Translations under genes and position numbers: made by a program | Shown: positions 1 to 64,000 of the stretch, in pieces | Layout of the letters: each line of letters opens with the position of its first letter | How positions within the stretch are numbered: position 1 is the first letter of the stretch | Assembly: GCA_036345935.2 (NCBI GenBank) | Contig: JADWOT020000002.1 | Coordinates: 2,700,692 to 2,764,691, forward strand | Length of the DNA: 64,000 nt | Direction of reading: 5' to 3' | Origin: Taenia hydatigena | Lineage: Eukaryota > Platyhelminthes > Cestoda > Cyclophyllidea > Taeniidae | The notes under the pieces: model-generated | What the model was told of the DNA's origin: nothing | Databases searched by the model: none | Seen by the model: only the letters and a program-made list of their open reading frames with translations

Positions 1-1080
1 CTTCACACTATTGGAGAATAAATTGTGGCATTTCTTACACCTACAACCGCCACTAACGGGCCGGTGTGAGATTGATTTCGATTGTATGTGAGTCAATTCT
101 GCAGGTGTCTTTAATGTCATCTTTGGGGTGTAGATTCTCCTTTCAAACTGATGGTTGGCGCACAAGTTGTAGCATTGCCATGGCTTGCAATCACCGCTGG
201 CACCCGGTGTGTTTTTAACGTTGCGCGTATATGGGTGAATTTTGCACGTCTCTAACTTGCCATTTATGTGTTCTAGATTATCCTTCGACACTGATTTCTG
301 GCACACAAGTTGTGGCAAAGCTTACGCATGGCTACACTACTGGCATACCTTCGTGAGTTTAAAGACGCAAAATGTGGATAAATTTTGCAGATCTCCCACA
401 TGACTGCAATGCGTTCTAGTCTATCCCTCCACACCGATTGGTGGCACACAAGGCGTGGCATTTCTCATAGTTGCTCCCACCACAGGTTAACCCGTGCAAC
501 ATGGAAGAGGCAGATATGTGTAAATCCTACAGCTCTATCAATTGCCACCCATGCACTTTAGAACACCCCTTCACACTCATTGGTGGTGCACAAGTCGTGC
601 ACTGCTAAAGCCTACACCCACAACCAAGACACCTGTGTGTGTTTGCCATCGCAATTACGTTCGTAAATTCTGCAGCTCTATTATATACCATTGACGCGGC
701 GCTGATTGTCCCTCTTCTCTGACTTGTACCATAGATGTCTCAACATCGCTGACATATTCACCCCCGAGGCACGTGTGCATTCTAAGATGCAATTATATGA
801 GTAAAATCAGCTGTTATATAACATGCCGCCCATGCTGTCCAGATTATCCCTCAACACATGTTGTCACACAAATTGAGGCTTTGTTTACATGTTTCCCACC
901 CTCACATCCTGGGCGATCTGGAAGGTTAAAGTAATTGTGTGAACTCTGTATGTCTCTTACTTGCCATCTGTGCGGTCTAATTTGTCACTCCACATTGGTT
1001 TGTGGCGCACATGTGGCGGCATTTCTGACACATTCACCCCTCACTGGCCGACTCGTGCCACGCTTATTCTGCATGTAAAT
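1..1080. repeat. Tandem array of a degenerate ~140-bp satellite-like repeat
   Basis: About eight diverged units run head to tail. A recurring landmark (a pyrimidine-rich CACAC, a TGG-type motif, then GCACACAAGT and GTGGCAT) starts near positions 1, 140, 281, 421, 565, 708, 845 and 981, a spacing of 136-144 bases. Each unit also carries a GCAGgTcT...ATGCCATcTATG block. The same repeat fills 10300-11275 and its mirror at 14963-15940, so it is a dispersed satellite family. No open frame is shared between units, so I see it as non-coding. The array probably continues to the left of the window. Confidence 0.8.
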
Positions 1081-1469
1081 GCTGGGATTTGGCAGTGAAA
1101 ATGCTATATTTAACTTTAAAGCAGATTCACGATAGTGCATCAGATCCCTTTTCTTTATGCGTAATCAAACTCTATTTTCTCTTTAGTTTGGAATTCTCAT
1201 CAGCATGGCTAGTTACTATCTTAAACAGGCCCTATATTACAAACCATTCACTCGCTTGTGCCCGCTTTTCAAAGCGAGTTCTCCATACATTTGCCTTTTG
1301 GTAAGAAAATGAAATTGCAATTGCAAACGTAGTAGTTGTTTGGAAGTGTGTGAAATGCACTCACGCAAATAGCTACGCAGCTGTGAAAGACACAATGGTT
1401 GCTTTAAAGTAAAAACAGTTGGATTTTTGAGTAAGCGATTGAGAGGGTGAAATGTGCCCTATTCTCCTA
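1081..1469. other. No gene seen
   Basis: AT-rich sequence between the 140-bp array and the dispersed repeat. The only open frame is short and shows no family resemblance. Confidence 0.5.
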
Positions 1470-2160
1470 TTTAGAAACAAGGGTGGATGAATGGATGAGT
1501 GGATAAATAAATCAACATATCGTTTGTGTATTATAATGGTAGGTCGCACAAAGGAGTCGCGATTAATTAGAGGAATTTTACGGATCTGTGTGTGCGCTTT
1601 TGTTTGGAACCTTTACTAAGGTACAATCGACGAGGCAACACAGTCAAGGTACGACACTTTGTTGCCGGAAACAGCCAACAAAGTAGACACGGTGAAATTA
1701 GTATGCGCAGTGGCCTCATCTGAACACAAAATAATATCATGTGGTATGGCCGCATAAAAGAGGGAACGCAAAGCATTGCACGACTTCACAAATGATGCCG
1801 TTATGCGAAATAATCATCCCAACAAATATGGACCCTGCAATGAGGCATGTAGGAGGGGTCGACTGCGTGACCCTCTCTACCTAAGTAAACGCTGATATTC
1901 CACCCTTAAGACCCACTTCACCAAAGTCTGTCATCGCGACGACACAAATGCTTTCTGAAAAAGCCAACGCAGAGGGTTAAACTCACTAGATTCTTTATGG
2001 TTCCGTGTTCTTTTTGGTGCGCTCACCGCTTAGAGCCTGATGCAAGCTGTTGAAGCGTGACGAAATATCTCATTGAAATGCAGCTACTAATAATGTCGCC
2101 AGATATCCGATTTAATGAACTTTGCCTCTGGCAGCCTTTGCAAGGATGTTTTATCGGAAA
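1470..2160 (+). repeat. Dispersed repeat, copy 1 (partner at 57480-58130)
   Basis: The stretch matches 57480-58130 in the same orientation over several blocks: a GATGAATG/GATAAATGAG-like start, a GTTGCC..AACAGCCAA block near 1660 (57680), a CACAAATGATGCCGTT block near 1787 (57790), a CACTTCaCcAAAGTCTGcCATC block near 1915 (57925) and a TTGCAGCCTTTG-like block near 2130 (58100). The copies look roughly 70 percent alike with indels. No coding frame is kept in both, so it is probably an old mobile-element remnant of unknown class. Confidence 0.6.
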
Positions 2161-5100
2161 TAATCCAGTTGCAACAACAACTTTTGGAAGCGTAAAATGC
2201 GAAGCATAATTTTGCTTCGCTGAATGCATCACTTTCCTTTCTTTGCTAAATAATATTAGGCAGTAGCATTTGTGTAGCAGCGTTTAGACAACGGACAGAA
2301 GAAGGATCGCTGCCGCATTATTTATGCCATCCATCCACCTGATGACACATTTAGCGAAAACATCAAAGTCCACAGCGCATCCATGTACGGTAGTTGTCAG
2401 TCCTTGCTCAAGCATCAGCCGATGGCCAAGTTAGAGCGTCGACTAATACAAGTCAAGTCATGTGATCGTAAACGCACTCAATTCGAGAAATTCGCAAGTT
2501 AGGTGACCGAATGCATTGCATGACATCATCACACTGCCCCACGTTGTGCTGTAAAATTCGATAGTGTTGTTGCCTTGCTTCGTGAAAATTTTTAGGACTT
2601 GCTGAAAATCAGTAAATTGCACAAAAGAGCACTATATTCAAAGGAATCTGCCCAGAAATCAGTACATGCCATCATGTGCTTCGTCTTTCTCAGGGTAATT
2701 TCCAACATTTTCCGCCCCATATAACGAGTCACATTTACGTTGCGGTGGAGTTTACGCACTGTTTATTGGTTTCTGCTCTCCGTTTCAGAGGCGATAACAT
2801 CGCGTTCATGGTAAATTAAGCATACGAAAGGCTCCAATCAAAATTGATTTGCAAAGGAATCTATTAAAACATGCACTGCGTATCCCTCAAGATGCAGCAA
2901 TAAATCATGCCGGCGATAGTTGCCGTTCTGCTATGCGTGTCGTAATGCATAGGTCTGCACTTACTTCGTTGCTGTCCTATTCCAAATGCAAGGCTATTAT
3001 TAGGATAACAGTTACAAAATGCATTATTCAGTGAAGACCAGCTAAATTCATGTTTGTAGGGTTCTTCAGTTGATGGATATCCGGCGGGACCATTTAGCGC
3101 AATAAACTATCCGTACGAAGCGTAAATAGTAGGTGATTACAATGCGATAATTTTCGCACAACTTTTGAAAAATTGTAGACATAAGTCCAGCTAAGCAATC
3201 ATTTTATCCAGGCGGCCAAAATTCCAAGCATAAATGCATTAAAAAGGAAACTCGCAGTTGTTTGCGTTCGCTAAGTCCTCTTAACCACGTTACTGTGGCT
3301 GCATTATTCACATTAATACTATGTACATTCTGAGAATCTATTGCGCTTATTGGGTTGGACGTGGATGCTGTTACAGCACCCTCTGGAATGATGTTTGGGC
3401 CTGCCTTTTTTCTCCGAACGAATGAATCTCGTCTTCTGCAGAGCACACCGTCGCGACAGATAGAGGGGAAGTGCTAGAGGTTCTGCTGCGAACAAGACAT
3501 CGGATTGCCCTTTACACTACCGTTAAGCTATGCGCCGGATGCAAATTGAATTGGCAAATCATCACAGGTCTTTCCCGTAGTTAAGTTTGTTTATCAAATT
3601 CTCATTGTGCTTCGCCATGCATAAGGAGACCATTGCAGATCGAGTATGTCGGCACGCATGAATGTAAGTGGAATCTTTGAAATCTGTCACTAGAAATGAC
3701 GATGAATATACCTGAGGTGCAGCGTGCCTTCTTTGCCCCTCCGAGAGTCTGAAAGGCATGCAAGCATTTTGCTGAGACTGGTCTGTGTTTTAGATGCATT
3801 CCGGTGACCAGTGTTTGGCAAGCAACTGTCGCCGAAACAGGCAGAGGTCTGCAAAGCTCGGCGCAGTGGGCTCTGCGTTCACGATGTCGTAGGCTGAGAA
3901 TTTCAATCATAGATATGGTTGGAAATCGTAAGTGAATGGATGAAAGGCAATGAATGAACATAAGCATTAAAGCATATACATTAGAAAAGCACTAAAATTG
4001 GGTTCGCACTTTACCTTCTTGCCTTTTTATGCCGAATGGCCTCTTCCATCATTGAGTGCATCCTTTCGCGATTGCAGTAGATGCTGTCGATTAGATGGGA
4101 GTAAAGCGACGTAAATTCCACTTGTGCGGCTTAAGATTAACTTGCCTTCTTTTAATCTACTTCTTTCACTCGCGATTCTTCCTTTAACCTTTTGTTTTTG
4201 TGGATCTTAAACAAGCGTTTGCGCTATTGCACTCACTGCCGCTATTTACCAAGGCGCCTTCATCCAATACTGGTGGGCAGTAGTTGTTGGTAGGCTAGCA
4301 TTTAGTGCTCATTGACATGCATTCATAATATTGACTTTGCAATGTGCCAATATGACTATGAGTAGTGCTCTCCGTCCAAGTCGCCGATCCGCATGCATCT
4401 TACTACAAGGTGCTTCTTGGAATGATAGCCCTTGGTAACCTCATTGAAAAACAGTGCTCCTTGGGGATGTAGCGTTATTAAGATTGCTTTGCAGATAGCA
4501 CGCAAACACCCTCAATGCGTTTACTCCCATCACTGTAATAGTGTGACGGCTCCTTCTATGACTACAACGTGCTCACATAAATAAGTATTTTTGACAACCA
4601 ATAGCTAATTATCGGCCTCTGAGGACGTGAGCAAATGTGCGAGTTTGTTTTTGCTCTTGTTGCAGTATCCAAGAACTCACCTGATGTGCTTGTTTACCTG
4701 CACACATTTTCTGTCTGTTTATTTGGGTATCGAGCTAGTGCATGCTTAAATTACGTTATGGCAAGGAAATGGCGGGTGAATTGTTGCAGTGCTGCTTAAT
4801 TGTGGCAGCTGATATTTGATTAGCAGACCTTGGAGACGTCAGCGCTTGAGGAACCCACACTAGTTGGCCACGTTCCTGTTAGTCAATCCACACTTCACAC
4901 CCTTCGCTGCGTACAGTCGAATAATTAGAACAACTAGAAGTTGTGCCAAGTAAATACTGCAAGTTCTATTATTCATAATCCATCTCAAGTTGGCGACTCC
5001 AGGGCAAAGTGGTGTAAGACTAGAGGAGAGGACATTTAGTTTGGAATTACATAAAACCTGCCTGTTTAATGAGATATTTACGCCTTTTTCACAGGTCGCC

Positions 5101-6322
5101 ATTGGAATTGAATGCAGCGCTGTGCCTTACTACTGAAAGTGCCATCAACATCTACTCAAAGACAAGTTTGCCTCTTTTGCAGCAGTGTATCAGTCCACCA
5201 CACTGGACTTACGTTTTATCCATCTTCTCAGTGGTCGCAGTAGTAATGAGTCCGAGTCGGTGATGAGGAGATAATATTCAGTAAATCGTGAACAATGCAC
5301 TTGTAGTGGAATTAAGCGCGATTGTTATTAGTGATCCGCGGTCCATCTTCCTCACTAAAGGGCTGCATTTATCTCCTCTAAAATAGTTTGTTACAATCCT
5401 TGACAAAGAAAAGGAAAAACAAAGATGATGCCTAAAGACTGTCTCAAATTGACCGCCTCCAACGCAGATGGTGTGGAAGGGCCAGCCTAAACTCCTGCTA
5501 ACATGTAATAGCATACAATTATTCAATCATAAAGAATGAACGCTGCAAATCAGGGGGAACCATGCATTTACAATCGGCTGAGGGATCAAAATGGTATGTC
5601 ATCTGGTCCGAAATTTGCGTTTAGTTGCAAGAACGAGCCTGTTTTTTCCATGTGAGAAGCTAAATGAATCATCCTAAAACTGCAATGGCTTTATTTTCCC
5701 TGACCATCAATTCAATTCAATCTGAGCCCAAATTATTGATGGCAATTGAGAGAAGAAAGTTTTAAAATGGAGCACATGACATTATTATAGAGAAAATTTG
5801 ATAAGTAAAAGTATTGATTTAAGTGCAATGCGTCGAAAGAATAGTGAAATTTGAAAAAATTCTCTCTCAGTGGCTGATTTGGGAATTTTAGCGACGCGTG
5901 CTCTTACTTTATTTGTATCACAGACCAACTGGCAATGACTCTGATCTCCAGCTAAACGCAATAATCCAAGCCGATTTTTGCTACGAATATGGATTTCGAA
6001 CATTGAAATTCAGTTAAGGCATGCTAGATGATGCCGCTTTCATCATGGGGGATCCAGCATTTCATTGGTCAATCCTGATGACAAATCGGTGCCAAGGACA
6101 CAATCCTGCCTATGAATGAGCCACTTCTTCATTTTGTAATTGTAACTACGGTTTCTGGCCACAAACCCTGGTATTGCCCAGGTCCTCGGCCTCGTTTATA
6201 CCCCAAATAAATGTCACGGAGAACTAGGCACAGTCAGACTGGGAATGGACATTCGTGTGTGCATGACAGTCTAAAAGACTGGCCTAAGGTTTGGAAGCAA
6301 TAATCGTGAGATTGAAGAAGGA
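2161..6322. other. No gene seen
   Basis: About 4.2 kb of unique-looking AT-rich sequence. Open frames on both strands stay below about 120 codons, lack family motifs and are not bounded by convincing splice sites. The longest, on the minus strand at 3602-3967, looks like chance. Confidence 0.5.
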
Positions 6323-7586
6323 CGCGGATGCATTAACATTAGGACAAATTAAGTGTGGAATATTTGGATAATGCTGATAGGCCAGCGCAGTTACCACAGG
6401 CGGTGCAGAAATTATAGTCTCAGTTCTGTGCTCTTCTCTTAGTCATGCTCGGTGGCGCTGCGTAACCTCTGCATTTGCTTAATATTTTCCATCATTACCC
6501 ATCTTGAAACAAAATGCAACGCTTGTCATAAACTGGTAAAATGCAGATCTTCAAAGGATCCAAGCCATTCTGACAGTCAACGTGTAACATCTGCAAGTGT
6601 ATGCGTTTGAGAGACACGGTCAACTAGACACACTTAGGCACCAGCATCAATAAATCGTTGGAGAGAGGTAGTAGAATTAAATATTACTTAAGAAGCTCCC
6701 CATGGTTATTTTATCAGCATGACGCTTACAGCGCCCAACAGCGTATTTGACAACATCCACGCTAAAACCTTGTTCAAATGTCAAGAAGAATGGCAAATAG
6801 GGGTAGGACTATATTGGTTGAAGTGACATTTCACAAACAGCACTCGGTTTAAGCTGGACATCGATGCGCGAAGTCCGCAAAAACGTAGGGATCAAAACTT
6901 GGCATGCACAGCATTTCAGCGGGCTGTGATTGCGGTGAATCATCAATCGAATTGTGGCACATTTCAGCAGAGTACAACTGGGCTGTCAATTCCTTCCAAG
7001 TAATTAAGATAGTAGTCGGACCGGTAAATTCTTGTAGAGTGCAGCCGTCTAGTTGGACAATGAAGTAACAATTTCGCTCCTGGTTGGTTGATTTGGCCGC
7101 TGTGAAATACCAGCTTTAGGACATTTCATGATTGGGTTGAGTGGACAAGTAGTGCGACTTGCTTGTTTTTCGTACGAAAATAACTGGCTTCATTGTACGA
7201 CGAAACGCAAACCCAAGATTATGCTGAAGAAAGTGTGATCCCTCAATCATTGGCGAACGCATGAGATTTTCTTAATTTTCAGCAAACAACTCTAATGCCT
7301 ATGTGCTATCATATGCTGGAAAAGAGGTCAAGCTGAGTCTCCCACAAGTTGTGGGAGCTTTGCGCCAGCATCTGTGTTTCCAATTTCTATGCTAGGGCTC
7401 GTGACACGCTGAGTGATACGTCGACGAGAATGTTAATGCTTAACCACAAGGTTTGAAACCACGGGGGTAGCAACTATCGCAGGGGAGTTTAACGCATCCC
7501 TTTGAAGTGAAGTGAAGTTCGCTACACGTTTTATTCGTAATCAACTGAATATTAGCGTGTCATCGACTCTGCTACGACCGCTTAAG

Positions 7587-10299
7587 CAACCACCTAAAAA
7601 TAAATTTAGACAGTCTAGGATGGCAGATACTCTAGTCGTATTCTAGACCATTATGCGCGCTCAGCATATGGGATTTATACCACGCAGCATCTACGATTCA
7701 AAGCTAGGCGATAGTACGTGAGTTCAATGCGGCTTTTCCGTCGCAAACTTGCTGCTGGTGCTGTTCTGTGCAACCATTTGCCAATCTAAGCGAGGCAGCG
7801 CATTCTATTAAGGACTAGATTTAGACTTAGTTTAAATGAAAAGTGTTATGGACTTACACCCACACATCCTGACGCATACACGAATTCACCTCAAGATGTG
7901 TGTCTGTAAGCGGATACTGATTGTGGATTTTCCTAATTCGTCCACGCGAATCTCACCATATCTGCATCCCACTAATATGCAATGCGCATGTCATGCATCG
8001 TGGGTCAATTCGAATGGACTTTCCATTGTTAACCATTGCCCCCTCCCAAGTAATCGTACTCGGTGTTAGGAGGTCTTCGCGGAATTTAAACAAGGCGTGA
8101 TGTGGGACATGGAGATCGCATTTTATTCATCGCAGTGAGAGTGGAGTAGATATCACGTAGCACACCACCAGACCACTTCGTGGTTCTAACCTGCATCTTC
8201 CTCATAGTGACTTCCAATTATGCGCCATTTCTGAGGAGCAAACTAGGGAAACAGTAGGTGATAGAATGTCGCAGTGCTAAGGGTGTTAATAAAATACGCA
8301 CGGATTCTGTGCGTGCATTTTCAATTTTCCGACTTCATGAGTCAGGCGTATAAGCTGAGCTAAATGACAGCATGAATGATGGGCAGTGTTGTCGTACAAG
8401 AGGTGAGGCTAAATCACATGCCATTGCTCCAGTCTAGTGTGAATAGCTTCTTAAACAACCACAGTCAATTAAGAGCCTTCAACTGTGGGTTTGATTCAAC
8501 CTAAATACAATCAAGTGGAAGGCAAACGCACTGTAACAGGCTTTCTCTTGTCAAGAACGCCTTAGCAGAGTCCACTTATTCAAAATCGAGTTGTATAAGT
8601 GTGGGCAAACAAAGGGTGGATAAAGTGCAATAACGGTCTGAATTTCTTCGATTGCTTGATTAATAGGGTGCATTTGGCATTTTGTCAGGATCGTTGGAAT
8701 TCATCCTTGCACCCAAATGCAAAATGACAGGCAGAGTAAAGAGTCAGTCTCTTAGTGGACAATGAGTAGAAGGGCTGCCCTCATCATCAGCGATTACACT
8801 TTACTTTTTATTCTTGTATAGCGCCGCACGCTCGAGGCCAAGTAAAACTCCTGCACACGCTTTGCATCGGGTGGGGCCAATTACGCTATGGTGAAATTGT
8901 TACCGCCAGCTCCTCATTTTTTTTTGTATTTCCTACCAAAGCGTGTGGCAAATACAGACCAATTCGTGAACGAAAACTCATTTGAGTTGAGGAATGTTTA
9001 CCCTCGGGATTTGAAAGCATTGAGATAGGAGTGCGTGACAGCCGAGTTTAAAAAACTCTCTCGTTAAAGAAGATGGGCTAGACATACTGCTAGCAGCTAC
9101 ACTTATGGCCGCTACAAGTGTTCGCAGGCGCACTTTACTGAATAATACTGCGACAGCACGCGCTTGAAGTCATCAGCTTTACGGTGGTTGAAGCGATGCG
9201 TACTAGTAGTGCACTGGTATCCCATTGACGTGCACTGCTCACATTCCCACTACTTTTACATTGATTTTGGTTGATTTAACATCCCAAAATATATGGAGCA
9301 TTGCCAGGTCGAGAGTGCAGGATAGAGAGTGTCCAAAGTGCGGCTTGAAATTATTCGTTCTCTTCTCAAGAACGAGCTTCGAGCTCGGACACCAGAAGAA
9401 AGCTTGGCCAGTCTTGGTAAGAAAGGCACTAATGCCATCGCGTCCCTTACATAGCGATGATGACTTTCCAAACAACGGGAAGGCACTTCAAACGTGATGT
9501 CAATTTTATCAATTGGCATGCTCACAACAACAGACCGGAGATCCGATTTTGCGAATTTTTTGCCACATTCAGTCTTAAATTGTTTCGCGGTGCACCTGAC
9601 TGCTTACGATTGTAGAGGTTTGAAGTGTAATTGCAATCACGAGATCAATGCAACGTTATAAGCCAAAGAAGACGCCAAATACAGGTAGAATTGCAATCCT
9701 CAAGGCAACTGTTCACAAAGGGTACTCTATTAAAAATATGCTTGGCATAGAGAATTCGTAACAAGGCAATGATTAAAACATGACATAAACAGCATGTTAG
9801 GGATTGTGTTTATGGCGAGCCACGAATCCACTTAAAGCCCGCTGTGATGAAGCACACCCAGGCCGCCAAGACTTTACAAGTACATCTAAGAATTATTGTT
9901 TTGAGATGCTAGTCAGACAAGTGGAAGTTTGCAGAATGCAGCCGTCTTCTTAGGCAACGAATTCAAATCATTCGCTACTTGGCTTATTGGTTTAGGCGCC
10001 AAGATTTAAGTGCTCAAGGGCAATACACCGAAAGCATCCTTTTGCACACAATTTAAAGTAGAAAATGCTGGACTTCGGGAGTGTTAATGCGCGTAGTGGA
10101 TCTTGAAAATAGATGTGACATTCAGCTATGTGTATTATTGTACATTAAAGACGAAAGAGTGCGAAGGATAGTCTACAGAAAAAATTATTTGTACTCACTT
10201 ACGGAAGATTATGACAAAAGCATGTGAAAATAAGAAGAGATGGGTTAGCAGTTTGGTGCCCGAACGAATACATATCACATGCGATTTATGCGGTCACGT
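7587..10299. other. Core of left arm outside the array: no gene supported
   Basis: Unique-looking sequence conserved in the mirror arm. It holds a 77-codon open frame at 7836-8069 (plus) and, around 9225-9525, three overlapping frames of 78-90 codons on both strands. These survive in both arms only because the arms are almost identical, so their conservation says nothing about function. The minus frame at 9239-9475 ends in a W-D-V-K...I-x-V-K-V stretch faintly reminiscent of an FN3 strand; I do not call it. Confidence 0.5.
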
Positions 10300-11275
10300 T
10301 TATCACCTCGAAAAGTTGACGGCACACAAGTAGTGGCAATGTAGACACGTCAACCACCGGTAGACCGGCGCAAAGTTGATGATTCAAGGGTGGTGGCGAA
10401 TGCTGCAGGGATATCATATGCCATCGATGCGGCAAAGATAATCACTCCTCATTTATTGGTGGAACTAGAGTAGTGAAATCGCTGACATTCACAGCCACGA
10501 TCGACAGAGCGGTGCAAAGTTAAATGTGCTAGTCGATGGATATTACACGCATTATATGCGGAAATTTTTACTGGTTGTGGTAAGGGTGAAACTTACACCC
10601 GCCATAGACAGACCAGTGCCAGTTCGCTAATGCAAGTAAGTGAGCTAATGCTACGGGCTATCACATGCCAGCTAAGCGATAAACAACACCCATCCACAAT
10701 TATTGGTAGCGAAAAGTAGTGACATTACTAGCACACAAAACCAACACCCAGATGCTTGTAATTAAGAAATATCTGCACAGCTGTCACAGCTGTCACATAT
10801 ATGCGCAAAATTAACTTCATTACACTGATTTTTCTTAAAAATGCATTGGCATTTCTGGCAATTGCACCTGCAACCGACATACCACCGCAAAGTCAGAGAT
10901 GCAAATGTTTGAGCTATTGTAAATGACTATCACATGCCATCTGTGAGGCATTGCTTATCACTCCACCCATTTTCGGTGGCACAAGTGCAGTGGCATTGTT
11001 AGCACATACAGTTATCATAGAAATAACGGTTCGTTGTCTAAGATGCAATTAATTGTAGAAGATCTGCACAGTTGTCACATGCTGTCTATGCATCGAAGAT
11101 TATTCCTCCTCACTGATTGGTTGTACTCAAGTAATAATGTTTCTGACACACGCATCGTCAACAGACCGACGCGAGATTAATGATGCCAGTAATTGTGCTA
11201 GTGGTATAGGCCTATCATATGCTATCTATGCGATAAGCAATACCTCTTTACAGTTATTAGTTGCAAAATGTTGTC
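10300..11275. repeat. ~140-bp tandem repeat array inside the left arm
   Basis: This is the same repeat family as at 1-1080. Unit landmarks (CACTCC/CCTC..ATTGGTGG-type, GCACACAAGTAGTGGCA, ATCAcATGCcATCTATGCG) recur about every 138-145 bases, near 10300, 10440, 10580, 10685, 10815, 10955, 11098 and 11236. Adjacent units are strongly diverged from each other, yet the whole array is nearly identical to its mirror at 14963-15940. The array is therefore much older than the event that made the two arms alike. Confidence 0.75.
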
Positions 11276-11657
11276 TGAGTTAGTTTTCCTTCGCAATAAG
11301 CACTAAATATCAGCATGACAATTACGCTTTAAAGGCCTTCGTCCAAATTTTTTCTTGTATTGGCTTGCCTCTGAAATCATTCATCGCGAACAGTAATTAC
11401 GCATTCAGCTTAATACAATAAGTATATTTGTTAGTAGAACTAAACTTGTGCCTTGAAGTCATATCCGTTTTTCGTAAAATGCAGAATACCTTTAAAAATG
11501 TGAAGACTTCAAGCATAAGGCATTTGCATTAGCTCGCAACACAGCGCGAACTCATTTTTGAATGGGCGGAAGTGGCAACCCTAAGTAAATGAAGTAAGCG
11601 CAGAAAGGCTTGTATTTGTCAATAGCTTTCTAGTTGAAGAAGCTACGTCGGAAATAA

Positions 11658-11704
11658 TTAAGCACGAATGAGTGTCACTGTTCCATCGCACGCACCATAA
11701 AGGC
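11658..11704 (-). pseudogene. Mirror of the putative tail exon of the FN3 gene
   Basis: On the minus strand this matches 14534-14580: a pyrimidine-rich acceptor ending in CACAG, then a phase-1 open stretch of about 15 residues ending in TAA. It differs from the right-arm copy by a few substitutions, for example GGA for GAA and GCT for ACT. It would be the last exon of the truncated left-arm FN3 copy. Calling it an exon is inference from splice signals only. It carries no membrane segment. Confidence 0.25.
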
Positions 11705-11957
11705 CTGTGCTGGAAAAAGAGAGGTCTGGTAATTTTGTATAATAGACCGTGGTCGTACGTGTGCCTAAACAGTTGTTAATTTGCACTTACGCACAAGTAA
11801 GCTCAAGCAAGCCTCATTGCCACGCCAGACGGAGCCAGACCGAATGGACCACGAGGCGGAACAGTTGGTCGCAAAAGCACTTTTCCTCTCCCTATGCAAG
11901 CAGACAAGTCATTCTTCGGTTTGGCAAAGCACATTACAATCGCACTTGGTAACTTAC

Positions 11958-12245
11958 CGGGGGACGGTGTTTTAATAAATCCATCGTATATGTCAGTTGT
12001 ATCCGTGAGAGCCAAAACTCAGCATCGTGTGTTGGCTCCTAACCCCTCAAGAGTTATGCTCCCTTTTAAAAATTCTACTTCTTTACTCTTGACCAAGACG
12101 GGTTTAGTGGTAGAAACTGCAATTAGCTTAATCTGGTCCTCATAGTGCTCACCCAACGCTTTCACATTCCAAGTCAACGTAATGGAATTGGGCTTTGGGA
12201 TTTTGTTTCCGCTGATTTAGAAAGCATTCGTTTCTCGTTTAAACA
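11958..12245 (-). pseudogene. FN3-domain exon of an EG95/TSOL-type antigen, decayed left-arm copy
   Basis: Minus-strand counterpart of exon 3 at 13989-14282. From 11958 (phase-1 donor GTAAGTT on the minus strand) to about 12190 it is nearly base-identical to that exon. It includes the S-I-T-L-T-W-N-V strand, the T-K-P-V-L-V segment, the I-T-L-E-G-L segment and the same TGA directly after N-T-R-C. Beyond about 12190 similarity falls abruptly to a weak match. In that older part there is an in-frame TAA and no acceptor as good as the one at 13988. With two nonsense codons and a poor 5' end this is a pseudogene. It points away from the plus-strand gene starting at 12658. Confidence 0.7.
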
Positions 12246-12610
12246 CGAGATCTCCTTAGTCGTTATAATGGCGCCGAAAAGGCGGTTGCACTTCTCAATC
12301 AGTATTGCAGGGATGTTCGACTGCAAAGTGGGTTTTTCTAACTAGTTTCTATCTCGAAGCCACCCAATGCCAAAATTTCGCTCTCTGATGACACAAAATA
12401 AAACTTGAGATCTATGGAATAATTAGACATTGCACTCTATTTCAGCCCCCTCGTCTGCGCACCTTAATAACAACGCATTTGGCAGCAGACCATCGATTTT
12501 ACGAGAAAGAAGCAACACATCACATTGCGATCAGGAGCTCTATGCATTGAGGAGTCGTCCTGTAGTTCAAGAACACACATCTGATAGGCTGGTGCATCAG
12601 TCCCCATTCT
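12246..12610. other. Spacer between head-to-head FN3 copies
   Basis: No exon is seen. The first ~100 bases retain weak reverse-complement similarity to the intron before exon 3 (around 13910-13985; a shared TCCCTGC...CCATTATAA pattern), so the old inverted duplication extended past the near-identical core. Confidence 0.4.
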
Positions 12611-12618
12611 TATAAATA
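12611..12618 (+). promoter_or_regulatory. TATA box of the FN3 antigen gene
   Basis: TATAAATA lies 47 bases upstream of the ATG at 12658. The related signal-peptide exon on the minus strand has the same octamer 46 bases upstream of its ATG (25895-25888), and the decayed copy has a mutated version at the same distance (26742-26735). The repeated spacing supports a real core promoter with a very short 5' leader. Confidence 0.65.
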
Positions 12619-12657
12619 CCCCGTGATTTGTACCTATGACCCAATTATTTGTTGGTG

Positions 12658-12727
12658 ATGTCGTTTGGCTTGCATCTTATTTTATTGGCGATTTCACACC
12701 TAGCGAAGAGCCAAATAGGACTGAGTG
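12658..12727 (+). CDS. Exon 1: signal peptide of FN3 antigen
   Basis: 70 bases encode 23 residues starting M-S-F-G-L-H-L-I-L-L, a short hydrophobic signal peptide with a likely cleavage near H-L-A-K. The exon ends one base into a codon before GTGAGT (phase 1). The minus-strand exon at 25780-25849 is also exactly 70 bases, phase 1, and similar in layout (hydrophobic run, then L-A-K). I prefer this start to the ATG at 13186: the latter lies in the intron's acceptor region, and the paralogue at 63.7 kb lacks that ATG while keeping the splice site. Confidence 0.65.
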
Positions 12728-13234
12728 GTGAGTTGCATATCTCACATTGATTAATTGCCTCCGTTATTCTAAGCAAAGCGCTGTGTACAGTTACGTTCAA
12801 CTTGTCTGCACTCGCTTTATTTTAGCCCCTCAATTTCCACTCACCGTAAATGGATAACTGCATGTGCACCAGTTGACAGTGATATTTGCTTGCGAATGGC
12901 AATCGTGACGCACAAATCTGATACATCAAATGATAATTGGCTAAAACTACACTCCTACTTCTGCTGCATCTCATTCAAATTCTGAGTGCATTCTCCGACA
13001 CGCGTTTCATTATAATTCAAGCACATACGACATAGGCTAATATTTACCAACACCTAACTCTATAGGTCCAGCAGGTCAATTGTTGCTCTATGAAAGTGAG
13101 TAACGAATAGTTAGATCGTTTAACACCCCCAATGCTATTATGGAAGTAGTAAGAGGTCAAGATTCCTGTTTCTAAGTGATCTACAATGTCCGCAGCATTT
13201 CTGTTAAGCATGGCATATTTACCTTGTTTTGCAG

Positions 13235-13537
13235 AGGAGGCAATGGAAATAAGGGAACCGCTTCCAGATTACTTCCAATGGACCTGGCCGGGGCCACACA
13301 CCATCACGTTAGTTTGGGATGTGAGACAGTTGGGTGAGGACAACGCGAAACAGATTAGACTGACTGCATTTTCACCGCACCCTCCCGTAATCGAGACCGA
13401 AAAGGAAGATTTTCCGTGGGGAATAATCACCCTTGGCGCGATGGAACCCGACACGAGATACAATGTGTTGGTACACGCACTAGCAAATTAGAGCTTTGCT
13501 GTTCTATTCTATGGTATCATTAAAACCATGCCCCTTG
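13235..13537 (+). pseudogene. Exon 2: FN3 domain 1, one premature stop
   Basis: 303 bases, phase 1-1, acceptor CTTGTTTTGCAG, donor GTAAGT. The domain reads L-P-D-Y-F-Q-W, then T-I-T-L-V-W-D-V, I-R-L-T-A-F-S, I-I-T-L-G-A-M-E-P-D-T-R-Y and V-L-V-H-A. These are the B, C, E and F strand signatures of the EG95 family, including the core Trp and the Tyr of T-R-Y. A TAG at 13489-13491 cuts off the G strand, but translation past it stays open to the donor. The paralogue at 63419-63721 has GAG at the corresponding codon, so the stop is a single-base change on this lineage. Confidence 0.75.
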
Positions 13538-13988
13538 GTAAGTTGCGATTGTGATTATGACGCGCATCACCGCACCAAAGGATAGCATATCTGCTTACAT
13601 GGGGAAGAAGGGAGTATGATAATGCACTCGCGAGCCATTTGCTCCAATTCAATAGTTTTGCATTATTAAAATAAGTGGAATTTAGATTACCTGATCATAT
13701 GGCGAGACACATCGCCGAGAAAATGACTGCAGAATACACGACGATACTCACGCATTAACAAGGAACGTCTTCAGCTACCCAATGTAGCATCGTAATGCAC
13801 CCTTGAGTGGAAAGTTAGCGTTCACAGTGAGCAAGTGCTTTGTTGCGTTTTAAAGGCAAACACAGTTATTCATGCTGCCTTCTGACATTACTGTAAATAT
13901 CTTAGCATTAAGTGTTCCTCATTTCCCTGCCTAGTTGATTCGGGGTGCCTGCATGATTACCATTATAAAGCAAATACTTTTTTCGCAG
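13538..13988 (+). other. Intron 2 of the FN3 gene
   Basis: GTAAGT donor at 13538 and a TTTTTTTCGCAG acceptor ending at 13988. Its first ~200 bases are clearly similar to the intron after the FN3 exon at 63.4 kb. No second signal exon is visible inside, which favours exons 2 and 3 belonging to one gene rather than two tandem genes. Confidence 0.55.
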
Positions 13989-14282
13989 AAGAGAGAAAGG
14001 AAGTGAAGAAACCGCTTCCAGCACACTTTCACTGGCAAATCTCGAAGCCCTACTCCATTACGTTGACTTGGAATGTGAAAGCGTTGGGTGAGCACTATGA
14101 GGACCAAATTAAGCTAATTGCAGTTTCTACCACTAAACCCGTCTTGGTCAAGAGTAAAGAAGTAGAATTTTTAAAAGGGAGCATAACTCTTGAGGGGTTA
14201 GGAGCCAACACACGATGCTGAGTTTTGGCTCTCACGGATACAACTGACATATACGATGGATTTGTTAAAACACCGTCCCCCG
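13989..14282 (+). pseudogene. Exon 3: FN3 domain 2, one premature stop
   Basis: 294 bases, phase 1-1. It reads E-E-R-K-E-V-K-K-P-L-P-A-H-F-H-W, then S-I-T-L-T-W-N-V-K-A-L-G, I-K-L-I-A-V, T-K-P-V-L-V, S-I-T-L-E-G-L and N-T-R-C. A TGA at 14219-14221 follows where other copies have the Y-x-V strand. Past the stop the frame stays open (Y-D-G-F-V-K-T-P-S-P) to a GTAAGT donor. The left-arm copy has the same TGA, so the stop predates, or was spread by, the event that homogenised the arms. Confidence 0.7.
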
Positions 14283-14533
14283 GTAAGTTACCAAGTGCGA
14301 TTGTAATGTGCTTTGCCAAACCGAAGAGTGGCGTCTGCTTGCATAGAGAGAGGAAGAGTGATGTTGCGACCAACTGTTCCGCCTCGTGGTCCATTCGGTC
14401 TGGCTCCGTCTGGCGTGGCAATGAGGCTTGCTTGAGCTTACTTGTGCGTAAGTGCAAATTAACAACTGTTTAGACACACGTACCACCACGGTCTATTATG
14501 CAAAATTACCAGACCTCTCCTTTTCCAACACAG

Positions 14534-14580
14534 GCCTTTATGGTGCGTGCGATGAAACAGTGACACTCATTCGTACTTAA
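14534..14580 (+). pseudogene. Possible exon 4 (tail) of the FN3 gene
   Basis: A strong acceptor (CTCTCCTTTTCCAACACAG) precedes a phase-1 compatible open stretch of 15 residues ending in TAA at 14578-14580. Known family members usually end in a hydrophobic C-terminal segment, which is absent here. Either the real last exon is missing or this gene has an unusual tail. Confidence 0.25.
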
Positions 14581-14962
14581 TTATTTCCGACGCAACTTCT
14601 TCAACTAGAAAGCTATTGACAAATACAAGCCTTTCAGCGCTTACTCCATTTACTTAGGGTTGCCACTTTCGCCCATTCAAAAATGAGTTCGCGCTGTGTT
14701 GCGAGCTAATGCAAATGCCTTATGCTGAAGTCCTCATATTTTTAAAGGTATTCTGCATTCCACGAAAAACGGAAATGACTTCAAGACACAAGTTTAGTTC
14801 TACTAACAAATGGACGCATTGTATTTGAGCTGAATGCGTAATTACTGTTCGCGATGAATAATTTCAGAGGCAAGCCAATACAAGAAAAAATTTGGACGAA
14901 GGCCTTTAAGGCGTAATTGTCATGCTGATATTTAGTGCTTATTGGGAAGGAAAACTAACTCA

Positions 14963-15940
14963 GACAACATTTTGCAACTAATAACTGTAAAAAGGTATTG
15001 CTTATCGCATAGATAGCATGTGATAGGCCTATACCACTAGCACAATTACTGGCATCATTAATCTCGCGTCGGTCTGCTGATGATGCGTGTGTCAGAAACA
15101 TTATTACTTGAGTACAACCAATCAGTGAGGAGGAATAATCTTCGATGCATAGACAGCATGTGACAACTGTGCAGATCTTCTACAATTAATTGCATCTTAG
15201 ACAACGAACCGTTATTTCTATGATAACTGTATGTGCTAACAATGCCACTGCACTTGTGCCACCGAAAATGGGTGGAGTGATAAGCAATGCCTCACAGATG
15301 GCATGTGATAGTCATTTACAATAGCTCAAACATTTGCATCTCTGACTTTGCGGTGGTATGTCGGTTGCAGGTGCAATTGCCAGAAATGCCAATGCATTTT
15401 TAAGAAAAATCAGTGTAATGAAGTTAATTTTGCGCATATATGTGACAGCTGTGACAGCTGTGCAGATATTTCTTAATTACAAGCATCTGGGTGTTGGTTT
15501 TGTGTGCTAGTAATGTCACTACTTTTCGCTACCAATAATTGTGGATGGGTGTTGTTTATCGCTTAGCTGGCATGTGATAGCCCGTAGCATTAGCTCACTT
15601 ACTTGCATTAGCGAACTGGCACTGGTCTGTCTATGGCGGGTGTAAGTTTCACCCTTACCACAACCAGTAAAAATTTCCGCATATAATGCGTGTAATATCC
15701 ATCGACTAGCACATTTAACTTTGCACCGCTCTGTCGATCGTGGCTGTGAATGTCAGCGATTTCACTACTCTAGTTCCACCAATAAATGAGGAGTGATTAT
15801 CTTTGCCGCATCGATGGCATATGATATCCCTGCAGCATTCGCCACCACCCTTGAATCATCAACTTTGCGCCGGTCTACCGGTGGTTGACGTGTCTACATT
15901 GCCACTACTTGTGTGCCGTCAACTTTTCGAGGTGATAAAC
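14963..15940. repeat. ~140-bp tandem repeat array inside the right arm
   Basis: Mirror of 10300-11275, about eight diverged units. Landmarks are the reverse complements of those in the array at 1-1080, for example TGCCACTACTTGTGTGCCG near 15900. Confidence 0.75.
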
Positions 15941-18652
15941 GTGACCGCATAAATCGCATGTGATATGTATTCGTTCGGGCACCAAACTGCTAACCCATCT
16001 CTTCTTATTTTCACATGCTTTTGTCATAATCTTCCGTAAGTGAGTACAAATAATTTTTTCTGTAGACTATCCTTCGCACTCTTTCGTCTTTAATGTACAA
16101 TAATACACATAGCTGAATGTCACATCTATTTTCAAGATCCACTACGCGCATTAACACTCCCGAAGTCCAGCATTTTCTACTTTAAATTGTGTGCAAAAGG
16201 ATGCTTTCGGTGTATTGCCCTTGAGCACTTAAATCTTGGCGCCTAAACCAATAAGCCAAGTAGCGAATGATTTGAATTCGTTGCCTAAGAAGACGGCTGC
16301 ATTCTGCAAACTTCCACTTGTCTGACTAGCATCTCAAAACAATAATTCTTAGATGTACTTGTAAAGTCTTGGCGGCCTGGGTGTGCTTCATCACAGCGGG
16401 CTTTAAGTGGATTCGTGGCTCGCCATAAACACAATCCCTAACATGCTGTTTATGTCATGTTTTAATCATTGCCTTGTTACGAATTCTCTATGCCAAGCAT
16501 ATTTTTAATAGAGTACCCTTTGTGAACAGTTGCCTTGAGGATTGCAATTCTACCTGTATTTGGCGTCTTCTTTGGCTTATAACGTTGCATTGATCTCGTG
16601 ATTGCAATTACACTTCAAACCTCTACAATCGTAAGCAGTCAGGTGCACCGCGAAACAATTTAAGACTGAATGTGGCAAAAAATTCGCAAAATCGGATCTC
16701 CGGTCTGTTGTTGTGAGCATGCCAATTGATAAAATTGACATCACGTTTGAAGTGCCTTCCCGTTGTTTGGAAAGTCATCATCGCTATGTAAGGGACGCGA
16801 TGGCATTAGTGCCTTTCTTACCAAGACTGGCCAAGCTTTCTTCTGGTGTCCGAGCTCGAAGCTCGTTCTTGAGAAGAGAACGAATAATTTCAAGCCGCAC
16901 TTTGGACACTCTCTATCCTGCACTCTCGACCTGGCAATGCTCCATATATTTTGGGATGTTAAATCAACCAAAATCAATGTAAAAGTAGTGGGAATGTGAG
17001 CAGTGCACGTCAATGGGATACCAGTGCACTACTAGTACGCATCGCTTCAACCACCGTAAAGCTGATGACTTCAAGCGCGTGCTGTCGCAGTATTATTCAG
17101 TAAAGTGCGCCTGCGAACACTTGTAGCGGCCATAAGTGTAGCTGCTAGCAGTATGTCTAGCCCATCTTCTTTAACGAGAGAGTTTTTTAAACTCGGCTGT
17201 CACGCACTCCTATCTCAATGCTTTCAAATCCCGAGGGTAAACATTCCTCAACTCAAATGAGTTTTCGTTCACGAATTGGTCTGTATTTGCCACACGCTTT
17301 GGTAGGAAATACAAAAAAAAATGAGGAGCTGGCGGTAACAATTTCACCATAGCGTAATTGGCCCCACCCGATGCAAAGCGTGTGCAGGAGTTTTACTTGG
17401 CCTCGAGCGTGCGGCGCTATACAAGAATAAAAAGTAAAGTGTAATCGCTGATGATGAGGGCAGCCCTTCTACTCATTGTCCACTAAGAGACTGACTCTTT
17501 ACTCTGCCTGTCATTTTGCATTTGGGTGCAAGGATGAATTCCAACGATCCTGACAAAATGCCAAATGCACCCTATTAATCAAACAATCGAAGAAATTCAG
17601 ACCGTTATTGCACTTTATCCACCCTTTGTTTGCCCACACTTATACAACTCGATTTTGAATAAGTGGACTCTGCTAAGGCGTTCTTGACAAGAGAAAGCCT
17701 GTTACAGTGCGTTTGCCTTCCACTTGATTGTATTTAGGTTGAATCAAACCCACAGTTGAAGGCTCTTAATTGACTGTGGTTGTTTAAGAAGCTATTCACA
17801 CTAGACTGGAGCAATGGCATGTGATTTAGCCTCACCTCTTGTACGACAACACTGCCCATCATTCATGCTGTCATTTAGCTCAGCTTATACGCCTGACTCA
17901 TGAAGTCGGAAAATTGAAAATGCACGCACAGAATCCGTGCGTATTTTATTAACACCCTTAGCACTGCGACATTCTATCACCTACTGTTTCCCTAGTTTGC
18001 TCCTCAGAAATGGCGCATAATTGGAAGTCACTATGAGGAAGATGCAGGTTAGAACCACGAAGTGGTCTGGTGGTGTGCTACGTGATATCTACTCCACTCT
18101 CACTGCGATGAATAAAATGCGATCTCCATGTCCCACATCACGCCTTGTTTAAATTCCGCGAAGACCTCCTAACACCGAGTACGATTACTTGGGAGGGGGC
18201 AATGGTTAACAATGGAAAGTCCATTCGAATTGACCCACGATGCATGACATGCGCATTGCATATTAGTGGGATGCAGATATGGTGAGATTCGCGTGGACGA
18301 ATTAGGAAAATCCACAATCAGTATCCGCTTACAGACACACATCTTGAGGTGAATTCGTGTATGCGTCAGGATGTGTGGGTGTAAGTCCATAACACTTTTC
18401 ATTTAAACTAAGTCTAAATCTAGTCCTTAATAGAATGCGCTGCCTCGCTTAGATTGGCAAATGGTTGCACAGAACAGCACCAGCAGCAAGTTTGCGACGG
18501 AAAAGCCGCATTGAACTCACGTACTATCGCCTAGCTTTGAATCGTAGATGCTGCGTGGTATAAATCCCATATGCTGAGCGCGCATAATGGTCTAGAATAC
18601 GACTAGAGTATCTGCCATCCTAGACTGTCTAAATTTATTTTTAGGTGGTTGC
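15941..18652. other. Core of right arm outside the array: no gene supported
   Basis: Mirror of 7587-10299. Open frames at 16713-17013 (both strands) and 18169-18402 (minus) duplicate those of the left arm. There are no splice signals or motifs strong enough to call an exon. Confidence 0.5.
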
Positions 18653-19618
18653 CGTCATCGCAACAACATTCTAGATTACTCTGAGCCCCGGCACACTTAC
18701 ATTGACCCTCCTGATCAACCGACATTATGCAGCGAGGTGCGAGGGGCTGTGAAGCGCCCTGTGTCTCTGCCACGTCTCATTAGCTACCCCACTACCACGC
18801 AAGCACTCCGATTTTGCATACGCTCCTTCGTCCTCGTCAATCAAGTAAAGCGATTTTGTGGTATCTTTGTCTGCTAATCAATCTGACTAAAGAGAATAAT
18901 CTACTTCAGATTCTTCATGAAAACTGTTTGACTAATTTTAAAATTGCACTCCTCTTTTAATGCCTACCACGGCGCTTCACTAGCTGCTTAAAGTTCTCCT
19001 CTTATCCGAAGGCGTGCAGTGAGATGTGGATTGAATCGGCGCTGATTTATTGTGAAGCGATCACATGACAATCGTTTTGTCTTGTTATTAAAATGAACAA
19101 TGTGTGCAGTTCGTTTATAAATCACCAAACAAATGTTGTCCAATGAATTTTGTTTGTTTTGATTCAGCATAGTGTGGATTTTTAACATTTGGTCAGCTGC
19201 CTTGAAGACGAATATATTGTCAGCCCACGGGCACAAACTTGTCTTCATTACAACATTGGAAGAGCATGTCCTTATTTACGTGCAACATTTGGAAAACACT
19301 GAGCTTCGTTTAAAAAGAAAGGATGAACTCAATTGTAAATACAGGCTCTGCCATGCATTTTGATCCTTGGAACTCTAATTGCTGAGATGCCGTTTCGACT
19401 TAAAAACTTTGCACTTTATTGTCACCTAATTAATCCGCACATAAAAGTCGCCCATTTAGCGGGACACTTACATTTCTTCCGCAAGTCTTTAGCAGGATTG
19501 AAGATAGCTCTACTTAATACCAATAAAATTTGCCAAAAATACTGCTAAGATTCGATTTATTTCTTTTTTGCCAACAGCGTTTCATTGCCCAACTTTGAGT
19601 GTGCACCTCGTGCATTGC
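18653..19618. repeat. 966-base segment present only in the right arm
   Basis: In the left arm GGTGGTTGC is followed directly by TTAAGCGGTCG (read as reverse complement of 7585-7592). In the right arm these words are separated by 966 bases, with TTGC at both junctions (18649-18652 and 19615-19618). The distal part, from about 19030, matches 48150-48725, and that match continues without a break across 19618 into the outer arm. The segment therefore belongs to an older dispersed repeat. The simplest reading is loss in, or replacement of, the left arm rather than a transposon insertion in the right. Confidence 0.7.
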
Positions 19619-19985
19619 TTAAGCGGTCGTAGTAGAGTTGATGACACAATACTACTCAGTCGATCATTAATAAAACATGAGTAGCGAACTTCACTTCACT
19701 TCAAATGGATGCGTTAAACTCCCCTGCGGTAGTTGCTACTCCCAATGGTTTTAACCCTCGTGGTTAAGCGTTATCAACTTGGAATTGCATTCTCGTCAAT
19801 GTGTCACTCAGCGTGTCACGAGTCCTAGCATAGAAATTGGAAACACAGATGCTGGCACAAAGCTCCCACAACTTGTGAGAGACTCAGCTTGACCTCTTTT
19901 CTAGCATATGATAGCACACAGGCATTAGGATCGTTTGCCGAAAATTACGAAGATCTCATGCGTTCGCAATTGATTGAGGGATCAT
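19030..19985 (+). repeat. Dispersed repeat B, copy 1 (partner at 48150-49090)
   Basis: Matches 48150-49090 in the same orientation through many blocks: CAGCTGCCTTgAAGACGAA near 19195 (48310), TTGGAAGAGCATG near 19257 (48364), GTGGTAGAGTTGATG-like near 19630 (48736), GCGTGTCACGAG near 19813 (48914), AAGCTCCCACA near 19859 (48960) and TTGATTGAGGGATC near 19970 (49072). Similarity then ends. The level is roughly 80 percent. No coding frame is shared. Confidence 0.7.
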
Positions 19986-20898
19986 GCTTTATGCAGCATA
20001 ATCTTGGGTTTGCGTTTCGCCATACAATGAAGTTATTTATTTTCGTACGAAAAACAAGCAAGTCGCACTACCCGTCTGCACAATCCAATCATGGAATGTC
20101 TTAAAGCTGGTATTTCACGGCGGCTGCATCAACCAACCAAGAGCAGAATTGTTGCTTCATTGTCCGACTAGACGGTTGTACTGTGCAAGATTCTACCGGT
20201 CCGACTACTACCTTAATTACTTGGAAGGAATTGACAGCCCAGTTGTACTCTGCTGAAGTGTGCCACAATTCGATTGATGATTCACCGCAATCACAGCCCG
20301 CTGGGATGCTGTGTATGCCAAGTTTTGATCCCTACGATTTGCGGACTACGCACATCGAGGTTTAGCTTGAACCAAGTGCTGTTTGTGAGATGTCACTTCA
20401 ACCAATATAGTCCTACCCCTATTTGACGTTCTTCTTAACGTTTAAACAAGGTTTTAGCGTGGATGTTGTCAAGCACGCTGTTGGGCGCTGTAAGCGCCAT
20501 GCTGATAAAATAACCATGGGGAGCTTCTTAAGTAATATTTAATTTTACTACCTCTCTCCAATGATTTATTGATGCTGGTGCCTAAGTGTGCCTAGTTGAT
20601 CGTGTCTCTAAAGCGCATGCAAATGCAGATATTACAAGTTGACTGTCAGAATGGCTTGAATCCTTTTAAGATCTGCATTTTACCCGTTTATGGCATAAGT
20701 GTTGCATTTTGTTTCAAGATGAGTGATGATGGAAAATATTGGGCAAATGCAGAGGTTACGCAGCGCCACCGATCATAACCAAGAGAAGAGTACAGAACTC
20801 AGACTATAATTTCTGCGCCGCTTGTGGCAACTACTCTGGCCTATCAGCATTATCCAAATAATCCACACCTAATTTGTCCTAATTTTAATGCATCCGCG

Positions 20899-21095
20899 AT
20901 GAAACGATCTGGTCTGGCTAAAATATCTGCACAGAACGATCTCTATGGCAAAAATCGAGAGAGTCTTTAAATGATGAACTCAAAAAGACAGTTGCTTACT
21001 GCTAAAAGGCAACTATTCGTATCATTATAACATTTCCGCATTTGGCGCCGATGGTGAAGAAGTGCACTAAGTGTAGCTCATGGAAGGCCTTTTAC
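20899..21095. other. No gene seen
   Basis: Short stretch between the inverted repeat and the donor of the membrane-protein exon. It would be intron if the neighbouring gene continues leftward. Confidence 0.4.
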
Positions 21096-21402
21096 CAGGT
21101 AGAGGTGAAGGCATCTTCATGAATGTCTCTTCACTAACTTTCCATTCGTGCTGCATCTGAAACATCCAACTGTTAAATAATGAGGACGCAACTCGTGAGA
21201 TGAGACAAAATGACAGCCAGCCAGAAATCCAGGACCGCAATAGGCCATCCCCTAACGACGCAGTGGGCGGGATGCTGTGCTTCGCAACAACGAAATAGAC
21301 GACTCCCAAAATTAGACCAGCAAGGTAGTATCGACCAAACGATTGTGCAACAAAAGACTCAAATATCGCAGAATAGGACTCCATACGTCCCGCTCGACAA
21401 AT
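21096..21402 (-). CDS. Candidate exon of a multi-pass membrane protein (unidentified)
   Basis: A 307-base open exon on the minus strand lies between an acceptor (ATTGCCTTAG) and a donor (GTAAAA, phase 1). It encodes a membrane segment (Y-Y-L-A-G-L-I-L-G-V-V-Y-F-V-V-A), a short loop with H-S-I-P-P, a second segment around S-W-I-S-G-W-L-S-F-C-L-I, then a polar part ending P-S-P-L-P. The frame joins poorly to the upstream exon. The preceding exon's phase would instead open a different frame (beginning F-V-E-R-D-V-W-S-P-I-L) that hits a stop after about 30 codons. Either a splice site is mis-chosen or there is a one-base indel. The layout loosely recalls the membrane part of the nucleoporin Ndc1, but I cannot establish this. 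Confidence 0.4.
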
Positions 21403-22068
21403 CTAAGGCAATCTGTTTTGTAACTTTGGTGGGTCACTCGCAACAATGTGACCAAATGAAAGAATGATTTTATCTGTCAGGACCTGAATTACAGGGATAT
21501 CATATCAAAGGAATCGAAAAGCAACATCTGAAACAGCAGCTGCAGGACTACTGCTAAATGCACTCAAACCTACAGTCTGTCTAACAAGAACATCCATCAC
21601 TACATTTCACCCATTGCAATCTTTAAAAAATGGTGCTTCCCGCTCAAAAAGCCAGAAGCACATTAACTCTGAATCAACCTTGCTGTCCTGGATGGGAAGG
21701 TTTTGTAGCAGCACATGATTCAGTACAAACCCAGTTGCCATAACACACTAACAATAACTAATGCATGCTGAGCTGCGATCAAATAATTATGAGAAGTGGT
21801 TTCTTGGCATGGCAACTTTAATAAGAAAGATTGTCAGAGTAGAAAATGAATATGCACCCACATGGACAGCACGATAACTCCGTAATCCATTTGAACAGCC
21901 TCAGGTGCGAATTTGGAAAGCAAACAAGCGGTTTTGGCATCCAAACTGTGGCTGTGCACGCCTATTCTGCCAAAAGAATCATAAAATCACCATAATAAAT
22001 GTTGATTGTGGGGATCCAAATTGGGCAGAGGGTGCCTAACCTCCTAGATGCGATACTTCAGCCCTCAC

Positions 22069-22138
22069 GGAGAGTCCACAAGTCCAGACAATATCCACAG
22101 ACTGACCGCCAGATATACGACATAGGCACCAAGTATAG
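22069..22138 (-). CDS. Candidate transmembrane exon of the same minus-strand gene
   Basis: 70 bases between TTTGCATTTTCAG and GTGAGG, phase 1 in and phase 2 out. It encodes one hydrophobic helix, I-L-G-A-Y-V-V-Y-L-A-V-S-L-W-I-L-S-G-L-V. It joins in frame to the exon at 22338-22397 (phase 1 to phase 1). The clean helix and the matching phases are the main support. The function is unknown. Confidence 0.4.
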
Positions 22139-22337
22139 CTGAAAATGCAAATCTCAAGGTAGTCCAAAGTCATCAAGTAAATTGGTTGTGATTCATTTTG
22201 ATTTGGCAGTTCTGCACACACTTCAGAACATTACGTAAAGGAGACAGGTTAAAGAAATTCGCCTTTATAATGAGCGCTACATTAAAAAGTATTTGTGTGA
22301 TAAAGGAGAATAGAGAGAAAACAGAGGACTAACTCAC

Positions 22338-22397
22338 CTATGGCTTCGAACAATGAACAGACATTTAATCTCGCGTATTTATCCATGAAATCAGAAG
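22338..22397 (-). CDS. Candidate small exon of the minus-strand membrane-protein gene
   Basis: 60 bases, phase 1-1, donor GTGAGT, acceptor ending TAG with a weak pyrimidine tract. It encodes S-D-F-M-D-K-Y-A-R-L-N-V-C-S-L-F-E-A-I and runs in frame into the transmembrane exon at 22069-22138. Upstream exons were not found. Confidence 0.3.
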
Positions 22398-25300
22398 CTA
22401 CTTGTAGTGCACCAAACAGACAAATTTATGATCCAACTTCATCGTCACCCAAAGTGGTAAAAGTCATTATATTTGATGAATTAGGCCCGTATGTTTGGCA
22501 ATAGTATCAAAAATTCAGCGGTTAGAAAATCCGCCATAGCACTAGGAAATGAGCAAACGGACTAGCTAATCGTGCAGTTAAGCCATGACCCTAAAGCCAA
22601 TCCGATTTAACATAAAATGCTGCTTTTTTAAAAAAAGTCTTGTGATCGCAAATTTGAAAATTACAAATAAAATTTCGCTTAGATCAATTTAGATTAGCTT
22701 GTTGTCTGTAAATACGTATTTATTTAATATGCAACTGTACTGCAACCGTACAAATTTTAACTCATTATTAGAAGTTGGCACATCTGTGTGCATAAGCGCA
22801 AAATTTTAACTAAGAATATCACTTCGGCACCATTTGCTACGAGTTGCATGAAGAGCAAATCGAGCGATTGTTTTGCAGGCTTAAAATTAATCGCGACCGC
22901 TTATGGTTTAAAAATTATCAGGGCAGTTAGGTTTATTGTATCCATTCAATGCAATTTGCTGCCGCTTTCTGCACGCACGTGCAGTGAATTTCCTGTTGTT
23001 TTCTTTGAAATCTGGATTTTAACTGGAAATACCGGTGAAGTGCTTTGTTTGTTGGAACTACCGGTTTCGGTGAGGGACACAGAGGTGGTCGCATTGCTCT
23101 AGCTTCGTAGGCTGGCCTCCGGGCCATGCCAGCAGCTTATTTCCCTCCGCCCAAGACGCTACATGTGGTGGATGCGTGTGTCAGATGGAAGGTGTTTTAC
23201 GTCGCAACTAAACTAACATCAAAAAATATATTCTTAACATTGTTTAGTTAATTGAATAAAATTTTATTTGATTTTCTACATTTGGTTGACGGCGAAATGC
23301 TTGCAATTGTGCGAAGGATTAACCAGTACTAAGATTATCAATGGAAATCCTGCCAGCAATATTGCTTTTGCTCAAATTTCCTTGAAAGTCGGACGCTATT
23401 TTAATAAAAATGCGCCTTCTGTTTGGCATTTTCAAGATCACGGGCGTTAGTGCATTGTCTGTCGACATGGTGGACGCTGAGGCTCACGATGACGGTTGGG
23501 TTTCGGTCAGGTAGGCTGCAATTGCCAAAAGGGACAACGTTGTCAACCTTTAGGTCATAGCTGGTGCCAATGACGGTCTGGTAGATTACCTAGGGGCACT
23601 TAAGTTGAAATCGAATTTCGGTATTACTCTGCGCCTTCTTCAGGTGAAAAAGTTTTCTGTATATGTACATGTTTTAGTAAGACCTTTGCTGGCACGCTTT
23701 TCCAGCCCGTTCACAATTGCGTCGTCACTGCTGCGTTCATGCCTGTTAAGGTAGAGCGAATCGTGCCTGTTGGACATGAAGGGGGATATGAGTGTGATCT
23801 CCTCCACCAATGAACTAAGTCGTGTCTCCCGCAACCTTAACAGTCACGATACAAACAGATCCAAGACAAGGTGGCAGAGATTATGCAGCAATAGAGTCTT
23901 TCGCATGCAGCCTACGTCGTCTTTAGATAAAGTGGCGACCCAGAGCGCATGAGCTGGGACAGAGTAAATGTAACAAGTTGATTTTTAACTGGCACTTTGG
24001 CATGTGGCCAACTTGTGCCTTGGTCACTGCACCCTCGCCTGGTGGACTGGTCTCGGGGCCAAGTTAGTAGCCCCACTCGATACGCATTCTGTCCAATTAA
24101 TATAATTTCCATCGTCATTAAAAAGCCGCAGTCCTATGCATGGATATATATATATATATTCGAAATGGCCTGCACACAATGTGATTCCCTTGCAGAAACC
24201 ATGAGATAGGCATGCGACCCATGCAAAAGTGACATTTGTTTCCAAAATATATACGTAATATACCGTTGCAAAATTATGATTATTCAAAAAAATCGTTGCA
24301 AACTACTATAATCACTCATTATTGGAGCTTAAAATCACGCGATTTGGCAGTCAATCTAAACATCAATCAAAATTTGTTTTCTCGCCTTGCGACTTAGCTG
24401 TGGATAATTTTGACGACATGCACACAGATCTAGGTAAGCATTCGGGGTCTCACAACTCAGAATCGGTAAATCAGCATGCCTCGATATGTCTATTCCAATA
24501 GTCGCAAACCAGCACATCATACGAGTTATGCATGCACACAGAAGTGGATCTGCTGGTCAAGAACGGGATAATGCATGGGCCAATCTATTAAGAATCATTC
24601 TCGTAAATGTGCAAGGCGTTGTAAATGCACTGGAGATGGTGTTTTCTTTCTGTTTCGCTTTGTTGCGGGCCTTTGTTTTGTCTAAAGAATTTTTGGGCCG
24701 CCTGCAGCAAGACTTTTTCTAACCTTTGACTCCACCCAGCATAAATAAAGAAGCGTTCAACAGAGAATGGTTTTTGTTACATCTTTAACTCCTCTTTGGA
24801 ATTCGCATAGGCAGCTTTGTGCTAAGATATGTGTAGGTTCATTCGATTTTGTTTACTCACTGATTGCACACATTGCAGAAAATTGTGAGCAGTCATGCAA
24901 TTTCTCGCCGGTGTTTGCTAAAGAATTAGACTCATATTCTGCACAACATCTAAGTACTGGCAAATTCCTAGCTTTTGATTAATCTGCCTTATCTCGTCTG
25001 TTGCTATCTTGCAGTCAATTCAACTTGCCCTACTAAGTACAATCATTATAAGATGCATGAGTCAGAAGGTTCGAATAAAAAGAGGTTCAAGTGAACTGAG
25101 TAGAGACAAATTTGTATAATTGTGTTGCGACTGTTTTTCACCATGAGAAAACGCATTGCAGTTTATAGATGAATGACGACTGACGCAATGCGAGCACAAT
25201 GGAAGCCTGTAATGAAAAGAGATTTACTCGGTAGGCGGAGGGTATCGTCATTGATATATCAGTTTATGATAATCACTAACCCACGCAAAAGTGTAGGCAG

Positions 25301-25423
25301 GGACTGCCACCGTGGAAGCAAAGGGGATTCCAGAGCCTGTGGAACTGTGACCAGATCCGGTGGATGTTATAGCGCTTTCTTCCTCCCCACCACCCTCTTC
25401 ACCTCCCGCGCTATCTTTCGTGT
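22398..25423. other. No gene supported; AT dinucleotide run at 24144-24159
   Basis: Three kilobases of AT-rich DNA with only short open frames. A perfect AT run of about eight units sits at 24144-24159. Several GT/AG-like sites occur but I could not assemble an exon chain. Confidence 0.5.
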
Positions 25424-25849
25424 CTAGTTAACAAAAACTGTAGTGTGAAATTCATTCGACACATAAAGAATGCATTTTATAAGGTTGGTAGGGCGCAACA
25501 TTATAAACCGCTGTGAGATAGATATCTGTGCATATGCTCCTAAAATAATATGCAAGAAAAGAGCTGAAGAGAGGTGCTTTAGGCACCAGCTTACCTTCGG
25601 GTAGTGTTTGGACAGTTTTGGCGCAGTACAAAACCCTGGTATTTTCCTTAAATCCCTCAAAAAGTATAACGTATGATTTGTTAGGACTCGGAATGCTGAG
25701 TAGTAGTAGTAGACGTTAATATTTGTCAAATGCACCTTCGTGTGTGCTAATCAAAGACAATTGTCAAATGGCATCTTACCACGATATTGCGTGGGTTCTT
25801 TAGCCAAAGAGGAGGCAGCCAACACAATAAGGAAGAGGTAAAGCGCCAT
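25424..25849 (-). pseudogene. Second FN3 antigen-family gene, internally deleted
   Basis: Minus-strand chain: signal exon 25849-25780, FN3 remnant 25695-25595, possible tail 25539-25424. The remnant keeps the second half of the domain (Y-V-I-L-F-E-G-F-K-E-N-T-R-V, aligning with S-I-T-L-E-G-L-G-A-N-T-R of exon 3) and a phase-1 donor GTAAGC after L-P-E. The W-x-V half is gone. The remnant's acceptor phase does not match the signal exon, so the gene looks broken by an internal deletion. The tail is a phase-1 open stretch after a TTATTTTAG acceptor, without a recognisable membrane segment. Confidence 0.4.
25780..25849 (-). CDS. Signal-peptide exon of an FN3 antigen-family gene
   Basis: ATG at 25849 reading down to a GTAAGA donor: 70 bases, phase 1, the same length and phase as exon 1 at 12658-12727. 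It encodes M-A-L-Y-L-F-L-I-V-L-A-A-S-S-L-A-K-E-P-T and so on, a textbook signal peptide with cleavage likely after S-L-A. A TATA box lies 46 bases upstream. This exon looks intact even though its FN3 exon is damaged. Confidence 0.6.
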
Positions 25850-25887
25850 TTCTGCCCTAAAATTGCTCGCATTCACAATTCATGACG

Positions 25888-25895
25888 TATTTATA
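25888..25895 (-). promoter_or_regulatory. TATA box of the minus-strand antigen-family gene
   Basis: TATAAATA on the minus strand, 46 bases before the ATG at 25849. Same octamer and spacing as at 12611-12618. Confidence 0.55.
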
Positions 25896-25944
25896 GGAAT
25901 GGCCTGTGCTCATATCGGCCTATCAGGTATGTTGATCTTGACCT

Positions 25945-26145
25945 GCAGGGCGGCTTCTCCATTTACACGGTAAAGCTATCAGACGCTGATGCGTGTGGCC
26001 TATTCCAGCTTCAATGCTCACATTTGTTATCATGCATTCTTATAGGTCGGTTTTGCCTGAGAAAAATCAAAGCACCACCCACTAATAAGCCAGTGCTTGT
26101 GACTACAAACGCATCAACACCGCATTCCAAAAAGTAGGCCAAATT
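25945..26145 (+). pseudogene. Possible FN3 exon remnant on the plus strand
   Basis: After a GACCTGCAG acceptor-like site there is a frame containing G-F-S-I-Y-T-V-K and, at about 26060-26110, I-K-A-P-P-T-N-K-P-V-L-V. The latter resembles I-K-L-I-A-V-S-T-T-K-P-V-L-V of exon 3. The core Trp is missing and the frame ends at TAG. The match is short, so this may be chance. Confidence 0.2.
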
Positions 26146-26627
26146 AAGCCTCCCACGCTCTCCGCATCGTGCCAGGCAACTTGAGTCTGCGTTAACGCTA
26201 CCATCAATTTGTATCTATTTCAACGAGATGGCTTATGACACACAAACCGACATGCAGCTTAGATCACTTTCAAAATGTAGGTTTTCCAAACGCAAAGCTC
26301 AAATTTGCTATGATGACTTAGGTAGCTATAAACGTTATTGGTGGCTGTGCTCTCAAGCAGGAGTACATTTAATTTCGAAATGATTGGGTGTGGTAAAGAT
26401 GGCTGAAATGTCATTTAATTGAAAACAATGCGGGAGGACTCCCTCTCAGTAATTGTATTCTCAGCCCCAGTATCTGTTTCAAATCCCATTCCGGCAGATG
26501 ACGGTGCGGAGGCGCCTGCGTCATCTCTATGTATTACTTTGCTCAAAGTACATGTCAGAAGCACCAACGCTTGCCAAATACATCTTTCTACAGGTTGGTC
26601 AGAGTATAACGTTGGAAGGCATCTTAC

Positions 26628-26695
26628 CACTGTCTTCTGTGTTCTATGGCCAAAGCACAGGTAGCCAACAAAACAAGGTAGAATGGAAGAGCCAT
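26628..26695 (-). pseudogene. Decayed duplicate of the signal-peptide exon
   Basis: Encodes M-A-L-P-F-Y-L-V-L-L-A-T-C-A-L-A before a GTAAGATGCC donor identical to that of the exon at 25780. It is 68 rather than 70 bases, so the donor falls in phase 2, out of register with family FN3 exons. The TATA position has the mutated TACAAATG. The flanks (about 26605-26830) match 25760-25990, giving a duplication with ~847-base offset. No FN3 exon follows it. Confidence 0.5.
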
Positions 26696-26830
26696 CCTCA
26701 ACCTAGAAATACCTCGAAACCACAGCAACCGGCGCATTTGTAAGAGCCCTATGCTTTCACAACAGCCCATCAGGCGTTCCGTTCTTGACCCACATACAAT
26801 CGCGTAATGAAGGCTATCAGGTGTGAGAAC

Positions 26831-28645
26831 TAGTAAGCACTAAGAATGGGTCGCGTAGTGAAATAATAAGTTAGTTGTCGTTCTAATTCAAATTTCGCTG
26901 TCGCTTAAGAATGTCTCGAAATCTTTGTACATTTGATGGAATCCATTTCTTGTTTAAGAGGTCGTTGTGGATGAAGGAGTAACGCAACTGCAGTTGCCGC
27001 TCCTTCACTGCGTCTAACCAAGCTTTTCCTTACTTTGCAGACGTTCGATGTGCTCTTATATGCTATAGGTGGTCACATTGTGATACGTCGCTACACCCTC
27101 CTTTTGGCGCACAACAGTAAAGACAGTGCACCATCATCTCTTCCCTTTCTACCTGCAAGTACAAATGCAAACGCAAAGGAAGCCTACCTAACTTGGTGAA
27201 ATTTAAGCAGTTGGCACAAAGCACACAAAACCATGGATTAGAAGATCGTGCAGAAATAATGGAATGCGATGTCATCCATCTTGTGCCGACTAAATTAGCG
27301 CCGTTTTCTTCCATTCGTTTTTCGGATACTTGGCTGCAGTGTCCCATTGTGCCACACGGAACGAGAATTCAAAAACCCCTGTGTAGTGGCTGATTAAAGG
27401 TTGGAAAAAATTGATGCACCACCCTTGGCAAATCGTTCTGCTCAATTTAAGGGCTGTGAATAAGAGGTACGTTGGATCAAACGAGATCCCCTACTGTACA
27501 ATTGCGAGCAAACAAATTGGCCAGTGATGATGCAGTTACTGTTTTCATTCATCTGAAAATTGATCCAGCGAAACTCACGCCTTAGGAGAATCGCAAGATA
27601 ATAATCAATGCCAAATGCAAAACAGATGCTTTTCTCACATTCGTTCTGTGGCTTAGTCAAAAATCTCCAAACGGCTCGTGGAACTATTTTTAAATGTTTA
27701 ATATTAATAATTTACCCGTTAACCCCCCCGTAGATCATTTTAATGATTTTGCCGCAACAAAAATTAGCAATCGCCAAACAAGCTGGTAGAGAAAATAACA
27801 CCCACTTTTAAAACGCTTGCATAAAAGAAATGAAGAAGCGATCTCTCAATAAGATGCGGAGGCATATGATTCGCTGCAATGTCAGCGTGAGTATTTCCAT
27901 GCTTGAACGATCTGGTTCAAATAAACAGTGGTATCACATGCTAGAAAAGGGGGTTATGCTAAGCCACCCACACTGGTTCGTGGCAGATGATTTGTGAAGG
28001 CGTTCTTGCAAGCATTTATTCATGTCTACTTTAATTGGAAGGCTTATAGCAAACCTACGGATGTTCAGTCGGGAATGCATGCGAATTGCGGGGTGCTTGT
28101 GCACGAAGTTGAGCAATAATGAGTCGATTTGAGTCAAGATATGTATATAATTGATAGTGACGCTATAAGAATAGGTACGAGATTCTACTACGGAAACCTG
28201 ATCCTTCTTTTTAAAGGCAGTACTAAGGAGCCCCAACATTTTTAGCCAACTAGAGGCAGCGCAGATAGCAACTTTGTCTAGCTGTGTGTAAAACTGAAAT
28301 CCTCAACAACAAATAAGTGAGTAGCATATAACTTGCACGTCTACCACCACTGAGTAAGTAGTACTTTGTCCTTGCGTGCAGTGACCTCCTTGAACGTCTG
28401 CGCATTAGTTGTTGTAGTGGGCATCTTTCCCAGTACAAACATCACTGGATTAGATCGTCTCATGGCTTTCGAGCTGGTTTTAAACGAAATGTGAACACGA
28501 TTCTGTGGAGGAGTGGGAAAGAGCATAGGGCTGGAAAATCTAGCATCTCATAAGGTCAGACTGTCAGGGCGGGACAAGTTCCATTTGATTTCGCGATCCC
28601 TAATGAGTTTAGAGCGTTAATTTGGAGGAAGCATGCAAACATGTA
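26831..28645. other. No gene supported
   Basis: Open frames up to about 100 codons on the minus strand (27063-27347, 27934-28239) lack motifs and credible splice contexts. Confidence 0.5.
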
Positions 28646-28766
28646 TTTATTTATAACTTGATCTGAAAATGTTCTTTTCGTCACCGCATTGTTGGTGTAA
28701 TAGCCTGTTGCTCTAGCAAAATTATGCTTCCCCATTGCAAGACCGTAGCATCGCCTTGAAAACTTG
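28646..28766 (-). repeat. Dispersed repeat fragment (partner at 62505-62620)
   Basis: On the minus strand, TCAAGGCGATG, then GACAATG/AACAATGCgg and AAAAGAACgTTTTCAGATCAA followed by TTATAA match 62505-62620 on the plus strand. It lies in the longest open frame of the window (28556-28990, minus, 144 codons). Since the partner does not keep that frame, I treat the frame as chance within a repeat. Confidence 0.5.
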
Positions 28767-29759
28767 GCCTCACACAACTGTGCCCAAGCATGAGTACTCT
28801 CCTCCGGTTGTATAGGCGCAGTGATGGCTTTTGGGAGTGGTTTCGCTAATGTCACTACTCCTCGGCGAATCAAGTTGAGTAGTGGGTGCATTTGGCGCCA
28901 AATTAACGAATAGTAGAAGATCGCATTCCCATGAATATCTGGATTAATTACGGCGGGAGAAAAAAAAAGTTTTCTTTTCGACAATACCATTAAAGTGCGT
29001 GCATGTGCGATGGTAAGATAGAAAAATGGCTAAATTGACGGAAACCCTGCTGTTAATATCTACAAGCTCCCTTCATTGCCTTTATTATTATTATGATTTA
29101 TGAGGAAGGCGAGGTGTGTGTTGGGTGGGAAAAGGTGTGAGAGTTATGAATGATAAGGAAATTTACGGCAAAGCATGTGCTCTCTTGAGCTGGCGTTCAT
29201 GCATAATCGGTTGCACATTCGGCCTAGGTAAGTGGTCATTTACCATTGCGAGTCATCCTCATCACTCTGGCGTCAACAGCTTTCGTGCATGTTGATGGGA
29301 AGTAGTGAATTATTTAAATGCTGCATCACTGTTCAGTAATTATTGTGCGTGGCAGAACGCGTAGACCTTTGTAGAATTGACAAAAAGGAGAAGGAAGTTG
29401 GTTGAGTGCCCATGGAAAGGGTGGACTGCGAATCACGTAATATGCTGAGGCGAACCTGGCTGCAGCATGGGCACTCAAGTTATTGCAAATAATACCAAGA
29501 AGGTAAATAGGCAACAACAAAGCATCTTAGAAGTAAAGAAAGCAATGAAACTTCTGAGTTAGTTGGGTGGCTGGCGAATGCCAGACAGGAGACAAGTAAA
29601 TTGCAAGCATTTCATAAAATGACAAAATTAGAGAATTTGGAGCTGGCATTAGTGACGAGGACGTATTGAATTGATGTCGAATAATTGATGGGTTGAAGAC
29701 ATTAGAACACGTGTATATGCATAATTGCATGTTAAAGAAAAAAAGAAAGTAGTAAGGAA
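28767..29759. other. No gene supported
   Basis: AT-rich sequence. Includes a purine-rich GAAAAAAAAAG run at about 28960 and a short TTATTATTATTATG run near 29085. Confidence 0.5.
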
Positions 29760-29960
29760 GGTGGTAAACTGACATTATATGCGTATCGCATATGCGTGAC
29801 GGTGAGACAAAATGCGGATATCGTGAAGTGAAACATCACCATAAGAAAAAAAGTAATTGTTTGCGCAAAGAATTATTCCATTTGCAAGACAATTTGATCT
29901 CGGTCAAAAAGTTGCGAGGAAGTGGATAAAATGAATGAATGCTCGTATGGATGGGGAAGG
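29760..29960 (+). repeat. Purine-rich dispersed repeat, partial copy
   Basis: Resembles 46600-46800 (GTGAaATGCG, then GAAGcGAAACaTCAtcATA, AAGGAA/AAGAAA runs, then a GGATGGGGAAGG-type block) and, inverted, the 60.7-61.5 kb region. The copy is diverged and boundaries are approximate. Confidence 0.4.
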
Positions 29961-31389
29961 GCTTCTATTAATGGTGCGCGCTGTCACCATAACCATCAAC
30001 ACGCAGATGGGCAAAGTTGTGATGCAACCAGACGCTGAGTAAGTGCTCCGGCTGTAAAGACAGCAGTTGCTTCTCTGTCTGCATTCTTTGCACGTGCAGC
30101 GTGCCAGTGGTGACCAGGCAGTTGACTTCCAAATGGTGGGACAATCGATTAAATCAAGTGCCTAGGTCACATCCCCAAGCTAAGTTGTGCGGTCAGAACT
30201 GCCAGCCAGACGCGTTTCACAGTTCTTTTTTTCTTCGTCTACTCCCCATTTGCCTCTTTTTTGGGTCCCCGGCTTTTATCTTAACCTTTTCTTTATCACC
30301 TGGACTATGCTGGACTTTGTAAGCACGATGCTGAGGAAAGATAGGTGCTCTAACGCCAACAGCATGCAGGTCGCCAAAGAAACAGAGGCATCTGTCACAA
30401 TGCAGATCAGACAGTTGATCGTTTGCACGAAGAAGAAAAGAAAAAGAACTCGACAGGAGCGTCTGATACAAAGTTTACTAGATTCCAGCAGATACTTAAT
30501 TTCTTTGCCTCGTCTAGAGGCTTCTGTTTGCTCGATGCTGCCCCTGGTGTACGTCTGGCTGTGAGGCGCCTTGACTGTTTACTGGCGACAGGTGGCTGTT
30601 TTCCAACTTGTCTGGATACCGTGCATGGTTTGAGATAACTGCAGACTACTCATACGCATTGGTTAGGTCCCATCCTGTCTGATTCTTTATTCAAAAGGCG
30701 TGTGAAAGCAGAAGTGACTTCATGCCTCAAAATGGAGTGGATGTGGTTGATAGCTGTGCATGTCTAGATAGTTAAAAGGGATTGAACTTCGTGGATTAAG
30801 TCGACTTCCTTAAGGTCGGGGCAAAATTTAGCAAAGGAAGTAAGGGAAGCAGGCTTCAGATTACAAATTGCCTTGTGCGTTCCACTGGTAGAGCGATTTC
30901 GCTTGGTTATGTTAATGCTTCGAACGAGGTAGTTAAAAAATTTGACCAGACAGTAAAAACTCATCCCTTTCAAATTGTCTTTCCTGATTTGTAGACAAAG
31001 TTAACACCAATCAAAATTTTAAAGCAGTCCATTCTTAAAAATTGTTTTAAGTTAGATTCTGACAAGCTTGATGCAGTTGGTAAGAGATGTGCTTGGTTTA
31101 GATACACGGGACTTTTGAATTTTGAGTGAATCGGTGCCTTAATCCCCGGGTTTCCTACAATCATGAGTTAAAAATGGCGAATGCGCCGGTTTTACCTTTC
31201 GTAGTCCGACATTTACACATCAGGAAGGGAACTAATGTGCTTTTTGCAATCAGCAATTTGATTGTCACCACTTCCACCACAGCACCGAATTTTTGTGTTC
31301 CCTACTAAGCAGAAGTTTTGCCCTCATTCATTTGTAAAATAAGGCATTATCTTATCCGATTTAGTGTTGTCTGGTCAGTTCCGTGCAGT
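29961..31389. other. No gene supported
   Basis: Includes a plus-strand open frame at 30187-30564 and overlapping frames. Their composition follows a pyrimidine-rich tract (30220-30320), and no domain is recognisable. Confidence 0.5.
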
Positions 31390-31550
31390 AAAAGGTGGGA
31401 AAGGCCGCCATAGTATACCCACGTCTTCATCCTACCGATAATCTTGGCTCCTTAGCAGTCAACAAAGGAACCTTCTGCATTCTTCTCTGATCTAAACGCT
31501 TGCAGTGTAATGTCGGACTTGGGTCGGAGGGTCACCTATTAATTTTTGTG
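31390..31550 (+). repeat. Direct repeat, unit 1 (partner 31828-31980)
   Basis: GTCTTCATCCTaCCgATAaTCTTGgC, a CAGTCAAcaAAGgAaCCTTCT block and a GTCGGACTTGggTCgGgGG block recur about 435 bases downstream. Function unknown; no coding frame kept in both. Confidence 0.55.
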
Positions 31551-31827
31551 TTGTGTGTTTTTTAAGGGATGACGGGGTGTGTCCTCCGTCGACGATCCCA
31601 TCGCACAGCAGATTGAGTGCAGATTAGACTTTGCTGTGTTTCTTTTATCTGGTTGTTAATGATCTCTTCAATGCCAAGCTTCAATTTCACACTTGTTGCA
31701 CCCATTCAGTCCATCCAATTTGCATTACTACTGCCTCTTGTGCCATCGCATGTGTGGAGAGTAGACACGTAAATCCATTCCAACTTCGCATTTTCAACGC
31801 AGGTGAAGTCGACCTAGTTCGTTGCCT

Positions 31828-31980
31828 ATTTGCCACGCACGCCGTGTCTTCATCCTGCCAATAGTCTTGACGTCCTTGCAGTCAAGAAAGCAGCCTTCTA
31901 TATTCTTCGGTAATCCGAACGCTGGTAATAAGCATACTTGCTGTGAGGTATCGGACTTGAATCAGGGGATCAACCGTTGG
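31828..31980 (+). repeat. Direct repeat, unit 2
   Basis: Diverged copy of 31390-31550; see that entry for the shared blocks. Confidence 0.55.
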
Positions 31981-32559
31981 AACTATGTACTTTGAATTTA
32001 TTTAAGAAGACAAAACGTGTCTTTCATCGAGGAGCCCATATCAATAATCCACGCATTATTCATCTTGAGGTGGAAGTTAGGCCGGAAGAGCGAAGCCTTG
32101 TGGGTGAGTCCCTATCTTCTTTGTCCGGCGTTCGTTCGCTGCCTAGATTATCAGCCTGGATAATGACGTCCTTTGAGAAAAAGTGAAGCACATAGCTGCA
32201 TATGGACGTGGCATCTGCATTGCCCTCACAGCTTTCATGCCCGTGCTCTGCACAACATGAGCTTCTCACGAAGGTTGAGCTTTGACATGGTGACAAATGC
32301 AACAGCACATGTGCTCTCACTGCCTGTCATTGAAAATTATTTCGATGCATCCATTGTTAAAGGAATGCAGTTACTGCAGGACAGGTACTCGCCTTTTCAC
32401 CGCTGCATTGTTGAATATTAAGTCAAGCGTAGGGACGCGCGAAAGACATGCATTTTAGCTGATTAAAAATAGTTTGTAAGGGCCTTGATAGTAGTGAAGT
32501 TCTCTTGCATGGAGGGTGATATATCAGCATTTTCAAGGTGCGTTGAGGTAAAAGAGTGA
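31981..32559. other. No gene supported
   Basis: Opposing overlapping open frames at 31977-32421 carry no recognisable motif. Confidence 0.4.
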
Positions 32560-34110
32560 AAATGACTGGTTATCAGGGAGTTATTCTCGTTGCCTGTCAA
32601 ACAAGTAACACCTTTGTGTTGGAAAGGAGATGAGAGAAGAGATCTCTGGGCTCGTGTACACTAGATGGACAAGCATGTTAGAGGGACTAACACTCTTCTC
32701 TGTCACTCACTGCATTCTAAAAGGTCTTCACTTTTAACACTGTATTTATGTTTCCCTAGGGATGACAGTCATTAGGCACTATATCTCAAAAGGGTGATCA
32801 GCACCTCTATTTGTAAGCCGCTGTTTAGTACATATTGAAGTAGCAAACTTCCTGCGCAACCAAAAATACAGACTGATTTCAATTCGGCTTCACCGGTAAA
32901 AGTCCCGTAGAATTGGAATTGGTGACTGCTGCCTGCAGTAGACCTCCAAACCTATCATCCATTTGAACAGTGTGTGCTAAAGTGTGTCACGCGAATGTCA
33001 CAAATCTGACATGATTGGAAACGCGTGCCTCAAACAAACCAGAACTCATGCAGAAAATCACTCCTGCTGAACTACGGAGATTTGACAACCTTTGGGATCA
33101 TCGATCTTAACGCGACCTCGTTGACGCGATGTGTGTGTATGAGACAAACAAATAAAGGGCAAACTCCAATTCGATTAGCACATGCAGCTTTTCAGTTCAG
33201 TCAGCAGACACAAGGGTGAGCCTCGAGTAAACCGGATGATGGAGTCTGAGAAGTTTGATGTGATTGCGTTCATTTTCGGCGGGTGCTACCCCACGAACTA
33301 TGGGGTAGTCCACATCCAGGGAGGTACCAAGACTTCAAGAATGACTAAAGCTTAGTTATTTGCAAAACAACTTCGCTGTTCACCGTGCTGTTCAAGAGTA
33401 CTGCACTCTTAGGCGACAGGCTAGAGCAGGGACGAAATCACCGTTTTTGCTCAACCTGTTGCAAAGCTTAAGAATTTACGATACCCTCCATCTTGTGCTG
33501 CTCATCAAGAGCGATTTCGAGCGGCGTGTCTAAATCTCCTACCTTGGCATCCTCTTTCAATGGACGTATAATTTAATAGCTGTGAAATTACCTGTGGTAT
33601 AACGCGCCTCCATGTCATTGACATCGATCATTTGGACTTTGAATTCATCAATACGCTTCTATAAGCCCTGCCAACTCATACAATATGACGCGCAACACGC
33701 GATTCTCCAATAAGATGAATTACACTGAGATCCACATTATCACGGCAGCTAAGGCAATTGGACACCTGGAGTCCGGACATTGGCATGGACTTTGGTGTAC
33801 GCAGTCTCACCGCTGTGCCTGAGTGGGCGCACACAGACGAGTGCATTGAAAGCTGTTTAGCACGCGTCGCCAAACCACCATGGAGCTTCGATTGCAACAC
33901 GCGTTTGAGCCTTGATGGAGTCAAGTGTCTTGAACTCTATTAAGAAGCCAACAGGGAGAACGGGGTGGCTTTTAAAAAAAACCGCTCCACCCTTCGTCCG
34001 AGTCGGAGGTTCCTGCTGCAGAATAGAAGTCCAACCTCGACTTACTAACTGCTGCTCCTTTTCAGGCGCACATGCAACGGATAGGCCAACGTCTTCTTGA
34101 TCTTTAAAAT
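32560..34110 (+). repeat. Inverted dispersed repeat with decayed coding sequence, copy 1
   Basis: Reverse-complement match to 43240-44640. Shared blocks include AGAgATCTCTGGGCTcGTGTACA (32635 with 44525), CACAAATCTGAC...GGAAACGCGTGCC (32998 with 44320), ACCTTTGGgATCATC...GCGACCTCGTTG (33085 with 44220) and, at the right end, TGGAGTCAtGTGcCTTGAA.TCTAagaAGAAGcCAACAG (33910 with 43420) and GAGTcGGAgGTTCCTGC (33998 with 43350). The copies are about 75 percent alike. The right end appears to derive from a protein-coding gene (see the partner copy), but every frame here is interrupted. Confidence 0.65.
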
Positions 34111-36435
34111 ACTGACTAATCCTTACGTGGTGATGAATGTTGCAGTAATATCGGACCGCCCAAACGTGGCGCAGGCAATTTGAGCCTAATGATAAAATGC
34201 CTCAAATTTACAAGTTCTCAAAACTTTACGAGTTCTAGAAGTGTATAATACTGACTAGCCATCCAATACGATAATCTAGAGTAAACGTATATTAAACAGC
34301 ATTTCGCGATATCACGTTGAACAGTTAATGTTGCGTGACCTGGATTTGTACTCTTGTGACACGCATTCGTTCGACCCAGGAGACTGCTCATGCTTTGCAT
34401 GCATTTGTGTGCTCCACTAACAAAAGCAAATAAGCCCCTCTGACCTCGGCCTTCTCGAGATAGGATAATAAACTAAAATCAAAGATGCGCAAATAAACAC
34501 ATTTTGCAGGAGCAACCATCACTAGTAGCGTAATTTGCACAAAGTTTTCCGTAGCATACGATATAAAACGTTATGCGATTAAAATTTGGCGTCCTGGTAC
34601 TTTCTTGAAGGCAAAATAAGGCATCAAACTAGGACAGAATATACATTCAGCTAACAAAAGGGGTTGAGGCTGCTGGCATGGCCTGGAGGCTAGACCACCC
34701 AAGTGACAGAAATGGACACTCGATCAAGGGAGGCACTACAATAAAAACAGGACTAGCCAGCTATGAGGGTAAATGGCTTGTTTCCCTCTCGAAAGCAAAT
34801 CCAACTAACCTTCTATTATAAAAATGAGAAAAGAAATAAAAGGAAACAAGAGATATAAAATTGGTCCAAATTATTGTTATACAAGCATAAAAATTGCGTT
34901 GTGTAGTATTTTCAGCATATATAATCGGTATCACATGTTGATATTCAGATGATTGGGTACCAAATGTCACAGAGGGTTAGCAGGCTAAGATTGGATTCCA
35001 GGAGTGGCGTTTAGATGGCACAGACGCACCGCTTTGAAGCGAATAACTTAGATGCCGTTTCCGATTTTGATATCCAAAATAATTCATTTGTATTAATAGA
35101 ACAATGTCGCAGAGAGGCACAGTAACCTTATGGCCGTCTATAGTCGGGAATAAGATAAACGATTCCCACTGCATTTGTGCAATTCCGACAAATAGTATTT
35201 GGGTTGTTATGCGGCATCCGAAACACTGTTGCTCTGCATGATTAAAGCTTGTGTACTACTGCGGTTTTAACTCGGTGGTTGGTGATTCCCAATAGAGCCG
35301 CTTGTAGATGCGTTAATGCACTAACCTGTTTACAAAGTCAACGCGCAGACGACCAAGCGTAGTACAGGAAACTCGAATAAGTTTTGCGCATGATAACCGA
35401 GGAAAGTTTGCAGTAACGTTGGTGCTTTCGTCAGCACTAAACTAGCCTTAACCACAGGAGATAATGTAAAACCATATCTTCAGGAGCATTTTATGAAAAC
35501 ATAAGAACACTGGGGATGTTTAATACTTCATTATTTCATATTTTCGTTTGTAAACTTATGCATTTCTTTTGGTGAATTAGTGCCAGGGATACATCTGACA
35601 AAGTTGAGTTGGAGGCCGATCTCATTTTGGCACGCCGGAAGTCCTTATTCCCTTCTCGGCCCAAAAATTGGTTGTCACTAGGCTAGACAGCACACCGACG
35701 CAAGTCTAGAAGCAACTGATCACGCGCACGTCTAGCTGCACGGATGCACAGGCATTCGCTAGATATAGAGTGTGAGTTTGGATTAAATGCAATCTGGAAG
35801 AGAAAAATCTGGTTTCGCAAGTCATATGCTTATCTTGACCAGTTTCTAGAGTTGAGAAAATCAACTGTTCCTTCAAGCATGGCGAAATCGACTTACTCGC
35901 GCCCATACGGGTGGCAAAATGGTTTGGGAACAATCGCGGCATGGCCGTTCATGGATGCTCAGATCCGTTGCTGTAATTACAAAATCGCCTTTCGCACCAA
36001 CATTATCAGTTATAAACTGATAGCTTTTATACCAGTTTGTTCAATTTTAGCATTTGTGTGACCACTTAGCAACGAATTTTAAACGATTAAACCTTCAATC
36101 ATTTCGTCCATGAGAACAATTCAGCAAGTATGAGCGACTCCGAAGTGCATGTAAGTTCTCCTTTCTGTGCATGGATTACTTTGGTATTTGTTACAGCATT
36201 GCTTCGGAAGCGACAATTTTTTATTATACAATGTATCATTGATTCCAAATGCCTAATAGCGCAAACGCATTTTGGCACAGCACCATTTAAACGAAAAGTG
36301 GCCACAACAATTTTCCTGATGGCCAACCATGTTCAAGCCGCTCGACCGAGATGCACATTCACTTCTTCCTCTTATAGAAAAGGCAAAAAATTGATGGTCC
36401 TTCAGGCAGTGATTCTACTTAAATTACCCTGTCTC
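34111..36435. other. No gene supported
   Basis: AT-rich. Frames such as 35744-36061 (plus) and 35706-35942 (minus) overlap on opposite strands without motifs. Confidence 0.5.
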
Positions 36436-36491
36436 AAGCAGTAGACTCCAATATGCTCCAAGTTGCTAAACAACTACTGGAAAAAGGCGTG
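36436..36491 (+). CDS. Possible small ankyrin exon
   Basis: Between CTGTCTCAAGCAG and GTGCGT lies a frame S-N-M-L-Q-V-A-K-Q-L-L-E-K-G, which matches the second helix of an ankyrin repeat. Its end phase does not fit the next exon's phase-1 acceptor, so the splice choice or the gene's integrity is doubtful. Confidence 0.3.
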
Positions 36492-36769
36492 CGTTGTTTT
36501 GGACCTACTATTGTTTATTTAGTATAAAGCGACGAGCCGAGAACACGTTTTTCACCCTCATAAAACCGCGCATAATATTCACGCAGCTAGCTAAGCATAG
36601 CGCTTGTTTCATGTCTACTTTAGTTGCAAAGTAACAGCTCTAGCAACCACAAGTCCAAATTTTGTCACTATTTGTAAAATAACATTGCTACCCCCGTATC
36701 GACAGATAATTTTATGCATCTGATCCAAAGTTGCGCAAATTTACTAGGCTGACCCCAATATTCACACAG

Positions 36770-37161
36770 AAGATCCTACGACGACTCCACTCATAGAAGC
36801 CACAGTAATGGGCTACATAGAAATGATGCAGCTCCTTCTCGAGAATGGGGCTTACACTTACCTGTCTGATCACCGTGGCAACACTCCTCTCCACTGGGCG
36901 GCGAGGAAAGGCAATTTAGCTGCTGTCACTCTGTTGTGTGAGTCGGATAGCACCACCGATGTGAAGAACATGAGCAACCAAACACCACTAATGGATGCCC
37001 GCAGACATGGTCACTCTGATATTGTGCAATACTTGCTTCGGTACGAGGCCAGTGAACGAGTTCAGCCAGCCGATGGAAATGCCGCCACATCTATTGCTGC
37101 TAGTTCCATGGCGCGTAGCATCTCTGATTTTGTGTCCAGTTTTTTCATTGTGCATGACTAA
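36770..37161 (+). CDS. Ankyrin-repeat protein, exon with about three repeats
   Basis: After a CCAATATTCACACAG acceptor (phase 1), about 130 codons are open to TAA at 37159-37161. Ankyrin hallmarks are in order: T-P-L-I-E-A-T-V-M-G-Y-I-E-M-M-Q-L-L-L-E-N-G-A; G-N-T-P-L-H-W-A-A-R-K-G-N-L-A-A-V-T-L-L; and Q-T-P-L-M-D-A-R-R-H-G-H-S-D-I-V-Q-Y-L-L. The last ~40 residues depart from the consensus (A-A-S-S-M-A-R-S-I-S-D-F). Ankyrin repeats mediate protein-protein binding; the specific partner cannot be told. A minus-strand paralogue at 52802-53212 shares the exon start, the repeats and a similar tail, but carries a frameshift and a stop. This copy reads clean. Confidence 0.7.
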
Positions 37162-37413
37162 GCGATTGTTCAATTCCATCATTTGTATAAAAATACTCCT
37201 AACTGGAATATTTCCTTCGTCGGTGTCAGATAATGCCCATTATTCGTAACTGCCTTTGCTGCAATGCTTTGAAATTCCATGAATTTTATATGCCATATCA
37301 TTATAGTGGAACACTATCGCAAAACTGTCATTTGCGTTACTGTTAGGTGTGTAGGAACTACGAAATCAAAATCAAAAATTGATTAAAAACAAAAACAGAT
37401 TTTGATATTTTAG

Positions 37414-37486
37414 GCAACTCAGAAACCAGAGGATGCAATGGGTGAGGAAAGTGAAAGTGCTAGGCTCTTATGTATCTCTACTGAAG
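37414..37486 (+). CDS. Candidate downstream exon of the ankyrin gene
   Basis: 73 bases between GATATTTTAG and GTAAGA. They encode K-P-E-D-A-M-G-E-E-S-E-S-A-R-L-L, an acidic stretch, phase 0 in and 1 out. A related acidic stretch (G-P-D-D-T-G-V-E-Q-E-E-D-D) follows a CAACTAG site at 52584 on the minus strand near the paralogue, which supports its being coding. How it joins to the preceding exon is unclear, because that exon runs into a stop with no obvious donor. Confidence 0.35.
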
Positions 37487-40400
37487 GTAAGAATATTACG
37501 CGGACGGATTATGCACTGGTTTCGGAACCAGTCAATTAATGGTGCTTTAATCAGATGTCAAATGGGTGCCGATGCGATACAAGTCATTAGGAATTTTGAC
37601 TAAGTTTCTAATAACCTGTTTGATAACATGAGGTCTGCGGTCCACCGTCATATCTGCCACTTTTATTTGCCAGAATTCTGAATTCGATTTGACGTAAATA
37701 ACAAATTTGTCCCATCAAAGAAAGTCAGCAAACTGTAGGTGCGGAACGATTGTTGGCATCTTTGTTTGTTACCGCATTTAACTCCCTACAGTCCGCACAG
37801 CCATTGACTTCCGCCACTTTTATGCACTTTAATAAACTTGATTCCATAATTCAGCCTCGAACCAACTTGCTTAGATGCTCGGCTTTTATTTGCAGAGTTC
37901 AGCTGCATCTTCCTTCAGCAGTGAGACGGTTGTGCTGGTCTCAGAAGCTTGGTAGAATAAAAAGACACCTCCTGAAAAAGTTGCAACGGCTTTGGCGCTG
38001 TGCAAATCATCGGCACTACACATCATGTCTTAAGGCAATTCTAGACACAAATAATTTCCTCGCTATCTGCTTTGGCTATACGAACCTGCATGAACAGCAC
38101 TTATTCTGCAACTGAGTTCTATTTCTCACCGAGCCTTATTTTGTCAAATGTAAAGCAACTCCTGCCACATGACTAAGGTTAGGGGGGGACAGAATAATAG
38201 GCTTCGAGTTAACAGCTGTAAAGTCAAAAGCGCTACTGAATAAACGGTCTATTTTACATCGAGCAGAAGGAAACAGAATCAAACGAAATCCAAGGAAAGG
38301 AACTGTCATTTCATTTTGAAGTATAGTTTAAAGAGATGCGATCCCGTATGTAGCTCTTAATGCCTCATGGTCGCAAACTTGACCAGGTCTCAATGAAATT
38401 CGGTCGTAATGCAGCAACGCTCCTCGACCACACTGCGTAATGGATCTGCACGTCTTCCGTGGGCGATTATCCGTTTGAAGGTCTTGTTTGCGGGAGAGCC
38501 ACTAACGACTCATTTTGCTAGAAGTTGGAGAGTATTCGCTTATTCACAGTGAGCTTCAACCACTTTCTCATGAAGATAAACGAAGTCCCTGGCGAGCGTC
38601 TACTCATTCTGCTCCATAAAGAGGACTCGATATAATGTATGTCATGCTGTTATGACTTTGTGTTCGGAATGATTCCTACGATTTGTGCTCAAGCTAATGA
38701 ATTTCGCTACAGAGCGTCGACGTTATGGAACCTTTATCGCACTAGAAACAGAAATGGCGCATCAATCATATGGCACAAGTTAGGCTTTAAAATCCGTGTC
38801 GTCGCTGATAGAGGATAAGCTGATGCACACTGCCGCAAATTTTGCGGTCGTCTTGTTTGCCTTGCCCTCTTTTCCTCTCAAGCTTCTTGAACGAACAAAG
38901 TGATTTGGTAAGGGCACTTTTGTCAGCAATCATAGAAGAAGTAAAGTGCATTTCTAGCTTTCGTCTGTCTAGAGCAGATCTGACGACGTCTCCATCTTCA
39001 GATTTGCGCCCAGTGAATTCTCCTCGCTGATGAGCCTTACTTCAACAAAATGTGCATTCCTTCGATGTCAGGCTTGTGAACCATCGATTTTAGCTTGAAA
39101 TGTACGGCGTAGCATGATTCTCCAAAGACTATTCAATCGTTAAGCAGAAATATTTGCTGTCGTTATGGGTTGCTGCTTTAATAGTCACCCCTAAAGCCCT
39201 AAAGCATCTTCAAATGATGTGAATGTCATCATCGCAACACCGTTTAGGCTGAATGCTGTGTGCCTTTGGCAACAGGTCACCTAGACTCCCCTGCTGTGCA
39301 TTTGTCAAGCATCTAAGTCTCCGAGTCACATTGGCAGTCCTTAAGCTCTTGCCGTGCTTCAGCAGTGTTCAATATGCCCACGTATTGCGGCTTGTTTCGT
39401 CCGTCAAGAGCTCTCGACACTATCCACTTCTGCGGTGAGTCTAGCGACTTGTTCAGCTAAATTGCGCTCAAAATACAAGTGTAGATTATGATCCTTATAT
39501 TATTTTATGTGGCGTTTCGTCAAACTCCCTGGTCGACAAGAAGTTCGGTTTTCTCAAAGGTGAGGGAGGGCACCCTTCATGTCTTCATCAAGGCTGCATT
39601 GATCCCGTTCGATCTAGGACAATAAAGGTGTCGCAAAGCAATCAGCTCACTTGTGTCAGAAATTTTTGCAGGGAAGAAGAGACAAACAAGGGTATTGCTG
39701 CAAATATGGCAACTTTAATAAAATTTATCTTAGACTGTTGTCTCCATCCCTCAAAAGAAATATGTAATCCAGTACAAAGCCATGTGATAGTGCCTCATAA
39801 CAATTAAAGGTGGGAATTTCGGAGACAGTTATGATAAAAGTAGCACAAGTGAATGAAAACTGTTAATGGATTGAGCAGCTTTCCTTAACATAGAGTGCGT
39901 ATTCATTTAAGAGCATTCTTAGGATCTCCGATAACAAGCGTCAGCTCCTAGGGTAGTCAGTACATGTCTGATTGGATCGCGAGTTAATAAAAGGATTGAA
40001 AAAGACACTCGGTTTGATTCAAGTCGACATATCTTACGCGAACTTGTGCACATTCTCCTAAGATTACTTGCCAGGTTGAATGTTCTTTTCATGCGAGAAA
40101 TCGGCTGGAATATTGCACAACGGTATCAACTATTTGCCAAAATGGCTAAAGATGCTTAATGGACCTATGAGTCGTGAGTTATTTGTGCGATACGTGTGGT
40201 ATTAGAACCGGCCTCCGCATGCTTCTTATCCTGACCTGGCTGACTTAATTTTGTGAAATGTCCAGGGCCTACTGCTCGTTTGGCACATTGACACAAACTA
40301 CACAAACACGTCTGCATATATTATTACAAGATGTGCACGCAGACCCTTATTCAAGGCCATCACTTAAATAGGCACTACGCTTCTTTGAACGTGTCTTCGG

Positions 40401-40856
40401 ATGTCAAGCAGGCAGGCCTCGCCGCCGTCTAGACCATGGAAGTCCCGTGAATCAAAGAAAATAACCTTTTTCTTGGCGGCAGCCTCAATCCAAAAGCATG
40501 ATTTTAGAGATGGATAGGAGAGTCAAAACTCACAGGAAATGCTATTTGTATTTTCTTCCAATTCGTCGACGCCATATACGGGCACAAGAAGTGGATAAAG
40601 TGGTGGCGATTATTAGTCATTTCATTCTTAATGCCTTCATTACTATGCCTAATGAGTGCACGGTTCATTAGTAAGGGTGGAAGACTGCGTACGTAATGAT
40701 ATCACTCGAAGACAAATTTCATTTCTTTACTGGAACATTCATTATTCTCATCCAAAATGAATGGCATTTCGTCAACTGCACCTTACGTTCAGTTTTGTGT
40801 CTGGCCGAATTGCATCATTCACTTCAGAATCGCTCTCTTGATCAATATTGGTTCAG
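37487..40856. other. No gene supported
   Basis: A 121-codon plus-strand frame at 37750-38115 follows the ankyrin exons and could hold part of that gene, but I see no ankyrin consensus or clear domain in it. The rest is AT-rich without structure I can name. Confidence 0.45.
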
Positions 40857-41148
40857 TAAAGTTGTGGCAGATGCTATCGAAACTTGCGCACATTGATCCT
40901 CCCGTTGCAGAAATATACAAAAGCATTCTATCAATACTTGTGGAAACCAAAGCGAACATGCTATGGGATCTCCCTTTTGCTCATTTGTCACATGTAGAGA
41001 TGCGCATGTCCGCGCCTTGTTTCACTTGATTTAGACAACATCATCCAAGTTCCTAGTCAAAATTTTTCATTTATGTCGGACAAATTGCTTCTGCGATTCG
41101 CTAAATAAATTTGAATACTTTGCTTGATGAAACCAAAGAGCGACGCAG

Positions 41149-41336
41149 TATTAGAGGAACGAAGAAACGAAATGTGCACCAATACGCTCCAGTCACTGGT
41201 TGCCTTTAGTGCGACTGGAGGTCCCGCAGAGATCATCAAACAATTACATCGTCGATTTCAATTCAAATTTTTGAATTGTGACAAAATCCAGACTACCACT
41301 GTGAACGAACGTAGGTACAGACTTATGAGTGATTAA
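41149..41336 (+). CDS. Unidentified exon b, tandem copy 1
   Basis: After CGACGCAG (phase 1) an open frame runs V-L-E-E-R-R-N-E-M-C-T-N-T-L-Q-S-L-V-A-F, then A-T-G-G-P-A-E-I-I-K-Q-L-H-R-R-F and on to TAA. The same protein is readable in copy 2 with about ten substitutions and no frameshift or stop, which suggests the frame has mattered at some time. I do not recognise the family. The upstream partner exon in the same unit starts after CCCGTTGCAG at about 40915 and encodes E-I-Y-K-S-I-L-S-I-L-V-E-T-K-A-N. Confidence 0.35.
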
Positions 41337-41714
41337 GCAAGCTTCTTCTGAAGCACCGTGACAATTCATGAAAGAGTCATAATTATCTTCGAAGAATTTG
41401 TCGAAGTTGTGGTAAATGCTTTCGGCACTTGCGCACAATGATTTTCCCGTTGCAGAAATATGCAAAAACATTTCCTTGATACAAGCGGAAACTATACCGA
41501 ACATGCTATGGTATCTCCCTTTTGTCCATTTGCTACATATAGAGATTCAACTGTCCGCGCCTTGTTTCGCTTGATGTAGACAACATCATCAAATTTATAG
41601 TCAAAAATGCTTCAGCGGTTCGCCAAAAAATTTGCATATTTCGCTTGATGAAACCGGCAAGCGACGCGTTTGCTTTTTAAATGCTGGAAAGCACGTTACG
41701 CACTGCGATCGCAG

Positions 41715-41902
41715 TCTTAGAGGAACGAAGGAATGAATTGTGCACTAATACGCTCCAGTCACTGGTTGCGTTTAGTGCGACTGGAGATCCTGCAGAGATC
41801 ACCAAACAACTGCAGCGTCGATTTCAATTCAAATACTTGAATAGTGACAACACCCAGACTGCCACTGTGAACGAATGTAGGTACAGACTCATGAATGATT
41901 AA
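41715..41902 (+). CDS. Unidentified exon b, tandem copy 2
   Basis: After GATCGCAG (phase 1): V-L-E-E-R-R-N-E-L-C-T-N-T-L-Q-S-L-V, then T-G-D-P-A-E-I-T-K-Q-L-Q-R-R-F-Q-F-K and on to TAA at the same place as copy 1. Same length as copy 1 (188 bases), with no indel between them. Most differences change amino acids, so purifying selection is not evident. Confidence 0.35.
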
Positions 41903-41950
41903 GTAAGCTTCTTCTGAAGCACCGTGACAAATTATGAGAGTCATAATTAT

Positions 41951-43239
41951 CTTTGAAGAAATTGTCGATGGAAATCGGTGCCTTTTTGCATGGACATCCG
42001 TGGCTCTAAATTAATTGATTTCCTGCCTTAAGTAGGCAGCGTGTCTTCATGTAAAATGCAAAGAACTACATGTTTCCTTTAGTCAGAATCACTAGTGCTT
42101 ACCACCCTTGCCGGTGTAGGCATGGCAACATTTTGATAAAATTAATCCGTTCTTCGCGTTACTGCATATCTGTCCCTAGAGCCATTAAAATGACACAGGC
42201 CCTGCATCTACTCCTACTGCCATCAAAAATAAAGAGGTCCGTAAAGGCTAGCTCGAAGTGATTTCGCATGAACTGAATATCACTTCTGTGTGAGTTGATT
42301 TAACCAGCGGAGCTGGTCAGCGAACAATTCGTCACGGGGATTTTCGTCAATGCGCACATTCGAGTTCCACATATACTGACAGTTCTGAGGGAAAGGAGCC
42401 GAATAACTTGTGGCGTCTCCTCCACGGTGTCATGCAGCCTCAAGTAATGCCCTACCGTTATCGGAGCGAAAGCGAACGTAGTGGAGCGTTTTACTAGCCA
42501 TTGGTCATTGGCCCAAAACAACTTGTACAGACGCGCAATATTTTGCCTTTCATGACATATATTTAGCGACGTACCTTTGGTCCCAAAAAGGTGATTTTTA
42601 TAGCGCCTTCAATTTTTCATGGTCATTTTACGCAGTAAGACGTGGTAGAGAAAAGACACTTAGTCGAAAAACTAAGCAAATCCTTGCAGCCTTGTAGATA
42701 AATTGGCGTCTCTGTTTCTTACGGCTGCACTGCTAATTCAATGAATACAAGGAGCTTTATTTCTGGTGTTCGAAAGCACCTTTAGCACTTCTTTGCTGCA
42801 ACGAGAGTAGAGGATTGATTCTGTGCAATAGCGTAGAGATTTTAGAGGGATTTTGAGGGGACTAGTGTGCGCATAATTTGAGGACCACATCTTTGCAGCC
42901 TTAACCCTACTCGGCTATCACGGCACTCCCTAATTGCCTCATAATAGAGATTGCGTCGATGCTAGAAATACTAATTATGGAAAGTTTTAAAGACTTTTAT
43001 TTAACTTGTGCAGCACCGGAAGAGATATTTCTTAAATCAAGGGTGTAATCACTTTAAACACACCTACGAATCTCGTATCAGCCCGTATAGCACGTTACTA
43101 TATCAGGAGTAGACGCAGAGCTACCCATGTTATTCAAGCACTTTGTTTTGGCCAATGAATAAAGGGCGAAATGTAAGGCACATTACTGAATTCGAGTGCT
43201 TGATGTGGTCATGTTCAAACATCATTCATCTTCATCTAA
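41951..43239. other. No gene supported
   Basis: AT-rich, short frames only. Confidence 0.5.
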
Positions 43240-44640
43240 GGGCAAGCTAGCATTCTAAATATCACGAAGACGTTAGCCCATCCGTTACATGGGCACGTCG
43301 TAAGCAGCAATGAGCAGCTCAAATTCAACCTCCAATTTAGCGGCAGGAACTTCCAACTCGGACAGGTGGTAATGTAGTTCCGCCTTGGCAGCCATCGCGT
43401 TCTTTCTGTTGACTTCTTCTTAGAATTCAAGGCACATGACTCCGTCAAAGTATACATATTAAATGCAATTGGAGTTCCGTAGAGATTCGGACACGTGCGC
43501 CAAGCAGCCTTTAATGCGCCCGTCTGTGCGCACCTATTCAGACGCGGCGGTTCGACCGCACACGTCAAAGTCCGTGTCAATGTCCAGGCTCCAGATGTGC
43601 CCCTTTGCCATGAACCCTGGTTGACCTTTTACCTCGGATGCCATGACAACGTGGGTAACAGTAAAGCCCGTCTTATTAAAAAGGTCAGGTCTTGCGAGTC
43701 ATTTCGCATGAGTTAGCAGAGCTTATAAAAAGCGAAACAATTGACTGAATAGCGCATTGATGTTTATAACTCCTAAGTGGCCACTGTCCATGACCTGGAG
43801 CCAATCCACACTTCAGGTAGTCTTGCAGCCATGAAACCATGCGTCCATATCAAGAAAAGCCTACAAAATTAGATAAGATTGTGCAACTCAAGATCGCTTC
43901 CTTTGAGTAGCACAAGATCTAATGTCCCATGATTTCAAAAGCTTTGCAACAAACTACGCAAAAACAATGATTACTCCTTTTTTCAAGCCTGTAGCTTAAA
44001 ATCGCCGTCATTTCACCCCATTTTGAGTATGGATTATCCCGAACGCAGTGGAGTAGGAATCGTCAGAGCCCATCTTTTGACTCACTTGAGGCTTGATCCT
44101 ATGCCAATTAACTAAGCTCAAAGTCAGTACCACCGCAATAAATTGTTTTGTATATGCTAAGCAAATTAGGTTTTGTTTTCTATTGGTTTTTCGCACACAC
44201 TTCGTGGCAACGAGGTCGCTTAAACAATGATGATTCCAAAGGTTAAGCACCAAACTCTCCGTAGGTTAGTAATAGCGTTTTTCTGCATGAGTTCTGGTTT
44301 GCTCGGGGCACGCGTTTCCAATGGCGTCAGATTTGTGACATGCGCCTGCCACACTTTAACACACACTGCTCGCTTCTTGGATTTTAATCCTTAATGACTG
44401 TAATTCCTGGCAAAGCACAGGAAAACTGTTGCACCATAAAGCTTATTTAGAATACGGTGAGCAAAAAAGGAGAGTGCTATTCTCTCTGTCCTGCTTATAT
44501 GGACATCCGATTTTTGTACACTAGCCCAGAGACCTCTCCTCTTATCTCATTTTTAGCACTCAAAAGTGCTGCCAGTCTGGAAAGTAACTAAAATAACTTT
44601 CTGATAACTAGTCATTTACTCTCTTTGTCATTATGCACCC
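43240..44640 (-). repeat. Inverted dispersed repeat with decayed coding sequence, copy 2
   Basis: Partner of 32560-34110. On the minus strand about 43680-43300 a nearly continuous frame can be followed through four or so stops. Recognisable pieces are V-V-M-A-S-E-V-K-G-Q-P-G-F-M-A-K-G, W-S-L-D-I-D-T-D-F-D-V-C-G-R-T and, near the end, A-E-L-H-Y-H-L-S-E-L-E-V-P-A-A-K-L-E-V. The lack of frameshifts over ~350 bases suggests descent from a real exon or intronless gene copy. I do not recognise the protein, and it is a pseudogene in both copies. Confidence 0.55.
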
Positions 44641-45204
44641 TGTTGATGCTAGCATGTCACCCTTCAAGCAGGAACAATTCACTGCCGTCAGAGCTCAGAT
44701 CCGCAGCGTCAGATTCAACATTTCGCCGCGTTGGAAGAGCACGGGCTCTCTCGACCCTTCCTTAGTAATTCATGGCCTATGTTGAAGAGTAGACGTCCCG
44801 ATGTGGAAATTGTGCCTCTGGTCTGTGCACAACGCTGCTTTATTAGTGTGGCTAGTGTATCCAGTGTTTGAAGTTTCCATCCCAGGTGACACCGCATCTC
44901 CCAATCATATGTAAAAGGTAGTGCCATGCTTTATGTTAGTCGGCCGGGTGTGCTTGAGCATTGTAGCTCTCATGTTGAGGTGCACTGCACGAGTTCTGCG
45001 GACGTTAATTGTTACTGTCGCGCTTCCATTTGTTGTTAAACTGGCGGAACAAATCAGGGTAGTGTAGCTCTAGTTTGAGGTCGTTGCCTTGTTTTGACCA
45101 AGTAAAATTCCCTCATCTTTAACAAGTTAGCGTTTATTCTCACTGCTATTTTAACACCTTACTTAAGTTTCGCGACGCAATACCTGCCTACGTATTGTTT
45201 TAAA
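44641..45204. other. No gene supported
   Basis: Short frames only; AT-rich. Confidence 0.4.
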
Positions 45205-45560
45205 GAAGAATATTAGAGGAGTGGATTGCAAAGCTCATTGCACTTGCATTCAATTTTGGCACAGTCCACTAGCATTAAACGCTGCCAAGTAACGCGCTAT
45301 TGCACTTTTCATGCAAGTGCAATGGTTGGCTTCTCAGGCTGGCTTGGTAGGATATGCGGACGTGCTGATTAGGTAAGAAGGTAAGGATTCTTTTGAGAAC
45401 TTTGAATGTTAGTCTTTATTATCCAATATGCTAATACATTAGTCATAAATTAGTTGAATTTCGATCCTTTGAATAAGTTGTGAAATGAAACTTGATTGAC
45501 CCAGCCAAAAAGTCAACAACTGAATACGTGGTCAATTTGCTTCAAAATCACTACCTGGCA
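45205..45560 (+). repeat. Dispersed repeat A, copy 1 (partner at 47810-48148)
   Basis: Direct-orientation match with shared blocks CATTGCACTTGC, ACAGTCCaCTAGCATT, GCTATTGCACTTTTCATGC, GGACGTGCTG and GAcTACGTGGTcaATcTG-type sequence ending at ATTACCTGG. Roughly 75-80 percent alike. No shared coding frame. Confidence 0.65.
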
Positions 45561-46439
45561 CGTCTATGTGCAAAGACGCTTTTCGGGAATGGGTCGGTTG
45601 CAGATTACCTAGTGTCGAAACACGCTGCAGCATTGGAATCCATTTAGTTAGTGACAATAATTGCCCGACTGGAATCGTCCCATGGGTAAGATGCTGCCTG
45701 TGAGACAGATGCCATTTATTCCATTCCCAGAGTTAAGCAATCCCCACAAATGCTTGCACTGGCTTCCCTTCCCTTTCAAATGTATTTGCTTGTTGTATGA
45801 AATGAAGTCAGTATTCAACTCCACCGTACCATCGCCTGATATCTCTTAAACCCTGGTGCATATGGAATGACCAGGAAATTCTACATGCTTGTGATAATCA
45901 ATGCTCGTCGTAGTTGTGATGCACGTGTGAAGAAGTTTTGCCACTGCTTGAGGGGTAGAAGATTACATGGTATTTGCCTTACTAGTGGCGGATGATGTGG
46001 AAGTGGTGATGAGAATCTGTTAGACATTACCAATACCCAGCGTCACCAAACCTCACGCAATTGCAGTCGAACATGCGTATTTATGTTTCGTTCTTCTTTC
46101 GGGATGCTAATGTAGAATGAGAATAAATACAATTTTACATTGGAACCTTTCTCATCACTACGCCTCACTAGAGACTGCTTTCCAAAAAAAGTAGCATAAT
46201 TTGGGACAAGCAATGATGGAATTGAATGGACGGTCAAGGAACTTTATCATCTCACAGTTTCATAAAAACTTTTATCCGAAAATACGATGCTTGTGTTTGA
46301 ACATTAATGGAAGCTGCAGCATTAGCGGAGAGAGGGAAACACGGTGACTTGATGAAGTCAAGGGTATCATCTAAATGAAAAACTCCGATATTTGTTGATT
46401 AATTAAATGAATCTTGCCATAATTTAATTAGGAATGTGA
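45561..46439. other. No gene supported
   Basis: A 62-codon frame at 45661-45849 has no motif. Remaining sequence is AT-rich. Confidence 0.4.
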
Positions 46440-47010
46440 GGGAGCTGGGGCTGGTGTGCGATAGTTGTGTAAGTGGTGAGGATGTGTTAAAGGAGCTGTT
46501 AGATGTAATGCAGAAGAGGAAGCGGTGACGCATGTAAATGTGTATGAGTGCATGTTCAGGACCAAAAATAACAGTAGTAGTGGGTTCTAGAGTAAAATGA
46601 TCTATTGGCAGTATACGCGTGTGTCACATGTGTGTAACGGCGTGGTGAAATGCGAAAATTATGAAGCGAAACGACATCATAGCAAGGAAACAGTAAGTGT
46701 TTAAATAGGCAATCGTTTAAGTTGTTTGCGATATGGCCTTAGTAAAAAAATTAGAAGTGAATAAAATGGGTGAGTGTGCGAATGAGTGAAGGATGGAGGA
46801 AGGGACCTACACTAAAGGCCACAATTAGTGGTGGTGATGGTGGTGGGATGAAAGAGGCAGTAGGGGTGGAACGACTATAGCATGCGCTTAGTAGGTGCAT
46901 GTGGATGAGTGAACAGGTCGTTGAGGGGAATGGCAAGGATACAGGACAGCTCACTATAACTACTACTACTCGGAGGTTGTGACTAGAAGGAGAGAAGAAG
47001 CATGCATAAT
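46440..47010 (-). repeat. Purine-rich dispersed repeat (inverted partner at 60740-61480)
   Basis: The reverse complement reads ATGCACCTACTAAGcGCA, CCACCACCATcAaCATCACCAC and GTGTGACACACaTGG-like blocks found in the same order at 60856-61465. A further diverged copy lies at 29760-29960. The minus strand is very pyrimidine-rich, which by itself opens long meaningless frames (for example 46751-47098). Confidence 0.55.
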
Positions 47011-47631
47011 GGAGTTGATAGAAAGGGCGAAAGTAAGTAAGCAAAAATAAGAATGTGTGCAGTGAATGTGTAAGGGATTGTGCGAGTGGTGGTGGCACGT
47101 GGCCAGACGAATAAGCATTGACAGCGGTTTAAAGCACTGGGCGGTCTAAGACACCGGTCCGAATGAGCTTGGATCGGAATTCCACCGGTGCCAAGACAGC
47201 AAATTCGCCTCTGCCTATACTCCTTTCTCATGCGACTGCCTTGCCAAGAAGCTGACAGGTGGCTAGTGGCGACCGTGCCACACGTTTGCATGCTCATATA
47301 CTGTCCGCCTGCATTGTGCGTGGATTTGAAATAAAGGAGGGCAAGCCATTGGCTGTCCAGCCGCTGCAAGGGCATTGCTCTCTAAATGAACTCTTGCTGT
47401 TGTTGCTGCTGCTGATCGCGCCTCATCATCAATTTCACAAGCATGTGCACCCGCAGCCACTGGGCGTGAGTGCGCCAATACGTTGGAAATGGGAAACGGA
47501 GATGGTGGGGTAGTGACGATGGTAAGAGATAGGCTAGCTGTAGGAAATGGCGGCGAGAGTAGGCCTGTGGGTGGTAGTGCGCTGCAATGCGATGCGGTGT
47601 CCAGTTTGGTGGCATGGCAGATGGTGTGTAG
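47011..47631. other. No gene supported; CTG-rich run
   Basis: A short interrupted TGTTGTTGCTGCTGCTG run at about 47397. Several overlapping open frames on both strands reflect low-complexity composition. Ends at the tRNA-like gene. Confidence 0.45.
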
Positions 47632-47705
47632 GCCTCCGTAGCGCAACGGGTGAGCGCGATCGGCTGCTAATCGAATGATTGGCAGTTCGAGCCTACCTGA
47701 GGGCG
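47632..47705 (+). tRNA. tRNA-like gene: Asn-type body with GCT anticodon (probable pseudogene)
   Basis: 74 bases fold as a cloverleaf: acceptor GCCTCCG with TGAGGGC (one C-A mismatch, two G-U), D arm GCGC/GCGC with loop AACGGGTGA, anticodon arm ATCGG-CTGCTAA-TCGAA, five-base variable loop TGATT, T arm GGCAG-TTCGAGC-CTACC (one C-A mismatch), discriminator G. A-box-like TAGCGCAACGG and B-box-like GTTCGAGCC are present. Length, short variable loop, G discriminator and overall sequence are those of eukaryotic tRNA-Asn, whose anticodon would be GTT. Here the middle base is C, giving GCT, a serine anticodon. A real tRNA-Ser would need a long variable arm. There is no T-run immediately downstream. 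I think it is a decayed tRNA-Asn. Confidence 0.75.
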
Positions 47706-47809
47706 AATGTATCCTTTGCGGCGCAATGCTTCCATCTCTAATAATTCAGCTTTTAGTCACACCGCTACTCAACATTTCACGTATTGTTTAAACAATGACG
47801 TGGGGGATG

Positions 47810-48148
47810 CGGATTTCAAATCGCATTGCACTTGCGATTAATTCTGACACAGTCCGCTAGCATTTAACGTTGTCAAGTAATATGCTATTGCACTTTTCAT
47901 GCGAGTGTAGCAGCTATCTTCTCAAAGCGTCTTGGTGGAATATGTGGACGTGCTGGTCAAGTGATGAGGCAGAGGTTCTTTTCGAAACTTTGCATGGTTG
48001 CCTTTAACATGCAATATGCTGGATCATTTCTCATAAAATAGGTTGCATTTTGATTCTACGATGCCTCTGTAGGATGAGACTGGATTGACCTAACAAAAGG
48101 AGACGACATCTGAGTACGTGGTTGATCTGTTTTGAATCATTACCTGGA
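47810..48148 (+). repeat. Dispersed repeat A, copy 2
   Basis: Partner of 45205-45560; here it runs directly into dispersed repeat B. Confidence 0.65.
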
Positions 48149-48149
48149 T

Positions 48150-49090
48150 TAAATTGTCTCTGATTTGTTGCGAAGCAGCCATAGGACAAGCGTTTCCATT
48201 TAGTTTTTAAAATAAGCATTATGTGCAGTTTTTTCGAATCATGGAGCAAATGTTGTCTGGCGACTTTTGTTTATTTCGATTCAGTGCAGTTTAATTTTTA
48301 GGATTTAATCAGCTGCCTTAAAGACGAAAGGCTCTAGAACTACTCAATGCTTTCACCACAACTTTGGAAGAGCATGCCTTGCTTCCTTACTAAATTTGGG
48401 AATTACTGCATTTGATTTAAAGAATGAATAAACCTAATTGCAGATACAGGCTCTGTCGCGCATTTTGATACTTTAAACTATTATTGCTGAGATGTCATTG
48501 CGACTTGAACTCCTCGCACTTGATTGTCAGATAATCAATCCGCACATTAATCTCGCCTGTTAAGCGGCATACTCACATTTTTCTGCAGGTCCTTAGTAGA
48601 ATTAAGGATAGCGCTGCCTCTTACTAATTAAATTGCCAGTGAAATTTGCTAGAATTCCATTTACTTCTTCCTTTGTCAACAGCATACCATTTCACAGCCT
48701 TGAGCGCGCGTTTCACGCATCGCTTCAACAATCGTGGTAGAGTTGATGTCACACTGCTATTCAGTTGATCATGAATAAAATATGTGTAGCCAACTTCATC
48801 ACCGAAGGGCTGTTTTAAACGCCTCTGCGATAGTTACGACTGCCAATGTTTTTAAGCCTAGTGATTAAGCATTCACAACTTGGAATTACATTTCGCAGAC
48901 GTGTCGCTCAGCGTGTCACGAGCACTAGCATAGAAAGTGGAAAACACAGATGCTAGCATAAAGCTCCCACAGCTTGTGTAAGACTCAGCTTGACCTCTTT
49001 TTCAGCATATGGGAGTACACAAGAACCCGGATTGATTGCGAAAAATTACGAAGATCTCATGTCATTACCATTGATTGAGGGATCGCATTG
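48150..49090 (+). repeat. Dispersed repeat B, copy 2
   Basis: Partner of 19030-19985 at roughly 80 percent. It spans, without interruption, the junction at 19618 that marks the missing 966 bases of the left arm, which is why that segment is judged ancestral. Confidence 0.7.
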
Positions 49091-51358
49091 GTATTCAGCT
49101 ATAGACTTGAGCGTAATGTAGTGATACAATGTTTACTATGTAATGCCAAATGCTTGTGCATGAATATGCGAATGGGGAGTCCTTACACATTTCACCCTTA
49201 TATAACTTAAAATTCGGTTTTATTGGTGTTTGGGGCAGTTTCCACTTTTATTACTAAAGTGGAATTTAATGATTCTGATGGCTTTTGTCACGTGTGCATT
49301 GAAACTTTGATTTCAAGATAAATCAACGATTCACCTGCTATTTGTTTCGGTTAGCAGAGATCGCTAATAGAGCTGCTTACAACAATGATGCACAAGTTAT
49401 TTGACAATTATTACAACTGAGCGCAATCCTTGCAACTCGTTCATTTTATTTTGGTGTTTGAATACCACATCAAACAACAGCGCTGGTTTTTGCCGCATCT
49501 ATCCTGCAAAATTTATTAGCAGCCTTGCGAGCAACCTTTAACCAAATCTTATTCGGACGCGGCTCAGCCTTGATTCTTTCTATGGCAGTGGAGGTCTATT
49601 GTATCTATGTAAGACGTTAAATGTTGAAGCGTAAGCTTTGCTATCCCCGATTCTATAAAAGCGTGCACCTACAGTTGATTGTGGGCGGAGCTTTAGTGTC
49701 ATGGCATTTGTATGCCTTTTGTGTGGGAGAATTGTGCGAATGGCGTTGATCAAGGTTTGCTAGCCAACGCGAAGCACTAATTCGACGAATAAAAATAATT
49801 TTAGCGTCCTGTAAAAAAAACGGGGCAGTTAGATGATTGCGCTTCTTTTGAGCCCTTTGGAGAATAGTTAATGGGACTACTAGAACGGCGTTTACCCTCT
49901 TTGGCACCCATACTAACGAATAACTCCTTTTAAACTCAAATTGCAGTAAGAACTGTGGGGGAGTCGATGGTTACAATTGCTAAGGACTTCGAACCAACCG
50001 TTTGGCTTGTTGGCCCATCACCACCTCCTTTAGCCATCTTATCGGAGTTTAAGGGAGATGAATGAGGGTGACTTCTGGAAAACTCAAATGTCTGCAGATG
50101 GCTGGTTATGTGCTCTGTTTAACAATAGTGATAGGAACAAGGTGAAACGATCGGTATTTTTAGTCTAGTATCTTCCCTTGTCCAACAATCATTGCACCGT
50201 TGCGTGCTTCCTAGCTGCAAAGGAGACAAAATAAATCAACCCTTCTGTATAGATCACAGATATGCATGGGGACAATGATCAAACTAAGTATAGAATTTTC
50301 GATTGCTTCCAAACATAAAAGAAACATTTTTGTCTTAAGCGTTCACCGAAAATCCTTATCCTTTAAGTCTAAGTTTCCCTGTTTAATAACACCAAAATTC
50401 TTCTGCTCTACCTTGGCTTTTATTGTTCAATCGGCTTTAATAGTAAGAAAAATTACAAACGCCCTTTACCTTAAGAAGAAAAGCTTTAAATTTAGTAAAA
50501 ACGCAGCATTTTTGCAGGTTAAGCGCTGACTTGTGCGCATCTGCTGGCCTCTTAATGATATTTCCTCTAATCACCCTTCTAGTGTCAATGTTCTTGGACA
50601 CTTACCGTTGCATTGTAGCTACCGTAAACTTCCGATTTGTCCCCATACATTGGCGCCAATTTTTTATGGACGTACCTTCCCTACTTTTGGATTTGCCTTC
50701 GATGCGCATGATTTAGTAAAGTGAGGAGAGTAACCTAACTTTATCCATAAGTGCATGAGCACTTGTGTAAATGAAGTGAGCCTTAGATCAGTTGCAAATA
50801 TGATTGTCGAAATAACCATATTTATCAACGACTAAACCGTACATGTTTTTAATGAGGGGTTATGACGTTGAGAAATGTGCATAAACTTGCACATTATAAG
50901 TATCCCGGTAACAATAACTAAGTGTATCTCGAAAGGTCTACTCTACTGATGTTATGCAATTGTCATTCAATAGCATGTTCAATAGGTAGAACATAAATTA
51001 CGGATCGTCACTACGACCTAGAGCTCCAAAAATCGGTTCTTTTATTTCTCTGTGGCCAAGGTCACTGTCGATTAACAAAGCCGTTCCATTTTTTTGTACT
51101 TCGCAGTCACGTTGGCTCTTGAACACAAAGCATCAAAAATGTAGATTAATACGACGCCAGTAAAGCAGGGGTAAGGATATTTAAATGGCTAGAGAGGGAA
51201 TCCTGCAAGATTATGTGCATAAACAGGCGACAGTAAGCACGAAATTAGTGAATCATTGCCTTTAAAGGTGCAATAGACTAGGTTAGAATTCGAGGAATGA
51301 GTTGTAATAAATGAGGACGTTTTAAACGGCTTTATTCGGCAAAAAATCAACCGCTTAC
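49091..51358. other. No gene supported
   Basis: A TATAAAA at 49654 lies 47 bases before an ATG at 49701 that opens M-A-F-V-C-L-L, the same spacing as in the antigen genes. That frame stops after 20 codons, however, and lacks a donor at the expected place. Otherwise AT-rich with short frames. Confidence 0.4.
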
Positions 51359-51505
51359 CGGCAGTTAGAAGGCAATCGATCATGTTCGCGTTCCCGACTT
51401 TGGTGGCCAGCATAAGTGACGTGGGACCTTTTCTGTCTCGTTGCTCGATATCGGCTCCATTCGAGATAAAGCATTGAAGGACAGGCCCTCGACGTCCATA
51501 AATCA
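51359..51505 (-). CDS. Ankyrin-repeat exon, minus strand
   Basis: 147 bases, phase 1-1, acceptor CTATTTTTGCAG, donor GTAAGC. It encodes I-Y-G-R-R-G-P-V-L-Q-C-F-I-S-N-G-A-D-I-E, then R-D-R-K-G-P-T-S-L-M-L-A-T-K-V-G-N-A-N-M-I-D-C-L-L: the end of one ankyrin repeat, a complete loop, and the two helices of the next. It lies downstream (on the minus strand) of the damaged ankyrin exon at 52802-53212 and probably belongs to the same gene. The exon itself has no defect. Confidence 0.6.
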
Positions 51506-52801
51506 CTGCAAAAATAGGTGATTTCATGCGGGTGGCTCATCGGTTGATGTCAGTTCCATGCAGGAGTAACAGTTGTATCAGTAAATTGTAGCTGTTTAAG
51601 GTAGCTCGCCCGAGTGTGACTAGCAGACATCTGCTTTGCAAAGCCGAGAGGCAATTTGTCCCCAAAATAAAATTCACCGTTTCGTAGTCACCCTAGCTGT
51701 GGGAAATGTATTATAGGCATGATGCATCATCAGATTGTTATCTTAGCAATTTAGCATACAAATATTTTGCTTACTTTTCGAGGTCATTCAGTGCGTATAA
51801 TTGCTTTCATAGGCAACTAAATTATGAGTAAGAAGAATGTCTCTTATAATTCCTAGAGGAGAATGTAGAACACGCACTTCGGCATTAGCAAGCGTAAGCG
51901 CAGTTTAACTTCTTTATCCAGTCTGTAACCTTTACTGGCACCATGAAAAATGAGGCGTCGAAAAATCTTTGTGCGCCTGTGGTGAACAACTCGGCCTAAA
52001 GGAGTTTCATCATGTACTCTCATGATTTAGAAGTATTTTCAGGAATGGTAAGCGATTTGTAGTAGCTACACAATGGCGGGCAGTGTTTATATTTTTGTCG
52101 GTGCAAAAGACCGACGTGTCGTATTCAAGGAGGACGTTCGTTGCTTCTAGATGACATTTATGCACTGCTACAAGAAGAGGAGGGCACCATGAACTCCCAT
52201 CACTTCCGCTAGCATCCGCCTGAAGGTAAAAAACGAGTCTTCCATGGCTTAATAACCTTGCAGTGCTCCGATTTTATAGTGCTGCCAAGCCTATTTTAGG
52301 TGTAAACACACAGAGCAGGTTTTTTTTAGTTTAGCCCCAGTATAGGTTCTTATGTGCCTAAATCGTTAAAGGTTGCCTAAAGGTTGGCCTTTGTGATTTG
52401 ACGGATTGCAAAGAAACGCAACTTATGGGCAGGACATGATCAAAAGTGTAGAGTTTTAAAGGCTACGAAATCTGGCGTCTTATGGCAGCAGCATTATTAC
52501 GCAATACGTCTTAGAAGAGAGGTTGTTGCCCATCGTCTTCCTCTTGCTCAACTCCAGTATCGTCTGGTCCATGCGATTCCCGTGCTAGTTGAATTTGTTT
52601 CAAATTTAATAATAAAATTTTGCTTTAATAAACCCGCTATATTTAGCTGCAATGGAAGTGAGGACTTCAGAATATGTGCACGTCGGTGATGTACTTCTGA
52701 AACGATGCCGAATCTACAAGTGCTGCAGTTGACCAATATGGGAAAGTGTAGGCATTGGCAGATAATTCTACATGATGCGTTAGGAAAGGGACCATCTATA
52801 C
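51506..52801 (-). other. Probable intronic sequence of the minus-strand ankyrin gene
   Basis: No clear exon. A minus-strand stretch starting at 52584 after CAACTAG encodes an acidic peptide (G-P-D-D-T-G-V-E-Q-E-E-D-D) like that of the plus-strand exon at 37414-37486, and then meets a stop. Confidence 0.35.
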
Positions 52802-53212
52802 CTAAACACACAAATGCAACATTTGCTTAGTTTGCTTAGTGATACTGATCGCAAAGTAAAAAACCTCACGTGCCGCAGCACGAGCAACAACAAGTGTAGG
52901 TTCATTTACATCACTTGGCAGAAGTTCTCCAGCAGCATCTTGAGAAAGCAGGTATAACACAACATCATAGTAGCCATGCCTGCGGGCTTCCATTAGCTGT
53001 GCTCGCCGGCTAATGTTTGTCACAGCGGTGGCGCCGCCTGATTCTTAGAGTACAGTGACAGCGGCCAAGTCGCCTAAGCTTGCTGCCCAGTGAAGAGGAG
53101 TGTTGCCGTGGTGATCACGTAAGCTGACCCAGGCTCCTTTTTCAAGGAGGAGGTTCATCATTTCCACACTGCCTCTCTGCAGCTTCGATGAGCAGAGCTG
53201 TCACAGGATCCT
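52802..53212 (-). pseudogene. Ankyrin-repeat exon, damaged inverted paralogue of 36770-37161
   Basis: Minus strand, acceptor CATACACACAG (as in the plus copy), then D-P-V-T-A-L-L-I-E-A. After about 15 codons a 2-base deletion relative to the plus copy shifts the frame. The shifted frame reads V-E-M-M-N-L-L-L-E-K-G-A, then D-H-H-G-N-T-P-L-H-W-A-A, then hits TAA at 53045-53047 and continues I-S-R-R-A-Q-L-M-E-A-R-R-H-G-Y-Y-D-V-V-L-Y-L-L. Two defects make it a pseudo-exon, though the ankyrin pattern is still clear. Flanking acidic and ankyrin exons suggest that a whole gene segment was duplicated in inverse orientation. Confidence 0.65.
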
Positions 53213-56200
53213 CTGTGTGTATGGTAGGATTAGCCTAACAATTTAAAGCAGTGTTAACACTAGTGTTTTGATGATTTGATGCATAAAATCCAGACTTTTT
53301 ACATATGATAGCGAGACTAAAGCTTTGAGATGAAAGCGATGTTGCTGAGCATCTATTGCGGAAAAAATTGTGAGCTTGCTTTTTTAGCTGTGCAGGTATT
53401 AGGCTTGGCTTTTGCGACACGCAAATTTGGTCGCTGTCAGCCGTGACGGTCAAAAGAACAACAATGACTTAGATAGACGATGACGTCGCAAATATATCGT
53501 ACGCCTTCTTCCGGTAGTTGTCCAGCAACTACAAACATGTTTCATCCACAGCTTGAGACAAATTCATTCGTGCAGTAGCACTACTTGACGGGCCATCAAT
53601 AAGTTTCCTTCTCTTTAAAGACAAAAGAAATAGGCATGAACAAGATCTTGACAGAGTGGCATCTGCATCAGAGAACTCTATCTTGAGGAGGACTAAATAA
53701 TGAAAAGCTTGGTGCATTTAATCAACGATCCTCAATTATTTTGCAGGCTGTTGAATATAAGTGTTTAATAAAAAACTACTTTGGATAAAGTTTCGTTTAA
53801 ATAATTCTGAAACGAGGTTAAAGGACATGGCGCCGCTGCACATTGCACATGTGTTCAGAATACGACTGGTTCGTAAAGTGATAGAGCAGCCAGTTGAGAA
53901 AGTAAGTTCTACCGCAAAGTGGCTGTTTATACGCACCTTGAAGTCACTCATATTTGATAAGCTGTTCTTACAATCAAACTGACTATATTTCCAGTCGCTT
54001 AAAGCATATTCCTCAAGGTGACTTCAACTAGGCAACGCAGAACAAAATACGGTGAGAATTGTCGGCTAGGAACTTAAGCAAATTTGGCTGAAGTTTATTT
54101 GTGAATGCAATATTTTTTCTTACAAAGCAAAATGGAATTAAATTACTGATGAGAATCCGGCAACGAGTGCGCTATGCATTATCAATTAATAAAGCGATAT
54201 CTTCCTTAAGGCTGTTTAAGAGAGTGAGGTATTACCCGTGTATGGAGCTTTGGGAATTACATTCCAAATCATGAACAGGTGTATTTTCTTCAAATATATC
54301 AACTGTTTATTGAAATGATTTATCTTGCAGTCTGTGGTTTGTTTAGGCAATAGGCTTTGATGCAAATAAAGTGAATGGCAGTGACAGAGTGCGATTGCAA
54401 AGTAGTGTTTGTACAAGCATATTCCATTAATGGTGCAAAGTTCGCTGCAATAAACTGCACTTGGATTCCCATTAAAAAGCCAAGCTAATTTGACGAAAAT
54501 ACTCCTCGTTAGTGCCGTTTTGACTGAGGCATGCCAGAGAGATATACGCGCATTAAGAGAACGCCTCTTCGTCAGGGGATTTGATGGCAGTTCCATAGCG
54601 AGTTTCATTTTCACCGACTGGCTCTTTTCCCACAGGTGCAGGCAAACAAATACGTTTCAAAACAATGAATTTAGAAGTAATCCAAGGAGAGTTTTTAAGG
54701 CGACATTGCACCACTGATCTAGTGAGACAAACAAATATTGTTCTTGTCAGAATAGATTGTCAAACAGGCAGACAGGCGAATAATTTAGTCCAACAAAGAG
54801 TGTGATTTTATTTTAACAAAACCGCTTTATAATGACAGCAATGAATTTGGAAATCGCTAACATTATCTTATTTAAAAGGATTCAAACATGAATAGGTTAC
54901 ATCATAGCACGCTGATCCTTTGACATAAATCCTATTTATGTGATAGTCATCTGCACTAAACACATTAACGCATCAAGATTGTACGTTTCACCCTATTATA
55001 TGCCATTGCGCTAAGGTACCAGATACTTAAGGTTGACAGAGCATGCAATAATTTATTTGTTTGCCAAATCAACTTTTAAGTTGTGTGCTCCTCAGATATG
55101 CTTGTTGAAGTCGCACCGAAATCGCAAAAGCAATCTACGCAGTGTCAAAGTAGCACGTATAATAACACACGGTGCGGCCAAACAGCCTTTACTTATCCCG
55201 TCTCTAGCATCATATCTTCGTTTTGGTTTCCACCACTTCAATTGCAAAATTGTAGTCTGATCAAATATTGCCATTAAATGCTCGCCAAGCATCGTTTCGA
55301 TAGAGACAGTATTGCACTTTAAGTGTTGAAATGTGACGCGCACTAGTGTAACGGCGAAGGGAAACGGAAAAGTAAACCGCTATGCTCTAGCATATTTTAA
55401 TTTGGTGCATTCCTCGTATATGGGCTGCTATTGCTCGCTACAAAAATTTATTACAGCCTCGCTTTATGTCTTTGCTGAGAAAAAATGTTTGGCGTACAGA
55501 ATATTTTAAAGGCATCTGGTGTACCTGAGTGGTCATGTCTCTGAGCGAGAATGCAATGGCGAGGGAAGCTGTGGCACATATTTCTATGGGATGCTGCGGT
55601 TGCACAAAAATTTCCTTAGTCTATCTAAATGTCAAGGCAATTTTTTAGTAAAAAAGGAACACCGACCACATAGAATATCGCTTAATGATCTTACATAAAC
55701 TCAGGTCCTATTAAGTTTCGGACATTTTGTAGTGGAAAGCAGTAAGACGATTTCAGAATTGTCCAGCAGCTTGTACATTACCCTCATTGACAATTGGGGT
55801 GATCAAAGGGGCTTTGAAACTGGCGCTCGTTCGAGCGCTCTAAGATAGCACAGGTGAAACAGAAGGTTGCAAAGACGACTAAGAAGTAGGGCATTGTGAT
55901 AGACCCTAAGAATACTGAAACCGTTAGTGCGTGTAACCGTGGTTATTGGAGGAACGGAACTGGACTCATCGTGGAAAGAAGTAATTGCATAGCAACGATC
56001 TAATCGTTCACGATATGTTATCGCTCAAATCGCATGGCCAGGTAAGTGACAGTCAAAATTAAAATCTGTTCTTCAAAAACGAAGTTCAATAAGCAGATAT
56101 AGGTCGAGAGCGTTTAAATAAATCATGGTAATTACAGCATTAGTAAACCTAGTTAATCACCATTTGCATGACCTAACGCATTACCTAGGGATTTGGAAAA

Positions 56201-57479
56201 ATAAAAAGTGTTTAAAAGAAGGGCAAGACCAGCACCTAACCATTGACCTTTAAGGCGGATTTCCCATTGTGAGTCCGATCGTGCTGGCATTCGCGGCAAA
56301 AGGGAATGGGCCATACCTTCAGGAATTTATGAATTAAGGTTTCTCGAACAAATCTTAATGCATAACTGTGAACTTATAAAAGGCGGTTTTTAGCATGCAT
56401 CCATGCACTTAAAAATATATGAAGTTGCAACTTGCTTACTTTTGGCGCAGTCTATCAGCGAATGATTACCACTGAAATGCATTTTAGGCTGTAAACAGTC
56501 TTGGCGAGAGTAAGGCTGGGAAGTATCACGCGCTTGGCCATTTTCATTTCCCATAGTTGAACTTAATGAATCCATACATCACACGTGCTAGCAAGTTCTA
56601 ACCCAAAAACACCCTCAAACACAGTGAAACACAATGAGAATTCGAGCTCAAATTAAGTGTACGGAAGAAGTCTGTGGTTATTGTACACGCAGTTATCACC
56701 GTGGCTGAAGCTTTACATTGAGTAGTATGTTTTGCTTCTGGTCTGTTGACTTGAAAATATCAAAAGCAATCAAATGTGAGTTTTGTAGGAAAAACGGGGC
56801 TATTCATTCATCCTTAAAGCAAATTCTTCATCTAAGCTCGAGCACTGCAACATCGTTCTTAACCACCAATCAAAACGAACGAAGTAATGATGCTTACGTT
56901 TAATCCAGCATTTGCTAGATCGCTGTGAGGTGGCTCTGAAAAAGAGTGAAAAAAAAACACTTCACAGATGAACTCTTACTCAACATTATTTACTTAGTCT
57001 TAGATACCCTTGATTGCCACTTAAAACTAGCGAAAGTGGGGTGGTTTTGAGAAATTTTGCACTGCCCAGCTATGCATAAAAGTTAATTTAAAGCGCCATC
57101 TAATGCGGGTTCAATTGCGTGCTGCCGTTGGCTAAATTGCACCAAGGAGCATGCAAGCAAAGTGAGTTTTAGAGAACGCTTGTTCTTAGCTCTGGGAAAG
57201 TCTAAATTATCTCAAGCTCCAGAGACCGAAAAGCACGTATTTTTGTCGCACCTGTCCTCATATCATGAGTGGTAGTTTAAGTTAACAATGCAAAAATTCG
57301 ACTAGAGTGATACCAATCATTTGAATGGGCTTAATGGTGCGCCTTCCTAAAAGCGGATGCTGTATGCAATTGCTATTTACTAACAAAGTGAAACTGCAAA
57401 TTTGAGTAGAATAGTTGGTGAAATTCCATGATAGAGTGAAAATCGCATGCAATTAAGTGACCATTTTAGCGATGAGCCG
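53213..57479. other. No gene supported
   Basis: 4.3 kb, AT-rich. The longest frame (54216-54614, minus, 132 codons) lacks motifs and is overlapped by frames on the other strand. No array or inverted repeat was noticed. Confidence 0.45.
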
Positions 57480-58130
57480 ATAGACTAGTCGAGCAGGCGA
57501 GTCGATAAATGAGTAGGTAAGTGAATACGTCAACGTACGTTTGCTACCCTACTGGAATGATAGGTTATACAAAGAAGTCGGCGTTAATGAGCGGGGCTTA
57601 ACGAACCAGTTTTGCTCTCTTTTTTTAAAGGTTCTTCTGCGGTAAACTAAATGAGGCGGCAAGGTCAAGATACAATGCTTTGTTGCCAAAAATAGCCAAT
57701 AGAATAAATTACCAACACAGATATATGCAGTAAACCAACATCATATAAAAAGTCCGCGTAAAGAAAGTAACAGAAGCTGTTGCATGGCATCACAAATGAT
57801 GCCGTTTAACTGGTAATCTATCCAACATGCATGAACCATGTAGTAAGGAATGCGAGGAGGGTTGACACCTTCAAACCTTTCGCATAAGTGGACACCAGTA
57901 TCCCGTCCTTAGTGTTCACTTCGCTAAAGTCTGCCATCACGAAGTTATTGATGAATTTTGTGGTGAAATAGATTTATAACGTTTAATGCATCAATGCTTC
58001 TATGCATTTGTGCTCAAAAGTACCAGCAAACCTAACCGATTTTTAGTCAGTAGTGGTGTTGCCAGATGTCCAAAGCAGTGGAGTTTATCTCTTGCAGCCT
58101 TTGTAGGGCCTTTCAGCACTGTTCACTCTA
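57480..58130 (+). repeat. Dispersed repeat, copy 2 (partner at 1470-2160)
   Basis: See 1470-2160. A few indels separate the copies, and the ends are not sharply defined. Confidence 0.6.
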
Positions 58131-60739
58131 TATATTCATTATAGCGGGGTATTGTTTTCTTTTGCTTAAGCTCTTGCTCTAAGATTATTTTATTTTTTTT
58201 GTTCCTAATGGGTAGGTATCCATCAGTTTTCTAGCGTAAGTGCATTATCATGGTGATTGCCTCCCATCGGTAACAACTTGCACGCAGGAGAGGTCAGACG
58301 ATGGGAATAGAGTTGCTAACACATTATTTGAATACAATATTGCTTGCGAATGGAGCTACTAAGCGTGTACTCTATTTTGAGTTAGCCAAGACTTCTACAC
58401 AATAATCGACTACAACCAAACTGCGGTCTTTGAATGCGGACATTTGCTGCATTGAAACATGGTGATGTCCACTAAAATGTGTCCTTTGCAGCTTTGATGA
58501 TGGCGTTTAACCTAGGTCTAGTCTATTCTTCGTCAAATTCAATTTCCAACTTTTATTATTTGGACCTAATTCGAATATGATTCATTGAATCGCCGGTTTT
58601 CTTTTACCGCGACTCTCCCACATGAGTGGAAGTGGCTCAAATAGGTGACGCCTTTTAGTGGGAAAAATCACGCTGAACCAAAGAGAATATGATTCATCGT
58701 TGACAATTTGTGTATCAGCAGTAGAATACCGAGTCGAGATTATGTTTTGTTCTTGTACGATGCATATTTGGTGCTTGACATTGATAGATGAGCCCGATGA
58801 ATGGCTTGCTGCTTCTTACACAATTGTGGCCACTCTCAACAAACTTGCACAGAAGTTGATCCCTCCCTGATACTCTTTTGCTGATGTTAAACGCATGATT
58901 TTTGGTTCGCTACTGTTGTCTTTAGCATCGTGGCGAGCTGTCATCATCGATGGCGGACGTGGTGCCCAACGTTCTATCATCGTCAACAAATTTTGCTAGC
59001 ATAGCAATCTATCCACCTACCTGGGGCCCGTCTCAAAGGTGCATCCATACCCATTGAGTTTGCACAATGGCTACCTTCTCATTTTCAGCCTACCTTTGTG
59101 CGTCTCTTCTAACGCTCACTGTAACCACTCTCTTGCTTTGCGCGACGATCACTACATCACCTTAGCTGTACATTGGCTTGGTTAGATCTGACTTGTTGTC
59201 TCCTCCTGCGCCGAATGAATGGAACTCTAAACCAACCGTAACCTAAGGAGAGGTAGTAAATTTAACGTCCAAGATGTAACTTAGAAATGCTAAGCATAAT
59301 TGCAGGCGGCATTCGCTGATGCGGGAAACAAACATGATCCTTGGCAAATCAAAAAGGCTATGCTATAAACACACAAGTTAGGTTTAATTGCATAAGCAAA
59401 TGCAAATATGCAGCACCAATTATGAGACCTCATAAAGAGGGCCGAAAAAGGGCAAAACCTCCCGTCTTAAGCCGCAATCTGCTCCTCGATTCCTGTGGGC
59501 TCGTTTGCAATTGTTCAGAATTAACTCAAGCAGCAGCCGCACTGATACAATGCACATCAAAACCACAGAATTTAAAAAAATGAAGCGAAACGAGTAATTG
59601 ACTTGCGAATGTTTATGCGGAGCAGCAGTGTTAGCGTGGTGGTTAAAAACATGCGCTATGAAAATGTAAGGAAGCGCAAATGTGCACAGCCGCTATCAGT
59701 AGAAACAAGATTTTGCGATTGAGGAAAAGATGAAACATCTGCTTGCACGTTCATCCAGTTTCGTGGACCCAGAGTGGTTCATTCCTTTTAAGCATTAAAA
59801 TGCCAAAACTTTCGTAAAATCAATATTATCATAATTTGGTGCCCTAGCATGATTCGACGTGTTCTACAAATGTCAGGGACCAGTCAAATCACCACTGATA
59901 ACAATGCCGATGGGAGGTAATGTTAGCGCACTGAAGAGCTAGTGCGCGTAATTAATAATGGAGGTAGTCATGGACATTTACAAAAGGCTTAAAGAACTGC
60001 CTTTTGGAAAGTTTAAGATAATCGTGAGTTTGCCGATGAGAGATCGCATAACTGAGGCGATGCAAATACAACTTTGGTGAGAAGCACAATCGTTTGCAGG
60101 TATAGAAAATCGGCTGCGCGAAACATTAAGGTTACTGTCCGTGGTTAATTTAGACTGCCATTAAAATATTTCAGAAGTGCTTAATAATTATTCCACACCG
60201 AAGTCTTTTGAGCATTCATAAAGCAAACGAAATATCGATGTAAAACCGAACTCTGAGATTGCTTCAAAAGAAAAGCCTAGTGTGTATTCCATGCATGTTT
60301 ATTCCTTTCTCTCTGATACCCCAAATATTGGTAATGCGTTGATTCCCTTTAACTTTTTGAGTTTTTGCAAGCAAATTTTATGCTGATTGATCGTTCTTAT
60401 TTAAGATTACAGTTTGAATTTATGAAGTTGCCTCATATTTTACACATCACTAAAGTATTGCGTTTTAAAACAAAGCCTTCTATGAGATTTTATGTTGGAA
60501 GGCATCTGTTATTTTATCTTTATGTCTATCTAAGGAATTTTAAATTCAGTTAGAATAAAACATCGTATGTTCAGTGGATATTAATTCTTCGGAACAAAGT
60601 TTTCATCCAAGCATCGCAAGCCGTTTAGGTCCTACTCGCTCATCTCCATTGCCCATGCATGCTCTTCCGCCTACAGTTTTGTTACTTCCTTCCATTCGCC
60701 TCCAGTTCACATCCACCTCTTCTTTACGTATACCTTGCA
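58131..60739. other. No gene supported
   Basis: AT-rich with short frames. 58658-58870 (plus) is a 70-codon frame without recognisable motif. Confidence 0.45.
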
Positions 60740-61480
60740 CAAATTTTTATGCCCGCTTCCTTATTTCCCTTTCTCCAAATAGCAGCATTAGCTGTGAGTT
60801 CCTCTCTACCTTTAACTTTCCCCGCCATCCCATTTACCTACGTACTCGTCCGCATGCACCTACTAAGGGCACCTTTTAGTCACCCCATTTCCTACCACCA
60901 ATTCTATTCCACCACCATTAACATCACCACTTATGGCCTATTAGCAGAAGTCCTCCTACCCCTCCTTTATTCACTCGCGCATTTATTATTTCATTTTTTC
61001 CACAACTATTCCGCTTTCTTTTACTAAGGCTAGACTGTAAAACAAATCAAACAACCACTTGTTCAAACATTTGCTTTTCTTTCATTATGCTAACTCACCT
61101 CACAATTTTCGCAATTTACCTAGAAGTCACCCACATGTGACACAAATATATGTTACCAATTTGCCACTTCCCATCTACACCCCCATGGCTGCCACTGGTA
61201 TTATCGGTCTTATGCATTCATGCATACATGCATTATTGCCCTTCCTCCTTGAATCCATTCACCAATATCATTCAATAAATCCTCGCCAATATCAACAACG
61301 CCTACAAGCCTCCCACCCCTACTTCTCTTAGTTCTTTTTGAATTCAATAAAAATAATCATTCATTAAATCGCTATTCGCGTTTTTATTTAAGCAATGCTC
61401 TCAACTTCGTCAAGTTGTATTCCTTATTTCGCCTTTCCGTCGCATATGTGTGACACACATGGTTACACACGGTTTTTCTC
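60740..61480 (+). repeat. Pyrimidine-rich dispersed repeat (inverted partner at 46440-47010)
   Basis: Same family as 46440-47010 in the opposite orientation; see that entry. The pyrimidine bias explains the 122- and 101-codon open frames here. Confidence 0.55.
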
Positions 61481-62504
61481 TTTCTGTGCCCATGCTGTAG
61501 TCAGTTTTTGGGTTCATTTTTTAACATATCTAAGTGGTGTTTCTTTAGCTAACAATATTGCGGTTAGTTGCTTGCAATTGACTTGCCAATGGTCTGATTT
61601 CCTTCGGCGATCCATTTAACGCAGGATTTTCATTGCTTCTTCCACCTGTCAATCGCCTTCCTGCTGTTTGTCTCTCCACTGGTAATGCTTGTGGTCACTT
61701 TTGGAGGCATATTGTAGCCAACGTCGTCTCAGTGTAGTACGTGATCCACAGTCCACCTTGTGATAGCCACATTTCCGAAGGCACTCAATCCGACCTCTTC
61801 CTCATCTTCTTTACTCACTTCTACAAAGGTATACACTGTAAGCCTTAACACATTTGCCCATTTCTCCACACAAAATGACTGTTAGGCAGCGATCTAACTA
61901 ATTCACTTCTTCTTCCCTTCAAACATGCATGGAGTCAGTCGACGCGGGGGTGAGGAAAGCCACTCGGAATGGTGAATGTCTTCCACCCGGGCCAAAAATG
62001 CAGCTTGTGCTGCCTTAAGGATACTATTGAAAGGAGCATGCAAGTACACAAAGCCACGCAGGCACATGTCTCGTGGTAACCTCGATCCTCATTTTTAAGG
62101 CCACCCTACTCTTCTCCACCCAGCACATACACGTCGCATTCATTATAAATCACAATAATGAAAATAATGTACGGAGCATGCAAACACGAACAGACTTGTT
62201 CCTGCATACTTAAGCGTATCGTTGTCCTGCCATTGCATACGCAAACACTAATGCTACTTTTGCACAAAAACTTTATTTTCCTTTCACTGTAATCACCGTT
62301 GAATTTTGCGAGGCTACGGTCCCACGCGACTCGTCAACACAACGTTATTCATGCTTCTTTTCCGTGGTTTGGGCAAGTGCACACGCAATGTACCTGATTT
62401 GACAAAAAAATCATGGCAATAGCAGAAGCGCTTTGAAAGGACATTACTTTGCCTGCACAATAAGAGGAGGGTATACATACTTGAGTGCAGATACAAGACG
62501 CCAA
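61481..62504. other. No gene supported
   Basis: Pyrimidine-rich in places, short frames only. Confidence 0.4.
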
Positions 62505-62620
62505 GATGTCAAGGCGATGTCATGCTCCGGCAGGGGGGCAGCACAATCTTGCTGGAAAAAAGGACATCACACTGACAATGTTACGCCTAAAAGAACGTTT
62601 TCAGATCAAATTATAAGCTT
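62505..62620 (+). repeat. Dispersed repeat fragment (partner at 28646-28766)
   Basis: See 28646-28766. The shared core is AAAAGAACGTTTTCAGATCA followed by an AATTATAA-type end. Confidence 0.5.
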
Positions 62621-63087
62621 ATGAATGCCTTCGTCCAAATCAAAGTTTTTAAATTTACTAAAGACCGCAATATTAAATGAAAGTGGTCTCAACCTGTTTA
62701 CCAGCTTTATGTCCCTTCTCTCTTTCAGCCAAATCGCATACAAATTTTATCTGACATCAACTCGGAAGTCATAAGATGATTAAATCCAGTGATGCCCCTA
62801 GGAGGAACGATGTTCGCTACAACAACTACTGAGCTGATTATTGAGGGATGGATAAATGAATTAAAAGCAGATGTCCACTACTAAATGGCATCTGTAAAGG
62901 TCGGTTTGATGGTGCCTCTTCAATCACTGTCCTTTTGTCACTCAACACACTAGCGCTTCAAAAATTTTGGGTGTGTGTGCTCATATCAATAAGTAGACAT
63001 CTTTGTCGATGCTGAGGAACTAGTTCGTAAAAAGGTTATTCACGCTGCCTTCAAAGTGATAAGGGAGCGTGTTTACAGAAGTGTCTA
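62621..63087. other. No gene seen
   Basis: Downstream flank (minus-strand sense) of the FN3 paralogue. No tail exon was recognised. Confidence 0.4.
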
Positions 63088-63140
63088 CACTTCTCCTCCA
63101 TTCCAAGTCAAGTCATAGCATTTGGCTTCGAATTTGCAAG
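63088..63140 (-). pseudogene. Remnant of a second FN3 exon
   Basis: The minus strand reads GCAAATtCGAAGCC...TGACTTGGAATG, aligning with GCAAATCTCGAAGCC...TTGACTTGGAATG of exon 3 at 14031-14073. That covers the strand around the core W-N. Indels break the frame within 20 codons and the rest of the domain is gone. Its position, about 280 bases after the FN3-1 exon, mirrors the two-domain gene at 12.7-14.6 kb. Confidence 0.45.
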
Positions 63141-63418
63141 CCAAAAGCCGGATCGCATGTCATGACTCAAAAACTACGCCTTGCAAGAAGAGGGAGAGAA
63201 ATGCCCATTCACTTTTCCTCCCGAGGACGCAGCAGACGACAAGTCATTTTCCCAGCTATGTGACTCATGCCAATTTCCACTTATTTTAACAATATACAAC
63301 GAGTGGAATGGAAAAAAATGGCGCACAAGTATATTGTCATACTCTTTCTTCCCCATGTACGCAGATATGCCATCCTTTGGCATGGTGATGCGCGTCATAA
63401 TCACAGTTGCCAACTTAC

Positions 63419-63721
63419 CAAGGGACATTGTTTGAATGAATCCATAGAATAGAATAGCAAAGCTCTCATTTGCTAGTGCGTGTACCAACACATGGTATCT
63501 TGTGCCGGGTTCCAACACGCCGAGGGTGATAATCCCCCGCGAAAAATCTTCCAATTCGGTCTTGATTATGGGAGGGTGAGGTGAAAATGCAGTCACTCTA
63601 ATCTGTTTCGCGTAGTCCTCACCCAACTGTCTCACATCTCATACTAACGTAATGGTGTGTGGCCCCGGCCAAGTCCATTGGAAGTAATCTGGAAGCTGTT
63701 CCCTTATTTCTATTGCCTCCT
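63419..63721 (-). pseudogene. FN3 domain-1 exon of a paralogous antigen gene, one premature stop
   Basis: 303 bases, phase 1-1, acceptor CTTGTTTTGCAG, donor GTAAGTTGG: the same length, phases and splice sites as exon 2 at 13235-13537, and about 90 percent alike. The core Trp codon of T-L-V-W-D-V is TGA here (63639-63641), while the rest of the domain is open, including V-L-V-H-A-L-A-N-E-S-F where the other copy has TAG. The upstream intron continues to the window edge and matches intron 1 of that gene. By the same spacing, the signal exon should lie about 220 bases beyond the window. Confidence 0.75.
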
Positions 63722-64000
63722 CTGCAAAACAAGATAAATATGCCACGCTTAGCAGATATGCTGCGGAAATTGTGGATTACTTAGGAACAGAAATCTCGAC
63801 CTCTAACTACTTCCATAACAGCATTAGGGGTGTTAGGAGATCTAAATATTCGTTTGTCACCTTCATAGGGCAACAATTGACCTGCTGGACCTATGGAGAT
63901 AGGTGTTGGTGAATATTAGCCCATGTCGTGTGTGCTTGAGTTATAATGAAACGCGTGTGTCGTAGAATGCACTGAGAATTTGAATGAAATTATCATTCAG
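63722..64000 (-). other. Intron 1 of the FN3 paralogue (partial)
   Basis: Reverse complement of this stretch matches 12965-13234, for example GGTCCAGCAGGTCAATTGTTGC and TTCAAATTCTcAGTGCATTC. The paralogue lacks the intronic ATG seen at 13186, so that ATG is not a conserved start. Confidence 0.65.

Follow-up and report, generated by a model that had tools for sequence, protein, structure and literature searches.

The window, a 64,000-nucleotide stretch of Taenia hydatigena DNA (C2:2700692-2764691), contains no N, a single bacterial-type frame of at least 150 codons and a large inverted repeat associated with FN3-like exons. It was compared with its own genome of 306 Mb in 1,354 contigs, in which the bulk of the related units lies on C2, a 24.8-Mb contig. 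The features of the locus are as follows.

4835..6322, minus strand: continuation of the left arm beyond its outer arm; the window has no partner for it to the right of 20898, but the relative at 8.85 Mb does
6323..7585, plus strand: left outer arm, apparently old, differing by about 10% from the right outer arm
7586..7589, no strand: outer junction of the left core, GCAA, four bases common to both parents; about 962 bp are missing here relative to the right arm
7586..11156, plus strand: left-arm portion of the tract that was homogenised recently, 1 difference in 3,571 bp
11157..12203, plus strand: left shoulder, an inverted copy of the right-arm shoulder; unrelated sequence stands at this place in 18 of 18 close relatives
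12013..12198, minus strand: left copy of FN3-like exon b, with its 5' part missing and an in-frame stop
12204..14036, plus strand: spacer, with at least 58 matches in the genome; FN3-like exon a and the 5' portion of exon b lie in it
13231..13488, plus strand: FN3-like exon a, open until an in-frame stop directly after 13488
13985..14227, plus strand: FN3-like exon b, interrupted by an in-frame stop at 14219 and reaching into the core with its 3' part
14037..15081, minus strand: right shoulder, from which the left shoulder was copied, 95.7-96.1% identical to it
15082..18652, minus strand: right-arm portion of the tract that was homogenised recently, with the same 1 difference in 3,571 bp
18653..19614, plus strand: right-arm segment missing from the left arm; the sequence runs on through it at six other places (L003-L008)
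19615..20898, minus strand: right outer arm, 88.9% identical to the left outer arm

The original prediction had described two arms that are inverted copies of each other with a near-identical core, and this holds: 7586-12203 aligns in inverted orientation with 14037-18652 at 98.98% identity over 4,619 columns (BLAST, E = 0), with 43 substitutions and 4 indel columns. The outer arms (6323-7589 versus 19615-20898, inverted), put there at about 85-90%, measure 88.9% over 1,285 columns (BLAST, E = 0). The core itself is split, the segment 7586-11156 containing a single difference in 3,571 bp and 11157-12203 containing 42 substitutions and all 4 indel columns, at about 96% identity to the right shoulder (1 versus 42 substitutions, Fisher p 1.5e-26). 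Identity along the arm is thus non-uniform, as had been supposed, with three tiers instead of two: a near-identical tract of 3.57 kb, an inner shoulder of about 1 kb at 96% and an old outer flank. Since about 962 bp (18653-19614) are present only in the right arm, the outer boundary is not collinear. Still further outward, window positions 7587-4835 match positions 16341-19079 of the 8.85-Mb relative in inverted orientation (80.8%), and 20896-22627 match its positions 28261-29972 rather than a left-arm partner. Older homology had been claimed on both sides of the core and was not found on the inner side: BLAST with a word size of 7 listed no arm homology inward of 12203/14037, and Smith-Waterman comparisons with gap-permissive scoring gave 508 against a mean of 542 (maximum 633) in 100 shuffles and, in a second comparison, 185 against a mean of 153 (maximum 202). 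The weak signal reported between the arms in the FN3 exon reflects paralogy of the two FN3-like exons within one unit (12113-12185 versus 13301-13373, 74% identity). No tandem repeats were found.

The related units carry both FN3-like exons, and exon b is open across the matched span in four of the seven other loci where it was found. Its truncated, stop-containing left copy is the only recognised gene piece in the copied tract. The Pfam fn3 profile weakly matched four of nine exon translations (best E 0.0026) and none of three in a separate run; Pur_ac_phosph_N also matched four of the nine, with a better E of 0.00014. A profile search of the PDB placed a viral nsp3 chain first (0.028), with NCAM1 and fibronectin chains at 0.36-0.49, a protein search with exon a returned no match, and the single-sequence fold of this exon has six strands at low confidence (pLDDT 58.6). 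The FN3-like exons presumably resemble EG95 and 45W, and from this likeness and the weak profile matches the cluster probably belongs to the taeniid oncosphere-antigen family. In the available part of its description, a published Taenia hydatigena assembly of 308.54 Mb in 294 scaffolds is noted for expanded oncosphere antigens (PMC8384839). The antigen-cluster setting put forward earlier is plausible in view of the many copies and the FN3-like exons, but a role in antigen variation is not supported, the exon piece that was copied being a broken one.

The history of the shoulder becomes apparent from relatives elsewhere in the genome. At the C6 and 7.67-Mb loci the left arm stops near the equivalent of window 11188-11270 and is followed by an unrelated segment of about 955 bp and then by the spacer, which begins at 12202-12203. 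This left-hand segment is non-homologous to the left shoulder of the window except for an edge of about 42 bp; at 7.67 Mb the left-arm end and parts of the segment are duplicated. The segment adjoins the spacer in 18 of the 18 other spacer copies that reach 12204 at 80% identity or more, 15 of them established by a genome search with the segment against the spacer matches and three by fetching, all among the spacer matches listed, although in some copies it is represented by its spacer end alone or by pieces only. More broadly, 34 of the 58 spacer matches were used, the other 24 beginning more than 60 bases from 12204; two of the 34 begin too far in and one is the window itself, which leaves 31 copies, with the segment present in 20 by search and three by fetching. 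The remaining eight, all at 71-72% identity, gave no scored segment match in the search. One of the two copies that begin too far in (C2:7131937) has a partial left-hand segment eight bases away. In the window, the place of the segment is taken by an inverted copy of right-arm sequence. On the right side, shoulder and spacer are contiguous in seven of nine fetched neighborhoods; those at 6.37 and 8.14 Mb, which make up the rest, have no spacer match. The unrelated segment at this boundary in the relatives, together with the contiguity of shoulder and spacer on the right, shows that the shoulder was copied from right to left, beyond the end of the arm homology.

Homology between the left-hand segment and the right shoulder was considered as well and rejected: the C6 copy scored 825, above the maximum of 770 in 100 shuffles, but BLAST recovered only the edge of about 42 bp, and the 7.67-Mb copy scored 699, inside the shuffle range (maximum 756).

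Examined by eye, the inner junction of the copy has one base in common with the C6 relative and two with the 7.67-Mb relative, and the outer junction has four common bases. The sequence that intervenes at the outer junction is kept in nine of nine other loci, paired by hand from core and outer-arm matches with other loci left out; measured as the distance between two queries, it spans 979-1066 bp in eight and 388 in one, as against 980 in the right arm and 14 in the left arm of the window. The recent tract ends within arm homology on its inner side (11156/11157), and the copied core as a whole has non-collinear ends. Plain gene conversion does not usually leave such ends on either side, a point that counts against the explanation we favor below. 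A single conversion tract of about 4.6 kb within older homology on both sides, as originally envisaged, is not what is seen: no such homology was found on the inner side, the copy overran the arm homology, and the two ages of the core described below point to at least two events.

The units to which these arms belong are numerous. We found at least 53 genome matches to a 2-kb piece of the core and at least 42 to the outer arm, with 39 of 53 and 36 of 42 listed matches on C2; these counts, like that for the spacer, are lower bounds, 40 candidates having been scored per search (40 of 151 for the spacer). Several core matches occur as inverted pairs. Seven neighborhoods of 20-30 kb, the 10 kb upstream of the window, the six 5-kb places L003-L008 and five smaller pieces were fetched. 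Many dispersed copies with inverted ends might suggest a large transposable element with the arms as its terminal inverted repeats; however, the copies are clustered on C2, the ends of the unit vary between loci and nine frames from the arms had no Pfam match above the cut-off. We consider this reading very improbable.

A tree of 18 sequences for the block 17225-18249 of the right arm splits into two arm classes with full support (100/100), and each of the four relatives with both arms in this block has one arm of each class. Their arms are 80.3% (6.37 Mb, apparently in reverse orientation), 82.2% (6.82 Mb), 83.7% (5.09 Mb) and 82.4% (8.85 Mb) identical. Since the arms of the relatives are only 80-84% identical and represent one of each old class, the palindrome itself is old. 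The 6.82-, 5.09- and 8.85-Mb palindromes are 96.6-99% alike within each arm class and are counted as a single lineage. In contrast to these relatives, the window has two arms of a single class in this block; they share 99.9% identity, whereas no other locus exceeds 92.6% to them. Grouping of the window's left arm with four left arms from elsewhere was rejected by an approximately unbiased (AU) test (p 0.0001); this test is rough, as the 8.11-Mb sequence, which belongs among the left arms, was left out, and it points the same way as the 99.9% identity.

The outer flanks of the window are 89.1% identical to each other, the right one is 91.9% identical to the 7.67-Mb copy and the left one 91.6% identical to C702; they are joined weakly in one tree (54/73) and separate in another. 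As their mutual likeness does not exceed that to copies elsewhere, the flanks by themselves do not prove an old pair. This would also suit a recent inverted duplication, in which the right core was inserted next to an unrelated member of the family at a locus that had no earlier palindrome, and the non-homologous junctions with few common bases at both ends of the left core fit equally. We nevertheless regard such an insertion as unlikely: the family repeatedly shows inverted pairs whose arms have diverged, the left flank of the window (4835-4992) also matches the end of the left flank of the 8.85-Mb palindrome, the 7.67-Mb locus L007 has a left arm beyond the left-hand segment, at the place occupied by the left core in the window, and the core is of two ages.

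The evidence for two ages comes from the differences between the arms. In the shoulder, right-private differences number 16 and left-private ones 14, with 12 mixed; the single difference outside it, within the 3.57-kb tract, is right-private. Because both arms have changed independently in the shoulder, the 3.57-kb tract was homogenized later; the divergences of about 4% and 0.03% argue for two ages and at least two events. The right-to-left direction is assigned to the shoulder copy only. A tract of this length with one difference could be taken as an assembly artefact, the left core being a false copy from chimeric reads or polishing, and a published assembly, if it is of the same genome, was made from about 33x PacBio coverage with Canu and Pilon, as stated in the available portion of the article (PMC8384839). 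Against such an origin, which we hold to be very improbable, stand the division of the 42 shoulder substitutions between the arms, the non-palindromic spacer of 1.8 kb, the difference of about 10% between the outer flanks and the lack of any N in the window.

The arm classes form a patchwork along the arm, which also counts against the explanation we favor. At 328 clean class-distinguishing sites, the right arm of the window outward of about 16.67 kb has 184 left-class, 25 right-class and 4 neither, and inward of this point 53 left-class, 58 right-class and 4 neither. A single clean switch does not account for this, as the best one (16655/16669) fits 242 of 320 sites. The pattern is due either to exchange in both directions over time or to donors at other loci. 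Two other palindrome lineages also have homogenized patches of their own. The arms at 6.37 Mb are 95-100% identical over about 0.6 kb beside the spacer, whereas 100-bp stretches further out show 70-97%, and those of the 6.82/8.85-Mb lineage have about 300-350 bp at 88-100% with 58-84% on either side. The latter case is less certain: at that place arms of the two classes from different loci also agree at about 91%, and the patch may in part reflect conservation or older exchange.

On the basis of these observations, we consider it likely that the locus descends from an old, dispersed palindromic duplication whose left arm here received about 4.6 kb from the right one, with a later conversion of 3.57 kb. 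The starting state would be a single copy of an old segmental duplication of palindromic form, spread chiefly over the 24.8-Mb contig, among FN3-like exons. An inverted copy of about 4.6 kb of its right arm, beginning inside FN3-like exon b, would then have entered the left arm, displacing left-arm sequence and the unrelated left-hand segment (about 955 bp where whole). Such a copy might arise in the repair of a break, with the opposite arm as template and an ending by end joining instead of homologous return, and the few common bases at the junctions (four outer, one or two inner) fit this. The arms would have drifted about 4% apart before a gene conversion of the ordinary kind between them brought 3.57 kb to identity, its outward end lying exactly where the arm match stops. 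The repair mechanism, the single event for the 4.6-kb copy and the loss of the 962 bp in that event are parts of this scenario that we infer. Template switching, or repair copying ended at microhomology, is known to produce inverted templated copies with few common bases at their junctions. The window presents such a copy and such junctions; it differs in that template and target lie within an existing palindrome, and the mechanism is proposed from the junctions alone. The original idea of an old inverted duplication with later copying between its arms is thus supported by the diverged arms of relatives and the other patches, and fails as regards a single 4.6-kb conversion tract inside older homology on both sides.

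Arm-to-arm copying in palindromes is of a known kind, and what the window adds is a copy that overran the arm homology. Human Y palindromes such as P6 undergo arm-to-arm gene conversion with multikilobase tracts, according to the available part of one account (PMC3723533). The window likewise has large inverted repeats with near-identical arms through gene conversion, whereas the arms in its family are mostly diverged with tracts alone homogenized, one copy exceeded the homology, and the unit is dispersed in a probable antigen cluster rather than on a Y chromosome. In the eg95 family, an FN3-domain antigen multigene family with pseudogenes, gene conversion was suggested from intron gaps; the copying described here is between inverted arms and mostly noncoding, and the accessible text of that study does not mention palindromes (PMC2671473). 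Two FnIII domains are present in TSOL45-1A of Taenia solium and one in a splice variant without exon II, as far as the available excerpt describes (PMC3383989); this two-domain layout resembles, by description, exons a and b of the window, which differ in having in-frame stops. Searches of open-licence papers listed none that treats gene conversion in tapeworm palindromes.

It is conceivable, though on present indications doubtful, that palindromes in helminth antigen clusters act as local copying devices, with arm-to-arm tracts in several independent units, whose overruns can carry pieces of antigen exons to new inverted places; if true, this would provide a route for the spread and reshuffling of an antigen gene family. 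The locus offers a worked case of palindrome arms overwriting each other in an apparent tapeworm antigen cluster, with relatives elsewhere in its genome serving as controls. Recent duplication is not the necessary reading of near-identical arms here, and gene trees in such families can mislead through copying.

The right-hand flank (20896-22627) matches the related palindrome near 8.85 Mb of the same genome 10.7 kb farther outward than expected; therefore, a 10.7-kb stretch at the right arm's outer end has been either lost by the window or gained by that relative.

Self-comparison of the window also revealed a third copy of the outer-arm sequence (48145-49109; 75%), which is older. Elsewhere on C2, the contig bearing the window and most of the related units, outer-arm matches of 69-72% lie near 2.64, 4.76, 4.91, 5.16, 5.73, 5.87, and 6.03 Mb among the matches listed for this genome. 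Among these listed matches, each has a partner at 76-78%, in like orientation and about 7-9 kb away, and the pairs look like a further type of duplicated unit.

A second, partial copy of the spacer between the arms, inverted and including FN3-like exon a, occupies 63272-63990 and runs on to C2:2765414. In the self-comparison it is 87.5% identical to 12968-13683, and its copy of the exon is interrupted by an in-frame stop.

The same comparison revealed two direct, adjoining copies of about 550 bp, 79% alike (40859-41968), a pair absent from the Tandem Repeats Finder output, and an inverted match of 71% between 36745-37038 and 53237-52946. Ankyrin-repeat frames are present at the two places joined by this inverted match:

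36748-37158, plus strand, ankyrin-repeat frame
51192-53044, minus strand, ankyrin-repeat frame
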